Shown: positions 1 through 64,000 of the stretch, one piece after another
Position numbering within the stretch: position 1 is the stretch's first letter
How the letters are laid out: each line of letters starts with the position of its first letter
NCBI GenBank assembly: GCA_003586115.2
Contig: QVOM02000025.1
Location: 84,146,863 to 84,210,862 of the forward strand
Reading direction: 5' to 3'
DNA from: Salvator merianae
Lineage: Eukaryota; Chordata; Lepidosauria; Squamata; Teiidae
Length of the DNA: 64,000 bases
Notes under the pieces: model-generated
Told to the model about the DNA's origin: nothing
The model's database searches: none
Seen by the model: only the letters and a program-made list of their open reading frames with translations
Program-made: the position numbers and the translations under genes

Positions 1-174
1 CCATGGCAGCAAATGGATGTTTCTGTGGCTACCGTGCTGCTTCCAGGAGTGCTGGAAGCTTGGTTACAGGCAGTTCCAGCCCTTGCAGTGTGGATGGCCA
101 TTGTGAAGCGGGGTCTGTTGCAGTGTAGAATGACATAATTATACCATTCTATGCTTGAAAGTACAAACAGGCTC
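1..174. mobile_element. GGGCC-type MITE, partial at window edge
   Basis: Only the end of the element is present. It has the family interior (TTGCAGTGTGGATGGCC, TAATTATACCATTCTA) and the terminus AAAGTACAAACAGGCTC. The other end lies outside the window. Confidence 0.65.
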
Positions 175-902
175 TCCCTCTCCAAAGCATTATAAAGAGT
201 TTCTTATTAGGACTGCAGTCTGTATGTTTCTTAACCAAAGTTTTCAATGTTTGCTTTGGCTAAATATCATGGGTATTTTAGTAGAAAAAAGGGAACTTTT
301 CTAAACTCTAACAGAGGAAAAGGAATGGACTTGACTCATGGATTTCTTTAAAAAATAAATAAAAAAAACCCTCTGTGAAAAAAAGAAGAAGCAAGGATGG
401 TGCAAGGTTCACCTTAGAACTGATTGAAAAAGTGTGTTTCTGAGCCTGAAGGGCTAAGTTTTGCTAGTGCTTTCATTTTCTGTTGGAGAGGCCATAAAGC
501 ATTCTGAGGAATATAAATTCCAGGAACCGTGTTTGTAGTGCTGCTGCATTTAATAGTTTGTCAGCATTTCCCATATTTCCAAGAGGTTTATAACATGGCC
601 ATAAAAATTCACTGAAAGATAGAACTTGGTAAGACTGATAAGTATTCTTCCAGTCTCTCTGCTTGCATCAGATTTCTCACCCTTTCTGGAAGTATTTTAA
701 AGAATTTTTTTTCAACCCCCTTAAAGAAACCTGGGAACCACGTGCCTTGAGAAATGCATAATACCTTGCTGGTAGTTCACAGCAATCAATGAGAGGCTGA
801 ATTTTTCAAATGCAGCAGCATTTAGGTATAATAGATATAAGAATAAAATTTAGGTATAAGACAGTCCCTCTTCCTATTCTGAAGTCGATATCCTAAAGGT
901 GT
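175..902. other. No recognisable feature
   Basis: AT-rich non-repetitive DNA with A-runs at 351-385. No convincing frame or repeat family was seen. Confidence 0.5.
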
Positions 903-910
903 CACAACTG

Positions 911-1263
911 GGGATGTGCAAATTTCAATTCACATTTAAAAATCCGTACAAAATTTTGTTTTCACAAATTTTTGCATTGAAATGAAAGTGACATTTTCAC
1001 ATTTATGGTTTTCGATCAAAACAAAAAAGCCTACTTCTTTTGCAAAAATGAAATCTGTTGAATTTTTGCTTTTTTTGCATTTTTCGCTGTGTTTAAACTA
1101 TGAAAATGGCATTTTCCCCCATTTTCAGTGAGGAAATGTGGCAAAAAATGCAGAAATGAGTGCAGAAATGCATTTCTCAACAATGAAATTCATTGATGAA
1201 GCAGAAATGCAGATTTTTGTACAAAAACAAATCAAAAATTATTTTTTTTCGTGCACATCCCTA
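911..1263. mobile_element. Short hAT-like MITE (AT-rich family)
   Basis: The termini are TGGGGATGTGCA and TGCACATCCCTA, with the perfect 8-bp target duplication GTCACAAC at 903-910 and 1264-1271. The interior is AT-rich, with repeated TTTTGCA, GAAATG and TTTTCACA words. It shares terminal sequence with the 1.08-kb hAT-like elements but has none of their core and no coding capacity. Confidence 0.88.
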
Positions 1264-1436
1264 GTCACAACAAAGAAGAAAAGGGATTTTTTTAGCTAAG
1301 CATGAAGCAAGGAATAAATAAATAAATTTGTGTTCTGTTTGCATATATTCCATTTGATTCTGCTCTGTTTGGAAAGGAGGTGTGTAACCTCGACTTCATC
1401 TGCAGGCCACTTGGCTCAGGGTGGAGAGGCGTGAGA

Positions 1437-1725
1437 GTCCTTGGATGACCCATTTCAACAGCATAATTTGGTGCACTACCACAATGGATCCCCTGCTAAA
1501 CCAGAACATGGAAGCATGTGCCACGTCTGCAACCTTCTGCAGCCCTGTTTAGCAACTGCTGGACCACTGGTAGACCTTTTGAAAAGGGCTACAAGTATGC
1601 CAAACTATGATTCATCCAATGCAGACAGAGCATACTAGCAGGGGGCATGGCATTCCTTGCACCACACTAGTATGAGGAAGGAAGGCTTCTAAACTCCTTT
1701 GTGGAGTGGTTCTAAGGTGAGTGAG
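1437..1725. mobile_element. GGGCC-type MITE relative, partial
   Basis: The segment shares CATCCAATGCAGACAGAGCA, ACTAGCAGGGGGCA and the end TTCTAAGGTGAGTG with the copy at 3950-4468. The left terminus is not clear. The 65-codon frame within it is part of the repeat. Confidence 0.5.
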
Positions 1726-3949
1726 AAAAAAAACCTCAATCCCATTTGCTATTTGCCTAATTTGATTTCTTATACCACTTAAGGTTGTTTTAAATTAACT
1801 TTTGCTTGTTCTGATTTTAGTTTTAATAAAAGGAATATTGGCTCTTTCTGTACTTACCTGTTTTAGAAATGAATCAGTGGGTCCAGCTTAGCCTGGGCCA
1901 CTGATATGGATCATGGGAAGGTGTGAGTTGGATCAGTACTATCTGCACTGCTGGTGCTGATCTGAGTCAGCCCGTGGTGTGACCACAGAGCTCACATGAG
2001 CTTCATGGTCACACCCTTATGCCTCTGAAGGCTAGGAAGAAAAGGTACCCACCTGGTAGTCCCACACACAGTAGGCATGCAGATCAGATCAGACCTGCCT
2101 CATGAAGACAGAGTGGATTAGCGAGGGGGGTGACCTTATAAATCAGCACTAATGTACTGATCCATGAGGCCTGGAGGTGCTTCATGCAGAAGGGCTCATG
2201 GTTTATGTTGCTTATCTGTAAGAACCAAGTCCAATATCTTAAAAAGATCCTAAGACCTCTATATACTGATACAGAAAGTGCCAGAGCAGTTTGCATGAAA
2301 GTTCCCAGTCTTCTATAGTCAACTATTGCTTAACAACATGTCTGAGCAACAGTTTGAGCAAAAGGAGGGAGTGAATAGCATTTGGTGTCACATGTTTGCA
2401 GTTGTGCCTTCATCACACCAAACACTGTTCTACCTCATGCCCTCATATTGCTTCTCTTTGGGGGCTGCCCATCTTCCAACAACAGTAAAAACCAGGCCAC
2501 ACACCTAAAGCAAAGCAACATTTCATAGTTCCATGTAAAAGTTCAAATTGCATCTGGTACTTCAAACTCAGCCTCTGTGCATGAGCTGTATTTATATGCA
2601 GGTTGTTTATAAATGCAGATCTGTCTGTCGAGATTGGACATGATCTTGGAAAACTGCATTTCAAAGCAGTGAAGTGTCAGTAGGTATGAAGCAGATTTGT
2701 TTATCTACAGCCTGCTTGGTGAACTCCTAAATAAAACACTCTTCAATGCAGCCAGTGATCTCAAAAGGAGCCAGGCCTAATTTTGGTTTACCAGCAGAAG
2801 ATGGTGGGATAGGCTGATGAGGGCACTGGGATAACCATGAGGCTGCATTTGGAACCTTCTGTGTGATTTCTCCCAAACTGCCTTTTGATCCGCCCTTGAT
2901 TGCTGTAGCTCAGGAGTGGGATAGAGGGCAATCCATACAAGCAGGACGTCCTGGCCCATGCAATCTTTTTTTTCCCCCAGCTTTGAAGGTTCTGTCTAGG
3001 CTTATGACAGGTAGCACCAGAAATGACCTGAGAAGTGGGCCATTTTTAGTAGTTTCTGGACAGATAGGCTGGTCCAGCTGCCTTATGCAGAAGGGACACA
3101 CCTGGAAGCACTGGTGACACGTGGACTTGTGTAGGTCATCACACTTCCAGCCTTCTTTTGTCACACAATGACATGTGGTCACTGTATTTTGGACTCTTTT
3201 GGCGTGGCCTGAAGGAGCATGAAGATCTCAGAATGGTTCTGAAAGACCAAAGGAAGACTTTCAATCAGAATTTAGTGCCTCCTCATCACCTTGGTAAGAA
3301 GACATCCTCTGACCACCATCTGTTGTAACATCCAATGGGATTAAAAAGATTTCAAGGAAAAGAAGAACCTTCCTTTCACTTTCCTTTGGCTTGGAGACAG
3401 CTGGAGCAAATGACAGTTGAGGAAAACATTTGGAAGATCTGGTCTCCCACACCTTTCCTTCTCTTATATGCTGATAGAATGATCAGTAGATAATATCAGA
3501 GCAGAGTATTTAACATTGCCTACTACTGCAATCTGGAAGCAAATCACTCCTCTGAACTGTTAAATCACACCTTGATGGCAATGCAGAATTTACTCTTAAT
3601 GCAGATGCCACCCTCAGTGAAGGGATCTTCTTCAGGGCAGCAGTTTGGGTGTTGGTGGGGGGAGTTCAGCTCCCTTTTCTTTCATTCTAGCTTTAATTCC
3701 ATAAGGACTTAATTCCCTTTACTGTTATCTCCCCCTCCCCTATTGCAAACACAACCATCTGCACTTGAAAAAAACAAAAATCTGTCTGCTCATTAAATGC
3801 AAAGACACATTTGATACTGTGCTCAGTTTCTCTCAGATCAGAGCTGTGAAAAATAAATACGCAATATTGGCCAAAGTAGTTTCCTTATCTAGATTCCAGC
3901 TTTTAAATCCTGAGATTACTGGTTATATTATCATTATTATTCATAAGAC
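1726..3949. other. Apparently non-repetitive DNA
   Basis: The short frames of 60-90 codons overlap on both strands without domain or splice support. I recognise nothing here; an intron or intergenic spacer is likely. Confidence 0.45.
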
Positions 3950-4468
3950 ATGTCCACTTACATTGACTGGACCACTCCAGCGAGACTGGATCAATTAGAG
4001 CAGTTCACCAGATGGAGCAGTCCACGTGCCCACATTTGGACAGCTTTCTGGGGCAGTCCCTCTGTTGGCTCCAAAGCTCGTGCAAGCTTCAGAGTTGGTC
4101 TCTGCAAGCTCCAAGGGTCAGGAACAAAGGTTCCTGGCTTCAAAGCCCCTGGGGGACCAATTTTGGCATCATATGTTATTGCACCGCCAAAATGGGTTAC
4201 CCTGGTAAACTGGAACATGGGGACATGTGCCTTCTGCACTACTCTGTGGTCCATTTTATGAGGCACTAGTATGCCTGTATAGCTTTTTAGAAAGGTCTAC
4301 TGGTATCGTGGTCTAGGTGGATATTTTGGGTCATCTAGTCCAGTTTATGCTCCATCCAATGCAGGTGGATCATAGCAGGGGGCAAAGTCTCCCTTATACC
4401 AGAACAAGGTATAGAAGGGAGACTTCTGAACCTCTTGTTACCCTGTTTCAAAGGTAAGTGTGGAAACT
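3950..4468. mobile_element. GGGCC-type MITE relative, degenerate
   Basis: The segment runs from TGTCCACTTACATTGACTGG to AAGGTAAGTGTGGAAAC. The interior (GTTCCTGGCTTCAAAGCCCC, GGTCTACTGGTATCG, CATCCAATGCAGGTGGATCA) recurs at about 1437-1725, 25928-26431 and 57132-57648. This defines a second interior type within the GGGCC-ended group. The overlapping short frames are not genes. Confidence 0.6.
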
Positions 4469-4527
4469 CCTGTTATTTAGTTCTACTTTTTGGCACTGTG
4501 GAATTGTTCTTTTCACTTAGTCTTTTA

Positions 4528-4994
4528 GGGCCTGTTCGCATTATGTGCTAGCAAGCATCAGGGACACTTGCTGTTCAAAGTGTGTCCACACTTTGCAGAG
4601 GCCTGAGCAGCTGGAAACAGCATAACACTGCTCCTGAATGCTTCTAGCTTTGGAGCACAAATTTCAGCTCCTGGTAAAAGAGCATTCACACTTGCTATGG
4701 CCGCCACGCTGTGTGCATCAGCTAGGCCTGCATGATCACCCAATTGTGCCTGCGCAATTGCCTGCCTGTGCCTGTGTGCACCTGCATGCTGCATAGCACT
4801 GGCAGTTGCCATGGCAGCAGCTGGATGCTTCCTGGTGAACATCAAGCAAGGCTACCAGCATTCACACTGCTAATGCTTGGAGCCTGCTCATAGTTCAGGC
4901 TATGGCCACGCAGTGTGGATGGTTTCCATGCTGCATGGTCAATATCACCTTAGAATAGTTATCCCATTCTGAGGTGTTAAGTGCGAAAATGCCC
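4528..4994. mobile_element. GGGCC-type MITE with TTA target duplication
   Basis: The left end is GGGCCTGTTCGCATTATG and the right end TAAGTGCGAAAATGCCC. A 3-bp duplication, TTA, is seen at 4525-4527 and 4995-4997. TWA is the usual PIF/Harbinger target, and a GGGCC-start terminus is typical of that superfamily. The interior carries GTTGCCATGGCAGCAGCTGG and CACGCAGTGTGGATGG, found in most copies. It has no coding capacity; the 95-codon minus frame is a shadow. Confidence 0.78.
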
Positions 4995-5379
4995 TTATTT
5001 TTCTTTGATTTTCTTTGCTATTGTACTTCACCTGTTTACAACTATTGAATTCATATATTGTTCCCCCTCCCCCCGCAGTGAGCACTGAATTTAATGCGTA
5101 GCTCTCATGATAATGATAATGATGTTACTTAATGATTGGGGAACATAAAAATAGTGCAATTGTGTGCTGGTTGCACTTAATTCTAATGACTGCAGTTTTG
5201 CCTATTGTTAATTCAAATACCGACCAAGGAATCAATAAGGTTACTTTTCAAGAATGTGGTTCATCTGGAATAATACTGCTGTCAGCAATTGCAGACTTTA
5301 GTTTTTATTTGTTTGTTTTGTTATCCAGTATTTTTTCACTTCTTTTAGGTTGCACCTAATGTACCTAACAAATGGTGCT

Positions 5380-5940
5380 ACTTGGTGTCAGCATTGCGCT
5401 TTGGTTTCTAGGTTTCAATAGTTTGTGATCTACTCCATTGTTTTCATTCTCAATTCTGCTGTCCCTTGGAATAGACACATTTATTATTGTAGCTTTCTTT
5501 TTCTCAACCACAGTGGTGGCAGACACATTATGACTCAACTCTTTATCTGTTTGAATTCTAAAATCCCATTTTATTTTCACTTTACTGTTTATCTCCAACA
5601 GTCTTTCCTGATTTATGCACCCACCAATTGTTTCTATAAATCCCAACATAAAATTACTGTGACTTATCATGGTGTTTCTTATATGCATTCAGTCCCTGCA
5701 GTCTTAGTACACAAACTCATGAGGTAGTTTCACTTTTTCTTTACTCAGTCTGCACTTGCTGTCTTTTGTGATCAATTCATTTTTGCTTTCACAGCATTTG
5801 TAGCACCTGCCATTGGGTTGCGTATAACAGGCCTTTTGTTTCTTTTGATAGCCATTTCCAGTTGTTTTCCTTGTCTACTTTTTGTTCAAAGCCTTCATGT
5901 ATTGACCATGTGATTGGTTTTTTTCTTTGTGGATTTTGAA
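5380..5940 (-). pseudogene. RLE-type LINE C-terminal fragment (R4/Dong-like)
   Basis: Read on the minus strand the decayed frame contains KENNWKWLSKETKGLLYATQ, then WDFRIQTDKELSHN, TVVEKKKATIINVSIPRDSRI and KLLKPRN. As I recall the family, this order (a WxWL..KETEG block, a decayed zinc-finger zone, WDFRIQTDKELSHN, then an I(I/N)DV.IP catalytic-region block) is that of the C-terminal region of vertebrate LINEs with a restriction-like endonuclease. Stops separate the blocks, so it is non-functional. The clade assignment is less certain than the LINE identity. Confidence 0.62.
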
Positions 5941-5945
5941 TCCAT

Positions 5946-6178
5946 GAGCCTGTTTGCACTTAGCAGCCTAGTATAGTATAACAATATCATACTAGGCTGG
6001 TAAAGACCCAGTGACGTGGCAGCCACTCACACTTTGTGTGCTAGAACAGCCCCATACCAGATCACCAGCACTCGAAGTGTGAATGGCAGAGCCAACTACC
6101 ATGAAAGCAGACTCAGCAACATCCAGCAGAGGCTTGTCAAGTCTGGAAGCTCACCTACAGGTAAGTGTTAACAGGCCA
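5946..6178. mobile_element. GGGCC-type MITE, short copy
   Basis: The copy runs from GAGCCTGTTTGCACTTA to TAAGTGTTAACAGGCCA and is flanked by the 3-bp duplication CAT (5943-5945, 6179-6181). Just inside the left end is a small palindrome, GCCTAGTATA...TACTAGGC. It is non-coding. Confidence 0.75.
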
Positions 6179-6213
6179 CATATCTCATTGTTTCTTTTAT
6201 AACTAGATAGCTG

Positions 6214-6253
6214 GATAGGGATGGGGATGGGGATGGGGATGGGGATGGGGATA
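6214..6253. repeat. (GGGGAT)n microsatellite
   Basis: About six GGGGAT units sit just beside a LINE tail. It is G-rich with regular G4 runs and so could form a quadruplex on the plus strand. It is not a telomere repeat. Confidence 0.85.
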
Positions 6254-6257
6254 GGAC

Positions 6258-6322
6258 TATTTATTTATTTATTTACATTTCTATACCACTCTTCAATCTA
6301 AGGTCCCTGAGTGGTTTACACA
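6258..6322 (-). repeat. LINE 3' tail with (ATAAAT)-type end
   Basis: On the minus strand GTAAACCACTCAGGGACC and AGAGTGGTATAGAAATG end in AAATAAATAAATAAATA. This is the form of the 3' end of L2/CR1-type elements in squamates. It lies just downstream (minus sense) of the minisatellite at 6395-6650. A related tail is at 21575-21595 on the plus strand. Confidence 0.6.
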
Positions 6323-6394
6323 ATGGCAACAACAAAAAATATATACCCAAATATTGCACAGAAAAAAAAACAAATCCACTCCACATAAGATAGG

Positions 6395-6650
6395 GCCACT
6401 GCTGGGAGCTGAAGGAGGATCTTACCAGGTCCTCTTTCTCCTCCAATCTCCTCAGGCAAAGTGGTTCTTAATCTGGTGAGAGAGGGGCGATAGCTGGGAA
6501 CTAGTGGAGGATTTTCCCTGCTTGGCCTTTCTCTATCATTCCCCTCAGGCAAGGTGGCTCTTCTGATGACAGCTGAGAGAAGAATGGGCAACTGCTGGGA
6601 GTTGATGGAGGATCTTCAGTTCCCTCAGGCAAGGTGGCTCTTAAAATGTT
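6395..6650 (-). repeat. Minisatellite within LINE-like repeat, copy 1
   Basis: About 2.5 units of 78-93 bp are marked by the recurring CTCAGGCAAGGTGGCTCTT (6454, 6547, 6625) and by CTGGGAGYTGAWGGAGGATC. It is the reverse complement of the array at 21105-21510. Confidence 0.7.
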
Positions 6651-7057
6651 TTCTTTGTATGTATTCATTAACAACATTTCTGCAGCTGGGAGGTTTCTAC
6701 TGTATGTGTGTGTGTTTTCATGTGTGAGAGGAAATAGTCCAGGAAGTTGGCCATTTTTGGATTGGCATGGAAATAAGAGACATGTAATCCAGGCCTGTGT
6801 GGTGCCTGTAGGGCCTATGGGCAGTCACCTGCCTTGAACATCAGAGAACTTGCCCTGCAAGTAAGAAGACGGGGCAGATACAGAGGCCCGGTAGCTGAAT
6901 GGGGATGGGTGCATGCGAATGTCCCATCTCAGGGGAAGCCAGATGTGTAGATGCCCTGCTTCAGGGCTGGATGGAGGGTGCCCTCAGTGCTCATGTGGAT
7001 GTTCCCTGTGTTTCCCTTTCAGTAGCATTGATCACCTAAATGGCACTCGTACTTTCA

Positions 7058-7494
7058 GGGCCTTTTCACACGTATCATTTTGGTATGTTGAGAACTGAAA
7101 ATTCCAAGATGGAACAAACCTTGCAGTGCAACAACCCTTCACACTGGGAAGGCTGGTACATCCTAGTAATGGGCTTCCAGTACTTGCCATGCAAATGCTG
7201 GCCACCTGTGCCATGACAGTGGCCAAGGAAACATCCAGGTACTGCTATGGTGACCGGGAATGGGGTGTGACACGCTGTGCAGGGTAACATTCAGACCCAG
7301 AAGTAGGTGCCAATACTATGTAACAGGAGCAGTCCAGCTGCTCCCGGTACAGTTGTGGAGCATGATTTTGTGCTCCACAGTTAGTAGCAATCAGGTGTGG
7401 CTATAACACACTCTCAATAGTGAGGTCTTCTGCACAGAGCAGACACGCTTCACTAGGGAGTGTGCAGACACTAGTGAAAAGTGCAAACAGGCCT
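7058..7494. mobile_element. GGGCC-type MITE
   Basis: The copy starts GGGCCTTTTCACACG and ends AAGTGCAAACAGGCCT. The interior has CATGACAGTGGCCAAGGAAA, CTGTGGAGCATGA and AGTGTGCAGACACTAG, all recurring in the family. Confidence 0.72.
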
Positions 7495-8523
7495 CAGTAT
7501 GGCTTACTCTCAAGTTAATGTATGTAAGATTGAAACGTTGAACTGTGACCCTATGGTACATTTACAGTGGAAAAAAGCTCTATTAAATCCACAGTATGAT
7601 CCTTTTCATGTTTTGTTATGATTGAGGCTTTTTGAGTAAAATGACACCAAAATAAGTGCGTGCATATAAATCTGGATTTCTTCATGGATCTTCTTCCCAG
7701 TTAAAGTTGACTTGACTGGTATGTGCTTTTCTTGTGACCTCTGGTCAATTCCAGTTGGACAAAAAGTCTTCTGAATTCAGGATAGGTAAGAGCAGAGGTT
7801 CTAGGATATAGAGTCACATGCCAAGTCCACGTATGGAGTAAGGTAGCTCCATACCAGAAGGATGGGAGAGATAACACAAATAACCACCATCTGTCTCCAT
7901 TTTTAGGCACACAGGCATATTTTCCACAGTGAATGAATACACTTCTATTCAGAGTGTGAAATCATGCCCAGTCACAAATGCTTCCTGCTGTGATTCTGCT
8001 TGAAAATGGGGTAGCATGATCGTGGGGAGGGATCTGCCAACAGTAAAAATGGAAATGTGGTGGCAGGACACATATTTTTGCGTGGCTGCAGGCACCTCCA
8101 AAGGTAAGTAGAGACCAGCGGTGGCCCATCGCTTTAAGGGAGGGTGTTTGGAACCCACGGGAAGGGTTGCTGTGGCCTACTATGACAGTATGGAGACCCA
8201 GAGGCCCTGTGGCCAGCAGTTGCCCCCTTCCCACAGGTTTCAAACTCTCACCCTTAAAGTGATGGGCCGCCACTGGTAGAGACATGGCCATTAGCTGGCT
8301 CTTCAATGTGACACTCAAAGCAAAATAGTGAATGCGGAGAAAAGGCCTTCCCTGATGTCTGCAAGGAGAGTTCAACCCATGGAAGAAAACTACCTTCTTG
8401 GTTTTGCTTTGTGTTCTTGATGCCCAGAATCCTTTCTCCTCCTCTTCTCTCCTTTGCACTATCTTTAAGCATGCCATCTTATTCCTTTTGAGTGGGTATT
8501 CTGTTATCCCTTTTTGTTTTAAT

Positions 8524-8688
8524 ACTTTTTAATATTTTTAATTATACAAAAAGAAATAACAACAAAAAAACAGAAACAAAAAACCCCACAAAACACAAAA
8601 AATAGTGCTCCCCCCCAAAAAAAGAATATATATTGAGAAAGAAAGACAGAAAGACAGAAAGAAAGAAGGAAAGAAAGAAAGAAAGAAA

Positions 8689-8720
<32 letters not shown>

Positions 8721-8830
8721 ACAATAACTACTACTCCACCACCACACTACCAAACTACCCCTTGTGCACACTGGTTGACTACTTTAGATTACTTCTTCCA
8801 TCTTCTTTCTCTCTGTTTCCCGCTTTAGCA
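8524..8830 (-). mobile_element. L1-like LINE 3' UTR with internal (GAAA)n
   Basis: This shares CACTACCAAACTACCCCTTG, GTGCACACTGGTTGAC and ATTACTTCTTCCATCTTC, and the A/T-rich segment beside AAATAGTGCTC, with the copies at 59505-59740 and 62897-63325. It is read on the minus strand. A (GAAA)n tract of about 80 bp (8636-8720) sits between the two conserved blocks where the other copies carry (CA)n. The short KERKKERK-like frames are microsatellite translations. Confidence 0.72.
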
Positions 8831-9738
8831 TAAGCCAAAATGCAGAAGCAAGAGGATCTATATTTAAGCCAGTGATGTGACTGGTTCTTGTAACATTCTC
8901 ATACTGTAATTGTGCATATGGTCAAATGAAAAGTGGGACTGATGGTACATGAGTCTATCACCTTTTTGAAGATAAACAGATCTGGACTTAGTCAGTACCT
9001 GAATGTGAGACCACCTGGAAACAGACGTGCTTCTTTGCATTCCATGACTAAAGAAAGGTGAAAAGGAAAGACAGATGCATAAATAGTTTTCCATTTGCAA
9101 TAATATTTGCAATGTTTTTCTTTTTCCAGATAAAGAGTATTTTCATTTATTAAATTGAAAGAGCATGCTGTAGGTACAACATACACACGACCTTGAGATG
9201 CTGGCTTGCTACATGCAGGTATCTTCAAGAAAAAATACTTGTATTCAATCTTTTGAGCCTTTGCACAACTTTATTTATAATTTCCAGTTGGTCAATTTCT
9301 GAAATATTTCTCCACAATCATAAAAGAAAAGGTAGCATAAATATTTGACGAGAAAGTGGGGTGGATAAGGAGGAAAAATAATTTTCTCAAAACTGTAATT
9401 TCTCACTTGGCTTCACCCCAGTTTTGTGCCAACTATCTACTCTTGTAGTTTTATGGGAAACTTAGACAAGATGGTTTTTCAGCACAGGGTGGACTTGTGC
9501 TTATCAATAAAATATCTGAGTTCAGTTCTTTGCCAAGGTCAGCTCTAAGATAAAAACTCCAGAAAATGCTTCATACTTGTCTTCCGTGCTTTGAGTTAGC
9601 TGCACTGAAAATTTTAGTGAGCTTTTATTATTCCTCACAATTACTTTCTATCAATTATATTTGAAAATTATTAGGGATAAAATAAAGTTTCAGAGAAAAT
9701 TTCATGCATAGGGTGCTAGATTTTTTCATAGCTACATA

Positions 9739-10457
9739 GGGCCTTTCTACACTGGGTGGGAGACTGGAATCTGGTCTGGTATAGGCCTCTGCCATCCACA
9801 CATTACTTTGGAATAGCGTGCTCTGACCACATAAGATGATGCATAGACTGAATTGGGGCATCTGGAATGGCATCCTATTCCTGGCATCTTTTTTTAGGTC
9901 TACGAGTTTACTAGTGGGTGGTATACCAGACCACAGAAGCATACAGATGACACACATGGTCCACTATACCATGGGGGATTCATTTCAATGGCTTGCCACG
10001 TGTGCTACCATCTTGAGCCCCCTGGGAGATCCAAAAGTGAGGAACTTTCATTCCTGACCTGCCAGCGTGCACCCTATCAGGCACCAGAAGGCTGGATGGG
10101 GTGCAGCACGGTCCTATCCAGCATTGCAGGCCAGATTGGGGCATCATGGGCAGGATAGGAGTGTCGGCTGGGCCCATTCGGGTCCGCACAATGGGCTAGG
10201 CCCTATTGCCTATCCCACATGCATGTGCATTTGCACAGCACTTCTGCTGGTTGCCATGGCTGTGGCCAGATGCTTACCAGACACTGTCACGGTGAAGATC
10301 AGTCATGGCTCCCGGTGTTCGCATGCACAGACACTGGTAGCTGGCTTCAGGGTAGTTTCTAGACCCCATCATGCAGATGGTGTTTGCACGATGGGGTCTA
10401 TTCCACCTTAGAATGGGCTAATTATTCCATTCTAAGATGGAAAGTGTGAGCAGGCTC
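9739..10457. mobile_element. GGGCC-type MITE, long copy
   Basis: This segment of about 720 bp starts GGGCCTTTCTACACTGGG and ends AAAGTGTGAGCAGGCTC. Its first half resembles the 3950-4468 interior type and its second half (GTTGCCATGGCTGTGGCCAG, TTAGAATGGGCTAATTATTC) the other. It may be two elements joined or a chimaeric copy. Confidence 0.6.
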
Positions 10458-10469
10458 TACAATTTTGTT

Positions 10470-10610
10470 GACCATAGCTGGTGACCATCAGGCAAGCTTT
10501 AGGTGGGCTTTGGTAAGTTTAAGTCAGCTGGGGCTGTTTGCTGGTGTGAATGCTCCATTCTAGTGAGTGTCCTGGAAAGTTCCACTTGCTAAGTATGAAC
10601 AGACTCTCAG
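10470..10610. mobile_element. GGGCC-type MITE end fragment
   Basis: This fragment is reverse complementary to the left part of the element at 37004-37519. It shares AGCTGGGGCTGTTTGC and AATGCTCC and ends CTAAGTATGAACAGACTC. Confidence 0.6.
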
Positions 10611-10977
10611 TTCAAATTAACCACTGTGATTTTATTTGAATTGAACCATCCCCTCTCAGGTTTGATTTGTACTGGGTCAAATGGTATGGTTTTATTTGAA
10701 CCAGGTGGACATGAATCAAATTTGCACATCCACATCTCTAAAACCATGGTTCTTCTGAATGCAGTACAATTTTATGTGATGGAAACTGCATTTCACTGAC
10801 TGCACACAAGCAAAATCAAGTGTGAAAAACTGAGCTTCATTAGGGCAGCCTGCATATCTTTTCAATGTAATATAAATTGCTATAGTCATCAAACGACGTA
10901 AACACAAAGGATCTTTAAATATATTAATAGATTTTTCTTCAATATTTCTGTATTGCGATTATGAAAAAATACTTTAT

Positions 10978-12574
10978 GGCAGTTTTCACACTTACTACGC
11001 TAGCACTGACTAATTAGTATTATGTGCTAGCATAATACTTTATCACGCAGTGTGGACACTGTCTGCACTGCATGGTCAAAAATGGGACCTGAAGCTGGTT
11101 ACTGGCATTCGCACCACAAGCACCAGTAGCCATGTCCAATCCTTGCTATGGCAGTGGCTGGGAAGTGTCCAGCTGCTGCCATGGCAACTGGCAGGTCTGC
11201 ACAGCATGCAGGTGCATGCATGCATGATTGGCCAGTTGGACATGTGCGATGAGCAGATTGCACTCAAGATGGATGCTGCACCAAAGGTAAGTGTGAACAG
11301 TCCCTTACCCAGAAACTCAATATGAGTTCCTGGAAAGGTTGGAGACTACAGTTTACTGCACCACCGGTAGCAGCGAATGGGAGTGGTTGAATACCACTTC
11401 CAGTTACTTTGGCTGTCTTGTAGGGATGTGCACGAAATGAATTTTCTCTGTTCGTTTCGCAATGCATCGAAACTTCGTTGCTTCATTTTCGCACGAAAAC
11501 GGAAGTCGCGAAAATGGCAATTTTCGTTTTCGCAGCGAAAATTTTCGAAAATTTTCGAAAACCGGAAGTGCAAAATCAATGAAATAAGTAGCGAAAAACA
11601 AACGCCGCATATCCCCCTGCCCTCTCCCTTCTATATTTGACCGTCCACGTTGCTAATTTAAGGAGTTGGTTCGTTAAAAGTAAAAATTGCACGAAGCTTA
11701 CTTTTTACCGGCGGCCGGTTTGTAGCAGGATCCAAAGCAACGAAGGTACGTTTGGGGTTCCTCACTGCAGATCGAAAGCAAGCGAAAGCAAGCGAAGGAA
11801 TTTTTTTCGCTTTGATTTTTCGTCATTTTCGATGCCTTTTCGATGCTCATGTCTGTGCGTGCACGCGCGCTAACTTCTGTCCCTTTAACTTATCGGCGCG
11901 ACTCGTCGCTGTCTGCTGTCCGTGCCGATCGTTTGGGGCACAGAAATTATTACCTCGCCTACGAGGCGGGCAGGCTTAGTCAGAGACGCACGAAGCAATT
12001 GCCTTCAGCTTAACGTGTAATTTAGAAGACTGGCGGCAGCCGCAGGATGAAATAACTCCCTACTTCCGAGCAGCAGCAAAATGACGCCTTGTCTTGCCCT
12101 CCGTTTCAAAAAGCAGAGTATATACCACCATCAAAGATGTTTTATTAACTCCTAGCCATCTGAGTTTCTCATCCTCATGCGGTGCGATCGCTGCGAGGCA
12201 GGCGAAGAGTTAAAAAAATACCGTCTTTCCTAATGTGATGCATTACAATTTCCACCTCTAGAGGCAGAGACTTGAGTCTACAAAGCTACCGAGCTTCGTT
12301 GCATCGCAGTTTTCGCAGCGAAAAAAGATGAAAAATAGCCGTTCGCGGTGAGTAGCGAAGGTCACGAAAATTGACGAAAATCGCCGTGACTTTCGCTATT
12401 CGCTTTCGCGATAGGGAGGGCACTTCGCATTCGATGCGAATGTTGCGAAGCAACGAAATTCGTACGAAATTTCGTTGCTTCGAAATTTCGTGCACATCCC
12501 TACTGTCTTGTGGTGTGAATGCTCCTGACTAGCAAGCATCCTAGCTACTTGCTAACATCAAGTGCGAACAGACC
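10978..12574. mobile_element. GGGCC-type MITE sequence interrupted by hAT-like element
   Basis: GGGCC-type sequence starts near TTTTCACACTTACTACG and includes an internal end AAGTGTGAACAGTCCC at about 11304. After the 1.08-kb hAT-like insertion (11421-12502) it resumes and ends CAAGTGCGAACAGACCC at 12574. It may be two adjacent elements. The hAT-like element is the younger insertion. Confidence 0.65.
11421..12502 (+). mobile_element. Large non-autonomous hAT-like element, copy 1 (1,082 bp)
   Basis: The element has inverted termini TAGGGATGTGCACGAAAT and the 8-bp target duplication CTGTCTTG at 11413-11420 and 12503-12510, which is the hAT superfamily signature. The two subterminal zones are full of TTCG, CGAAAATT and GAAGCAACGAA words. 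The core (about 11640-12290) is different: CpG-rich and non-repetitive, with segments such as GGCGGCCGG. Only short overlapping frames exist and I see no transposase, so any movement must have depended on an enzyme in trans. The high CpG content compared with its surroundings implies a recent insertion or selection on the ends. It interrupts an older GGGCC-type element. Confidence 0.9.
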
Positions 12575-13496
12575 CACCGTGTTATAACCTAGTCACCCGT
12601 GTGTGACTAGTTATCAAACAAAGTGAAGCATAATAAGGACAAATCCAGATTGTTCCATCACTTTTAATGCATACCCTTTAGGAACATTTTAGGTTCTGCA
12701 ACTCGAAAAGACTGAAACCTTTCAGAAGGATTTCTGAGGATGTGTCACGCTATGATATAAAACTTACTTTAGGATTTGATGAGTGATATTTGGCTTAGCA
12801 GGTCATAAATTGTGCAGATCTGCAGTAAATTATAGTCAACAGCTACTGTCTGTGATCTTTTCACTGTGCCCACTCTAAATCATCTGTCTTTACTTTCTGC
12901 TTCACAATATTTGACCACAAACATTGAAAAGAAGACTGAATTATCAGTAGAAGATTTATATTAAGTGCAACCACTGAGGCAGAGTAGATCAAAGCTAACC
13001 TATTTTCTGAGGAATAGATGCAACTGGATTGTCAGGTCTTGTCTCTCCCAATCCCATCTTTCTCTTTTTTGCTGGGGCTTCTGATGGACCATTGTTGGCT
13101 CACTTTTCTTTATATGGAGGGACATGAATACTAAAAGATATATAGTGCAGGCACCAGAATTTCATGTGTGTATTGAGAAGGAGGCAATTACGCAGTGTCT
13201 TTGCTTTCCTTGCACATTTCAGCTTTGTAGCTTTTGAGTTGTAAGAACAGCAAGCAGTGGTTCATTTTTTATAGCTTGGTTTGTCCATTCCTTCTGCTAC
13301 AGTTCTGGTAAACTAGCACATATTGTCTGGAGCAGAAAGACTCTGGAGGACTAACTGCCCAGAGCAAATGAGTCAAGAAATGCATATGACTGAACTAAGG
13401 ACCACAACATTTATTTGATTCCAGAAGGGGAAAAGCTGTTATGTTTCCGTCTGCACAAAGCATCCCACAATGAATACACAGCCACAGCAAAGAGTG
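12575..13496. other. No recognisable feature
   Basis: Ordinary AT-rich vertebrate DNA without tandem repeats, frames or visible element ends. Confidence 0.45.
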
Positions 13497-13751
13497 CAAA
13501 TGCTGTCCATGGTGTCCTCATGGCACAATTTCCCACCCTACAGAAGGAATGGAACCATACAAGTGCCCTTCAATGTAGCAATTGAGCTGCTTCCACTAAA
13601 GAACTGGCCCTGAGGTATCTATTGGTCACTACTTCGGTACTCAAGGGTTTATTTGGACAAGCTGATTTCTTTTTCTTTTTAAAATATGACTTGGACCTGT
13701 TCACACTAACCTGCCACTGAGCTCCCAGACACTCACCGGACCAGTCCGTCT
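13497..13751 (+). repeat. Local duplicated block, copy 1
   Basis: CAAATGCTGTCCATGGTGTC through CACTGGCCCTGAGGTATC-like sequence and the start of a GGGCC-type element recur at 16491-16871, about 3 kb away in the same orientation and visibly diverged. Either an old tandem-type duplication or two copies of one larger repeat. Confidence 0.75.
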
Positions 13752-14023
13752 GCAATAATTATGATAGCCAACTAAAGGGCTGTCTTTGTGATTCCCTATG
13801 TCTGTTCTCACCTTGTAGTAGCTTGGAGATGCTCACTAGTGAAGTGTGTCTGCACTCTACTGTGGTCATTGCATCCAAGGATGTCTGTAGCCATTCCCAG
13901 ACACTACTAGCCATGGACAACAAACACTGCAAGTGCTGGAGACATGATATGGAGCTGTTCTAGCCCTCAAAGTATGGATGGCTGTTATTATACCATTCTA
14001 AGTTGTAAAGTGTGAACAGGCCC
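13693..14023. mobile_element. GGGCC-type MITE
   Basis: The copy starts GGACCTGTTCACACTAACC and ends AAAGTGTGAACAGGCCC. The left part is included in a local duplication shared with 16491-16871. Confidence 0.7.
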
Positions 14024-14589
14024 TGTGTGTGCATTTGTGTACATTTGTTTGTCAATTTCGTTTGGAAAAAAAATATTCTGTTTCATTTTATTTTCTGTAT
14101 TATTGTAAATGGATTTCCTCAATTCACATGCCCACTTATTTCTAAAGCACATTTAGGTCTGATTTTCCACCAAGAGACTAATTTTTGTACACATTTATTT
14201 TAGATATACATTTTTACATTACAAAAGTTTATGGGTTTCTGGTGAAACTTGAGTTTCAGCATGTAATTTTCCAGACATTTGCACCTGTTGCATCCCTAGT
14301 ACAAGAAACTCTACCAAGGAGAAGAAATTTCGAGCCATCTAGCTGAAGGAAGACCCTCTGCTTCCAGATTCCAACACGTTGAATATATGGTTCAAGCAAG
14401 ACCTCGCAACCTTTTAAGGCAAATCAAGAAATCTCCTATAAAGAGATTTGTTCATCTTATTGGATGTCTCTACACATCATTATTTAAATCTCTTGCAGGA
14501 AAACTCGAGGAGAATGATGGTTCCAGTTAAATATCTTATGTCAATGCGACAAAGAAGTATTTTGACTGTTCTTAAATTTCACAGATGCC

Positions 14590-14890
14590 AATACCGCAAC
14601 TGCAAATAAATTATTTCAAGTGAAGCTGGTTGTGCAGCTGCTATATGGAATGCAAGTAGCACCATTTTAGAACCTCAACCATCCTTTTGTGTGCATACAA
14701 TCTGGTACAAAATTTATGATACCCAAATTTGACGCCTGTGTTACTTAGAGGAGGTGTCATAAGGATTATGACTTACGTTTGGTTGAAAAATTTAACAGAG
14801 GGTCTTCAAGGTTAACTTCAAGTCTGTTGAACTGCTCCCCTTGTTTATAGCAGTTTGTGGAAAGGCTGTCTTGACATAGCTATTGTTTAT
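14590..14890 (+). pseudogene. Possible decayed LINE reverse transcriptase remnant
   Basis: Scattered frames give QLLYGMQVAPF and, in another frame, LRGGVIRIMTYVWLK. These resemble the thumb region of vertebrate non-LTR reverse transcriptases (LYG...; L.GGVIRI...WL). Several frameshifts and stops are present. I cannot name the clade and the call is tentative. Confidence 0.3.
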
Positions 14891-15059
14891 CACCAGTGTA
14901 TATACCTTCTATAGGATTAAAAATATCACAAAGGCAGTGCATCAAAAGCTTGTAGACACTGATGCTGCATACAGAACCACTTGCCCAGCTGGATCCAAGA
15001 TTTAGGCACTGGAATGTAGAAGCTGAATTTTTTTTGGGCCTCCATGACAACTGTCTGCA

Positions 15060-15513
15060 CTGTGCATACACTGCAGATGGTGACTGCATCCATGAAATTA
15101 AAGGGCACTTGCTCCTTGGAAGGAAAGCTATGGAAAACCTGGACAACATTTTAAACAGCAGAGACATCACCTTACTGATAATGGGCTGTATAGTCAAAGC
15201 CATGATTTTCCCAGTGGTCATGTACTGCTGTAAGAGTTGAACCATACGGAAGGCTGAGTACCAAAAAATTGACACTTTCACTTTATGGTGCTGGAGAGGA
15301 CTTTTGAGAGTCCCTTGGACTGCAGGAAGATCAAATCAGTCAATACTAAAGGAAATCAACCCTGACTGTTTGGAGGAAGGACAAATGCTGAAGCTGAAGG
15401 GCAAATACTTTGGCCACATAGTGAGAAGACAGGACTCATCAGAAAAGACAATGATGCTGGAAAAGACGAAAGGCAAAAGGAGAAGCAGATGGCAGAGCAT
15501 GAGATGAATAGAT
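15060..15513 (+). pseudogene. Bov-B (RTE) LINE, reverse transcriptase C-terminal fragment, part 1
   Basis: In frame from about 15070 the translation gives TADGDCIHEIKGHLLLGRKA, then an inactivated IVKAMIFPVVMY segment with an in-frame stop where the family has ESW, TIRKAEYQKIDTF, LLRVPWTAGRSNQSILKEIN and KYFGHIVRRQ. This is the hallmark C-terminal end of the Bov-B/RTE ORF2, known from squamates and ruminants. Upstream RT motifs are missing, so the copy is 5' truncated, as is usual for non-LTR elements. It is interrupted by a hAT-like MITE at 15514-15820 and continues at 15829. It is dead: stops and the insertion remove any function. Confidence 0.88.
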
Positions 15514-15820
15514 TAGGGATGTGCACACACACAAAAATAATTTTTGATTTGTTTTAAACAAAAATCTGCTTTTTTGGTTTGTCAGCAAATTTAGTTGAAA
15601 AATGCATTTTTTGCATTTGTTTTCACATTTTTCACAATGTTTTTTCATGGTTTGAACACAGCAAAATTGTGAAAATTTGATGAATTTCATTTTCGCAAAA
15701 GAAATAGGCTTTTTTAAAAAAAATTTCAATTGAAAACTGTCATTTCCATTTCAATGCAAAAATTTGTGAAAATGAAATTCCATACAAATGTTTAAATGAA
15801 TTGAAATTTGCCCATCCCTA
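15514..15820. mobile_element. Short hAT-like MITE inside a Bov-B LINE
   Basis: This 307-bp insertion has termini TAGGGATGTGCA and CCCATCCCTA. The 8-bp target duplication has one mismatch (GAATAGAT at 15506-15513, GGATAGAT at 15821-15828). It splits the 3' coding end of a Bov-B fragment, so it is younger than that LINE copy. Confidence 0.88.
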
Positions 15821-15828
15821 GGATAGAT

Positions 15829-15955
15829 AGTGTCATGGAAGCAATCAATAGGAGTCTGGGCAAACTTCAGAAGATGGTACAGGACAGAAGAGCTTGTTGT
15901 GCTATGGCCCACAGGAACACAAAGAACTGGACATGACTGGCTGACTGAAAAACAA
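15829..15955 (+). pseudogene. Bov-B LINE, part 2 (3' coding end)
   Basis: After the MITE and its target duplication the Bov-B frame resumes with DSVMEAINRSLGKLQKMVQD and RRACCAMAHRNTKNWT, matching the end of the ORF2 protein just before its stop. It ends near GGCTGACTGAAAAACAATC. This gives a clear relative date: LINE first, MITE second. Confidence 0.85.
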
Positions 15956-16490
15956 TCTCAAAATGTCAAGAGTTTTAATATATACTTTCTTATTTTCTAA
16001 TGTTAATAGGGCTTCTCAAGAGCAATTGCTATTGTCCTCCCCTCTATACTGCACTACTTGGAGGTTTTTATCCTGTAATTGCAGTGTATCTTTCAATTAA
16101 ATGATGAACATTGGTATGTTTGAATTTGTTTTATTTTACTGTTTAAATTTAATTCTCCTGTTATATATTTCAGTATATTTTATATTTTAATTTGTAGTTT
16201 CAATGTCTGTTTCATTCGTTATCCAGAGAAGTTTAATTAATAGATGACTATATAAATCTAGTAAAACATTATCTATCTACTTGTCTTTATTATACATATT
16301 AAATCATTCTCACGAATTTTATGTTAATTCAGTTGCTACAGGTTTCATTGTCCTATATCAAGCCATCATGCTTCAAAATTCATGGTTCTCCTGCTAGAGT
16401 AAAGGGTATCCTTGTATCCTGGTTAGACAGGTAACTATTTTATTATTATTTTAGTGCAGGAGTGACTGTGTCTCCAATTCACTTACCAGG

Positions 16491-16871
16491 CAAATGCTGT
16501 CCATGGTGTCCTTATGGCACAATTTTCTCTCCACAGAAGAAATGGGGCCATGCAAGTGTCCTTCAATGTAGCAATTAAGCTGCTTTCACTAAAATACTGG
16601 CCCTGAGGTATCCTTCCTGTTTAAACAGCATAGCGAGATGGGCAAAAATTCATAAAGAAACTAGGGATGTGCCAAACCAGTACTATTTAAAAGTAGGTTT
16701 CTAATTAAAATTTCATCCCATCACTGTCATGGTCCCAATCTATTGGTCACGACTTTGGTACTCAAGGACTTGTTTGGACAAGCTGATTATTTTTTCTGTT
16801 TAAAATACGACTTGGACCTGTTCACACTTACCAGTGAGCTCCCAGACACTCACTGGACCAGCCCATCTGCA
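16491..16871 (+). repeat. Local duplicated block, copy 2, with 125-bp insertion
   Basis: This matches 13497-13751 but carries an extra segment at about 16614-16738 between GAGGTATCC and CTATTGGTCAC. The insert holds ACTAGGGATGTGCCAAACC, which resembles a hAT-like terminus. Confidence 0.75.
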
Positions 16872-17242
16872 CATCTCTGCCACATCTAGGAACACCTCCA
16901 TCTGTTCCTGGATGCTTCTAGCTATGGACAATGAAAACATTGTCCACAGCTAGATGGCTCCCAGTCAACAGTGTCTACATGCCCTTGTGGGTGCAAATGC
17001 TGGAAGTGGGTGATGCAGCTTGTAGCCATGCAGTTGTGTGACACATCACACTTGACATGGCAATGACTGGACATTGCCACAGTCACTGTCATGGCGATCA
17101 GGCCTGCCACCAACCCATCAAGTGCTGGTAGTCTGGTTCAGGCCGTTACCAGCCCCTGATTGCAGATGGCTGCCTCCATACCTGATCCCTTCTTGCCTGG
17201 CTATGCTATTCCCATACCAGGCTACAAAGTGCAAACAGGCCC
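16814..17242. mobile_element. GGGCC-type MITE
   Basis: The copy starts GGACCTGTTCACACTTACC and ends AAAGTGCAAACAGGCCC. Its first 60 bases match the copy at 13693, as part of a wider duplicated block. The interior includes CATGGCAATGACTGGACATT. Confidence 0.7.
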
Positions 17243-17365
17243 ATAGATTCATCTTTCCTCATTTACCATGTTTGCTTTGTAGAACTGGACATGTGTAGCA
17301 TGAGTACAGGGATCTAGACCAGTGCCAGGGACTATTCTCAGCAATGGAATTTGCACTGAGGCAAT

Positions 17366-17730
17366 GGGTCTTTTCACATTTTCCACCTTAGAATGAGAAA
17401 ATTCTAAGTGCAAATGCTGGCTGCTTACCATGACAGCAGCTGCAGAAACATATGGCTACTGCCATGGTGATCGAGGACACAGCATGTATGTGCACAGTTG
17501 CAGCCACACTGCAGCCTGCAGAATTCACACCCAGAAGTAGGTGTGAATACTGCATACTATGAGTAGTCCAGCTGCTCTCAGTACAGCTGTGGAGAACATT
17601 TTAGTTGTCCACAGCTAGTAGTGACCAGAAGCATCTGCAGATGCTCCCAGTTGCTAAGCCTCTGCAAATATGGATGTACTGTGCTAGTGAGCATCTGAAT
17701 GCCCACTAGCACTAAAGTGTGAACAGGCCC
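17366..17730. mobile_element. GGGCC-type MITE
   Basis: The copy runs from GGGTCTTTTCACATTTTCC to AAAGTGTGAACAGGCCC. The interior has CTTACCATGACAGCAGCTGC and CAGCTGTGGAGAACA. The flanking trinucleotides are AAT and CAT. Confidence 0.7.
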
Positions 17731-18117
17731 CATAACCTGTCTTCTTTACTAGAAGCCACAGTGGACTACAGTCATCCTTCACCTTGATCTGCTAACTCAA
17801 TTCTTCAATGTTGCTTCCCTCCAAAAACCTCTTTTATTAAACTTATTTATGCCACAAGATGACTTACTCCCAATAGCTTGCACTAGGAAGACCTTGCCTG
17901 TACAAGACAGTGAACTTGCCTTAAGGGCTTGTGACTTGCAAAATATGCTAATTTAATCAACAGAGTTGTTTACTTGATCTAGAAAACTTGAATGCTTAGA
18001 AACATTTTGTTAACACCTGCTTTCTCCTAGTTATCTGACCCCACAGCTTAGAAGCAAAAGCAAGTGTACTTTGGCTTCTCCAAAGTCCACTCTATCACTA
18101 CCATGATTGAACTCTAC

Positions 18118-19200
18118 TAGGGATGTGCACGAAATTTCGAAGCAACGAAATTTCGTACGAATTTCGTTGCTTCGCAACATTCGCATCGAATGCGAAGTGC
18201 CCTCCCTATCGCGAAAGCGAATAGCGAAAGTCACGGCGATTTTCGTCAATTTTCGTGACCTTCGCTACTCACCGCGAACGGCTATTTTTCGTCCTTTTTC
18301 GCTGCGAAAACTGCGAAGCAACGAAGTTCGGTAGCTTCGTAGGCTCAAGTCTCTGCCTCTAGAGGTGGAAATTGTAATGCATCACATTAGGGAAGACGGT
18401 ATTTTTTTAACTCTTCGCCTGCCTCGCAGCGATCGCACCGCATGAGGATGAGAAACTCAGACGGCTTGGAGTTAATAAAACTTCTTTGATGGTGTTATAT
18501 AGTTCTTCGTTTTGAAACAGAGGGCAAGACGTGGTGTCATTTCGCTGCTGCTCGGAAGTAGGGAGTTATTTCATCCTGCGGCTGCCGCCAGTCTTCTAAA
18601 TTACGCGCTGAGCTGAAGGCAATTGCTTCGTGCGTTGCTGACTAAGCCTGCCCGCCTCGTAGGCGAGGTAATAATTTCTGTGCTCCAAACGATCGGCACG
18701 GACGGCAGACAGCGACGAGTCGCGCCGAAAAGTTAAAGGGACAGAAGTTAGCGCGCGTGCGCGCACAGACATGAGCGTCGAAAAGGCATCGAAAATGACA
18801 AAAAATCAAAGCGAAAAAAATTCCTTCGCTTCCTTTCGCTTGCTTTCGAGCTGCAGTGAGGAACCCAAAACGTACCTTCGTTGCTTTGAATCCTGCTACA
18901 AACCGGCCGCCGGTAAAAAGTAAGCTCCGTGCAATTTTTACTTTTAACGAAGCAACTCCTTAAATTAGCAACGTGGACGGTCAAATATAGAAGGGAGAGG
19001 GCAGGGGGATATGCGGCGTTTGTTTTTCGCTACTTATTTCATTGATTTTGCACTTCCGGTTTTCGAAAATTTTCGAAAATTTTCGCTGCGAAAACGAAAA
19101 TCGCCATTTTCGCGACTTCCGTTTTCATGCGAAAACGAAGCAACGAAGTTTCGATGCATTGCGAAACGAACAGAGAAAATTCATTTCGTGCACATCCCTA
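18118..19200 (-). mobile_element. Large non-autonomous hAT-like element, copy 2 (1,083 bp)
   Basis: This is a near-identical copy of the element at 11421-12502 in the opposite orientation. It is flanked by a perfect 8-bp target duplication, AACTCTAC, at 18110-18117 and 19201-19208. It differs from copy 1 by scattered substitutions and small indels, many at CpG sites. It encodes no transposase. The independent target duplications show that the two copies arose by separate transpositions rather than by segmental duplication. Confidence 0.9.
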
Positions 19201-19208
19201 AACTCTAC

Positions 19209-21104
19209 TCTTTGGCATTCCTATGTCCACTTCTGTAAGAGCTGAACTCTGGTCCTTGGTTTGCTCTTGGGTCCACTAACTTCTTCCTGAAAAAGGAGCT
19301 GAATTTTGATCCATCCTTGCCCAAAGCTGAACCCTGTGTGTTTGCAGTATGTGTGTGTTCCTGCTTCATGAAGGCTTTTGTTTAAACTACTGCTGTAGTC
19401 ACTATTGAGCTGGAGGAAGAGTTCTAAGCTGTCTCCTCCAACCTAGCTGTTGTCTAACTGTGTTTGTGGGTGTCTTGGCAACACAATTCCATTTTTTTGT
19501 ACTGAAAAACCCATCTCACGTCAACAGAAGATCCTGAGATACATGTATAATGCCCTGTTCTCTCTCTTTTCCTAACCCAGTTCCTGTCTCTGACTCCATT
19601 TTTATTTTATGTTAAAACTTTCCCTATAATCTGCTTCCCTCCTGTCCTAGTCTTGCTGGCATCTATTCTCTGTTTCCACTGCTCTGTATCAGCTAGTAGA
19701 GCTGCTGTCCCTCTTTGACATGACTATAATTAAACTTTATTTTGCAAATCCTGTTCTTCAAGTTGATTTACTTTTTTACTAATTCACCCAACTTTGAAAC
19801 TTTGGGCACTGTCTTGCTCTGTAATAAAGTTATTTTCTATGTGTCTTTTATACTTTAATGAAGAAACTTTGTACTGACATCAGCCAAGTGTGTCCTTTTC
19901 CCTTGGGATCAGCTCCAATCTATGATCAGTTAAGCAAATCAGTAGTCCTTTGCTATGTGTACATAGGAACACTGCTAAGTATACATGTCTAGATCAATTC
20001 CCTTAACATTCCTTTTTTGAAGAGCTGGAAGAATTTGAAAAAGGATAGAACATCTTAGGAAGTATTTGATATGCACATGGATCCAACAAATTTCCACAGC
20101 AAGTTGTAAACATGAGAATAAGGTGTAAATAGAAAACCTCTTCCATATTTTAAAGCCTGACTGTTGATTCTATGCCAGAACACATGTTGTCTTCTTCAGA
20201 GATAGCAACTTGTACAACAAGCACAGATTGAAAATATCAAGAGAATACACAAACCATTGAGAAGTATTTGAAAACTTGTTTTCCTACCCCTCATTCCCAT
20301 CTGCATCTTCTGAAGGCTCAACAAAGCCAGGAAAGGATGGAATGTCTCATTTTATCTTTTTGTTAACTCACAAAAAGCAAATTCTAGAGCTGGAAGACAG
20401 TCCTGTATTAATTATGGGGTTACCTGCAAGACAGTTCCTTTGTTTAAGAAATGGCCAATGCTATAATACTGTTGCTCATCTTTGAATGAGGAAGTATTAA
20501 TTATCCTCATCATTTACTCACCCGACTCACCTAGGCTTATGCACAAAGGACAATCACAATGATGGATTTTGTTTTTTTTCTTCTTCAATGCCACTGGGTT
20601 GAGATTGACTTCTGATGGCTGTATGGAAAACAGCTCATCATTTTGACCTATCTCTAATAATATCCCATTGTTCTTCCAAAAACATTTCAGCGGGCTCTTT
20701 GACATATCCATTCATCTTGTCCATTGTCTCCCATTCTGTTTTCTCCAACTCTGCCAAACATTTTGTTCTCTTCTACTCTTCCTTTTGCTCACGTTACATG
20801 CTCTAAGTATGTGAGTTTTGGTTAACAATCACTGCCTCAAAGGAGGAACAGGTTTTGTTTGATCCAGGACTGACTGATTTGCTCTTTTTGCAACCCATAG
20901 TATTCTCTAGATCCATAGATCAGATACATATGCCTTTCTTCTATCACTTTTTCCTTGGAGTCCAATTTTAATAGACCTGCATCACAACGGGAAATACCAT
21001 TGCTTTAAAGACTCTGAACTAATTGGAATGGATCAATTATTTACTCAGAATAGATATTTAGACTGTCTAGCCATGTACTCAGAGCAGCCATGCATTCAGA
21101 ACAG
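19209..21104. other. Mostly unassigned DNA
   Basis: No element ends were found. The stretch 20580-20810, read on the minus strand, gives EKTEWETMDKMNG and EPAEMFLEEQWDIIRDRSK in one frame, loosely like an L1 ORF1 coiled-coil region. I consider that weak. Confidence 0.35.
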
Positions 21105-21600
21105 CCACCTTGCCTGAGGGGAGAGACAGCTAGCTGGGAAGATCTTTCATGAGCTCCTTCAACTGAGGAGAAACAGCTATCTGGGAAGATCCTTCAACAG
21201 CTCCCAGAGGTGACCCCCCACTTCCTTAACTATCACCAGAAGAGCTACCTTGCCTTAGGAGAGTGAAGGAGAAAGAACAAGCTGGGAAGATCTTCCACCA
21301 ACTCCTAGCAGTCACCTCTCTCTCCTTCAACTGTCATGAAAGAAAAATTTTGCCTGAGGAAGCAGAGGAGAAAGAAGAAGCCAGGAATTACTCCATCAGT
21401 TCCCAATAGTGCCCTCTCTCCCAGCTGTCATCAAAAGAGCCATCTTGCCTGAAGGAAGTGGAGGAGAAAGACCAAACTGGGAAGACCATCAAGTCCCAAC
21501 AGAGGTGGCCTGAATGTGTTTCTATGTGTAAAAACTGTAATAATTTCCTGGAGTAATTCTGAGGCTTCAGGGTGAAGAGTGGTATAGAAATATTTGCCCT
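21105..21600 (+). repeat. Minisatellite within LINE-like repeat, copy 2, and 3' tail
   Basis: Four units start at the CCTTGCCTGAGG motif (TGCC at 21111, 21251, 21351 and 21447), so the spacings are 140, 100 and 96 bp; the first unit contains an extra internal repeat. Each unit carries CTGGGAAGATC and CCATC..CAACTCCCA segments. The array is followed by GAAGAGTGGTATAGAAATA, the same 3' tail as at 6258. Confidence 0.7.
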
Positions 21601-21835
21601 TTTCCCCCTAGATTGATGATGGGATGGTGAGAGGGATTGTTTGAGGATAAAGAGGATGGACTGGTGAAATGGAATGCTGTTGTGACTGCATATACAGCCA
21701 TCCCTGCTATATATAGCAGATCTATGCAAAACTGGAAAGCAAAAATTCATATGAAATGGGGATTTGTGTGGAATGGAAACTGTTGGAGGAGGAGGAGGAG
21801 GAAGAGGAGGAGGAGGAGGAGAAGAAGAAGAAGAC

Positions 21836-22067
21836 GAGTTGGTTTTTATACCCTGCTTTTCTCACCTGAAGGGACTCAAAGCGGCTGACAAACCTTCTGC
21901 TCTTCTCCCCACAATAGGCACCCTGTGAGGAAGATGGGGCTGTGAGAACTCAGAGCAGAACTGTGATGAGCCTAAGGTCACGCAGCTGGTTCGTGCAGAG
22001 TGCAGACTCAAACCAGGAGAGTTCCAGATAAGAGTCTGACATGCTAACCACAAGGCCAAACTGGCTC
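21836..22067 (-). mobile_element. tRNA-headed SINE of squamate type
   Basis: On the minus strand it begins GAGCCAGTTTGGCCTTGTGG. The A-box-like GGCCTTGTGGTTAGCATG maps to 22040-22057 and the B-box-like CTGGTTTGAGTCTGC to 22002-22016. The body (GACCTTAGGCTCATCAC, CACAGGGTGCCTATTGTGGG) ends at GGGTATAAAAACCAACT, followed by a (GAA/GGA)n tail at 21785-21835. This layout matches the common lizard tRNA-derived SINE. It is too diverged to be a tRNA gene. Confidence 0.78.
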
Positions 22068-22321
22068 ACTGTTCTTAATTAATCCATGAATAATTCTAAT
22101 AGCACAGTGATTAAGCACAGTTTACCATGCAGCTACCAGTAAGCGTCCTTAGGCAAGACCCCTAACATTTCACCCACCTACCCTACCTCAATGATGAGTA
22201 GGAAAAAAAAAAGAGTCATGCTGACTTAGGTGTCATCCAAATGAATAAGGTCTGCACCAGATGCTGGAGAACAAGGAAACTCTTATGACAAGTGTGCTAC
22301 TGGAACAAATTACTCATGTCT

Positions 22322-22804
22322 GGGCCTGTTCATATGTACATTCTAGTGAACATCTGCACATTCACTAATTAAGTGCTTCCAAATTTTGTAGAGTCACTAG
22401 TGATCGGGAGTGGCTACAGCCACTTCTGATCACTACTGATCAGCCACTTCTGATCACTACTAGCTGTGGAGCACAAAATTGTGCTCCACAGCTGTACTAG
22501 GAGCAACAGGACTGCTCCTGGTATGCAGTACTGCAAGTACTTTCTTATGCAAATCCTGCAGGTTGCAGAGTGGTGTAGCTGTGTCTGCACAGTTGCTTGC
22601 CATATCCCTAGTCACCATGGCAGTGGTCAGACCTTTCCCTGGCCACTGTCACGGCAGGGCAGTCATATTAACACTATGATTGCTGGAAGCCCATTTTCAG
22701 GTTGTTCCAGACCTTGCAGTGTGGATGGTTGCCACACCAAGGGGACTGTTCCATCTTGGAATGTTCAGTTTCAAACATTCCAAGATGGAAAGTGCAAAAA
22801 AGTC
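22322..22804. mobile_element. GGGCC-type MITE
   Basis: The copy starts GGGCCTGTTCATATGTACA and ends AAGTGCAAAAAAGTCC. It contains GCTGTGGAGCACAAAATT, CACCATGGCAGTGGTCAG and a hairpin pair around CATTCCAAGATGGAA. The 141-codon plus-strand frame across it has no family resemblance and is a chance frame. Confidence 0.7.
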
Positions 22805-23039
22805 CTATGTGACAAGAGAAACTGGATCTGTTGGAATGTTACTAAAATGAGTGGGGTCATAAGAATGGATAGAGGGCCTATGGATGCTTAAAAGAACAAC
22901 ATCCACATTCACTAAAAAAACAAGTAGTTACCCATGCTCAAATATAATCAAGGAAACTGATATCACAACTAGAGATTGAAAGGCTACAAGGAACATGTCT
23001 AAAACACAATAATACTATTGAAATCTTGGAAATACAATC

Positions 23040-23520
23040 TATCTGTACAAAAGAAGATGAACAGCCATTATCACCATCACTACCTATATTTCAAGGCAGA
23101 ACTGCTGAAATGAGAATACTGATTATGAACAAGCTTGCTACTCTCAACCCTCACACTAGACTGCCTAAGCCTGTCACACATTATGGTAGTAGGCAAAGTA
23201 AGAAAGAAGTAGTGATAATAGATATAGCAATCCCAAGTGATGGTAATATCAGGAAGAAAGAATATGAGTAACTGGAAAAGTATCAAGCACTGGAAGGATC
23301 CTGGCAGTGATAGGAAACTGTGGAGCAGTGACCCCAAAATTGGAAGAATGGTCTCAGCAGATCCCAGCACAAACAGCAGAGATATATCTTCAGAAGAATG
23401 CAGTCCTAGGAAAAGCTAAGATACTGCATAGGACCATTGAACTTCCAGGCCTTGGTAGAAGACCTGAGTTTGAGACAGACACACCAACTGAACAACCCTA
23501 AGGGATGTGAAAACAATGTT
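23040..23520 (+). pseudogene. RLE-type LINE C-terminal fragment, second copy
   Basis: This is the same family as 5380-5940. The block EVVIIDIAIPSDGNIRKKEY ends at a stop near 23271. After a frameshift come GAVTPKLEEWSQQIPAQ and AVLGKAKILHRTIELPGL (about 23320-23450), the conserved end of this protein. Upstream sequence is too decayed to align by eye. It is inactive. Confidence 0.62.
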
Positions 23521-24448
23521 AATTTACCATCTCATGCCTCATGTTTAAAAAGGATATATATTTCTTGGGCATGGATTTTACTGACCATTTTCTATAAGGT
23601 TATTTTGGTGGCACTTACCTTTTGGAATTAAGATGACTTAGATCCTCCTAGGACAAAGAAGACAGTGATGGTAAAGGTGTGGATTCAAGTGATAAAGGTC
23701 TGTCCAGAATGAAGTTGCAATGGGAAACAAAGGTTTACTCTGTGGGTTATACAATACATTGAAATTCTGGTTCCTCCTCTAAACCCAATGTCCACAGGAA
23801 GTCCTTTCCTTGTTGCTTTGAGATAGGTTCAGAATGATGTTATGCACCATTTATCTTTAGTGTTTTGGAACCTTATGGTAAATAATCTATGGATCCTAAC
23901 ATGAATAACCCAGAAACAGCATACCCCCACCTCACCTCCTGTGATTTCCACAAGGTAATAAAACTGTATAGCTGTCTGGCTTAAACCAAAGCTGCCTATC
24001 TTTTTGCTGTGACTCACAGAGATCATTGAAATTCTGCACTGGTTCAACAGAAGTTCTCAAAAAAGAAGAAAAAGCAGTTCTCTGCTGGCATTTATTGCAC
24101 TGAGCCACATTACAACATTTAAGTTCAAAAGGACCACTATTCCTGCTTACCAAGCCAGAAAAGCAAACAAGAATATAATCCCTGCTCCTTTACCTAACTT
24201 AGGTTTTTATTCATGTATGAGCCTCTTGATCAAAAGGGTGTTTTGTTCTAGATCTTCATCAAAATCCATATTCATGATGAGTCACAACTCCCAGACCAGA
24301 TACAAAACCATTTATGTTCTTGCCTAGCAAGAAAGGAAAGGCTCTGTTTCATTTGTCTGAAAAGCTCTCTGGTGAGAAGAAAATGCAACAAAACTCACAA
24401 TAGGCCTGGCACCTGGTAATCTCATCTATTAGGGCAAATGACGCTCAA

Positions 24449-24774
24449 TAGCAATGTGCAAATTTTGATTTGTATTCAAAAATTCATACAGAATTTCATT
24501 TTTACAAACTTGCACATCAAAATGCAAATGACTTCCACATTTGCAGTTTTCAATCAAAACAAAGCAGTCTCTTCTTTGGTGAAAACAAAATATTTGTCAA
24601 ATGTTTACATTTTTGCTCTCTTTAAACCGTGAAAATGGCATTTTCAATGGGAAAAACTACTATGAACATTAAAGCAAAACATACATTCTTAACAACAAAT
24701 TCACTGATGAATAGAAAATACAGATTTTTGCTCAAAAGTGAATCAAAAATGATTTTTTTTCATGCACATCCCTA
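24449..24774. mobile_element. Short hAT-like MITE
   Basis: The element runs from TAGCAATGTGCA to TGCACATCCCTA and has the same AT-rich interior (TTCATTTTTACAAA, GAAAATGGCATTTTC) as the other short copies. The flanking octamers (ACGCTCAA, GCTATCAA) match only partly, as expected of an older insertion. It is non-coding. Confidence 0.78.
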
Positions 24775-24902
24775 GCTATCAATCACCAATATTTATCTTT
24801 TGTTCTTTGCACCTCCCTACTCAATCAAGATTGGATTAAACATCACAGAATACCTATAAATGCACTATTAACCACCAAACTAAGAAAGATGTCATAATAT
24901 TA

Positions 24903-25020
24903 GGGCTATTCTGCACTGGGAATTATTTCAGTTTATATCCTGGTATAGGATCCTACCATCTGAGGGCTAGTGCAGACTATGGCAGGCCCCACATGGCAGG
25001 TACCAATGCAGAAAGGACCA
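24903..25020. mobile_element. Short MITE fragment related to 29473-29654
   Basis: The fragment runs from GGGCTATTCTGCACTGGG to AATGCAGAAAGGACCA, with interior GCTAGTGCAGACTATGGCAG. It resembles a decayed copy of the long-inverted-repeat MITE at 29473-29654. Confidence 0.5.
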
Positions 25021-25223
25021 GTGAAAGAAAGGACATCACCTCTTTAAAGAATCAGAAAAAAAGAGAATTTGTGCTTTTCAAGAAACATAATTTTTAAAAA
25101 AATGCTCTGAGATTTTTGAAAGGATTTGAAAGGAAGGTCACAATCTGGCTTTCTGCAGAGGGAGGGGCTTCCAGCTGCATTCATCCATGCTAGTCACCTC
25201 TGGTGTGGAACAAATGAAGCTTA

Positions 25224-25460
25224 GGGCCTGTTCACGTTCTAGGCTGGAAAGACCCAGCAGCACTGTGGTCATCCACACTTTGAGGGCTAGAAAAGGCACC
25301 TGCGGTTGAAGAGTGGATGGCAGTCCTGACTGCTATGATAGCAGCAGCACAACATCCAGCCGTTGCAATGGTGATTCAGGCACATCATGCCCAAATGACA
25401 AAGGTCATCCCTCCACTGCATGGACTCATTTTGCCTGACCTTCACATCATGTCCCATAGG
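25224..25460. mobile_element. GGGCC-type MITE, one end visible
   Basis: The left end GGGCCTGTTCACGTTC and interior CCAGCAGCACTGTGGTCATC and GCCGTTGCAATGGTGATTC are recognisable. The right end is not clear. Confidence 0.5.
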
Positions 25461-25927
25461 TCTTCCACTCCTGACATATGAGGAAAACCACCAATCTCAG
25501 CAGTCACGCACAGGTGACGCCACTCACTAACACAGCTTGGCCTGGTAATAAAGAAGACAGGAAGCCACTTCAGCCATGTGGCAGCAAGGGGACATCGACA
25601 AAGGTGTGTCCTCCAGACACCTTCAAAAGATTAGAGGACCCACAGCCAAAATTGTCTTTTCATTCTAAACAGAGTTGGAAAAAAGAAAGACAAATTAATA
25701 TGTCTCACCAGGGAGGAAGAGAAAAGAGAGATCAAGGAACCAAAGATTTCCACACAAAATAGTGTCCTATTCTGATGAAAGAAAGGTGAAATGAATGGAT
25801 GAATGGATAAATAAATAAAGAGATGCACTACTAGAAAACAAGGAAAATCAATGACTTTCCAGATTTTCTTGGCTCATTGTTTCATTCCCAGTCAATGGTA
25901 TACTATTGCTGTTGCTGTGCTCTCTCT

Positions 25928-26431
25928 GGGCATTTCTGCATTTACCTGTACTGGATTACTCCACCTGGAACTGCTCCCACTGGAGTGGTTCCCAATTGGA
26001 GTGGTCCAGCTGTCCTGGAAAAGGTTGTCCGCACTTGGATGGCCTGTTCTGAAACAGGCCCTTCACTGTCCTGCTCTGCTCAAAAGCTTGAGAAAGCTTT
26101 GGCACATGCTGCAAGGATTCCAATGGCCAGGAATGAAAGTACCCGGCCTCAAAGCCTCAGGGGGAATGATTTCAATGGTGCAATTTGTTGTGCTTCCAAG
26201 AAGGAGGTGTGTATCCTTCCACATACTTCCCTGTTCTGTTCTAATGGTCCCTGGACTGCCGGTAGACCTTTCCTGATCTAGGTGGCCATTTTGGTCTGCA
26301 TAGACCAAATGTGTATAGAGCAGTTTAGCAGTGCGCGAGGTTTCTCTAATCTGCACCAGAGTGTAGGTGTGTGGATGGGCTTGCCCGGTAAGCATCCAAA
26401 AGCTCACCAAAAGGTAAGTGCAAACAGACCC
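25928..26431. mobile_element. GGGCC-type MITE relative
   Basis: The copy starts GGGCATTTCTGCATTTACC and ends AAGGTAAGTGCAAACAGACC. The interior resembles 3950-4468 (CCAATGGCCAGGAATGAAAG, CCTCAAAGCCTC). The two overlapping plus-strand frames of 134 and 141 codons lie wholly inside this repeat and are not genes. Confidence 0.68.
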
Positions 26432-28842
26432 TCACATTCCATCCACCTTTAAATTGGAGAACACATCTGCAAAACATGTAGCCATTTTCCCCCCACATTA
26501 TTTAAACTAAAGGGGGATTTTATGGGTCAAATAATGTGAAAGGAAAACTGTCCATCTGCAGAAATGTTCTTTCACTGTGAAGATGGATTGAATGTGGATA
26601 GTTATACTTAGGTATAGCTAGGCCCCCTCTCTCCCTTTCTACCTATATTGCCCTGTGCCTTTATAGTCAGGCTGTAATGTTCCATCTCCCTTTTCCAACA
26701 TCCCTTCTTTATGTAAAGTTCAGCTGAATGTTTTAATTTGTGAATCTTGCATTCTGAATGTGTGTGTGGAATTGGAGTTTATGATCCTCCTTCCACACTT
26801 TTGGGAATTGGAATTGGCTTGTTTGTTCTATGTTTAAAGTTGCTTAGTTGGTCATATACTAAACCTCAAGGCATAAGAAGCTTCGAAAAAAGTTTCAGCT
26901 TGTCAGTTCTTATGTACTTTCTTTCTTTCTTAGAGCAAGAAAAAGATGGATGATAGAAATAAATTTGTTGAGCTGGCTGAATGGAATGTGTGTTGTAATT
27001 GAGTATTCTCATCATCCTAAAATAAATTTCCATTTCATTGTTTCAATTATATTTTGTCAGGTACTGTATCTTAAAAAGTTATTTCTCAATTTCTGCAAGG
27101 TTTCATGTAATAGTTTGGACAGACACTGTTTTGTTTGCCTGGTGACCTTCAGATGACCTTCTTCTCAACCCTAAATTTATTCTTCATTTTCATTTTCCTT
27201 TTTTTTTTTTAAGTAATAAAATATGTCTTTGATTCATCTCTTCTCTCTCGCTGTTCATACAGATTTGCTCATAAACCTAATAGTTGTCTCCATCTTTATT
27301 TGAGAATGGAAAATGAAACAAAACAAATGCAAATTAATACTGTTTTTGAAATGAAAATAAAGCTGGTTATATCGAGCAGAACAAATAACTATGGATAGGT
27401 TATGTTAAGGGCAATAGGCAGGAAAATAGACCCATTTAACTGAACTTCCATGGTCATTGGAAAAATTATATGTTGGAGATAAAGAGACATTCAGCATTCT
27501 CTACATATGTCTTCCCTAAGCTGGTGAACCCCAAGTTCTGGATATTTGTGAAAATTTGGATGTTCTATCTTAACTTCATCCAAACCTAGATATCCAAAAA
27601 CAAACAAACAAACAAAAAAACTCCTGTCTTCATCAACAATTTAAAGTTTGTTTTCATTCTGTGATCCAACTGGTTTAGAACTAAAGTTTCTAGCCTCAGA
27701 GCAATAAAGGGACCCATTTAAGTTGCACAGTCTTCTGTACTGTCAAAAAGGATCCCCTTGCTCAATTGACCCATGAAGGAATGAGCCATTCTGCATGCCT
27801 TCCTGGGCTGGTGTAGTGGCCCCTGGACCCATTTTGGCTGCCTAGTCTGGTCTATGCTCCAGACAGAGCAGCTGAGCAGAAGGAGAGAGAGCTTCTCTTT
27901 TGCTTTAGAGTGTGGAAGAGGGGGGGTGCTAAAAGAGGGCTAGGCTTCACACTATTCTGGTGTACTGGTAAGTGCAGACAAGATTAGCACATCAGCTCAA
28001 TGAAAAGCAACAACTGACAATTACTATATGGAGGGGGATGAGGCTTGTTTGGGGCAGTCAACCATCCTGAGTTATCAGTGGAAGCTTGAGAGCATGAGGC
28101 AATGGTCCACCTCTTCAGGACCATTCAGATATTTTGACAATTCAAGCAGACTAGCCATACCACTCTTTTCACTCATTCACCACCGCCATGAGATCTAGCC
28201 AAAAATGTCGGATGGACACCAGCTTGAAAAGGCTGTTGTAATTTTAATTGTCTTCAGATAATTCTGAATTCAGTGAAGAAAGTCGTGAGCTGGAAGGACC
28301 TTGTGGTTAAATAATAGTGACCAGATATATGCCCCATTTCCTTGACCATCATTCGGAGATTAATAGATTATATAGTGCCCATTAATCTCTCTTTATCATT
28401 TTTGTCACAAGCCCTGTTCGTGTGATTTATGTCTCCTAAGAGATGCTTTGAGAAGATATTGTAAGCATTATCAGTCTTTTTATTGGCCTTTTGCTAATGC
28501 TGTGACAGCACCCTCTTCTTTTAACATAAGACTGGATGTTTGTTCTGGAATATCATAGTCAGGAATGGATATTACCTCAGAAATGCTGCTTTTCTTCTAC
28601 TTCTCCCTTTACAGGGTAGTAATGGATTTATTTATTCTATTTATTTATTTATTACAAATTTATCCAATGGGAAGGTCAGCTGTTCTCCTTCTATAGTTCA
28701 ATTATTACAAATGTATAACAAGATTATTTGCATTCATGCTATATAAAACGTATGGGTACCAAGCAGTAATAGAAGTGGAAGACTCTGAAACATTAAAAAA
28801 AAAAAAGGCAAAATAGCACAATGGTATGTGAGTGAGGACACA
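26432..28842. other. Unassigned DNA, possibly conserved non-coding
   Basis: It contains no clear element apart from a MITE-like stretch at 27784-27975 and an ATTTATTTATTT run at 28627-28655. The segment 28300-28540 is a compact, high-complexity AT-rich stretch with several TAAT and ATTA words and could be a conserved element. Confidence 0.35.
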
Positions 28843-29190
28843 TAGTGAAGTGCAATGAAAAAAATCATTTTCCATTTGATTTCAAATGAAAATCTGCATT
28901 TTCGCTTCATCAGTGAATTTTGTTGTTGAAAAACACATTTTTCACATTCGTTTTTGCATTTTTTGCAATGTTTTCCTATTAAAAATGCCATTTTCATGGT
29001 TTAAACACAGTGAAAAATGTGAAAAATGCAAAACTTCAAAGAATTTCATTTTCACAAAAGAAGTAGGCTTTTTTGTTTTTGATTGAAAACAGTAAATGAG
29101 AAAAAAGTCATTTTCATTTTGATGCAAAAATTTGCAAAAATGAAGTTTCATATGAATTTTTGAATGCAAATCAAAATTTCCACATCCCTA
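28843..29190. mobile_element. Short hAT-like MITE (inverse orientation)
   Basis: The left end is degenerate (TAGTGAAGTGCA) and the right end is CACATCCCTA. The octamers AGGACACA and AGAGCACA flank it as an imperfect target duplication. The AT-rich interior matches the family consensus in reverse orientation, including GCCATTTTCATGGTTTAAAC. Confidence 0.8.
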
Positions 29191-29472
29191 AGAGCACAGC
29201 CTTAGTTCGATTTCTCTGGCTAAACACATTTTGTAAATGTGATCCCCCTAGATGTCTTTAAAATTGAACAATGCCTAAAGTGGGATCATACAATCCATAA
29301 ACACCAAACCTTGATCCTGCTGCATTTTTGTTTAATAGCTACTATTAGACACAGGCAAGAAATACCTGGCAGCATTACAGTGCCGTAACTGAACCTTGAG
29401 GGCACAGGGTGTGTCTGTTCAACCCTGCTCTTTCCAGCACAGTGGAAACACTGGATGAGTGCTGTGACTGCA

Positions 29473-29654
29473 TGGCCCTTTCTGCACTTGGCCTTATTGT
29501 GGATCATATCTCAGAATAGGGACCTGCCATCTGCATGCTAGTGCAGACTTTGGTAGGCCCTGGGCAAGACCTTTTATAGTTTGCACTAGCATGTGCATAA
29601 CAGGTCTCTATTCTGGGATATAATCCACAATAAGGCCAAGTGCAGAAAGGGCCA
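29473..29654. mobile_element. MITE with long terminal inverted repeats (182 bp)
   Basis: The outer 53 bases at each end are inverted repeats with about four mismatches. Each starts TGGCCCTTTCTGCACTTGGC and continues through CCTTATTGTGGAT, so the element can fold into a stem with a loop of about 75 bases. I could not find a convincing target duplication. It belongs loosely with the other 'GGCC...TGCACTT' ended elements. Confidence 0.75.
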
Positions 29655-30629
29655 AAGTGTCTGCACTTGTCCACTTACCATCCCACCTTAATCAGGCTGA
29701 AATGGTTCATGTTCAAACCTGTTCAAACCAAACTGTGTTATTTGGTCAGTGTGAACTCAAACCAAACCAACTGCTCCATTTGATTTTGATGGGGCTATTT
29801 GAATTTAACAGAACCATGGTGTGTTCAAACAGACTGGCTAAACATCCCATTTTAATTGGTCTTAGTTTGAATCAAAAGCCCTTTAAAAATGACCCTTTTT
29901 AAAAGTAAACTTTATGTAAATTTAAAAAATGAAGAGACACAAACCTGTTGGACGTTTATTTCAAATTGAACCACTGGGTTTATGTTTGTGGACATCTCTA
30001 GAGTACTGTAAAATGCAGGCAGGAGTAAGCCACCCTATAGATGGCTCCACACAGTTTACAAAGCAAAATATTATCACAAATAAACCAAGCATAACTGCAA
30101 GTAACAAGGCTTAGATCCAAAGCTCAGTGTCTAAAAATATTGATCATACAATGAATTCCTCCCAATGTAGCAATGTGCAATGTGGTGATTGTGGGAGTGC
30201 TGAATCCATTAAGTGCAGCAGGATGATAGGATTTCACTAGCTAAAAAACAATAATTTGGCTATTTAGGCAATCAAGCTTGTTAGAAAACTACTTCCATAA
30301 TTTTTCCTTTGCTTCGGTCTTCCATTTTTGACCATGACAATATTGCCACAGGCCAAATGATCAAGTTATTAAGAAAAAGTAATAGGAAGAGAAAAAAACA
30401 GGGCACAATTTGAAGAAATGAGCAATGATGCATGATGTGTTCAGGGCCATTAAGATAAGAACACTAGTAAATGTTTGCAACCTGTGGATTGGTTGAATCT
30501 TGTATTGGATATGAATGAAAAACAAAAAGCTGTCCATGTTTTCAATGCAAAGGTGAATCAAAGTGCTTGAGGAATGAAGGGCAGGCTTCCAATTGATGCC
30601 TCTCTCTCCCATCATGCCCCAGAGGTTCA
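29655..30629. other. GTTCAAA-rich stretch and unassigned DNA
   Basis: The part 29700-30000 is rich in GTTCAAAC, AACCAAAC and TTGAATC words and ends GTGGACATCTCTAG. A shorter similar stretch is at 10612-10745. It may be another diverged DNA-transposon family; the ends are not clear enough to call. Confidence 0.35.
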
Positions 30630-30970
30630 CTGTGAGCTTTGGCAAAATTCACATTTTCAATTTGCTATTGAAGCAAAAATCTGTATTTTTGCTTCATCAG
30701 TGAACTGCAATGTCAAAAAAGGAGGGATTCTCATTTGTTTCCGTGGTTTCCACAATGTTTTCCTCATTGAAAATGCCCTTTTCATGCATTAAACCCAGTG
30801 AAAATGCAAACATCACAACACATATCCCACTTTCATGAAGAAGGAGGCAGATTTGTTTCAATTGAACTCTGAACATGTGAAACAGAGCATTTTCATTTTG
30901 ATTTGAGTAGCTGCAAATGCAGAATATGTGATTGAATGTCCAAATGTGAAACAATTTTTGCACATCTCTT
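30630..30970. mobile_element. Degenerate short hAT-like MITE
   Basis: The interior words (TTGCTTCATCAGTGAA, AATGCCCTTTTCATG) and the right end TTTGCACATCTCT belong to the short hAT-like family. The left terminus is too decayed to place exactly and I see no clear target duplication, so this is probably one of the older copies. Confidence 0.6.
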
Positions 30971-31387
30971 CTTGGTAGATGGTAAGGGGTACTTTCTAAG
31001 GAGATTTGCTCCATGTTGCCTGTAGGTCTGAATTAGGCACAATAGTTTAGGGCTTGATGCCACCTACAGTTCCTCTGTACACATTAGGAGTCTTCGTTTA
31101 TCTTCTAGGTGGCCCCTCAGTTACTTTTCAGTTATCTTTTTTACAATAGACACATTTATCAGCCAAGAACCGGCTTTTGAATTTTGATTCACAGATGCTT
31201 CTGGAAGTATCTGAGGTTCACTTTCTGGGATATCACCATATGGCAAGCCCAACCAGAAACGCAGAAAATAAGCTGTCACTAAGAAGAAAGAGTCTCTTTC
31301 TAAAGATTAAAACAACCAGAGATCCCCATGATCACTTGCTTAAAAGTAAAAGGGGATGGCAGCCAGGTGATGAATGGATGGAAGGAA

Positions 31388-31571
31388 AGGAGGAAAGGAA
31401 GGAAGGAAGGAAGGAAGGAAGGAAGGAAGGAAGGAAGGAAGGAAGGAAGGAAGGAAGGAAGGAGGGGGTAGAGAGAGATTGAGAAGGAAAGAAGAAAAGA
31501 AGAAGGAAGGAAGGAAGGAAGGAAGGAAGGAAGGAAGGAAGGAAGGAAGGAAGGAAGGAAGGAAGGAAGGA
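31388..31571. repeat. (GGAA)n microsatellite pair at left palindrome edge
   Basis: Two GGAA tracts (31388-31463 and 31503-31571) are separated by GGGGGTAGAGAGAGATTGAG and GAAGAAAAG. The outer tract contains the left breakpoint of the palindrome. The LPSFLPSF frames are translations of this tract. Confidence 0.92.
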
Positions 31572-32351
31572 ACTATATAGATATTTTTCCTGAAAAGTAT
31601 CACTCTGTTTATAAATGACTTTCTTCTACATAAAGTCCTGGAATAATACTTTGCATCCAACTATTTCACCTATACCTGGTTTTCCAACTCAGATGAGTGA
31701 CTCAATTAAAATGTACACAGAATTAGAATCCACTGCATTGCGTTTTCTTTTATAGTATGTTTATAATCTGCCATAGGAAAAAAAATCTCAAAACAGATTC
31801 CAACACTTATTTTTAAAAAGGCAATGCAAAATATAGCATATTGAAATGACAACAAGACCAAAAGCAATACTGTGCACTACAAGGGAAGTTAGAATGTAAT
31901 TCAACATCTGATAGCACAATGTAATGAATTTGCAGTTTCAAGAAAACATAAGAAAAAATGAAATCAGCAAAACACAAAGGAATAGCTGTTCCTCATGTGT
32001 AGACAGATATTGCAGGGATTAGGCTCTGAGCTAGGAAGCCCAACTTTAACCTTGATCCTTGGCCCAGACAGATATTATATTTGGTTACCAGCACAAAAAG
32101 GTGGAGGCCAAAACCAGGAACAGCTGAAACAGGACAGGTGGACAATCAGAAAGTATATGCACTAAACATCTTCACATGACCATGATGTTGAGCATCATTA
32201 TACCAATCTGGCACTCATTCTGTTCCTGAGGGCAGAATCTGCTCCTAAGAGAACTCCTTTTTCAGATTTTTTTTTTTTTTTTTTAATAACTGTGCAAAGG
32301 CGAACACATGCCTGGTTCGCTCTTGTGGATTTCACTTGGAGGGCCAGTGCC

Positions 32352-32688
32352 TAGGGATGTGCAAATTTCGATTCATATTCAAAAATTCATTCAAAATTTT
32401 ATTTTCGCAGATTTTCACATTGAAACGAAAATGACATTTTTTGCATTTACAGTTTTTAAATGAAAAAGCTTATTCTTTCGCAAAAAATGAAATTAGTCGA
32501 ATTTTTGCAATTTTCACTCTGTTTAGACCATGAAAATGGCATTTTCAATGGGAAATGAATGCAAAAAATGCAAAAACGAATGTGAAAAATGCATTTTTTG
32601 GCAATGAAATTCACTGACAAAGCGAAAATACAGATTTTCATTTAAAAACAAATCAAAAATGATGTTTTTGTGTGTGTGCACATCCCTA
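32352..32688. mobile_element. Short hAT-like MITE in left palindrome arm
   Basis: The 337-bp element has perfect ends TAGGGATGTGCA/TGCACATCCCTA and flanking octamers CCAGTGCC (32344-32351) and CCAGTGAC (32689-32696). It retains several TTCG/CGAAAA sites, so it is among the younger short copies. Its mirror is at 49454-49790; both the element and its flanking octamers were copied. Confidence 0.9.
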
Positions 32689-35552
32689 CCAGTGACTGCT
32701 ATCCCAGATGGTCACTCAACCTACTCAGTGGCAAAATCAAGTCCAAGCAAATAACCTTCCTATCAAATAAGCCCAATCTTAGTTCAGCATACTGTGCAAT
32801 ATTTTATATCCAAGATCATACAGACAAAATCATAAGATGGCAGGAAAAAACTGATTATGCGAAATAGAAGTTCACATTAAGAACAGAAAAGAAAGCAGTG
32901 TCTGCACAAATGCAGAAAATCCATCCTTCAATTTCTAAATCTTTGCATAAAGACAACATCTAAACAGTGTTTTGGATTTACTGCCAGTTGAGGGATGCTG
33001 TGGATTGTCCACCTCTTGTGGAACTGGAGGAAGAAAACCATGGTTCCCCAAAGTGGATTTACGCGCTTAAATTTTTTGACTTTCTCCTTAATGAACTAAG
33101 TGTCTCTTGAAGGACAAGAGCCACACAGAGATGTTGCTTTTATCCAAAATCATGCTGGTCTCAGTCCACCTCGATACCTCTATGTGTAGTGAAAGTCGGG
33201 AGGGAGGTGAAGAGCAGGGAAACCTAAGGAACAAACAAATGGGTTTTATCCTTCCTTGGCAAGCAGACAATGTGTGCATAAATGCTTGTCACTTAATTTG
33301 ACATAGAGACCTGGTTACCATGTCACATTTTATTGGAAGCTTTTTGTCGATTTGAGAAGGTACGAGAGGAGGTTTGTAAAAATACAGAGAAAGAAGCTCT
33401 CATTACCTCCCTGCCGACAGCTTATGCATCTTTTACGGCACCTGTGCTTTAAATCAGTCTTGTATACTGGGTAGTTAATGGGGCTGCACAGCTCTTCTGA
33501 CAGGTAACACAGACAGTCAGGGAAACAAACCCAGAAATGGGGAGGGGGTGCTTTTTTGACTCTTACACTGTGTTAACTAGAGAAATGCCAGATCTCTTGG
33601 AAATAACTCTGCTAAATACCTTGTCAAGTGTACAGCTGCTGTTTTGAAAGGTTTTCCTGTCAACCTGGGATACTGCATTTGCATTTCCTGATGGCCTGTA
33701 AAGCAACAGTGTAAGCTGCTTGCAGGCAGTTATGTTTCCAGCTTTCACTTGGCATTTGGCAAAACAGGGCAATGGGTTGGGCAGACACCTTCAAAATATG
33801 CAATGCAACCCAGCAGTGCTTCAGAACTGTTCAGCATTTTGCACTGCAAGCAAGGTATCTTTTCCTACAGCTGGTTTTGTGAACATATGACTGGACTGAG
33901 TGTACTACTTGCTGATCCTGTCGTCTTGTCATTTAAACAGGTTCTGAAGAATTTCCACACCTTTATTTATTTATTTATTTTTAAAGGATGATCTAATAAG
34001 CTAGTAACTTTACAGTGATTATTTTGTTGGTATTCTAAGACTGTGTTCAGACATAACAAAAGGGGCGCTTCAGAAGCACCTCAGAGAGACAGTGTGTAGC
34101 CTTTGTGTTCCCCAATCCTTCTCTATTGCAGCTTTTCTAGCACAGAATGTTCAGGAGGGAAGTGAGAAGCAGGCTGGAATGTGAACAATCCCACCTCAAA
34201 GCCTTCTCTAAGCCACCTCAGACGCAGCCCCGAGATGCTTCCCCTCCCCCCCAGTGTCTGATCACAGCTGAAGTCTATGCTAAGAGCCACATGGAATCTT
34301 TATGGCACTGTGGTATGATCCTGATGGTGCAGGGGCTGCACATTTTTGTGTCCCTGTTGCACTAAGAGAGTGGTCCATGAGTGCAGGATGTGCTTGGTCC
34401 TGGACCCTGGAAGCACTCACTGTGCCAGAAGCACTTATTAGCGTGATATAACACCAGAATGACCACAAGAGCTTTCACAGAGCTTCCCATTGCTATCGTC
34501 TTCCCAAGTGCTGCGTGGACCTGCCATTTTAAATGCTGCCCCTTTTGCAGTGCAGAGGGAAATGGCCATTTCCTGTGCTATGCAAAAAGCCCCAGGATGG
34601 TAACATTGAACTGGGAAACTGAAGTTTTCCAGCTTTGATGTTCTGATTGTTGGGAGCAGTGTCAGTGTCCAGAAGGCATGCTGCCACTGGAGTAATCAAT
34701 GGAACAATGATCAGAAATGGCTGTAGCAGCTATCTCCCATTCCTGCACTGTCTCCAACATTGTGCAGAAGCTGTATATGCTCTGTTTTCTACAGCACGAT
34801 CAGAGTATCACATAGGGCATAATATCACAAATGGCCAATGTGGCCTGCAGACTGTACCTCTCCCTCTCCATGCCTCCCTGTGAGTCCCAATCCACCAAAT
34901 GCCAACAGTGTTATCAGTTGGGTCGTGCATCTTTTTTATGCTATGCAAGGTTTGATGAGATTATTCATCTGTTTTCCCCTAAGCTGATCCTGCAGAACAA
35001 ATACTTTCCCCACTTGTTCCCATTGTGTTATTTTGGATTCAGCTGCTTGGCAGTCATCAGGTGTTCCTCTAGACATTTAGATTCCAGGAAGTCGCAGAAT
35101 GATAAGCAGCAGACAAGAGCAGGCTTAGCATTAATACATCAAATGCAAAAGCTACGGTTTTATGGCCAGTCTTTCCCATGGGCTTCTCTTTTAAAATTAA
35201 CTGTGTCCATTGTCCATTTATGATTTCAGAGGTCATGCTAAGTCACAGATAAATGATTATTTTGTGGACCAAAACAAACCTTGCAATCTTCTAATGCTAT
35301 TCAGGAACTCTTCAAATTTGTGATTCCAAAAAGAGGCACACACTTCTTGATTTGCTTAATCACTGCTTATGAAAGCCCATTAACTTCTTTTAAATTCTAG
35401 GCTAACCTTAAGGAGGAAGTATGCCATAGCTATTTTTAATGGGGGATAGTTTCTGGTCCATATCAGAAGTTAGCTGGAGTAATAAATGGATCCAGAAGGC
35501 TTGTTCATTCAGGCTAAGAGCAGGAAATTCTTTGCTTTGCTATCTGACCATT

Positions 35553-36130
35553 GAGTATAAGAACATAAAAGGAGCCCTGCTACTATTCCTACTGGGGATA
35601 ACAGAAAATAATGTTGAGGGTGTCAATGTGTTATTGCAAAATATGATAACTGCAGCCAGAACTGTACATGCTCAGAAGTGGAAAGGGGGGAAATACCAAC
35701 ACTGGGCGATTAGTTAGTTAAAATGATGGAGCTTGCCAAGATGGACAAATTGATAAATCTTTTGAGAAGTAAGACAGTTGATAGGTTTTACAGAAACTGG
35801 AAACCCTTTACTGACTTTCTGCAAGATCTGGACAATGGACTTGTGATCGCTGGATTTGAAGAGTGATGAAAAAAGAAGACATTCAGTGGCGAAAAAGAAG
35901 AAAAGAGAATAGGACGGGGAGAAATATGGAGTATAGAAGAAACTGTCGAAGGAGGAAGTCGATAATATTGATATAAGAATGTAATGTAATATATCTGAAA
36001 TATAACAATAAAACATAAAAAAAAGAAAAAGGAGCCCTGCTGAATCAGGCTACAACACATCTAGTCCAGCATCCTAAAACACACAGTGGCCTACCAGTTG
36101 CTTCTGGGCAGTGCTCCACTACATAATATT
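35553..36130 (+). repeat. Reptilian 'GAGCCCTGCTGAATCAGGC' repeat, split by L1 (left arm)
   Basis: The repeat TATAAGAACATAAAAGGAGC continues, after the L1 insertion, as TGAATCAGGCTACAACACAT and CTAGTCCAGCATCC. This is an abundant dispersed repeat of squamate genomes; I do not assign a formal family name. A second copy is at 58225-58400, and the mirror is at 46012-46589. Confidence 0.7.
35582..36026 (+). mobile_element. L1 LINE 3' fragment nested in an older repeat (left arm)
   Basis: This 5'-truncated insertion of about 445 bp is flanked by a 15-bp target duplication, AAAAGGAGCCCTGCT, at 35567-35581 and 36027-36041. It ends in an A-rich tail after an AATAAA signal (AACAATAAAACATAAAAAAA). The 5' part translates as LGITENNVEGVNVLLQNMIT, AARTVHAQKWKGG, then, after frame changes, [13 protein letters not shown] and [11 protein letters not shown], the far C-terminus of vertebrate L1 ORF2. 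It inserted into the 'AAGAACATAA..GAGCCCTGCT' repeat before the palindrome formed. Confidence 0.83.
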
Positions 36131-37003
36131 CATGCTCTTGAAAAAGATTTGGTGGAAGGAATGACCAAGCCACGAAGGCTATATTTTTAGAAGATGCACT
36201 GGAGTGGTGTCGTCAGTCATCTTGGTTTTGCAACATCAGAAGTAAAGCTCACTTCACTATGGTTTAAGTTAAGCTGTAAATATTCCACATAATTCTTGAT
36301 CAGGTCAATTCAAAAGCAGCCCAGCTGCACAGAAGATGGAGTGGGGTAAGAGAAGGAAAGCACTTAGAGCCAAAAGTTTTAAGGGGAACCACTTTAGATG
36401 AAAGCATTTGTTTTCTAATTAATATTCTTGATAGATAAAATTGAAAGAGCCTGGAACATCTTGTATATTAATGTGTGTAGTGTGTTTCTTTAAAGAAGAA
36501 AAAGTGAGAATATCCCAGGAAGTTGGCCTTTTTTGGGCCAACATAGAAAGTTTCTAAAAAAAAAAAGGGGGGGGCTGTAAATTGCTTCCTGCCTGCCCAT
36601 TCCTCTACACAGAAGAAGAAGAAACAGCTGCATAGCAACCTTCCATTCCAAAAATTGTCTTGCAGTTAAGACACCTCTAGGGGGTCAACTTTCCAGGGCA
36701 ACCACCCACCCCAAGGGTTCTTCTGCAGTTAAAATGTCTCTTGGAATGAATGGAGAAGCCCCAAAGCCAGTTTAGGTGGGTCCATGTAAATCCATCATAC
36801 TTGGAGTGCTCAGATATTTGTATGACCTGGTCCTGGGCTTGGCAAGCTGGAGGACATATTTCAGTGTCCATATGGATATGGTCTCATTGGAAAGACAGAC
36901 ACTAGAAATAAAAACTGTGCCCACATTTTGATAGAAGTTTCAAACAGGCAGAAATCTGTACAATGTGGCAGTTTGAATGTTGAGACTTTAGTTCATCTAC
37001 ATG

Positions 37004-37519
37004 GGGCCTGTTCGCACTTAGTGAGAGGAACATTCCAGGACACTCAGTGGATTGGAGCATTCGCACCTGCAAACAGCCCCAGCTGACCTGAAACCTACTG
37101 AAGCCCACCTGATGCTCACCTGAAGCCTACTTGCTGTGGTCAACTAAATTGTAGTCTCCAAGCTGACTCATGTGATCAGGTGTGAATCAGGAAAGGTGTG
37201 TTTGCACCACTTTCTTGTGTGGAATGGCAGTGGGGCAGGGACTGTGTGGCTGCACAGGTACCGTCAAACAGTTCGGACCCAGGCTCAGACTTAGGGATCC
37301 AAGCCTCGCTGCCATTTCATACCCATGTCTGGACCCAGCTCCTCTAGGTCCACACCCAGCTCCCTAACTACTGCATTCCCATTCACACTGCTCCCCCTGC
37401 TGGTCATCTTGCAAACTGTTCCAGTGCTGACAAGTGGGAACACTCCTCACCATACCTGATCCTGTCCAGCCCAAACCCTGCTAATTAAAATGTTATACTG
37501 TTTAAGTGCAAACAGGCCC
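37004..37519. mobile_element. GGGCC-type MITE in left palindrome arm
   Basis: This 516-bp copy has ends GGGCCTGTTCGCACTTA and TTAAGTGCAAACAGGCCC and the 3-bp duplication ATG at 37001-37003 and 37520-37522. The mirror copy is at 44623-45138. It has no open frame of note. Confidence 0.82.
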
Positions 37520-39826
37520 ATGGCGATTTTTGCTGACCTCTTGTCAGCCAAGAGATGGGGCTAACAAATCATTGGGTGCAAGGTTCAGTGGTCTCCCATC
37601 CCCTCCTGAAAAGAGAGCAACCTTTTAGTACATTATATTTAAATACTCTAAAAATCACCTCTGATGAAGAGTCAGCATAGGGAAAATGTTTGGACCATCT
37701 TCTTGTCCCCAGACTGACTCCTTGGTCAGAATATTGGACTGTGTTCACAATCTGTAGCTGAGCCTCCTCTGTAGCCCTCACAGACAATCCAATAAGCTTG
37801 ACAGGGCAGAATGGGGCCTCAGATGTTTGCCCAAGGCCTCCCGCTCCACACAGATCGCAAAGTATATTAGTTATTTGAATGGAACTTTTAAGAGTTTGTG
37901 GGATGATCCCAAAATTTGGTATTTATTTTCATTTGGTCAAATTCTGTGAAACTCTGAACTTAGAGATATACACAAAATTCAACAGATTTTCAATTGTGAT
38001 TGAATTTTCAAAAAGCTCAATCTTTCTAACAATACAAATTCCATTCATAGAAGAAAATCTGTTTCAGCTCCATTCAAATACACTTTGATTAATTCTAACT
38101 CAGATTAAATGAACACTGCTGCATTCAAACGGCATTCAAATGTGTCCATGTGCATCCATATATTAAATGGGATTTTGGAATAGCAAATCTGTACAAATGA
38201 TATTTAAACAGATAAAACTGAATTAACTGAAAATTCAGGACTCAGATGTGAATTATTTTGGATAGGCTTCAACTCTAGCAAGTACACTGTCCTCAGAGAT
38301 ATCAACTGAATTTTCATAGCTGCATGCTGAAACGGGAAAGTGTGTTGGCATTCACTGCAACCTTGTGAATAAGTTCATCAAATGGCAGGGAATGACCAGA
38401 TGTCACTGAGCTTTTAAGCTTACAGAAACATTTGGAAATCTTGGCAACTCCTGTGGGCATCAGCAAAACAGAACAAAGCTTGTCATATTTGTGCTGCCGG
38501 TGTGTTTTAGAGTACGATCCCTAGCAGTATTAGCCAGGGTGATTACCCAAAATCATTGAGGGAATAAAGTCAGTGAAAACTACCATATAGGCATCCAGTC
38601 TCTGAAAGAAGAGGGAGATGCTTTAATGACTACTGAGAGAGCATGAATCTCCCCCCTCCTTTTTTAAAAAAATCCCTACATATGGCACAGTTATATCCCA
38701 AATCCCCGTATTTTATCATAATCCCTCCAATTATCCTGGTCTTCTTTCTCAATGTCTTCTTGAAGACGTTTTCTATTTATTTTTCTGCCTATTCGTAAGA
38801 GTGGTTGAGCCTATTTTCTCTATCTCTGGTTGCATCCAGGTGTATAAAGAGTTGGATGATGACCCAAGGGCAAGGATTCTACTCAGTGATAATACCCAAG
38901 GCATATATGTCATACATTTGAAGGCTGGTAAGCATGCCAGGAAGTGTCCTTTCCATAGAGAAGGAAGGAAAAACTCTCAGGGAACTTGCCAGTCTCTGTT
39001 GCCATAATAATGAACAGCCGTACAAGCAATCTATGTTAACCATGTTGCACATAGCAGAAAATGGCTAACTTCCAGAACCAATTCCCATATGTCCCAGAAC
39101 AGGTTTGTGTTGTGTTATTGGTGCCAGGGAACTTTTGTTCCCCAGCTTTGAAGTTTGTGAGGGGGTGAGGTGCATGGCATGAAGATACTTTGCACTCCAT
39201 ATTTGGAGCTGGAGAAAGTGCTGTGACCCAGAGGGCACTACAATACTCTATTGTGGACTAGCAGCCTTTATTATGAACATAGATTAAGGCTAAGCCTCTT
39301 TAGCTATAGATGAAAAATAAATTTCTTGCTTTTAGGCATTGCTTCAAGTCTTTTGTGCCTGATAACAGGGTTTCATTTGGCTTCCTGGTCTTGCTTGTTA
39401 TAGAATATAGCTTCCAGAAGTAAATCATTTTTTAACTGAGACATATTGATGAAGGACTTTCTTCTCTTCTTCTCTTATGTATTACCAGCAGGCTTGGTTC
39501 ACTGTCTTCACTACCCGCAGTGAAATTTGACTATGTATTGCATGGGCAATTAAATAGTAATGATTCAATGTAGGTTTGAAAGCAAGAGGTAATAAATTAG
39601 GAGTTTCAATATGCATCAGTAGGTGTTTGCTTCACTCCTAGTAGCTGATAATCTAGTCACTGACAGTTAAGGATGAGGATACCCACATTTATTCACTGAG
39701 TGTTGAGGAATCATGAAGGCCCAGTCAGCCATTGTTATGCCAACAACATGGCAGAGGAACAGCCCAGATAATCACTATGTTAAAGGTCCTGAAGGAAGGA
39801 GGCCCTTTCAAGTAATCAAAGTCAAA

Positions 39827-40318
39827 GACCTTTTCCACACAGTGTGAACTATCCCATACTGCACTGACCTGGGCAAGGTGGGCCAGGCTACCATTAGCCC
39901 TCACCAAGGGCTATCCACACTGCATGCTGCTTAGTCCACCCCAACTTCAGAGCCCTGGAACAAAAGTTTCCAGCCTTTGAAGTTGTCAGCTGGAACCTTT
40001 TTTTTGGACTGAGCACTCAGGAATGGTGCATTACTGGCATCACTTCTGGGTGCCCAGCTGAAACAGGATCAGTCTTGGTATATCAGGCAACAATAGTGTG
40101 CTGTCTGCATGCTATCCATGAACTAGTATGTTGAAGTAGTCCACTTGTGATCTACTTTGAAAATTTCTACTGGTGGAGTAGAATACAGGGCCATTTTGGT
40201 GTCATTTCCCATACTACAGCTACATCCAGTGCAGAAGGAGCATACTAGTGGCAGGTGAGGCCTCTGCTAGACTGCTCCAGTGCAATCTACCATGTCCTGT
40301 GGACTGGTTCATAGGCCC
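39827..40318. mobile_element. GGGCC-type MITE relative in left arm
   Basis: The segment starts near GACCTTTTCCACACAGTG. Its interior type (AGAGCCCTGGAACAAAAG, TTTCCAGCCTTTGAAG, CATCCAGTGCAGAAGG) is also seen at 3950-4468 and 57132-57648. It ends near CATAGGCCC. The mirror is at 41824-42315. Confidence 0.55.
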
Positions 40319-41036
40319 TGTGCAGATAACCTAAGAGTACTGCAGAGGTGCAACTCAGGATACCAGTGTAAATGTGCCACAGAGACCAAAACTCTGTTGT
40401 AGAAAACCATGTTATACAGGGGATTACAGTATGTGTATTTACTTTTCATGACTACTTCAAGAGTTTCTGCCCCAGATATACACATAGACCCAACTCAGTT
40501 GTGTCTACCTTCTGCCCAAATGACCAAAAGGGACAGCTTCCTGCAAGAGTGGAGGAATGAACCCTGAAGCCACACCACGATGCCCAAGTCAGCATGAGAA
40601 CAAGGTGTGCATCACATTTTGCCTATGCTAGCTGAACCTGTATTTGGAGTTTCACGCTGTATGAAGTGTACGTGGCCCAACATTCAGGTCCATTTCTGCA
40701 TTCTAGCCAGATCTCAACCTGGGAATTCATCTTCTCTAAGTGAGAAGGAGGAGGAGGTGAGGAGGACCGTATCAGTCATTTGGCCTTAGCATTTCATCTC
40801 CCCCTGTGACTGAGGTTTGCAGATTCCCCACATACACTTCTATCCAGGCCCTGTGTGATTGAAGTTTGAGCTTTATCCAATAGGATTTATCAGTCTTATT
40901 TAAAGTCCAAAGTGTAGCACTTGTTACATGTCTGGGTGTTTCCATGTGTGACCGTCAGTACTTCATTTTCTCATATCTAAACTACATCATTTTTCTCAGT
41001 GAGGTTGGCAGAAACAGAAGTCAATCTTCCTGTTAG

Positions 41037-41105
41037 CTCACATTTGCATCTTGGTCTGGCGCCTTCTAGGTGTGGATGCTTTTATCTTTCATCTTCTCCC
41101 TCCCT
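41037..41105. other. Palindrome spacer (69 bp)
   Basis: This is the non-symmetric centre between the arms. The last paired bases are g41036 and c41106. The right part of the spacer is pyrimidine-rich (ATCTTTCATCTTCTCCCTCC), and I see no internal hairpin. A unique spacer means the structure is not a perfect head-to-head join, which argues mildly against a simple fold-back read artefact. Confidence 0.95.
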
Positions 41106-41823
41106 CTAACAGGAAGATTGACTTCTGTTTCTGCCAACCTCACTGAGAAAAATGATGTAGTTTAGATATGAGAAAATGAAGTACTGACGGTCACACATGG
41201 AAACACCCAGACATGTAACAAGTGCTACACTTTGGACTTTAAATAAGACTGATAAATCCTATTGGATAAAGCTCAAACTTCAATCACACAGGGCCTGGAT
41301 AGAAGTGTATGTGGGGAATCTGCAAACCTCAGTCACAGGGGGAGATGAAATGCTAAGGCCAAATGACTGATACGGTCCTCCTCACCTCCTCCTCCTTCTC
41401 ACTTAGAGAAGATGAATTCCCAGGTTGAGATCTGGCTAGAATGCAGAAATGGACCTGAATGTTGGGCCACGTACACTTCATACAGCGTGAAACTCCAAAT
41501 ACAGGTTCAGCTAGCATAGGCAAAATGTGATGCACACCTTGTTCTCATGCTGACTTGGGCATCGTGGTGTGGCTTCAGGGTTCATTCCTCCACTCTTGCA
41601 GGAAGCTGTCCCTTTTGGTCATTTGGGCAGAAGGTAGACACAACTGAGTTGGGTCTATGTGTATATCTGGGGCAGAAACTCTTGAAGTAGTCATGAAAAG
41701 TAAATACACATACTGTAATCCCCTGTATAACATGGTTTTCTACAACAGAGTTTTGGTCTCTGTGGCACATTTACACTGGTATCCTGAGTTGCACCTCTGC
41801 AGTACTCTTAGGTTATCTGCACA

Positions 41824-42315
41824 GGGCCTATGAACCAGTCCACAGGACATGGTAGATTGCACTGGAGCAGTCTAGCAGAGGCCTCACCTGCCACTAGTAT
41901 GCTCCTTCTGCACTGGATGTAGCTGTAGTATGGGAAATGACACCAAAATGGCCCTGTATTCTACTCCACCAGTAGAAATTTTCAAAGTAGATCACAAGTG
42001 GACTACTTCAACATACTAGTTCATGGATAGCATGCAGACAGCACACTATTGTTGCCTGATATACCAAGACTGATCCTGTTTCAGCTGGGCACCCAGAAGT
42101 GATGCCAGTAATGCACCATTCCTGAGTGCTCAGTCCAAAAAAAAGGTTCCAGCTGACAACTTCAAAGGCTGGAAACTTTTGTTCCAGGGCTCTGAAGTTG
42201 GGGTGGACTAAGCAGCATGCAGTGTGGATAGCCCTTGGTGAGGGCTAATGGTAGCCTGGCCCACCTTGCCCAGGTCAGTGCAGTATGGGATAGTTCACAC
42301 TGTGTGGAAAAGGTC
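41824..42315. mobile_element. GGGCC-type MITE relative in right arm (mirror copy)
   Basis: This is the mirror of 39827-40318, copied with the palindrome arm. Confidence 0.55.
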
Positions 42316-44622
42316 TTTGACTTTGATTACTTGAAAGGGCCTCCTTCCTTCAGGACCTTTAACATAGTGATTATCTGGGCTGTTCCTCTGCCATGTTGTT
42401 GGCATAACAATGGCTGACTGGGCCTTCATGATTCCTCAACACTCAGTGAATAAATGTGGGTATCCTCATCCTTAACTGTCAGTGACTAGATTATCAGCTA
42501 CTAGGAGTGAAGCAAACACCTACTGATGCATATTGAAACTCCTAATTTATTACCTCTTGCTTTCAAACCTACATTGAATCATTACTATTTAATTGCCCAT
42601 GCAATACATAGTCAAATTTCACTGCGGGTAGTGAAGACAGTGAACCAAGCCTGCTGGTAATACATAAGAGAAGAAGAGAAGAAAGTCCTTCATCAATATG
42701 TCTCAGTTAAAAAATGATTTACTTCTGGAAGCTATATTCTATAACAAGCAAGACCAGGAAGCCAAATGAAACCCTGTTATCAGGCACAAAAGACTTGAAG
42801 CAATGCCTAAAAGCAAGAAATTTATTTTTCATCTATAGCTAAAGAGGCTTAGCCTTAATCTATGTTCATAATAAAGGCTGCTAGTCCACAATAGAGTATT
42901 GTAGTGCCCTCTGGGTCACAGCACTTTCTCCAGCTCCAAATATGGAGTGCAAAGTATCTTCATGCCATGCACCTCACCCCCTCACAAACTTCAAAGCTGG
43001 GGAACAAAAGTTCCCTGGCACCAATAACACAACACAAACCTGTTCTGGGACATATGGGAATTGGTTCTGGAAGTTAGCCATTTTCTGCTATGTGCAACAT
43101 GGTTAACATAGATTGCTTGTACGGCTGTTCATTATTATGGCAACAGAGACTGGCAAGTTCCCTGAGAGTTTTTCCTTCCTTCTCTATGGAAAGGACACTT
43201 TATGGCATGCTTACCAGCCTTCAAATGTATGACATATATGCCTTGGGTATTATCACTGAGTAGAATCCTTGCCCTTGGGTCATCATCCAACTCTTTATAC
43301 ACCTGGATGCAACCAGAGATAGAGAAAATAGGCTCAACCACTCTTACGAATAGGCAGAAAAATAAATAGAAAACGTCTTCAAGAAGACATTGAGAAAGAA
43401 GACCAGGATAATTGGAGGGATTATGATAAAATACGGGGATTTGGGATATAACTGTGCCATATGTAGGGATTTTTTTAAAAAAGGAGGGGGGAGATTCATG
43501 CTCTCTCAGTAGTCATTAAAGCATCTCCCTCTTCTTTCAGAGACTGGATGCCTATATGGTAGTTTTCACTGACTTTATTCCCTCAATGATTTTGGGTAAT
43601 CACCCTGGCTAATACTGCTAGGGATCGTACTCTAAAACACACCGGCAGCACAAATATGACAAGCTTTGTTCTGTTTTGCTGATGCCCACAGGAGTTGCCA
43701 AGATTTCCAAATGTTTCTGTAAGCTTAAAAGCTCAGTGACATCTGGTCATTCCCTGCCATTTGATGAACTTATTCACAAGGTTGCAGTGAATGCCAACAC
43801 ACTTTCCCGTTTCAGCATGCAGCTATGAAAATTCAGTTGATATCTCTGAGGACAGTGTACTTGCTAGAGTTGAAGCCTATCCAAAATAATTCACATCTGA
43901 GTCCTGAATTTTCAGTTAATTCAGTTTTATCTGTTTAAATATCATTTGTACAGATTTGCTATTCCAAAATCCCATTTAATATATGGATGCACATGGACAC
44001 ATTTGAATGCCGTTTGAATGCAGCAGTGTTCATTTAATCTGAGTTAGAATTAATCAAAGTGTATTTGAATGGAGCTGAAACAGATTTTCTTCTATGAATG
44101 GAATTTGTATTGTTAGAAAGATTGAGCTTTTTGAAAATTCAATCACAATTGAAAATCTGTTGAATTTTGTGTATATCTCTAAGTTCAGAGTTTCACAGAA
44201 TTTGACCAAATGAAAATAAATACCAAATTTTGGGATCATCCCACAAACTCTTAAAAGTTCCATTCAAATAACTAATATACTTTGCGATCTGTGTGGAGCG
44301 GGAGGCCTTGGGCAAACATCTGAGGCCCCATTCTGCCCTGTCAAGCTTATTGGATTGTCTGTGAGGGCTACAGAGGAGGCTCAGCTACAGATTGTGAACA
44401 CAGTCCAATATTCTGACCAAGGAGTCAGTCTGGGGACAAGAAGATGGTCCAAACATTTTCCCTATGCTGACTCTTCATCAGAGGTGATTTTTAGAGTATT
44501 TAAATATAATGTACTAAAAGGTTGCTCTCTTTTCAGGAGGGGATGGGAGACCACTGAACCTTGCACCCAATGATTTGTTAGCCCCATCTCTTGGCTGACA
44601 AGAGGTCAGCAAAAATCGCCAT

Positions 44623-45138
44623 GGGCCTGTTTGCACTTAAACAGTATAACATTTTAATTAGCAGGGTTTGGGCTGGACAGGATCAGGTATGGTGAGGAGT
44701 GTTCCCACTTGTCAGCACTGGAACAGTTTGCAAGATGACCAGCAGGGGGAGCAGTGTGAATGGGAATGCAGTAGTTAGGGAGCTGGGTGTGGACCTAGAG
44801 GAGCTGGGTCCAGACATGGGTATGAAATGGCAGCGAGGCTTGGATCCCTAAGTCTGAGCCTGGGTCCGAACTGTTTGACGGTACCTGTGCAGCCACACAG
44901 TCCCTGCCCCACTGCCATTCCACACAAGAAAGTGGTGCAAACACACCTTTCCTGATTCACACCTGATCACATGAGTCAGCTTGGAGACTACAATTTAGTT
45001 GACCACAGCAAGTAGGCTTCAGGTGAGCATCAGGTGGGCTTCAGTAGGTTTCAGGTCAGCTGGGGCTGTTTGCAGGTGCGAATGCTCCAATCCACTGAGT
45101 GTCCTGGAATGTTCCTCTCACTAAGTGCGAACAGGCCC
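44623..45138. mobile_element. GGGCC-type MITE in right palindrome arm (mirror copy)
   Basis: This is the reverse complement of 37004-37519 with the same flanking ATG duplication (read as CAT on this strand). It was copied with the arm. Confidence 0.82.
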
Positions 45139-46011
45139 CATGTAGATGAACTAAAGTCTCAACATTCAAACTGCCACATTGTACAGATTTCTGCCTGTTT
45201 GAAACTTCTATCAAAATGTGGGCACAGTTTTTATTTCTAGTGTCTGTCTTTCCAATGAGACCATATCCATATGGACACTGAAATATGTCCTCCAGCTTGC
45301 CAAGCCCAGGACCAGGTCATACAAATATCTGAGCACTCCAAGTATGATGGATTTACATGGACCCACCTAAACTGGCTTTGGGGCTTCTCCATTCATTCCA
45401 AGAGACATTTTAACTGCAGAAGAACCCTTGGGGTGGGTGGTTGCCCTGGAAAGTTGACCCCCTAGAGGTGTCTTAACTGCAAGACAATTTTTGGAATGGA
45501 AGGTTGCTATGCAGCTGTTTCTTCTTCTTCTGTGTAGAGGAATGGGCAGGCAGGAAGCAATTTACAGCCCCCCCCTTTTTTTTTTTAGAAACTTTCTATG
45601 TTGGCCCAAAAAAGGCCAACTTCCTGGGATATTCTCACTTTTTCTTCTTTAAAGAAACACACTACACACATTAATATACAAGATGTTCCAGGCTCTTTCA
45701 ATTTTATCTATCAAGAATATTAATTAGAAAACAAATGCTTTCATCTAAAGTGGTTCCCCTTAAAACTTTTGGCTCTAAGTGCTTTCCTTCTCTTACCCCA
45801 CTCCATCTTCTGTGCAGCTGGGCTGCTTTTGAATTGACCTGATCAAGAATTATGTGGAATATTTACAGCTTAACTTAAACCATAGTGAAGTGAGCTTTAC
45901 TTCTGATGTTGCAAAACCAAGATGACTGACGACACCACTCCAGTGCATCTTCTAAAAATATAGCCTTCGTGGCTTGGTCATTCCTTCCACCAAATCTTTT
46001 TCAAGAGCATG

Positions 46012-46589
46012 AATATTATGTAGTGGAGCACTGCCCAGAAGCAACTGGTAGGCCACTGTGTGTTTTAGGATGCTGGACTAGATGTGTTGTAGCCTGATTC
46101 AGCAGGGCTCCTTTTTCTTTTTTTTATGTTTTATTGTTATATTTCAGATATATTACATTACATTCTTATATCAATATTATCGACTTCCTCCTTCGACAGT
46201 TTCTTCTATACTCCATATTTCTCCCCGTCCTATTCTCTTTTCTTCTTTTTCGCCACTGAATGTCTTCTTTTTTCATCACTCTTCAAATCCAGCGATCACA
46301 AGTCCATTGTCCAGATCTTGCAGAAAGTCAGTAAAGGGTTTCCAGTTTCTGTAAAACCTATCAACTGTCTTACTTCTCAAAAGATTTATCAATTTGTCCA
46401 TCTTGGCAAGCTCCATCATTTTAACTAACTAATCGCCCAGTGTTGGTATTTCCCCCCTTTCCACTTCTGAGCATGTACAGTTCTGGCTGCAGTTATCATA
46501 TTTTGCAATAACACATTGACACCCTCAACATTATTTTCTGTTATCCCCAGTAGGAATAGTAGCAGGGCTCCTTTTATGTTCTTATACTC
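46012..46589 (-). repeat. Reptilian 'GAGCCCTGCT' repeat, split by L1 (right arm mirror copy)
   Basis: This is the mirror of 35553-36130. Confidence 0.7.
46116..46560 (-). mobile_element. L1 LINE 3' fragment (right arm mirror copy)
   Basis: This is the mirror of 35582-36026, including the target duplications and A-tail. The apparent ORFs of 90-100 codons on the plus strand here (and their left-arm mirrors) are antisense shadows of the L1 fragment. Confidence 0.83.
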
Positions 46590-49453
46590 AATGGTCAGAT
46601 AGCAAAGCAAAGAATTTCCTGCTCTTAGCCTGAATGAACAAGCCTTCTGGATCCATTTATTACTCCAGCTAACTTCTGATATGGACCAGAAACTATCCCC
46701 CATTAAAAATAGCTATGGCATACTTCCTCCTTAAGGTTAGCCTAGAATTTAAAAGAAGTTAATGGGCTTTCATAAGCAGTGATTAAGCAAATCAAGAAGT
46801 GTGTGCCTCTTTTTGGAATCACAAATTTGAAGAGTTCCTGAATAGCATTAGAAGATTGCAAGGTTTGTTTTGGTCCACAAAATAATCATTTATCTGTGAC
46901 TTAGCATGACCTCTGAAATCATAAATGGACAATGGACACAGTTAATTTTAAAAGAGAAGCCCATGGGAAAGACTGGCCATAAAACCGTAGCTTTTGCATT
47001 TGATGTATTAATGCTAAGCCTGCTCTTGTCTGCTGCTTATCATTCTGCGACTTCCTGGAATCTAAATGTCTAGAGGAACACCTGATGACTGCCAAGCAGC
47101 TGAATCCAAAATAACACAATGGGAACAAGTGGGGAAAGTATTTGTTCTGCAGGATCAGCTTAGGGGAAAACAGATGAATAATCTCATCAAACCTTGCATA
47201 GCATAAAAAAGATGCACGACCCAACTGATAACACTGTTGGCATTTGGTGGATTGGGACTCACAGGGAGGCATGGAGAGGGAGAGGTACAGTCTGCAGGCC
47301 ACATTGGCCATTTGTGATATTATGCCCTATGTGATACTCTGATCGTGCTGTAGAAAACAGAGCATATACAGCTTCTGCACAATGTTGGAGACAGTGCAGG
47401 AATGGGAGATAGCTGCTACAGCCATTTCTGATCATTGTTCCATTGATTACTCCAGTGGCAGCATGCCTTCTGGACACTGACACTGCTCCCAACAATCAGA
47501 ACATCAAAGCTGGAAAACTTCAGTTTCCCAGTTCAATGTTACCATCCTGGGGCTTTTTGCATAGCACAGGAAATGGCCATTTCCCTCTGCACTGCAAAAG
47601 GGGCAGCATTTAAAATGGCAGGTCCACGCAGCACTTGGGAAGACGATAGCAATGGGAAGCTCTGTGAAAGCTCTTGTGGTCATTCTGGTGTTATATCACG
47701 CTAATAAGTGCTTCTGGCACAGTGAGTGCTTCCAGGGTCCAGGACCAAGCACATCCTGCACTCATGGACCACTCTCTTAGTGAAACAGGGACACAAAAAT
47801 GGGCAGCCCCTGCACCATCAGGATCATACCACAGTGCCATAAAGATTCCATGTGGCTCTTAGCATAGACTTCAGCTGTGATCAGACACTGGGGGGGAGGG
47901 GAAGCATCTCAGGGCTGCGTCTGAGGTGGCTTAGAGAAGGCTTTGAGGTGGGATTGTTCACATTCCAGCCTGCTTCTCACTTCCCTCCTGAACATTCTGT
48001 GCTAGAAAAGCTGCAATAGAGAAGGATTGGGAAACACAAAGGCCACACACTGTCTCTCTGAGGTGCTTCTGAAGCGCCCCTTTTGTTATGTCTGAACACA
48101 GTCTTAGAATACCAACAAAATAATCACTGTAAAGTTACTAGCTTATTAGATCATCCTTTAAAAATAAATAAATAAATAAAGGTGTGGAAATTCTTCAGAA
48201 CCTGTTTAAATGACAAGATGACAGGATCAGCAAGTAGTACACTCAGTCCAGTCATATGTTCACAAAACCAGCTGTAGGAAAAGATACCTTGCTTGCAGTG
48301 CAAAATGCTGAACAGTTCTGAAGCACTGCTGGGTTGCATTGCATATTTTGAAGGTGTCTGCCCAACCCATTGCCCTGTTTTGCCAAATGCCAAGTGAAAG
48401 CTGGAAACATAACTGCCTGCAAGCAGCTTACACTGTTGCTTTACAGGCCATCAGGAAATGCAAATGCAGTATCCCAGGTTGACAGGAAAACCTTTCAAAA
48501 CAGCAGCTGTACACTTGACAAGGTATTTAGCAGAGTTATTTCCAAGAGATCTGGCATTTCTCTAGTTAACACAGTGTAAGAGTCAGAAAAGCACCCCCTC
48601 CCCATTTCTGGGTTTGTTTCCCTGACTGTCTGTGTTACCTGTCAGAAGAGCTGTGCAGCCCCATTAACTACCCAGTATACAAGACTGATTTAAAGCACAG
48701 GTGCCGTAAAAGATGCATAAGCTGTCGGCAGGGAGGTAATGAGAGCTTCTTTCTCTGTATTTTTACAAACCTCCTCTCGTACCTTCTCAAATCGACAAAA
48801 AGCTTCCAATAAAATGTGACATGGTAACCAGGTCTCTATGTCAAATTAAGTGACAAGCATTTATGCACACATTGTCTGCTTGCCAAGGAAGGATAAAACC
48901 CATTTGTTTGTTCCTTAGGTTTCCCTGCTCTTCACCTCCCTCCCGACTTTCACTACACATAGAGGTATCGAGGTGGACTGAGACCAGCATGATTTTGGAT
49001 AAAAGCAACATCTCTGTGTGGCTCTTGTCCTTCAAGAGACACTTAGTTCATTAAGGAGAAAGTCAAAAAATCTAAGCGCGTAAATCCACTTTGGGGAACC
49101 ATGGTTTTCTTCCTCCAGTTCCACAAGAGGTGGACAATCCACAGCATCCCTCAACTGGCAGTAAATCCAAAACACTGTTTAGATGTTGTCTTTATGCAAA
49201 GATTTAGAAATTGAAGGATGGATTTTCTGCATTTGTGCAGACACTGCTTTCTTTTCTGTTCTTAATGTGAACTTCTATTTCGCATAATCAGTTTTTTCCT
49301 GCCATCTTATGATTTTGTCTGTATGATCTTGGATATAAAATATTGCACAGTATGCTGAACTAAGATTGGGCTTATTTGATAGGAAGGTTATTTGCTTGGA
49401 CTTGATTTTGCCACTGAGTAGGTTGAGTGACCATCTGGGATAGCAGTCACTGG

Positions 49454-49790
49454 TAGGGATGTGCACACACACAAAAACATCATTTTTGATTTGTTTTTAA
49501 ATGAAAATCTGTATTTTCGCTTTGTCAGTGAATTTCATTGCCAAAAAATGCATTTTTCACATTCGTTTTTGCATTTTTTGCATTCATTTCCCATTGAAAA
49601 TGCCATTTTCATGGTCTAAACAGAGTGAAAATTGCAAAAATTCGACTAATTTCATTTTTTGCGAAAGAATAAGCTTTTTCATTTAAAAACTGTAAATGCA
49701 AAAAATGTCATTTTCGTTTCAATGTGAAAATCTGCGAAAATAAAATTTTGAATGAATTTTTGAATATGAATCGAAATTTGCACATCCCTA
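49454..49790. mobile_element. Short hAT-like MITE in right palindrome arm (mirror copy)
   Basis: This is the reverse complement of 32352-32688 with the same flanking octamers. It was copied by the inverted duplication rather than inserted independently. Confidence 0.9.
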
Positions 49791-50570
49791 GGCACTGGCC
49801 CTCCAAGTGAAATCCACAAGAGCGAACCAGGCATGTGTTCGCCTTTGCACAGTTATTAAAAAAAAAAAAAAAAAATCTGAAAAAGGAGTTCTCTTAGGAG
49901 CAGATTCTGCCCTCAGGAACAGAATGAGTGCCAGATTGGTATAATGATGCTCAACATCATGGTCATGTGAAGATGTTTAGTGCATATACTTTCTGATTGT
50001 CCACCTGTCCTGTTTCAGCTGTTCCTGGTTTTGGCCTCCACCTTTTTGTGCTGGTAACCAAATATAATATCTGTCTGGGCCAAGGATCAAGGTTAAAGTT
50101 GGGCTTCCTAGCTCAGAGCCTAATCCCTGCAATATCTGTCTACACATGAGGAACAGCTATTCCTTTGTGTTTTGCTGATTTCATTTTTTCTTATGTTTTC
50201 TTGAAACTGCAAATTCATTACATTGTGCTATCAGATGTTGAATTACATTCTAACTTCCCTTGTAGTGCACAGTATTGCTTTTGGTCTTGTTGTCATTTCA
50301 ATATGCTATATTTTGCATTGCCTTTTTAAAAATAAGTGTTGGAATCTGTTTTGAGATTTTTTTTCCTATGGCAGATTATAAACATACTATAAAAGAAAAC
50401 GCAATGCAGTGGATTCTAATTCTGTGTACATTTTAATTGAGTCACTCATCTGAGTTGGAAAACCAGGTATAGGTGAAATAGTTGGATGCAAAGTATTATT
50501 CCAGGACTTTATGTAGAAGAAAGTCATTTATAAACAGAGTGATACTTTTCAGGAAAAATATCTATATAGT

Positions 50571-50701
50571 TCCTTCCTTCCTTCCTTCCTTCCTTCCTTC
50601 CTTCCTTCCTTCCTTCCTTCCTTCCTTCCTTCCTTCTTCTTTTCTTCTTTCCTTCTCAATCTCTCTCTACCCCCTCCTTCCTTCCTTTTTCTCTTCCTTT
50701 T

Positions 50702-50757
<56 letters not shown>

Positions 50758-50905
50758 TTTCTTTCTTTCTTTCTTTCTTTCATCTCTCTCTCTCTTCCTT
50801 CCTCTCTGCCTTTCCATCCCTTTCTCCTATCATCTCTTCCTCTTCCTCTTCCTCTTCCTCTTCCTCTTCCTCTTCCTCTTCCTCTCCCTGCCTTCCTTCC
50901 TCTCT
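50571..50905. repeat. Compound polypyrimidine tract at right palindrome edge
   Basis: (TTCC)n at 50571-50636, the mirrored bridge, then (CTTT)n at about 50702-50780 and (TCTTCC)n at about 50835-50886. It totals about 330 bp of almost pure pyrimidine on the plus strand. The breakpoint of the arm lies at about 50687. The 153-codon plus-strand frame is a translation of this tract. Confidence 0.9.
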
Positions 50906-51443
50906 TAGGGGAAAAAAATGAAGACATTTCAGGTAGGCTCTGAATCAATGAAATGAAAGTGACTAGGAAAATGGTAAGGAAATACTCTCAACTTAAACCT
51001 TCACATTGACACCTCTGACATTCCATGACACAGTAAAACAAATAAAATAAAAAGTTTTCAAGTTGTGTGAGACTGCAGGCATCTTCTCCCACTTTTATAC
51101 TTCTAAACAAATGTCAGAGTCTTCTTCATGCTTTTCTGCTTTCCTCTTCTTTACAAATTGCCTGTCCTGATGACTTTGCTTGTAATCCCTCTGAGACATT
51201 TCTGTTTCTGGTGTTCTGCTTTGGGACTGTTGCCTTTGCATTGTTCAGTTCTAATGAATTCAGCCTCCTTTCTGCCTAACTGCATTTCTTCCAGAGGAGG
51301 GGGGGTTTCCAGGAAGTACCTCAAAAATAACCTTCACTGGCACTGTATTTGACATGTTTGCTAGGGGGTGGCATTGAAGGTTAAGATCCTCACAGGTATC
51401 AAAAATACAAGAAAGGTCCAGAGTTTCTGATTTACTTAGCAAA

Positions 51444-51850
51444 GGGCCTTTCCACACTGTGTGGTCCTAGTATTTACCTTCAGCAGGCTACCAGCATTCA
51501 CCATGTGAATGCTGGTAGCTTTACTGGATCCTGACTATGGCAGTGTCTGGGAAATGTCTGGCTACTGCTGTTGTGACTGCCAGTGCTACACAGTGCACAG
51601 GTGCTATCAGGCAGTCAAACAGATCTGGCTGATGTGTGGGGTATGGAAGTCATGGCAAGTGTGAATGAACTCTACCAGGAGCTGGATACCAGCACCTGAT
51701 AAAGTTGTGGAGCACTAATTAATGCTGCACAGCTAGGAGCAATTGGGAGAGGCTGTAGCCGGCTCCTGGCTGCTTGGGCCTCTGCAAAGTGCAGAAACAT
51801 TTTGCTAGCAAGTGTCCCTGATGCTTCTAGTACAAAGTGTGAACAGGCCT
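51444..51850. mobile_element. GGGCC-type MITE
   Basis: The copy runs from GGGCCTTTCCACACTGTG to AAAGTGTGAACAGGCCT. The interior has ACTATGGCAGTGTCTGGGAA, GTTGTGGAGCAC and CTAGCAAGTGTCCCTGATGC. It resembles 59044-59349 and 10978-11304. Confidence 0.72.
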
Positions 51851-52330
51851 AGAGTGTCATTTCTTATTAGTCACAAAACCTTCACCATTAATTAGTAAAA
51901 TTGCCATGAGAACTGCTGTTTTCATTCCTGAGGTTACTGTCATTTTTTTTCTGCTCACAGACAATGACAGCTTAGAGTACAACAGAAGAGCTGAGCAGCA
52001 ACTTACTTCTCACCTTTGATGTTTGCTATGCATGGTAAATCTGTCTTAGATCTAGTGCAGAAGTTCTTACTAGCTCACCTTCCTTGCTATACAACTGTTT
52101 CTTTAACTGATTGACCTCCTCTAGAGTAGGAAGGTGTAGATGAGCTCTAGCTGACACATATAGGTAAGGTAGCAACTGGAAGAGCTGCCATTATTTCCAA
52201 CAACCTCTCTTTCAGAGGAAAGCACAGTTTGTTGAAGGATTGGCAGGAGTGTCCAGGACTGGGGATGTTCTATCCATAACCTTATTGGGCAGCAGGAGAG
52301 ACCAAGTTCTCTTTAACCTTGACTCTGTCA

Positions 52331-52761
52331 GGGCTTGTTTGCATTTTTCACTAGTGAGTGTCTGCACACAGTGTGGAGGCCCTCGTGATTGGGAGTGGGT
52401 TACAACCACTTTTGACCACTACTAGCAGTGGAGCACAAAATTGTTCTCCACAGCTGTACTGGGAGCTGCTGGAGTGCTCTTGATACACAGCATTTACACC
52501 TACTTACAGTTGTGAATGCTGTGGCTACTGTTGCAGCTGTGGCTGTACAGTAGTGCTTTGTGTCCCCGGTTGCCATGGCAGTGGTCAGAATTTTCCCCAG
52601 TAGCTGTCATGGTGGGGTGGCCAGTATTCACACTGCCAGTGCTAGAAGCCTGTTTCTGGGCTGTTCCAGCCCTTGCAGTGCAAATGGCTGCAGCACTGTG
52701 GGGGAGTGTTCCACCTTGGAATGTTCACAAACATTCCAGGGTGGGAAGTGCAAGATCACCC
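52331..52761. mobile_element. GGGCC-type MITE
   Basis: The copy runs from GGGCTTGTTTGCATTTTTC to a decayed end GGGAAGTGCAAGATCACCC. The interior is close to 22322-22804 (GGAGCACAAAATTGTTCTCC, TTGCCATGGCAGTGGTCAG, CATTCCAGGGTGG). Confidence 0.68.
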
Positions 52762-53291
52762 TCAGTCCTCCAAAAGGGGCGAGGTACAGGAGAAAGAGGC
52801 AACAGGCAAGCTCATTTTCATATCTTGCCCTGATCCACTCCAACTTTGCTACAACCTCAGAGTTGTTGATTTGACTGCCATCATTTTTAATGCACTAAGA
52901 AAAGCCTTTAGGTTGTTCTTAGCTTCTCTCACAAACCTCGTTTCTTTTGTACAATTCTGACTATACATCTCCACCTTCCTCCTGCCTTCCCATCAGAATT
53001 GTTAGCATTTGTTCTTTTATTATTTCCTTTTTATCCTTTTTAAGAAACTCCCAGAGTTCTTGACTTGAAATCTTCCCATTAGCAGCAGTGTCCCATGGAT
53101 TAGAGACTCAAAAGGAAAGTGTTGATCTTCACAAGCAGCCTTTGACCCATGGATCTAGTATGTGGACATCCTTTTCCAACTCAACAGTAGGGAAACATCA
53201 ACAACCACAACTTTTCTCTTTTTGCTTTCGTAGTTCTTGTTTGGGGGCTCCAGTTACAAAGGACTGGTTTTGTTCCTGCACTGAGTGTCTG

Positions 53292-53500
53292 AGGGCCTTT
53301 TTACACTTTCCATCTTGGAATGTTTGCAGTTGAACATTCCAGGATAAAGCAGTCCTCCTAGTGCAGGAGCCAGTCACATTTGTGAGGGCTGGAACATCCC
53401 AGAAATGCCCATCCAGCACTCACAGTGCAAATACTGGCTGCCTACCATGAGAACAGCCAGGGAAATATCCAGCCACTGCCATGGCAACTGGCAGTATCTC
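53292..53500. mobile_element. GGGCC-type MITE fragment
   Basis: The left end GGGCCTTTTTACACTTTCC is followed by the TTGGAATGTT...AACATTCCA hairpin found near the ends of related copies, then by CTGCCATGGCAACTGG. The right half is missing. Confidence 0.6.
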
Positions 53501-54303
53501 TTCAGATGATCAGTCCATCTTCTCCAGCTCCAAAGTCCTGCCAACATGCCAAGTGAAGTATGAATCTTTTTTGTTAGATGCTGGGACTAATACCTCCATT
53601 TTGGAAATAAAATGAGACATCAGTTCTTTAGCCAGGGATGATTATTCCAAAGGAAGGGGAACAAGTTCCATTGTCTCTTCCTAGGAGACAGGGGTGAATC
53701 AAAATATCACCTGGCTCCTCCTTCTGTGACCTGACAACCTCCATCCCTGGTAGAGATGTCTCCTGCATCCCAGATCCAGTCCATACACCATTGTGCCCAT
53801 ATGCTTCTCAGCCACTCACATTTTGTAATGGTACATATTTACTAAAAAAAAATGAACAAGGTAAATTTTGATTTATTGTTTCCTCCTGAAAACTGTCAAG
53901 TACAAGTGTGGGGATTATATCTTTTCTAAAGCTATTTCCAGTTGCACAATACCTGACTCCATGTTTGTCATTCAGAATCAAAAGCTGCCTATGAACAATT
54001 GATTCTCATCTTGCTACAATTGTTCAAGGTGCACACCGGATCAATAATGTCTCAGCAGTATTTTTGTTTTGTTTTGCTTGTTTTCAAACTGATAAAATGT
54101 GCTTTGTTATTCACTTTGCAAAACTGGATTGCATGGGTTGGAGTATGGGTTCTTGAATAAAGATTATAAAAGACTTTCAGTGCTCAGCCTTCAGGAAACA
54201 GAGACCTGTCCATCTACATTCTTGAAGTCTGAGTAGACATCAAACATCAATTTTGGACTTTGCAGTTCCTATCACGTAAGTAAGTGGTTGTCATTCACTC
54301 CTG

Positions 54304-54489
54304 TTAGAAAATGTAGCATGGTCCATGTCCTTCTCTCCCACAAAGGTAGTGTGCATTCTGGCCCTTAAGGCTTGTTTCTGTCCTTGATCCAAACTTCATA
54401 GCGCAGACACCACACGATGGGATGATGGCAAGTCTGTTAGGGTCAGGTGTTCCTTTCTCTGAATAAAATCCCCATTTGCATTTCTCATC
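54304..54489 (-). CDS. Possible terminal coding exon, unknown product
   Basis: This minus-strand open segment starts at a plausible 3' splice site (CATTTTTTCTTGTATAAG before 54489, phase 0) and gives 61 residues ending at a TAA. The translation has a compositionally normal, cysteine-bearing sequence (DEKCKWGFYSEKGTPDPNR, IPSCGVCAMKFG, AHYLCGREGHGPCYIF) with five cysteines, no low complexity and no match to the repeats around it. I do not recognise the protein. It could be a real last exon of a gene continuing beyond the neighbouring DNA, a decayed exon, or a chance frame. No other exon is visible nearby. Confidence 0.25.
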   Translation of the reverse strand, partial: DEKCKWGFYSEKGTPDPNRLAIIPSCGVCAMKFGSRTETSLKGQNAHYLCGREGHGPCYIF

Positions 54490-54800
54490 CTTATACAAGA
54501 AAAAATGTAGTTGTACTACTATCTTCATTATACTTGGGGGAAAAAAATGCACTGCAGAAATATCCTCAGATAACCTTTCTCAATGTTGAGCAAACACTTT
54601 ATTTCTACTACTTGGGATTCAGCTGCAGCACAGTGTACTAATTACAGGAGTGGATTAATAAATAAATCTTCAATGAAATTCTTGATAGGATCAAGATCAC
54701 TACTTTGCATAATCCAAATGAAGCAATATTTGCTTAAATAGCTATGAATGAGTGAGCCTTTAAAATAAGGAACCAGTAGTAAGGTGGAATGCAGAGTACG

Positions 54801-54985
54801 GCCATAGCTCAGTAGTAGAGCAAACTGCTTGGAAAGCAGATGGTTGCTGGTTTAATGGTTGCCGGCTATGGCAAACCACTTCTGTAGCTCTGCCAAGAAA
54901 ACTGCATAGAGGTGTCCATGGAGATGCCCATGCAATCAACAAGGAGTTAACCATGACCCAGCGGTACCCAATGATAACAGAAAAT
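54801..54985 (+). mobile_element. tRNA-headed SINE (Sauria-like)
   Basis: The head GCCATAGCTCAGTAGTAGAG contains a good A box (TAGCTCAGTAGTAGAGC). The B box region (TTGCTGGTTTAATGG) is degraded. The body GGCAAACCACTTCTGTAGC and TCTGCCAAGAAAACTG, then GAGTTAACCATGACCCAGC, looks like a squamate SINE body. It is not a functional tRNA because the second half of the cloverleaf is absent. Confidence 0.62.
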
Positions 54986-55172
54986 AAGGCAGAATGCATA
55001 GAAAAGAAAGCTTCAACTTTTAAATTTCCCAAAGGAGGGAAGAACTGCAAAGAAAGAGGGGAGAGAAAGATATCTATTTCCAAGCTGCAGAAAATGAACG
55101 TGTTTCTCCAGAAATGAACAGTGCCAATAACATAAATAGGAGTGTAGCTTTGAAGACATATGATTAATTACA

Positions 55173-55676
55173 GGGCCTGTTTGCACTTTACATCCTGGTA
55201 TGGCAAGGGAATACCATAGCCATACTATACCAGACTGAAAAGGATCAGGTATGGAGATGGTCATCAGCACTTCAAGGACTGGTAAGGGACCAAACTGAAC
55301 CACCAGCACTTGAAGTGGGGAAGCCGGGTCCGATCACCATGACAGAAGTTATGGTAACATCCAGCCATGGACACAACAATCAGGACATGGCACACAACTC
55401 TGCAGCACACTGCACCTCCTAATCACAGTGTTCACACCCGGAAGAGGGTGCAAATGGTGCTGACTGGGAGTCATCCAGCTGTTACCAATCAAGCTGGGAC
55501 AGTGTTTTAGGTAGCTGCTCTTAGTCAAGTTGTGGAGCAGAATTTAGTGCTCCATAGCTAGCTATGATTGAAAGCAGCTGTAGGCTGCTCCTGGTTGTAT
55601 GGACCACTATGAGGTGTGAACACTCTTGCCTACTGAGCATACAGATGCTCACTAGGGAAGAAGTTTGAACAGGCCC
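55173..55676. mobile_element. GGGCC-type MITE
   Basis: The copy runs from GGGCCTGTTTGCACTTTAC to AAGTTTGAACAGGCCC. The interior includes CACCAGCACTTGAAGTG, CATGACAGAAGTTATGG and TTGTGGAGCAGAATTTAG. It is close to 5946-6178 and 59989-60442 in its first part. Confidence 0.75.
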
Positions 55677-55711
55677 AGACTCTGGAGTCATTCAGTAGTT
55701 AAGGGGATGTC

Positions 55712-55850
55712 AATGCGTGGGAGTGCCTTCTCAGTGGTAGCCCCTAGGTTATGGAATTGTCTCCCCTCTGAGTCACATCAAACACTCTCATTGTGTCTTT
55801 TCAGATGACTGGTGAAGATGCACCTCTTTACTTGCCTTTGATTGAGGGAA
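55712..55850 (+). pseudogene. L2/CR1-like LINE ORF2 C-terminal fragment
   Basis: The translation AFSVVAPRLWNCLPSE, followed after a stop by LVKMHLFTCL, is the conserved extreme C-terminus of L2/CR1-type LINE ORF2 (AFSV.AP.LWN.LP...LK.HLF). The rest of the element is missing. Confidence 0.7.
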
Positions 55851-56571
55851 GAGCATCCTCTCCCCGTGTAGGCACTTTCACTATTTTGGTCATTCTTTTT
55901 TAACTGCTGTTAATATGATGTTCTTGTGACCATATGGGAATTGTCACGGGCAGTCTCTGATTTTTATGTGTGTGTGTGTGTGAGAGAGAGAATTTACATG
56001 CAAACCACAAGGAGGTGGGGATCAAACTCTGAAAGATGTGTATGAGACAATGGGGATCTTCTGCGTGCTTCCTGCATTTTCCTGAATGTCCTGAGAAAAT
56101 CCATTTGTATAAACAGCACATGAGAGGTAAAACATCAAAAGAAGCTTACTGGAAACAGAACTCATCTGAAGTGTTTGGATAGCAGTCATAGGCATTTCCG
56201 CACTTGCCTTAAGTATCCTAAGGAGTGGAAAGGCAGCCATCCTTGTTCAACTAGGTCACCAGCCCACAATGCCAATGACTTATATTAGTTGAATGAGTTA
56301 CATTTGGGTTTCACATCTGTGGCACTATTGGTTTACAATGACAGACAAGGCCTTCATGATTGTCTTTAGTACCGGTTTTCCATAGGTAGCAATTACTTGC
56401 AAAACACTGTTTTATCCAGCTTTAGTCTACCTTCAGAATGAAGGAATACATCAGCAATCAGACTCATCAACTTATTTCCACATTATCTAACCCAAAGGTG
56501 GATTTTCTGAGTTAGATATTGCTAGAAGAAAACAGTCTTTCACTTCACTGATGTGTTCTGTCACTCAGAAA

Positions 56572-56915
56572 TAGCAACATGCAAACTTCAATTTGTATTC
56601 AAAAATTCGTATGAAATTTCATTTTCACAATTTTTTTGCATCAAAATAAAAATGACTTTCTTTGCATTTAGTTTTTGATCGAAAACAAAAAAGCCTATTT
56701 CTTTAGAGAAAATTAAATTCATCAAATTTTTGCATTTTTGTATTTTTCACTGTGTTTAAACCTTGAACATGGCATTTTCAAAAACATTGCAAAAATGAGA
56801 AAACAAATGCAGAAAAATGCATTTTTTTGACAAGATAATTTGCTGATGAAGAGAAAATGCAGATTTTTGTTTGAAAATGAATCAAAACATATATTTTTTC
56901 GTGCATACATCTCTA
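56572..56915. mobile_element. Short hAT-like MITE
   Basis: The ends are TAGCAACATGCA and TGCATACATCTCTA. The 8-bp target duplication CTCAGAAA is perfect (56564-56571, 56916-56923). The AT-rich interior contains TTTTTGATCGAAAACAAA and GCATTTTTCACTG, as in the other short copies. It is non-coding. Confidence 0.85.
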
Positions 56916-57131
56916 CTCAGAAAGTGGAGTGAAGCTGGATTGAAACTTAGATATGAATGCAGTATTAGATAAGAGTTTTCTGTTCTTCCATAAAGCAAAA
57001 TAATTGAATGTTTAGATAGTTATTCTGGGACTTCAATAATTTGAGGTATTAGTTGACATGCGTTTGACAGGCAACTTGGCAACTTTCTATTACTTTCTAG
57101 AAGTCCAGTGTGGCAGCCTAACAACTTTTCA

Positions 57132-57648
57132 AGGCCTCTTTCCACACTGGGTCTTGGATTGAAACATATTCTGACCAAAGGTACATCCTTCCATACCTAC
57201 TGCAGAATTCTGGAAGCCCCACCTCCTTTAACATGCTTTGTCTGCAAGTGAAAAATTGGTGGACTGGGATATGGTGCCAAAATGGTGCCATATCTTGGTC
57301 CTGCTGTGCACCTCTTTAAAGAGATCCACAACTGGGCTAAAGCCCATATTCTGGACTACAAAGGGTGTGCTGAAGCTGGAATGCCATGGGAAATCCATTT
57401 AAGTTGCCCTTCAGAAAGGGCTACCAGAATTAGTTCTGGAAGTCGGTGCACCTCTAAAATGGCCCCTCCTGACAACAATGCAGCCAAAGTAAAGCTCCCT
57501 GCCTTTGAAGGCTTTACACCAACCTGGGCAGGCTGTTCAAATGCAGACAACCCTTGAAGTGGGGTCTGCTAACCCATTCCAGCGTGGCCTGTACCTACTG
57601 CCCCATGCTATGTGGGTCAGAACAGCACAAGTTATGTGGAAGGGGCCC
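57132..57648. mobile_element. GGGCC-type MITE relative
   Basis: The segment runs from AGGCCTCTTTCCACACTGGG to TTATGTGGAAGGGGCCC. The interior (CCTGCCTTTGAAGGC, GCACCTCTAAAATGG) is of the 3950-4468 type. The 91-codon plus-strand frame lies inside it. Confidence 0.6.
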
Positions 57649-57749
57649 AGAAATCCAGTGATCGAGGAATTGTTTCATATTTCTGTATTCTGGCAAAAAA
57701 AGAAAAAAAAAATGACATGCTACTCTTTCACTGACATCTAGGAATCTAA

Positions 57750-58224
57750 TGTTTATATTAATATGTAATATCTACTACACTTTAACAGAATTATTGCTTG
57801 CTATTCAGTAGCACTTGACATTTTTTAAAATTATATATATAATAGACTTTATATGTTGACTTTATGGTATTTTACGTGTATTCATCATTCATTTTGTGAC
57901 TTAATGATATGCTATAAATGCATTTCCATGCATTTTGTAGTGTGGATTAAACTGTGTTCGGTACACTCTTTTTAGCTCTGATCTGAAAGCTTTTCTGCTT
58001 TTGGATTCTGTTGTTCAGGGAATTGTGTTTGATTTTAAGCCCATTTTATTTTGTGTTTTTTCAGTAATGATGGTGTTCAGTAGTTTAATTGTATTCTTTT
58101 AGTGTTTTAGTACTGGATGTCAAATCAATTTCTGGAAGTCATATGCCGTATATGCATAACTGGAGACCAATTTAATTCAAACCCACATTTTATAGAATGA
58201 TTTTCAGTGACTAAAGCTTTCAGA
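57750..58224. other. AT-rich non-repetitive DNA
   Basis: A long AT-rich stretch with T-runs but no element termini, tandem repeats or coding frame. Confidence 0.4.
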
Positions 58225-58400
58225 ATATAAGAACATAAGAGAAGCCCTACTGGATCAAGCCACAGCCCATGTAGTCCAACTTCTTGCTTCACATAATAGT
58301 TCTGGACATTCTCAAACAGAAGATGAAAGCAAAACCTTCACCTGCTCTCGACTCCTTATAAATGCCTTTAGAGGTGTCCTTCCTGTCTCTCCAACCTGGA
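58225..58400 (+). repeat. Reptilian 'AAGAACATAAGAGAAGCCCT' repeat
   Basis: ATAAGAACATAAGAGAAGCC is followed by CTACTGGATCAAGCC and TGTAGTCCAACTT, the same dispersed repeat as in the palindrome arms but uninterrupted. The 3' limit is uncertain. Confidence 0.68.
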
Positions 58401-59043
58401 AGTGATACCTAAGTATTCAATTCTAGTAGCTATTGATACAGCTGTCCTTCACCTGTTGCTACTATTTTTCTAGCTGAAAAAAGAGCAAAGCTACGCAGCA
58501 ATGAGTGCAACCTTTTTGTCAAGGTGTTCTGAAAATTTTCATAAGAAGCCTGCTGCAATTGAATGAGATAAATGGTATCCTTAGATATTGGCCGCGTGCA
58601 TAGACTAGACTGTAAAAGACCTATAGCGTATGTTATATAGTTTCATTATAAGGAACACTGCAGATTTAGTCTCTGAAGAGATGACAAAAAAAATAAAATG
58701 AAAGTTGTCGGGTGAACCTCCAGAGTATTTGTGGTGTCAGGGAAAATAAAGTCTTAAGAGATGGAGAAAGTACAATGAAATTTTTCAGGGACAAGCAACA
58801 GTAAACTTCTGAAAATGAAAATAAACAAAATAGTCCATCACAGAAGCTAGCTGCTCATATGCAAAGCATGCTTTACTTCTTTTTTTGACATGTAATTCTT
58901 CTTCCCTATAGTAAACTGATTACAGAATACATGCCTTGTTTCTTTTTTTCGCCAAAAGTCAATATGGTGTTCTCATGTGAATATTGATGGAACAGCCGAG
59001 GGTCTATAGATCAAAAAGGAGGGGGCAAGAGGATTAAACAATG

Positions 59044-59349
59044 TGTGTTTTCACATAATTATCCCGTTCTAATGTGAAATGAACAATGCAGTACAGACAC
59101 CGTCTGCACTGCAGGACCCTAGTCTTGAATATTGCAGTGCGAATGCTGGCATCCTCCTCCCAAAGTTCACCATGACAGTGGCCAGAAGTGGGTGCAAATG
59201 CATTTAGTCGGGAGCAGATGCTCCTGGTCAAGCTATGGAGCACAATTTAGTGTTTCACAGCCCTGGTCACATGGGCCTCTGCAAAGTGCAGAGACACTTA
59301 GCTATTGAGTGTCCCCGATGCTTGCTAGCTTGAAGTGTGAAAAGGCACC
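59044..59349. mobile_element. GGGCC-type MITE
   Basis: The copy begins TGTTTTCACATAATTATCCC and ends TTGAAGTGTGAAAAGGCACC. The interior has CACCATGACAGTGGCCAG and GAGCACAATTTAGTG. The left terminal G run is decayed. Confidence 0.62.
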
Positions 59350-59504
59350 ATGTTTCAAATACGCTTGCTCTAGAGTCAGGCAAGGTCCAACATTACTAGA
59401 TATAGGCTTGTGGTGTGTTATAGATAACAAGAGACTGTCACCAGTGGAAGCCAGATCTTCAACATTTTGAATGGGGTCCTGGTGTTCTGTGGTTCATAAT
59501 TTTT

Positions 59505-59740
59505 CTTTCTTTTTTAAAAAAATAGTGCTCCCTCACACACACACACACACACATATATATAGAGAGAGAGAAGAGAAAAAAAAATAACTAATACTCCTCA
59601 ACCACGCTACCCTCCCAACCCTTGTGCACACCACTAGGCAACCTCTATGTTATTTCTTCCAATTTCTTTCTATTTCAATTTGGTCTAGTTATTTCTTCTC
59701 TCAATTCTTCTGGTGCTTGGGGTCTCATTGAAAAGTGTTG
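59505..59740 (-). mobile_element. L1-like LINE 3' UTR with internal (CA)n(TA)n(GA)n
   Basis: The blocks AAAATAGTGCTCCCTCAC and CCCTTGTGCACACCACTAGG, then TCTCAATTCTTCTGGTGCTT, match the copies at 8524-8830 and 62897-63325. The internal microsatellite (59534-59572) differs in sequence from both. Confidence 0.72.
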
Positions 59741-59988
59741 TTCATAAATATAATCACATAAGCCAGGAAGATTCCAGAACAGAAGCAACATATAACAACA
59801 ATAAAGATGCATGGAAACCTACTATATAAACTAAAATCTTCAGTTTACACCAGTTGGTTTTGAAAACCAAAACAGGGTTTTTGTTTGGTCTTTCTTGTTC
59901 TGGTTACAAAACCATTTTTTCCCTCAACATAAATGGAAAAAAAGAATCTAGTATGCTTCTTGCAATCTAGCATAATATTGCCATCAAA

Positions 59989-60442
59989 GGGCCTGTTTGC
60001 ACTTACCAGCCTACTACGGTATAGCAATATCATTCTAGGCTTGTGAAGACACAGCAACATGGCAGCCATTCGCACTGTGAGAGCTATAGCAGCACTATAC
60101 CAAGACATTAGCACTCGCAGTGCAAATGGCAGACCTGATTGCCATGTCAGCCATGGCAACATCTGGCATGTGACTAGATGTTGCCATGGTGACTGGAGCA
60201 CTGTGCATAACTGTGCAGCTGCAGCTGTGCCATCCCACACTCTTGCAGCATTTGCACCCAAAGATGGTGCAATGCTTGACCAGCTGCTCCTGGTCAAGCT
60301 GTGGGGAATGTTTTAGTTGTCCACAGCTAGCAGTGTCCGGGAACAGCTGGAGGCACTCCCGGATTCAACAGTGGTATGGGTGTATGGGCGGGCCTGTCCG
60401 GTGAGCATCTGGCACTCACCAAAGTTAAGTGGAAACAGACCC
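59989..60442. mobile_element. GGGCC-type MITE
   Basis: The copy runs from GGGCCTGTTTGCACTTACC to AAGTTAAGTGGAAACAGACC. The interior has a CCTACTACGGTATAGCAATA block like 5946-6178, then GTTGCCATGGTGACTGG. The 150-codon minus-strand frame over it is a shadow. Confidence 0.75.
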
Positions 60443-60603
60443 ATAGAATAAGTCTTTCCTCTACAGAAATCGTGTTCTGCTGTACAACACACTGGAAAAT
60501 AGTTTGGTTCATGGATTTCTTCTTTCACCTGCTCAAGCCATTTTCTGATACACAATGGACTAAAACATAATTTGACTCATGGATCAAGTCACACACAGAC
60601 CAC

Positions 60604-60979
60604 GGACCTTTTCACACTTCAAACTAGTGAGCGTCAGGGTGATCACTAGCTAAGTGTCTCCACACTTTGTGAAGGCTTCTGGGTGCAAATGCATGACTGT
60701 GCCATGCACAGCAACTCTACCTGCATGATCTTGTGATCACTCCTGCATGTGTCTGCACAATCCACAACACTGCTGATTGCCATGGCAATGGCCAGATGCT
60801 TCCCAGCCACTGTTATGGAGAGCTTTGGGAGCAGAATATCAGCACAATGCAGATGCTGATATTCTGCTCATATTCAAGTCTAGGGCCCCGTATTACAGAT
60901 GGTTTCCATGCTGTGGGGTTAATTCCACGTTAGAATGGGATAATTATCCCAGTCTAATGTGGAATGTCCAAAAATGCCT
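60604..60979. mobile_element. GGGCC-type MITE, decayed ends
   Basis: The segment starts GGACCTTTTCACACTTC and ends near AATGTGGAATGTCCAAAAAT. The interior TTGCCATGGCAATGGCCAG and TTAGAATGGGATAATTATCC match the family. Confidence 0.65.
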
Positions 60980-61008
60980 CATGTTCTGGTACAATGGACA
61001 AGAACATT

Positions 61009-61692
61009 GGGCGTTTTCGCACTTACATGAGTATACCAGAACAGTCAGTAGGGTTCTGTCCGGTATGGTTCGAGTGTACCCGTTGCTGTTCGCACTCTCC
61101 GTGGTGTACATTAACAGTTCCCGCACTGGCCGTTCATCAGTGCGAACGGGAGAGAAAAGCCGTAGTTCGGTTGGGGACAGGAGCAGGCGGACGTCCCGCC
61201 CAGTGTAGCGCACCATTGGTGCTCCCGTGCATCATTCCGTCGCCCCTTCCGCTTGGGGGTGGTGTCTGGGGAGGGGTTTTTTGGAAACAGTGCTCTGTTT
61301 GCGAGCACAGGACTGCTTTCTGATTGGTAAGTGCCCCTGATTCCGGAGAGGAACCGGTCCGCCCCTGCAAAGCGTTCCGCCTCCATTTGCGAGCAGCGCT
61401 CCGCAACGTGGGCGTGTTTCTGGACTGTGCTGGCATGCATGCGTGCCCACGCAGTTTCTGCCCCGTCACCACTTCCGACCAGGAAGTGGTGCAAACACAC
61501 TTCACCGGAACCGAGCCCGATCGCGTTGGTGGGGATGCAGACTACAAACTTCTTGACCACCACTAGTTGGATTCCAGTAAGCATCGGGTGAGGGTAGGGG
61601 AATTTTGGGTGAACTCGAGCTGGACGGAAGTGCGGATCCTGCATACTAGTGTGTGTCCCAAACCTAACCTTGTCCTAAGTGCGAACAGACCC
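61009..61692. mobile_element. GGGCC-type MITE, youngest full copy (684 bp)
   Basis: The ends are GGGCGTTTTCGCACTTAC and CTAAGTGCGAACAGACCC, with a perfect 3-bp duplication ATT (61006-61008, 61693-61695). Many CpG sites survive (GTTCGCACTCTCCG, CCCGTCACCACTTCCG), unlike every other copy in the window, so this is the most recent insertion of the family here. Frames of 72-177 codons on both strands arise from the GC-rich, stop-poor composition. They carry no recognisable domain and no transposase signature. Confidence 0.82.
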
Positions 61693-61695
61693 ATT

Positions 61696-62284
61696 GTCTT
61701 AAAGACTCATGGGTTGAATCTTCAACCAGCCAAACATATGTTCTGATACAACATGGAAAGGATATAGTTTAATCTTGTGAAACTGAATCTTCCCCTTTCC
61801 TCTCTCTTCCTCTTCCTGTATATACACAACCACTTCAACACACACAGAGACAGTCAAAAGCCAAATAATAACATTTGACATCACTAGCAATATACAGTGA
61901 GACATTTCTGAATATCCTACTCTTTGGTATTGACAGTGGCAGAAGCCAAAATATTTTGCTTTAAGACTTTAATATCTCAAATCTGTTTGTCACTGTAATA
62001 TATATCACATCCATCCAGCAGGGCTTTCACAGTGAAACTCCAGTCATTGAAAATATATTTGATCCAATAAAACAATCAGTACAAAACTGCAAGATAAACT
62101 GACAAGCATAAAATAACTGCAGAAGTCTGGATTATAGTTTAGTTCTAGACCCAATCAAATCACCCATAATTTCCCTGGTTTATATATATGTTAAGCCCTT
62201 TAAGACAGAATGTCCTTATTGACACAACTGTGTACAGGAAGCAACATAGTAACAAGGAAACCAAGCTATGAAGGTGCAAGGGTT
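61696..62284. other. No recognisable feature
   Basis: Non-repetitive AT-rich DNA between the youngest GGGCC-type element and a compound microsatellite. Confidence 0.45.
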
Positions 62285-62385
62285 CCTTCCTTCCTCCCTT
62301 CCTTCCTTCCTTCCTTCCTCTTTCTCTCTCTTTCTCTCCCTCTTTCTTCCTTCCTTCCTTCCTTCCTTCCTTCCTTCCTTTCTTC

Positions 62386-62435
<50 letters not shown>

Positions 62436-62437
62436 GC
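62285..62437. repeat. (TTCC)n/(CTTT)n compound microsatellite
   Basis: TTCC tracts at about 62285-62322 and 62346-62388 are followed by (TTTC)n to 62435. This is the same compound type as the palindrome's right edge, but the flanks are unrelated. Confidence 0.9.
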
Positions 62438-62896
62438 TTTCCTTTAGAAAGCAATTGTGGAATATTCAGCACATATGATGATTTCTGCATTTTGCTCACA
62501 TGTGAAACAAGCCATGTGTGCATGAGTGGTTGACACCACATTGGCTGTATTCTCACACCTCTGTATCTCCTTGTGCTTCATGCACCCATGTTACCAGAAC
62601 ACTTTGATGAGTGAGGTATAGATGGCAAAGTCAGTGGCAAGATCTGCACAGCTAAATCTGGCTATGGCAAAAGCGTGCTGGGAGTGCAGTGGCCACGTGT
62701 ATTTCACCCAAGGTAACTCCTAAGGGTGAAATCCACAAAAGAGAGAACAGGGCTGTTTCACTGCTGCGGCTGCCATGCAGAGGGCTGGCAGCTGCTGGAC
62801 CAATGTATCTGTGCTCCTGCTGCCTGATGCCATTACATAAAGCTCTGAAAATGGCTGACGTCCAGGTTCATTTCTGTCACTTCACATAGCATCCTT

Positions 62897-62980
62897 TTTA
62901 TTTCTTATTATTTTAAAAAAATATTAATAGTAAAACAAATCGTAACAGAAAATAACAGAACACAACAAAGAAAAATAATG

Positions 62981-63024
<44 letters not shown>

Positions 63025-63325
63025 AAGAAGAAGAAAAAACTAAGCTACCCCTTGTGCACAACTGTTGACAACCTCTAAATTACTTTTTCCATCTTCTTTC
63101 TCTATCATTTTAGCTGGACCAAAGAATTAGTCTTGTTATTTCTTCTCTCAATTTTTCCAGCGCTTGGGGTTCTTCTTGAAAAATACAATGCATCTTTCCA
63201 TTTTCCCTCGGTTCTAGAATACAATTTCATACCTTGACTTTTAAATCTTTTTTCCTGCAGTTTATCAAATCTATATTGTTCCATTAAACACCTACACCAA
63301 TTATCTAATGTCATTTAGTACTTTC
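62897..63325 (-). mobile_element. L1-like LINE 3' end with target duplication and internal (CA)n
   Basis: A 19-bp target duplication with three mismatches flanks the insert: CACTTCACATAGCATCCTT at 62878-62896 and CACTTCACATAATGTCCTT at 63326-63344. On the minus strand the coding end reads FDKLQEKRFKSQGMKLYSR, then EGKWKDALYFSRR and GKIERRNNKTNSLVQLK, followed by a stop, a 3' UTR with a 41-bp (CA)n (62982-63022), and an A-rich end. It is 5' truncated. This is the best-defined copy of the family and shows it is a target-primed retrotransposon. Confidence 0.78.
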
Positions 63326-63344
63326 CACTTCACATAATGTCCTT

Positions 63345-64000
63345 GATTGAAAACTTCAACACTGGGGAACTCTTGTTCCCTGGCTTTCAAGTTTGAACAG
63401 ACCAGGACATATGGGCTATGCAAACAAACCTCCTTTCTGCTCCTGGACTGAAGCAAGTGCTGTGGCCCAGAAGCAGACCCCTTCCATAACCATGTAGATA
63501 TTGTCAAAGACTCTGATGACCCTCAGTCTACACCAAAATCTGGTACATGCACGCCATGGAGATGGATTTTCCATATTTGGTAGATAAGAAAAATACATGC
63601 TTGATACTTTAAAAAGAACCATCTGCAAGCTAGAAGTCATCCAGGGAAGTGTGAACAGTGATGAAGGCTCTGGAAAGCATAGATTATGATTATGTCTCTG
63701 TGTAACTTGGCAGTTCCTGAGAGTGGATCCCTTGATGGAAGTGTCATAATTTCTGCATTGAAGGGCACCTCCATAGCTCCATTCCAGAGAGAAGAGGTTT
63801 TTGATGACCAAAGCAACCTTCAGTAGAATGGAAAAACATGTCCTTTCTACAAGGGTTCCTCAGATTGTGTTTACACTCTTCACTGGGGTAGCATGTTCAT
63901 TGTGGACTGTCTTATGCCATCACAAATGGGCATTTTCTGCTTATCTCCTTTTGGAAGGAACTTGATAAGTGAAATTGAGACAGAACCTCAGTGAATGGCT
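63345..64000. other. Mostly unassigned DNA with a recurring segment
   Basis: ACTGGGGAACTCTTGTTCCC followed by AAGCAAGTGCTGTGGCCCAG (63360-63480) recalls CAGGGAACTTTTGTTCCCCA and AAAGTGCTGTGACCCAGAG at 39125-39235 and its mirror. This suggests a shared dispersed repeat. The 131-codon minus-strand frame at 63416-63811 has no recognisable domain. Confidence 0.4.

What the first reader, a model, noticed from the sequence alone, without database searches (positions are those of the whole stretch)
31451..50687. A 19.2-kb palindrome with 9.58-kb arms and a 69-bp spacer
The two arms are near-identical reverse complements, collinear at a constant coordinate sum of 82142. I noticed about ten substitutions and one 4-bp microsatellite difference, which puts arm identity near 99.9%. 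Structures of this size and identity are known from sex-chromosome ampliconic regions, where arms are kept alike by gene conversion, and from recent inverted duplications. No gene family explains it here.
Basis: partly seen in the sequence, partly recalled or inferred. Interest (0 to 1): 0.93.

Follow-up and report, generated by a model that had tools for sequence, protein, structure and literature searches.

The report
Probable recent 19-kb inverted duplication
A 9.6-kb stretch of DNA with no recognisable gene sits next to an almost identical mirror copy of itself, most likely a recent copying accident during DNA replication, though an assembly mistake cannot be ruled out without the raw reads.

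Summary
Arms 31451-41036 and 41106-50687 align over 9582 positions with 10 mismatched bases and one 4-bp microsatellite gap (99.90%) around a 69-bp spacer. In the 2.05-Gb assembly a 1-kb mid-arm query has two full-length matches, both here (40 of 161 candidates scored); queries from the centre and both outer flanks each have one. No other comparable inverted pair was found in 264 kb. 139 open frames gave no credible Pfam match. Arm GC is not raised, against long-term GC-biased conversion as in sex-chromosome palindromes. Nine difference events are clustered (8 of 9 in 1.29 kb, P about 5e-5), against uniform mutation since duplication. The outer flanks differ and both edges lie in polypurine microsatellites, so one fold-back read alone cannot make it. 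Best reading: a young inverted duplication made by replication template switching, with patchy arm-to-arm conversion or copying from another haplotype. An assembly false duplication stays open (about 0.3). New member of a known kind; notable for the very short spacer.

The parts
31451..41036 (+). Left palindrome arm, 9586 bp
41037..41105 (.). Central spacer, 69 bp; a 141-base query over it has one full-length match in the genome; right third pyrimidine-rich
41106..50687 (-). Right palindrome arm, 9582 bp, reverse complement of the left
31376..31572 (+). GGAA-type polypurine microsatellite region containing the left outer edge and the 4-bp arm difference
50570..50889 (+). TTCC / CTTT / CTCTTC polypyrimidine microsatellites containing the right outer edge
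33070..34359 (.). Tract holding 8 of the 9 difference events between the arms (mirror: 47783-49072)
38940..38941 (.). GG versus TA dinucleotide difference (mirror: 43201-43202)
32352..32688 (+). Short MITE (TAGGGATGTGCA...CACATCCCTA) inside the arm, present in both arms (mirror 49454-49790), so older than the duplication; flanking 8-mers CCAGTGCC / CCAGTGAC match 7 of 8
   Evidence: hAT-like assignment inferred from the 8-bp target duplications of the longer copies

Best explanation
A young, interstitial inverted duplication with no recognisable gene, in a vertebrate-like (by recall of its repeats, reptile) genome. Most likely a replication fork or broken end switched templates near a short inverted repeat at what is now the centre, copied about 9.6 kb backwards, then switched again inside a polypurine/polypyrimidine microsatellite and rejoined the original strand, leaving 69 bp as the loop. 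Since then the arms have either been homogenised in patches by arm-to-arm conversion, or the inverted copy was templated from a different haplotype; either would explain the clustered differences. Shown: structure, copy number of the tested segments, differing flanks, clustering, absence of a Pfam match in the frames scanned. Inferred: mechanism, youth, conversion, and that the assembly is right.
For: A 1-kb mid-arm query has two full-length matches, both here (40 of 161 candidates scored); centre and both outer flanks have one full-length match each. The window has no N and 264 kb around it hold one single-base N. Left and right flanks differ abruptly, both inside polypurine microsatellites, as a second template switch would give. 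The arms carry the same transposon copies and align without any arm-specific insertion. Arm GC is 0.414 against 0.420 (sd 0.011) in 113 overlapping flanking windows, unlike the 46.3 vs 41.2% reported for conserved human X palindromes (PMC8981503, passages). Clustering P about 5.5e-5 under uniform placement. Two of the 8 single substitutions are CpG transitions, which hints at real mutation rather than read error. Fold-back and microhomology junctions are established for inverted duplications (PMC3907307, passages; PMC10766186, abstract, introduction and part 1 of 3 of results).
Against: No reads, no second individual, no relative: the junctions are unverified. Interrupted palindromes with short spacers are described as unstable and rare in natural genomes (PMC10766186). 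The sequenced human fold-back spacers are 766-70,466 bp (PMC3907307), far above 69 bp. Switch-point microhomology cannot be seen without an ancestral sequence. Words shared by spacer and flanks are weak and do not lie at the edges: right flank 11 bp at 51080 (24 of 300 shuffles and 6 of 300 random windows reach it), left flank 10 bp at 31102 (11 of 300 and 18 of 300). Arm divergence of 0.1% with clustering would also fit two alleles wrongly joined. Only about a tenth of the arm was tested for further copies; a second arm query did not complete.
Confidence: 0.62

Rival explanations
1. Assembly false duplication: the two alleles of one 9.6-kb locus, or a fold-back read, were joined in mirror orientation, with a second misjoin at the microsatellite.
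For: A 0.1% difference with clustering looks like heterozygosity. Edges in microsatellites are where contigs often break (inference). A single-base N lies 30 kb to the right of the window, beside what looks by eye like inverted repeats, and may mark an unresolved join. Fold-back reads are a known artefact: about 0.55-0.6% of Oxford Nanopore genomic reads, virtually none in the PacBio HiFi data examined (PMC12870357, Results section); whole-genome amplification makes palindromic chimeras too (PMC6218980, abstract and one section).
Against: A fold-back of one molecule gives the same outer flank on both sides; here the flanks differ and each has one full-length match, so two independent errors are needed (inference). 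No N at the centre or either edge. No other contig gave a full-length match to the mid-arm query.
Confidence: 0.3
2. A long-lived sex-chromosome palindrome maintained by arm-to-arm gene conversion.
For: Arm identity 99.90% and patchy differences; conversion tracts of kilobases are inferred for human P6 (PMC3723533, passages).
Against: Arm GC not raised; no credible Pfam match; no comparable inverted pair in 264 kb; 69-bp spacer. The GC argument is not absolute: P4, P5, P7 and P8 of the human Y show no significant GC difference from their spacers (PMC3723533).
Confidence: 0.05
3. An unusual inverted-repeat mobile element.
For: Two long mirror arms; inverted-repeat transposons occur nearby.
Against: No other full-length match to the mid-arm query among the 40 of 161 candidates scored, no target-site duplication or terminal motif seen at the edges (by eye), no transposase among the frames scanned.
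Confidence: 0.02

Closest known systems
Interstitial inverted duplications / foldback inversions made by template switching (MMBIR, fold-back and ODIRA models)
   Same: Adjacent inverted copy, short unique spacer, edges of the microsatellite or microhomology type
   Different: The 69-bp spacer is below the 766-70,466 bp of sequenced human fold-back cases (PMC3907307); two full-length matches of the tested segment, not the three of an intact ODIRA triplication (PMC10766186); the arms are intact, which the authors of PMC10766186 did not find unambiguously in their limited human survey
Sex-chromosome ampliconic palindromes (human Y P1-P8, primate X palindromes)
   Same: Arm identity near 99.9%; arm length close to the shortest Y palindrome arm (8.7 kb, PMC6218980)
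   Different: No gene match, no GC rise, tiny spacer, isolated in 264 kb; chromosome type unknown
Yeast fragile site FS2 (two inverted 6-kb Ty elements, 280-bp spacer; PMC7999016, passages)
   Same: Kilobase-scale inverted arms with a short spacer
   Different: FS2 arms are transposons; the tested part of these arms is otherwise single-copy
Fold-back chimeric long reads and amplification palindromes (PMC12870357, PMC6218980)
   Same: Near-perfect mirror with a short centre
   Different: Different outer flanks on the two sides, each with one full-length match

Membership tests
Young inverted duplication | Two adjacent inverted copies of otherwise single-copy sequence | tested here: met
   for the arms; for copy number (1001 of 9586 arm bases queried, 40 of 161 candidates scored); for centre and flanks
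Young inverted duplication | Confirmed in the genome by spanning reads or in other individuals | not testable with these tools
   no reads here; one search states that the genome has no relatives held
Fold-back inverted duplication (PMC3907307) | Unique spacer with inverted microhomology at its boundary in the ancestral sequence | not testable with these tools
   spacer present; ancestral sequence not available
Fold-back inverted duplication (PMC3907307) | Spacer in the 766-70,466 bp range of the sequenced cases | tested here: not met
   69 bp
ODIRA triplication (PMC10766186) | Three copies, the middle one inverted | tested here: not met
   two full-length matches of the mid-arm query
Sex-chromosome ampliconic palindrome | Arm identity above 99% | tested here: met
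   0.99896
Sex-chromosome ampliconic palindrome | Gene family in the arms | tested here: inconclusive
   139 of 219 listed open frames of 64 aa or more (low-complexity ones and the right arm left out of the 219), 17 of the 139 in the left arm, scanned without a credible Pfam match; short exons and non-coding genes could be missed
Sex-chromosome ampliconic palindrome | Raised GC in the arms from biased conversion | tested here: not met
   not universal in human Y palindromes
Sex-chromosome ampliconic palindrome | Location on a sex chromosome | not testable with these tools
   scaffold C682, 94.6 Mb, unnamed
Fold-back read artefact | Same locus flanking both outer edges | tested here: not met
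   different flanks, each with one full-length match
Inverted-repeat mobile element | Several copies with defined ends and target-site duplications | tested here: not met
   (by eye)

The most novel reading that the evidence does not exclude
A real, germline-transmitted, intact interrupted palindrome with 9.6-kb arms and only a 69-bp spacer has persisted in a vertebrate, with no sign of an ampliconic region around it, and undergoes patchy arm-to-arm gene conversion; it would be a natural single-locus model for how a germline tolerates and homogenises a structure that is described as unstable wherever it has been introduced.
Probability: 0.25. Interest if true: 0.6.

Novelty: new member of a known kind. 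Interest (0 to 1): 0.36.

Why it matters
If real, it is a fresh, undecayed product of inverted duplication with both junctions readable, before central deletion has widened the spacer, and it would allow a test of palindrome stability and arm-to-arm conversion in a place with no recognisable genes. If an artefact, it is a useful example of a false inverted duplication that carries no gap and has different flanks.

Tried and rejected
Transposon origin of the arms: rejected (no other full-length match to the tested kilobase, no terminal motif seen). Second palindrome at 11421/18118: rejected; it is two separate insertions of one ~1.08-kb element in opposite orientation, each with its own 8-bp target duplication (read from the ends printed). 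Sequencing adapter in the spacer: none seen by eye against recalled adapters; no tool test was made. Words shared by spacer and flanks: weak, not at the edges. RNA genes: no tRNA in the window, no Rfam match at gathering score in the window or in 100 kb of the 200 kb fetched beside it. Coding match: two Pfam names at E 0.0067 and 0.0075 among 139 frames, taken as chance. Of the 150 frames printed, 11 were not passed on (one with a long GGAA tail and the 10 shortest). Two flank frames that looked by eye like retrotransposon 3' ends gave no reverse-transcriptase match: one matched a membrane-protein domain at E 1.3e-6 but below its curated cut-off and a desaturase at 0.0078, the other nothing; the first had only three solved-structure matches at E 0.21 (the second was not searched there). 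The reptile assignment therefore rests on recall of repeat motifs. Paper searches for squamate, lizard, snake or reptile palindromes (20 of 103, 15 of 136 and 10 of 11 papers listed, titles and starts of abstracts seen) showed no title on a squamate palindrome; in the rattlesnake W paper PMC9447483 the word palindromes occurs once, in a reference (passages). A search for the repeat end as a word found nothing relevant.

Full report
What is there. The window lies at G000:C682:84146863-84210862, on a 94.6-Mb scaffold of an unnamed 2.05-Gb assembly in 1816 contigs. CpG observed/expected is 0.21 and GC 0.41, as in a methylated vertebrate genome; the interspersed repeats resemble reptile (squamate) ones from recall, not from a test, and two frames that I took for retrotransposon ends gave no such Pfam match. 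Arms 31451-41036 and 41106-50687 align over 9582 positions with 10 mismatched bases and 4 gap columns. The spacer is 69 bp.

Edges. Outwards the arms end inside microsatellites: on the left in a GGAA-type region from 31376, on the right in a TTCC, CTTT and CTCTTC region up to 50889. Beyond these, no collinear similarity between left and right was found. A query from each flank (30950-31380; 50900-51500) has one full-length match in the genome, in place. For the left flank it is the only match; for the right flank 39 further matches are listed, none longer than 63 bp, with 40 of 586 candidates scored. So the mirror stops at both ends in polypurine tracts and continues into two different sequences. 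A fold-back of a single molecule would not give that by itself (inference).

Copy number. A 1001-base mid-arm query (38300-39300, about a tenth of the arm) has two full-length matches, the two arms; the other 38 listed matches are partial and 68-98% identical, with 40 of 161 candidates scored. The central 141 bases match once in full, plus two half-matches expected from the mirror. A second arm query (33000-34400) did not complete. No separate contig with the tested segment appeared.

Surroundings. In 264 kb of contiguous sequence, self-comparison gave 257 repeat pairs (40 longest printed); after the palindrome the longest are about 1.08 kb and belong to one transposon family. There is one single-base N in that stretch, 30 kb right of the window. 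Pfam found no credible match in 139 open frames, 17 of them in the left arm. Rfam found nothing at gathering scores in the window and in 100 kb beside it, ARAGORN no tRNA in the window.

Differences between the arms. Nine events: eight single substitutions within 1290 bp and one dinucleotide change 4.6 kb further in. Uniform placement gives 8 of 9 within that span in 5.5e-5 of 200,000 trials; the span was chosen after seeing the data, so the figure is indicative. Mismatch density is 0.62% inside the tract and 0.024% outside. All eight substitutions swap a strong for a weak base, four in each direction. Two lie in a CpG in the left arm and read as the decayed form in the right arm. Uniform mutation since duplication does not fit. 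Patchy gene conversion, copying from another haplotype, or two alleles wrongly joined all do.

Age and conversion. Both arms carry the same transposon copies, and 9464 bp align without an indel. Arm GC is 0.414 against a mean of 0.420 (sd 0.011) in 113 overlapping flanking windows of the same length; 83 of 113 are as high or higher. Arm CpG observed/expected is 0.148, and 18 of 113 windows are as low or lower. Conserved primate X palindromes show 45-46% GC in arms against 41% beside them (PMC8981503, passages), though several human Y palindromes show no significant difference from their spacers (PMC3723533, passages). The structure therefore looks young rather than long maintained.

Mechanism. 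Two template switches are the simplest account: one near the centre, as a rule at a short inverted repeat, and one in a polypurine tract. In sequenced human fold-back duplications 13 of 21 junctions have 2-8 bp of inverted microhomology, and spacers are 766-70,466 bp (PMC3907307, passages). The 69-bp spacer here is shorter and closer to the closely spaced inverted repeats of the ODIRA model (PMC10766186, abstract, introduction and part 1 of 3 of results), but that model starts from three copies and two full-length matches are found. The switch points cannot be tested without the ancestral sequence. The best words shared by spacer and flanks are 11 bp (right; 24 of 300 shuffles, 6 of 300 random windows) and 10 bp (left; 11 and 18 of 300), neither at an edge.

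Artefact. The alternative is two alleles, or a fold-back read, joined in the assembly with a second misjoin at the microsatellite. Fold-back reads were about 0.55-0.6% of the Oxford Nanopore genomic reads examined and virtually absent in PacBio HiFi (PMC12870357, Results section). The sequencing technology of this assembly is unknown. I put this at 0.3. Only reads can decide.

Verdict. An exact observation of a feature of the assembly; most likely a young inverted duplication; not shown to be sex-linked, ampliconic or functional.

Noticed in passing
window 11421-12502 and 18118-19200; further copies L022:1946-3016 and L023:2278-3411: A ~1.08-kb hAT-like element without a coding match (TAGGGATGTGCACGAAA...TTTCGTGCACATCCCTA ends); the two window copies have 8-bp target duplications CTGTCTTG and GTAGAGTT; matching stretches between copies are 94-99% alike, so fairly recently active.
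   Followed up: partly
window 908-1263, 15514-15822, 24454-24774, 28858-29190, 32352-32688 (and its mirror), 56580-56916: A ~340-bp MITE family, 69-81% alike; the copy at 32352 has TAGGGATGTGCA...CACATCCCTA ends like the 1.08-kb element.
   Followed up: partly
L017:14 (G000:C682:84240876): A single-base N with what looks by eye like inverted-repeat sequence on both sides, the only N in 264 kb; possibly an unresolved assembly join.
   Followed up: partly
window 13496-13754 and 16490-16871: Two blocks of direct repeats, 87-88% identical, lying between the two 1.08-kb elements.
   Followed up: no
window 29473-29654: A 182-bp stretch that is its own reverse complement at 82%, perhaps another small inverted-repeat element.
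   Followed up: no
window 20001-40000 boundary aside: G000:C682:84146863-84166862 (window 1-20000) and G000:C682:84286863-84306862: CpG observed/expected is 0.345 and 0.382 in these two 20-kb blocks, against 0.12-0.21 in the other 12 blocks of the 264 kb (the last of them only 4 kb); CpG-rich young transposons may explain it.
   Followed up: no
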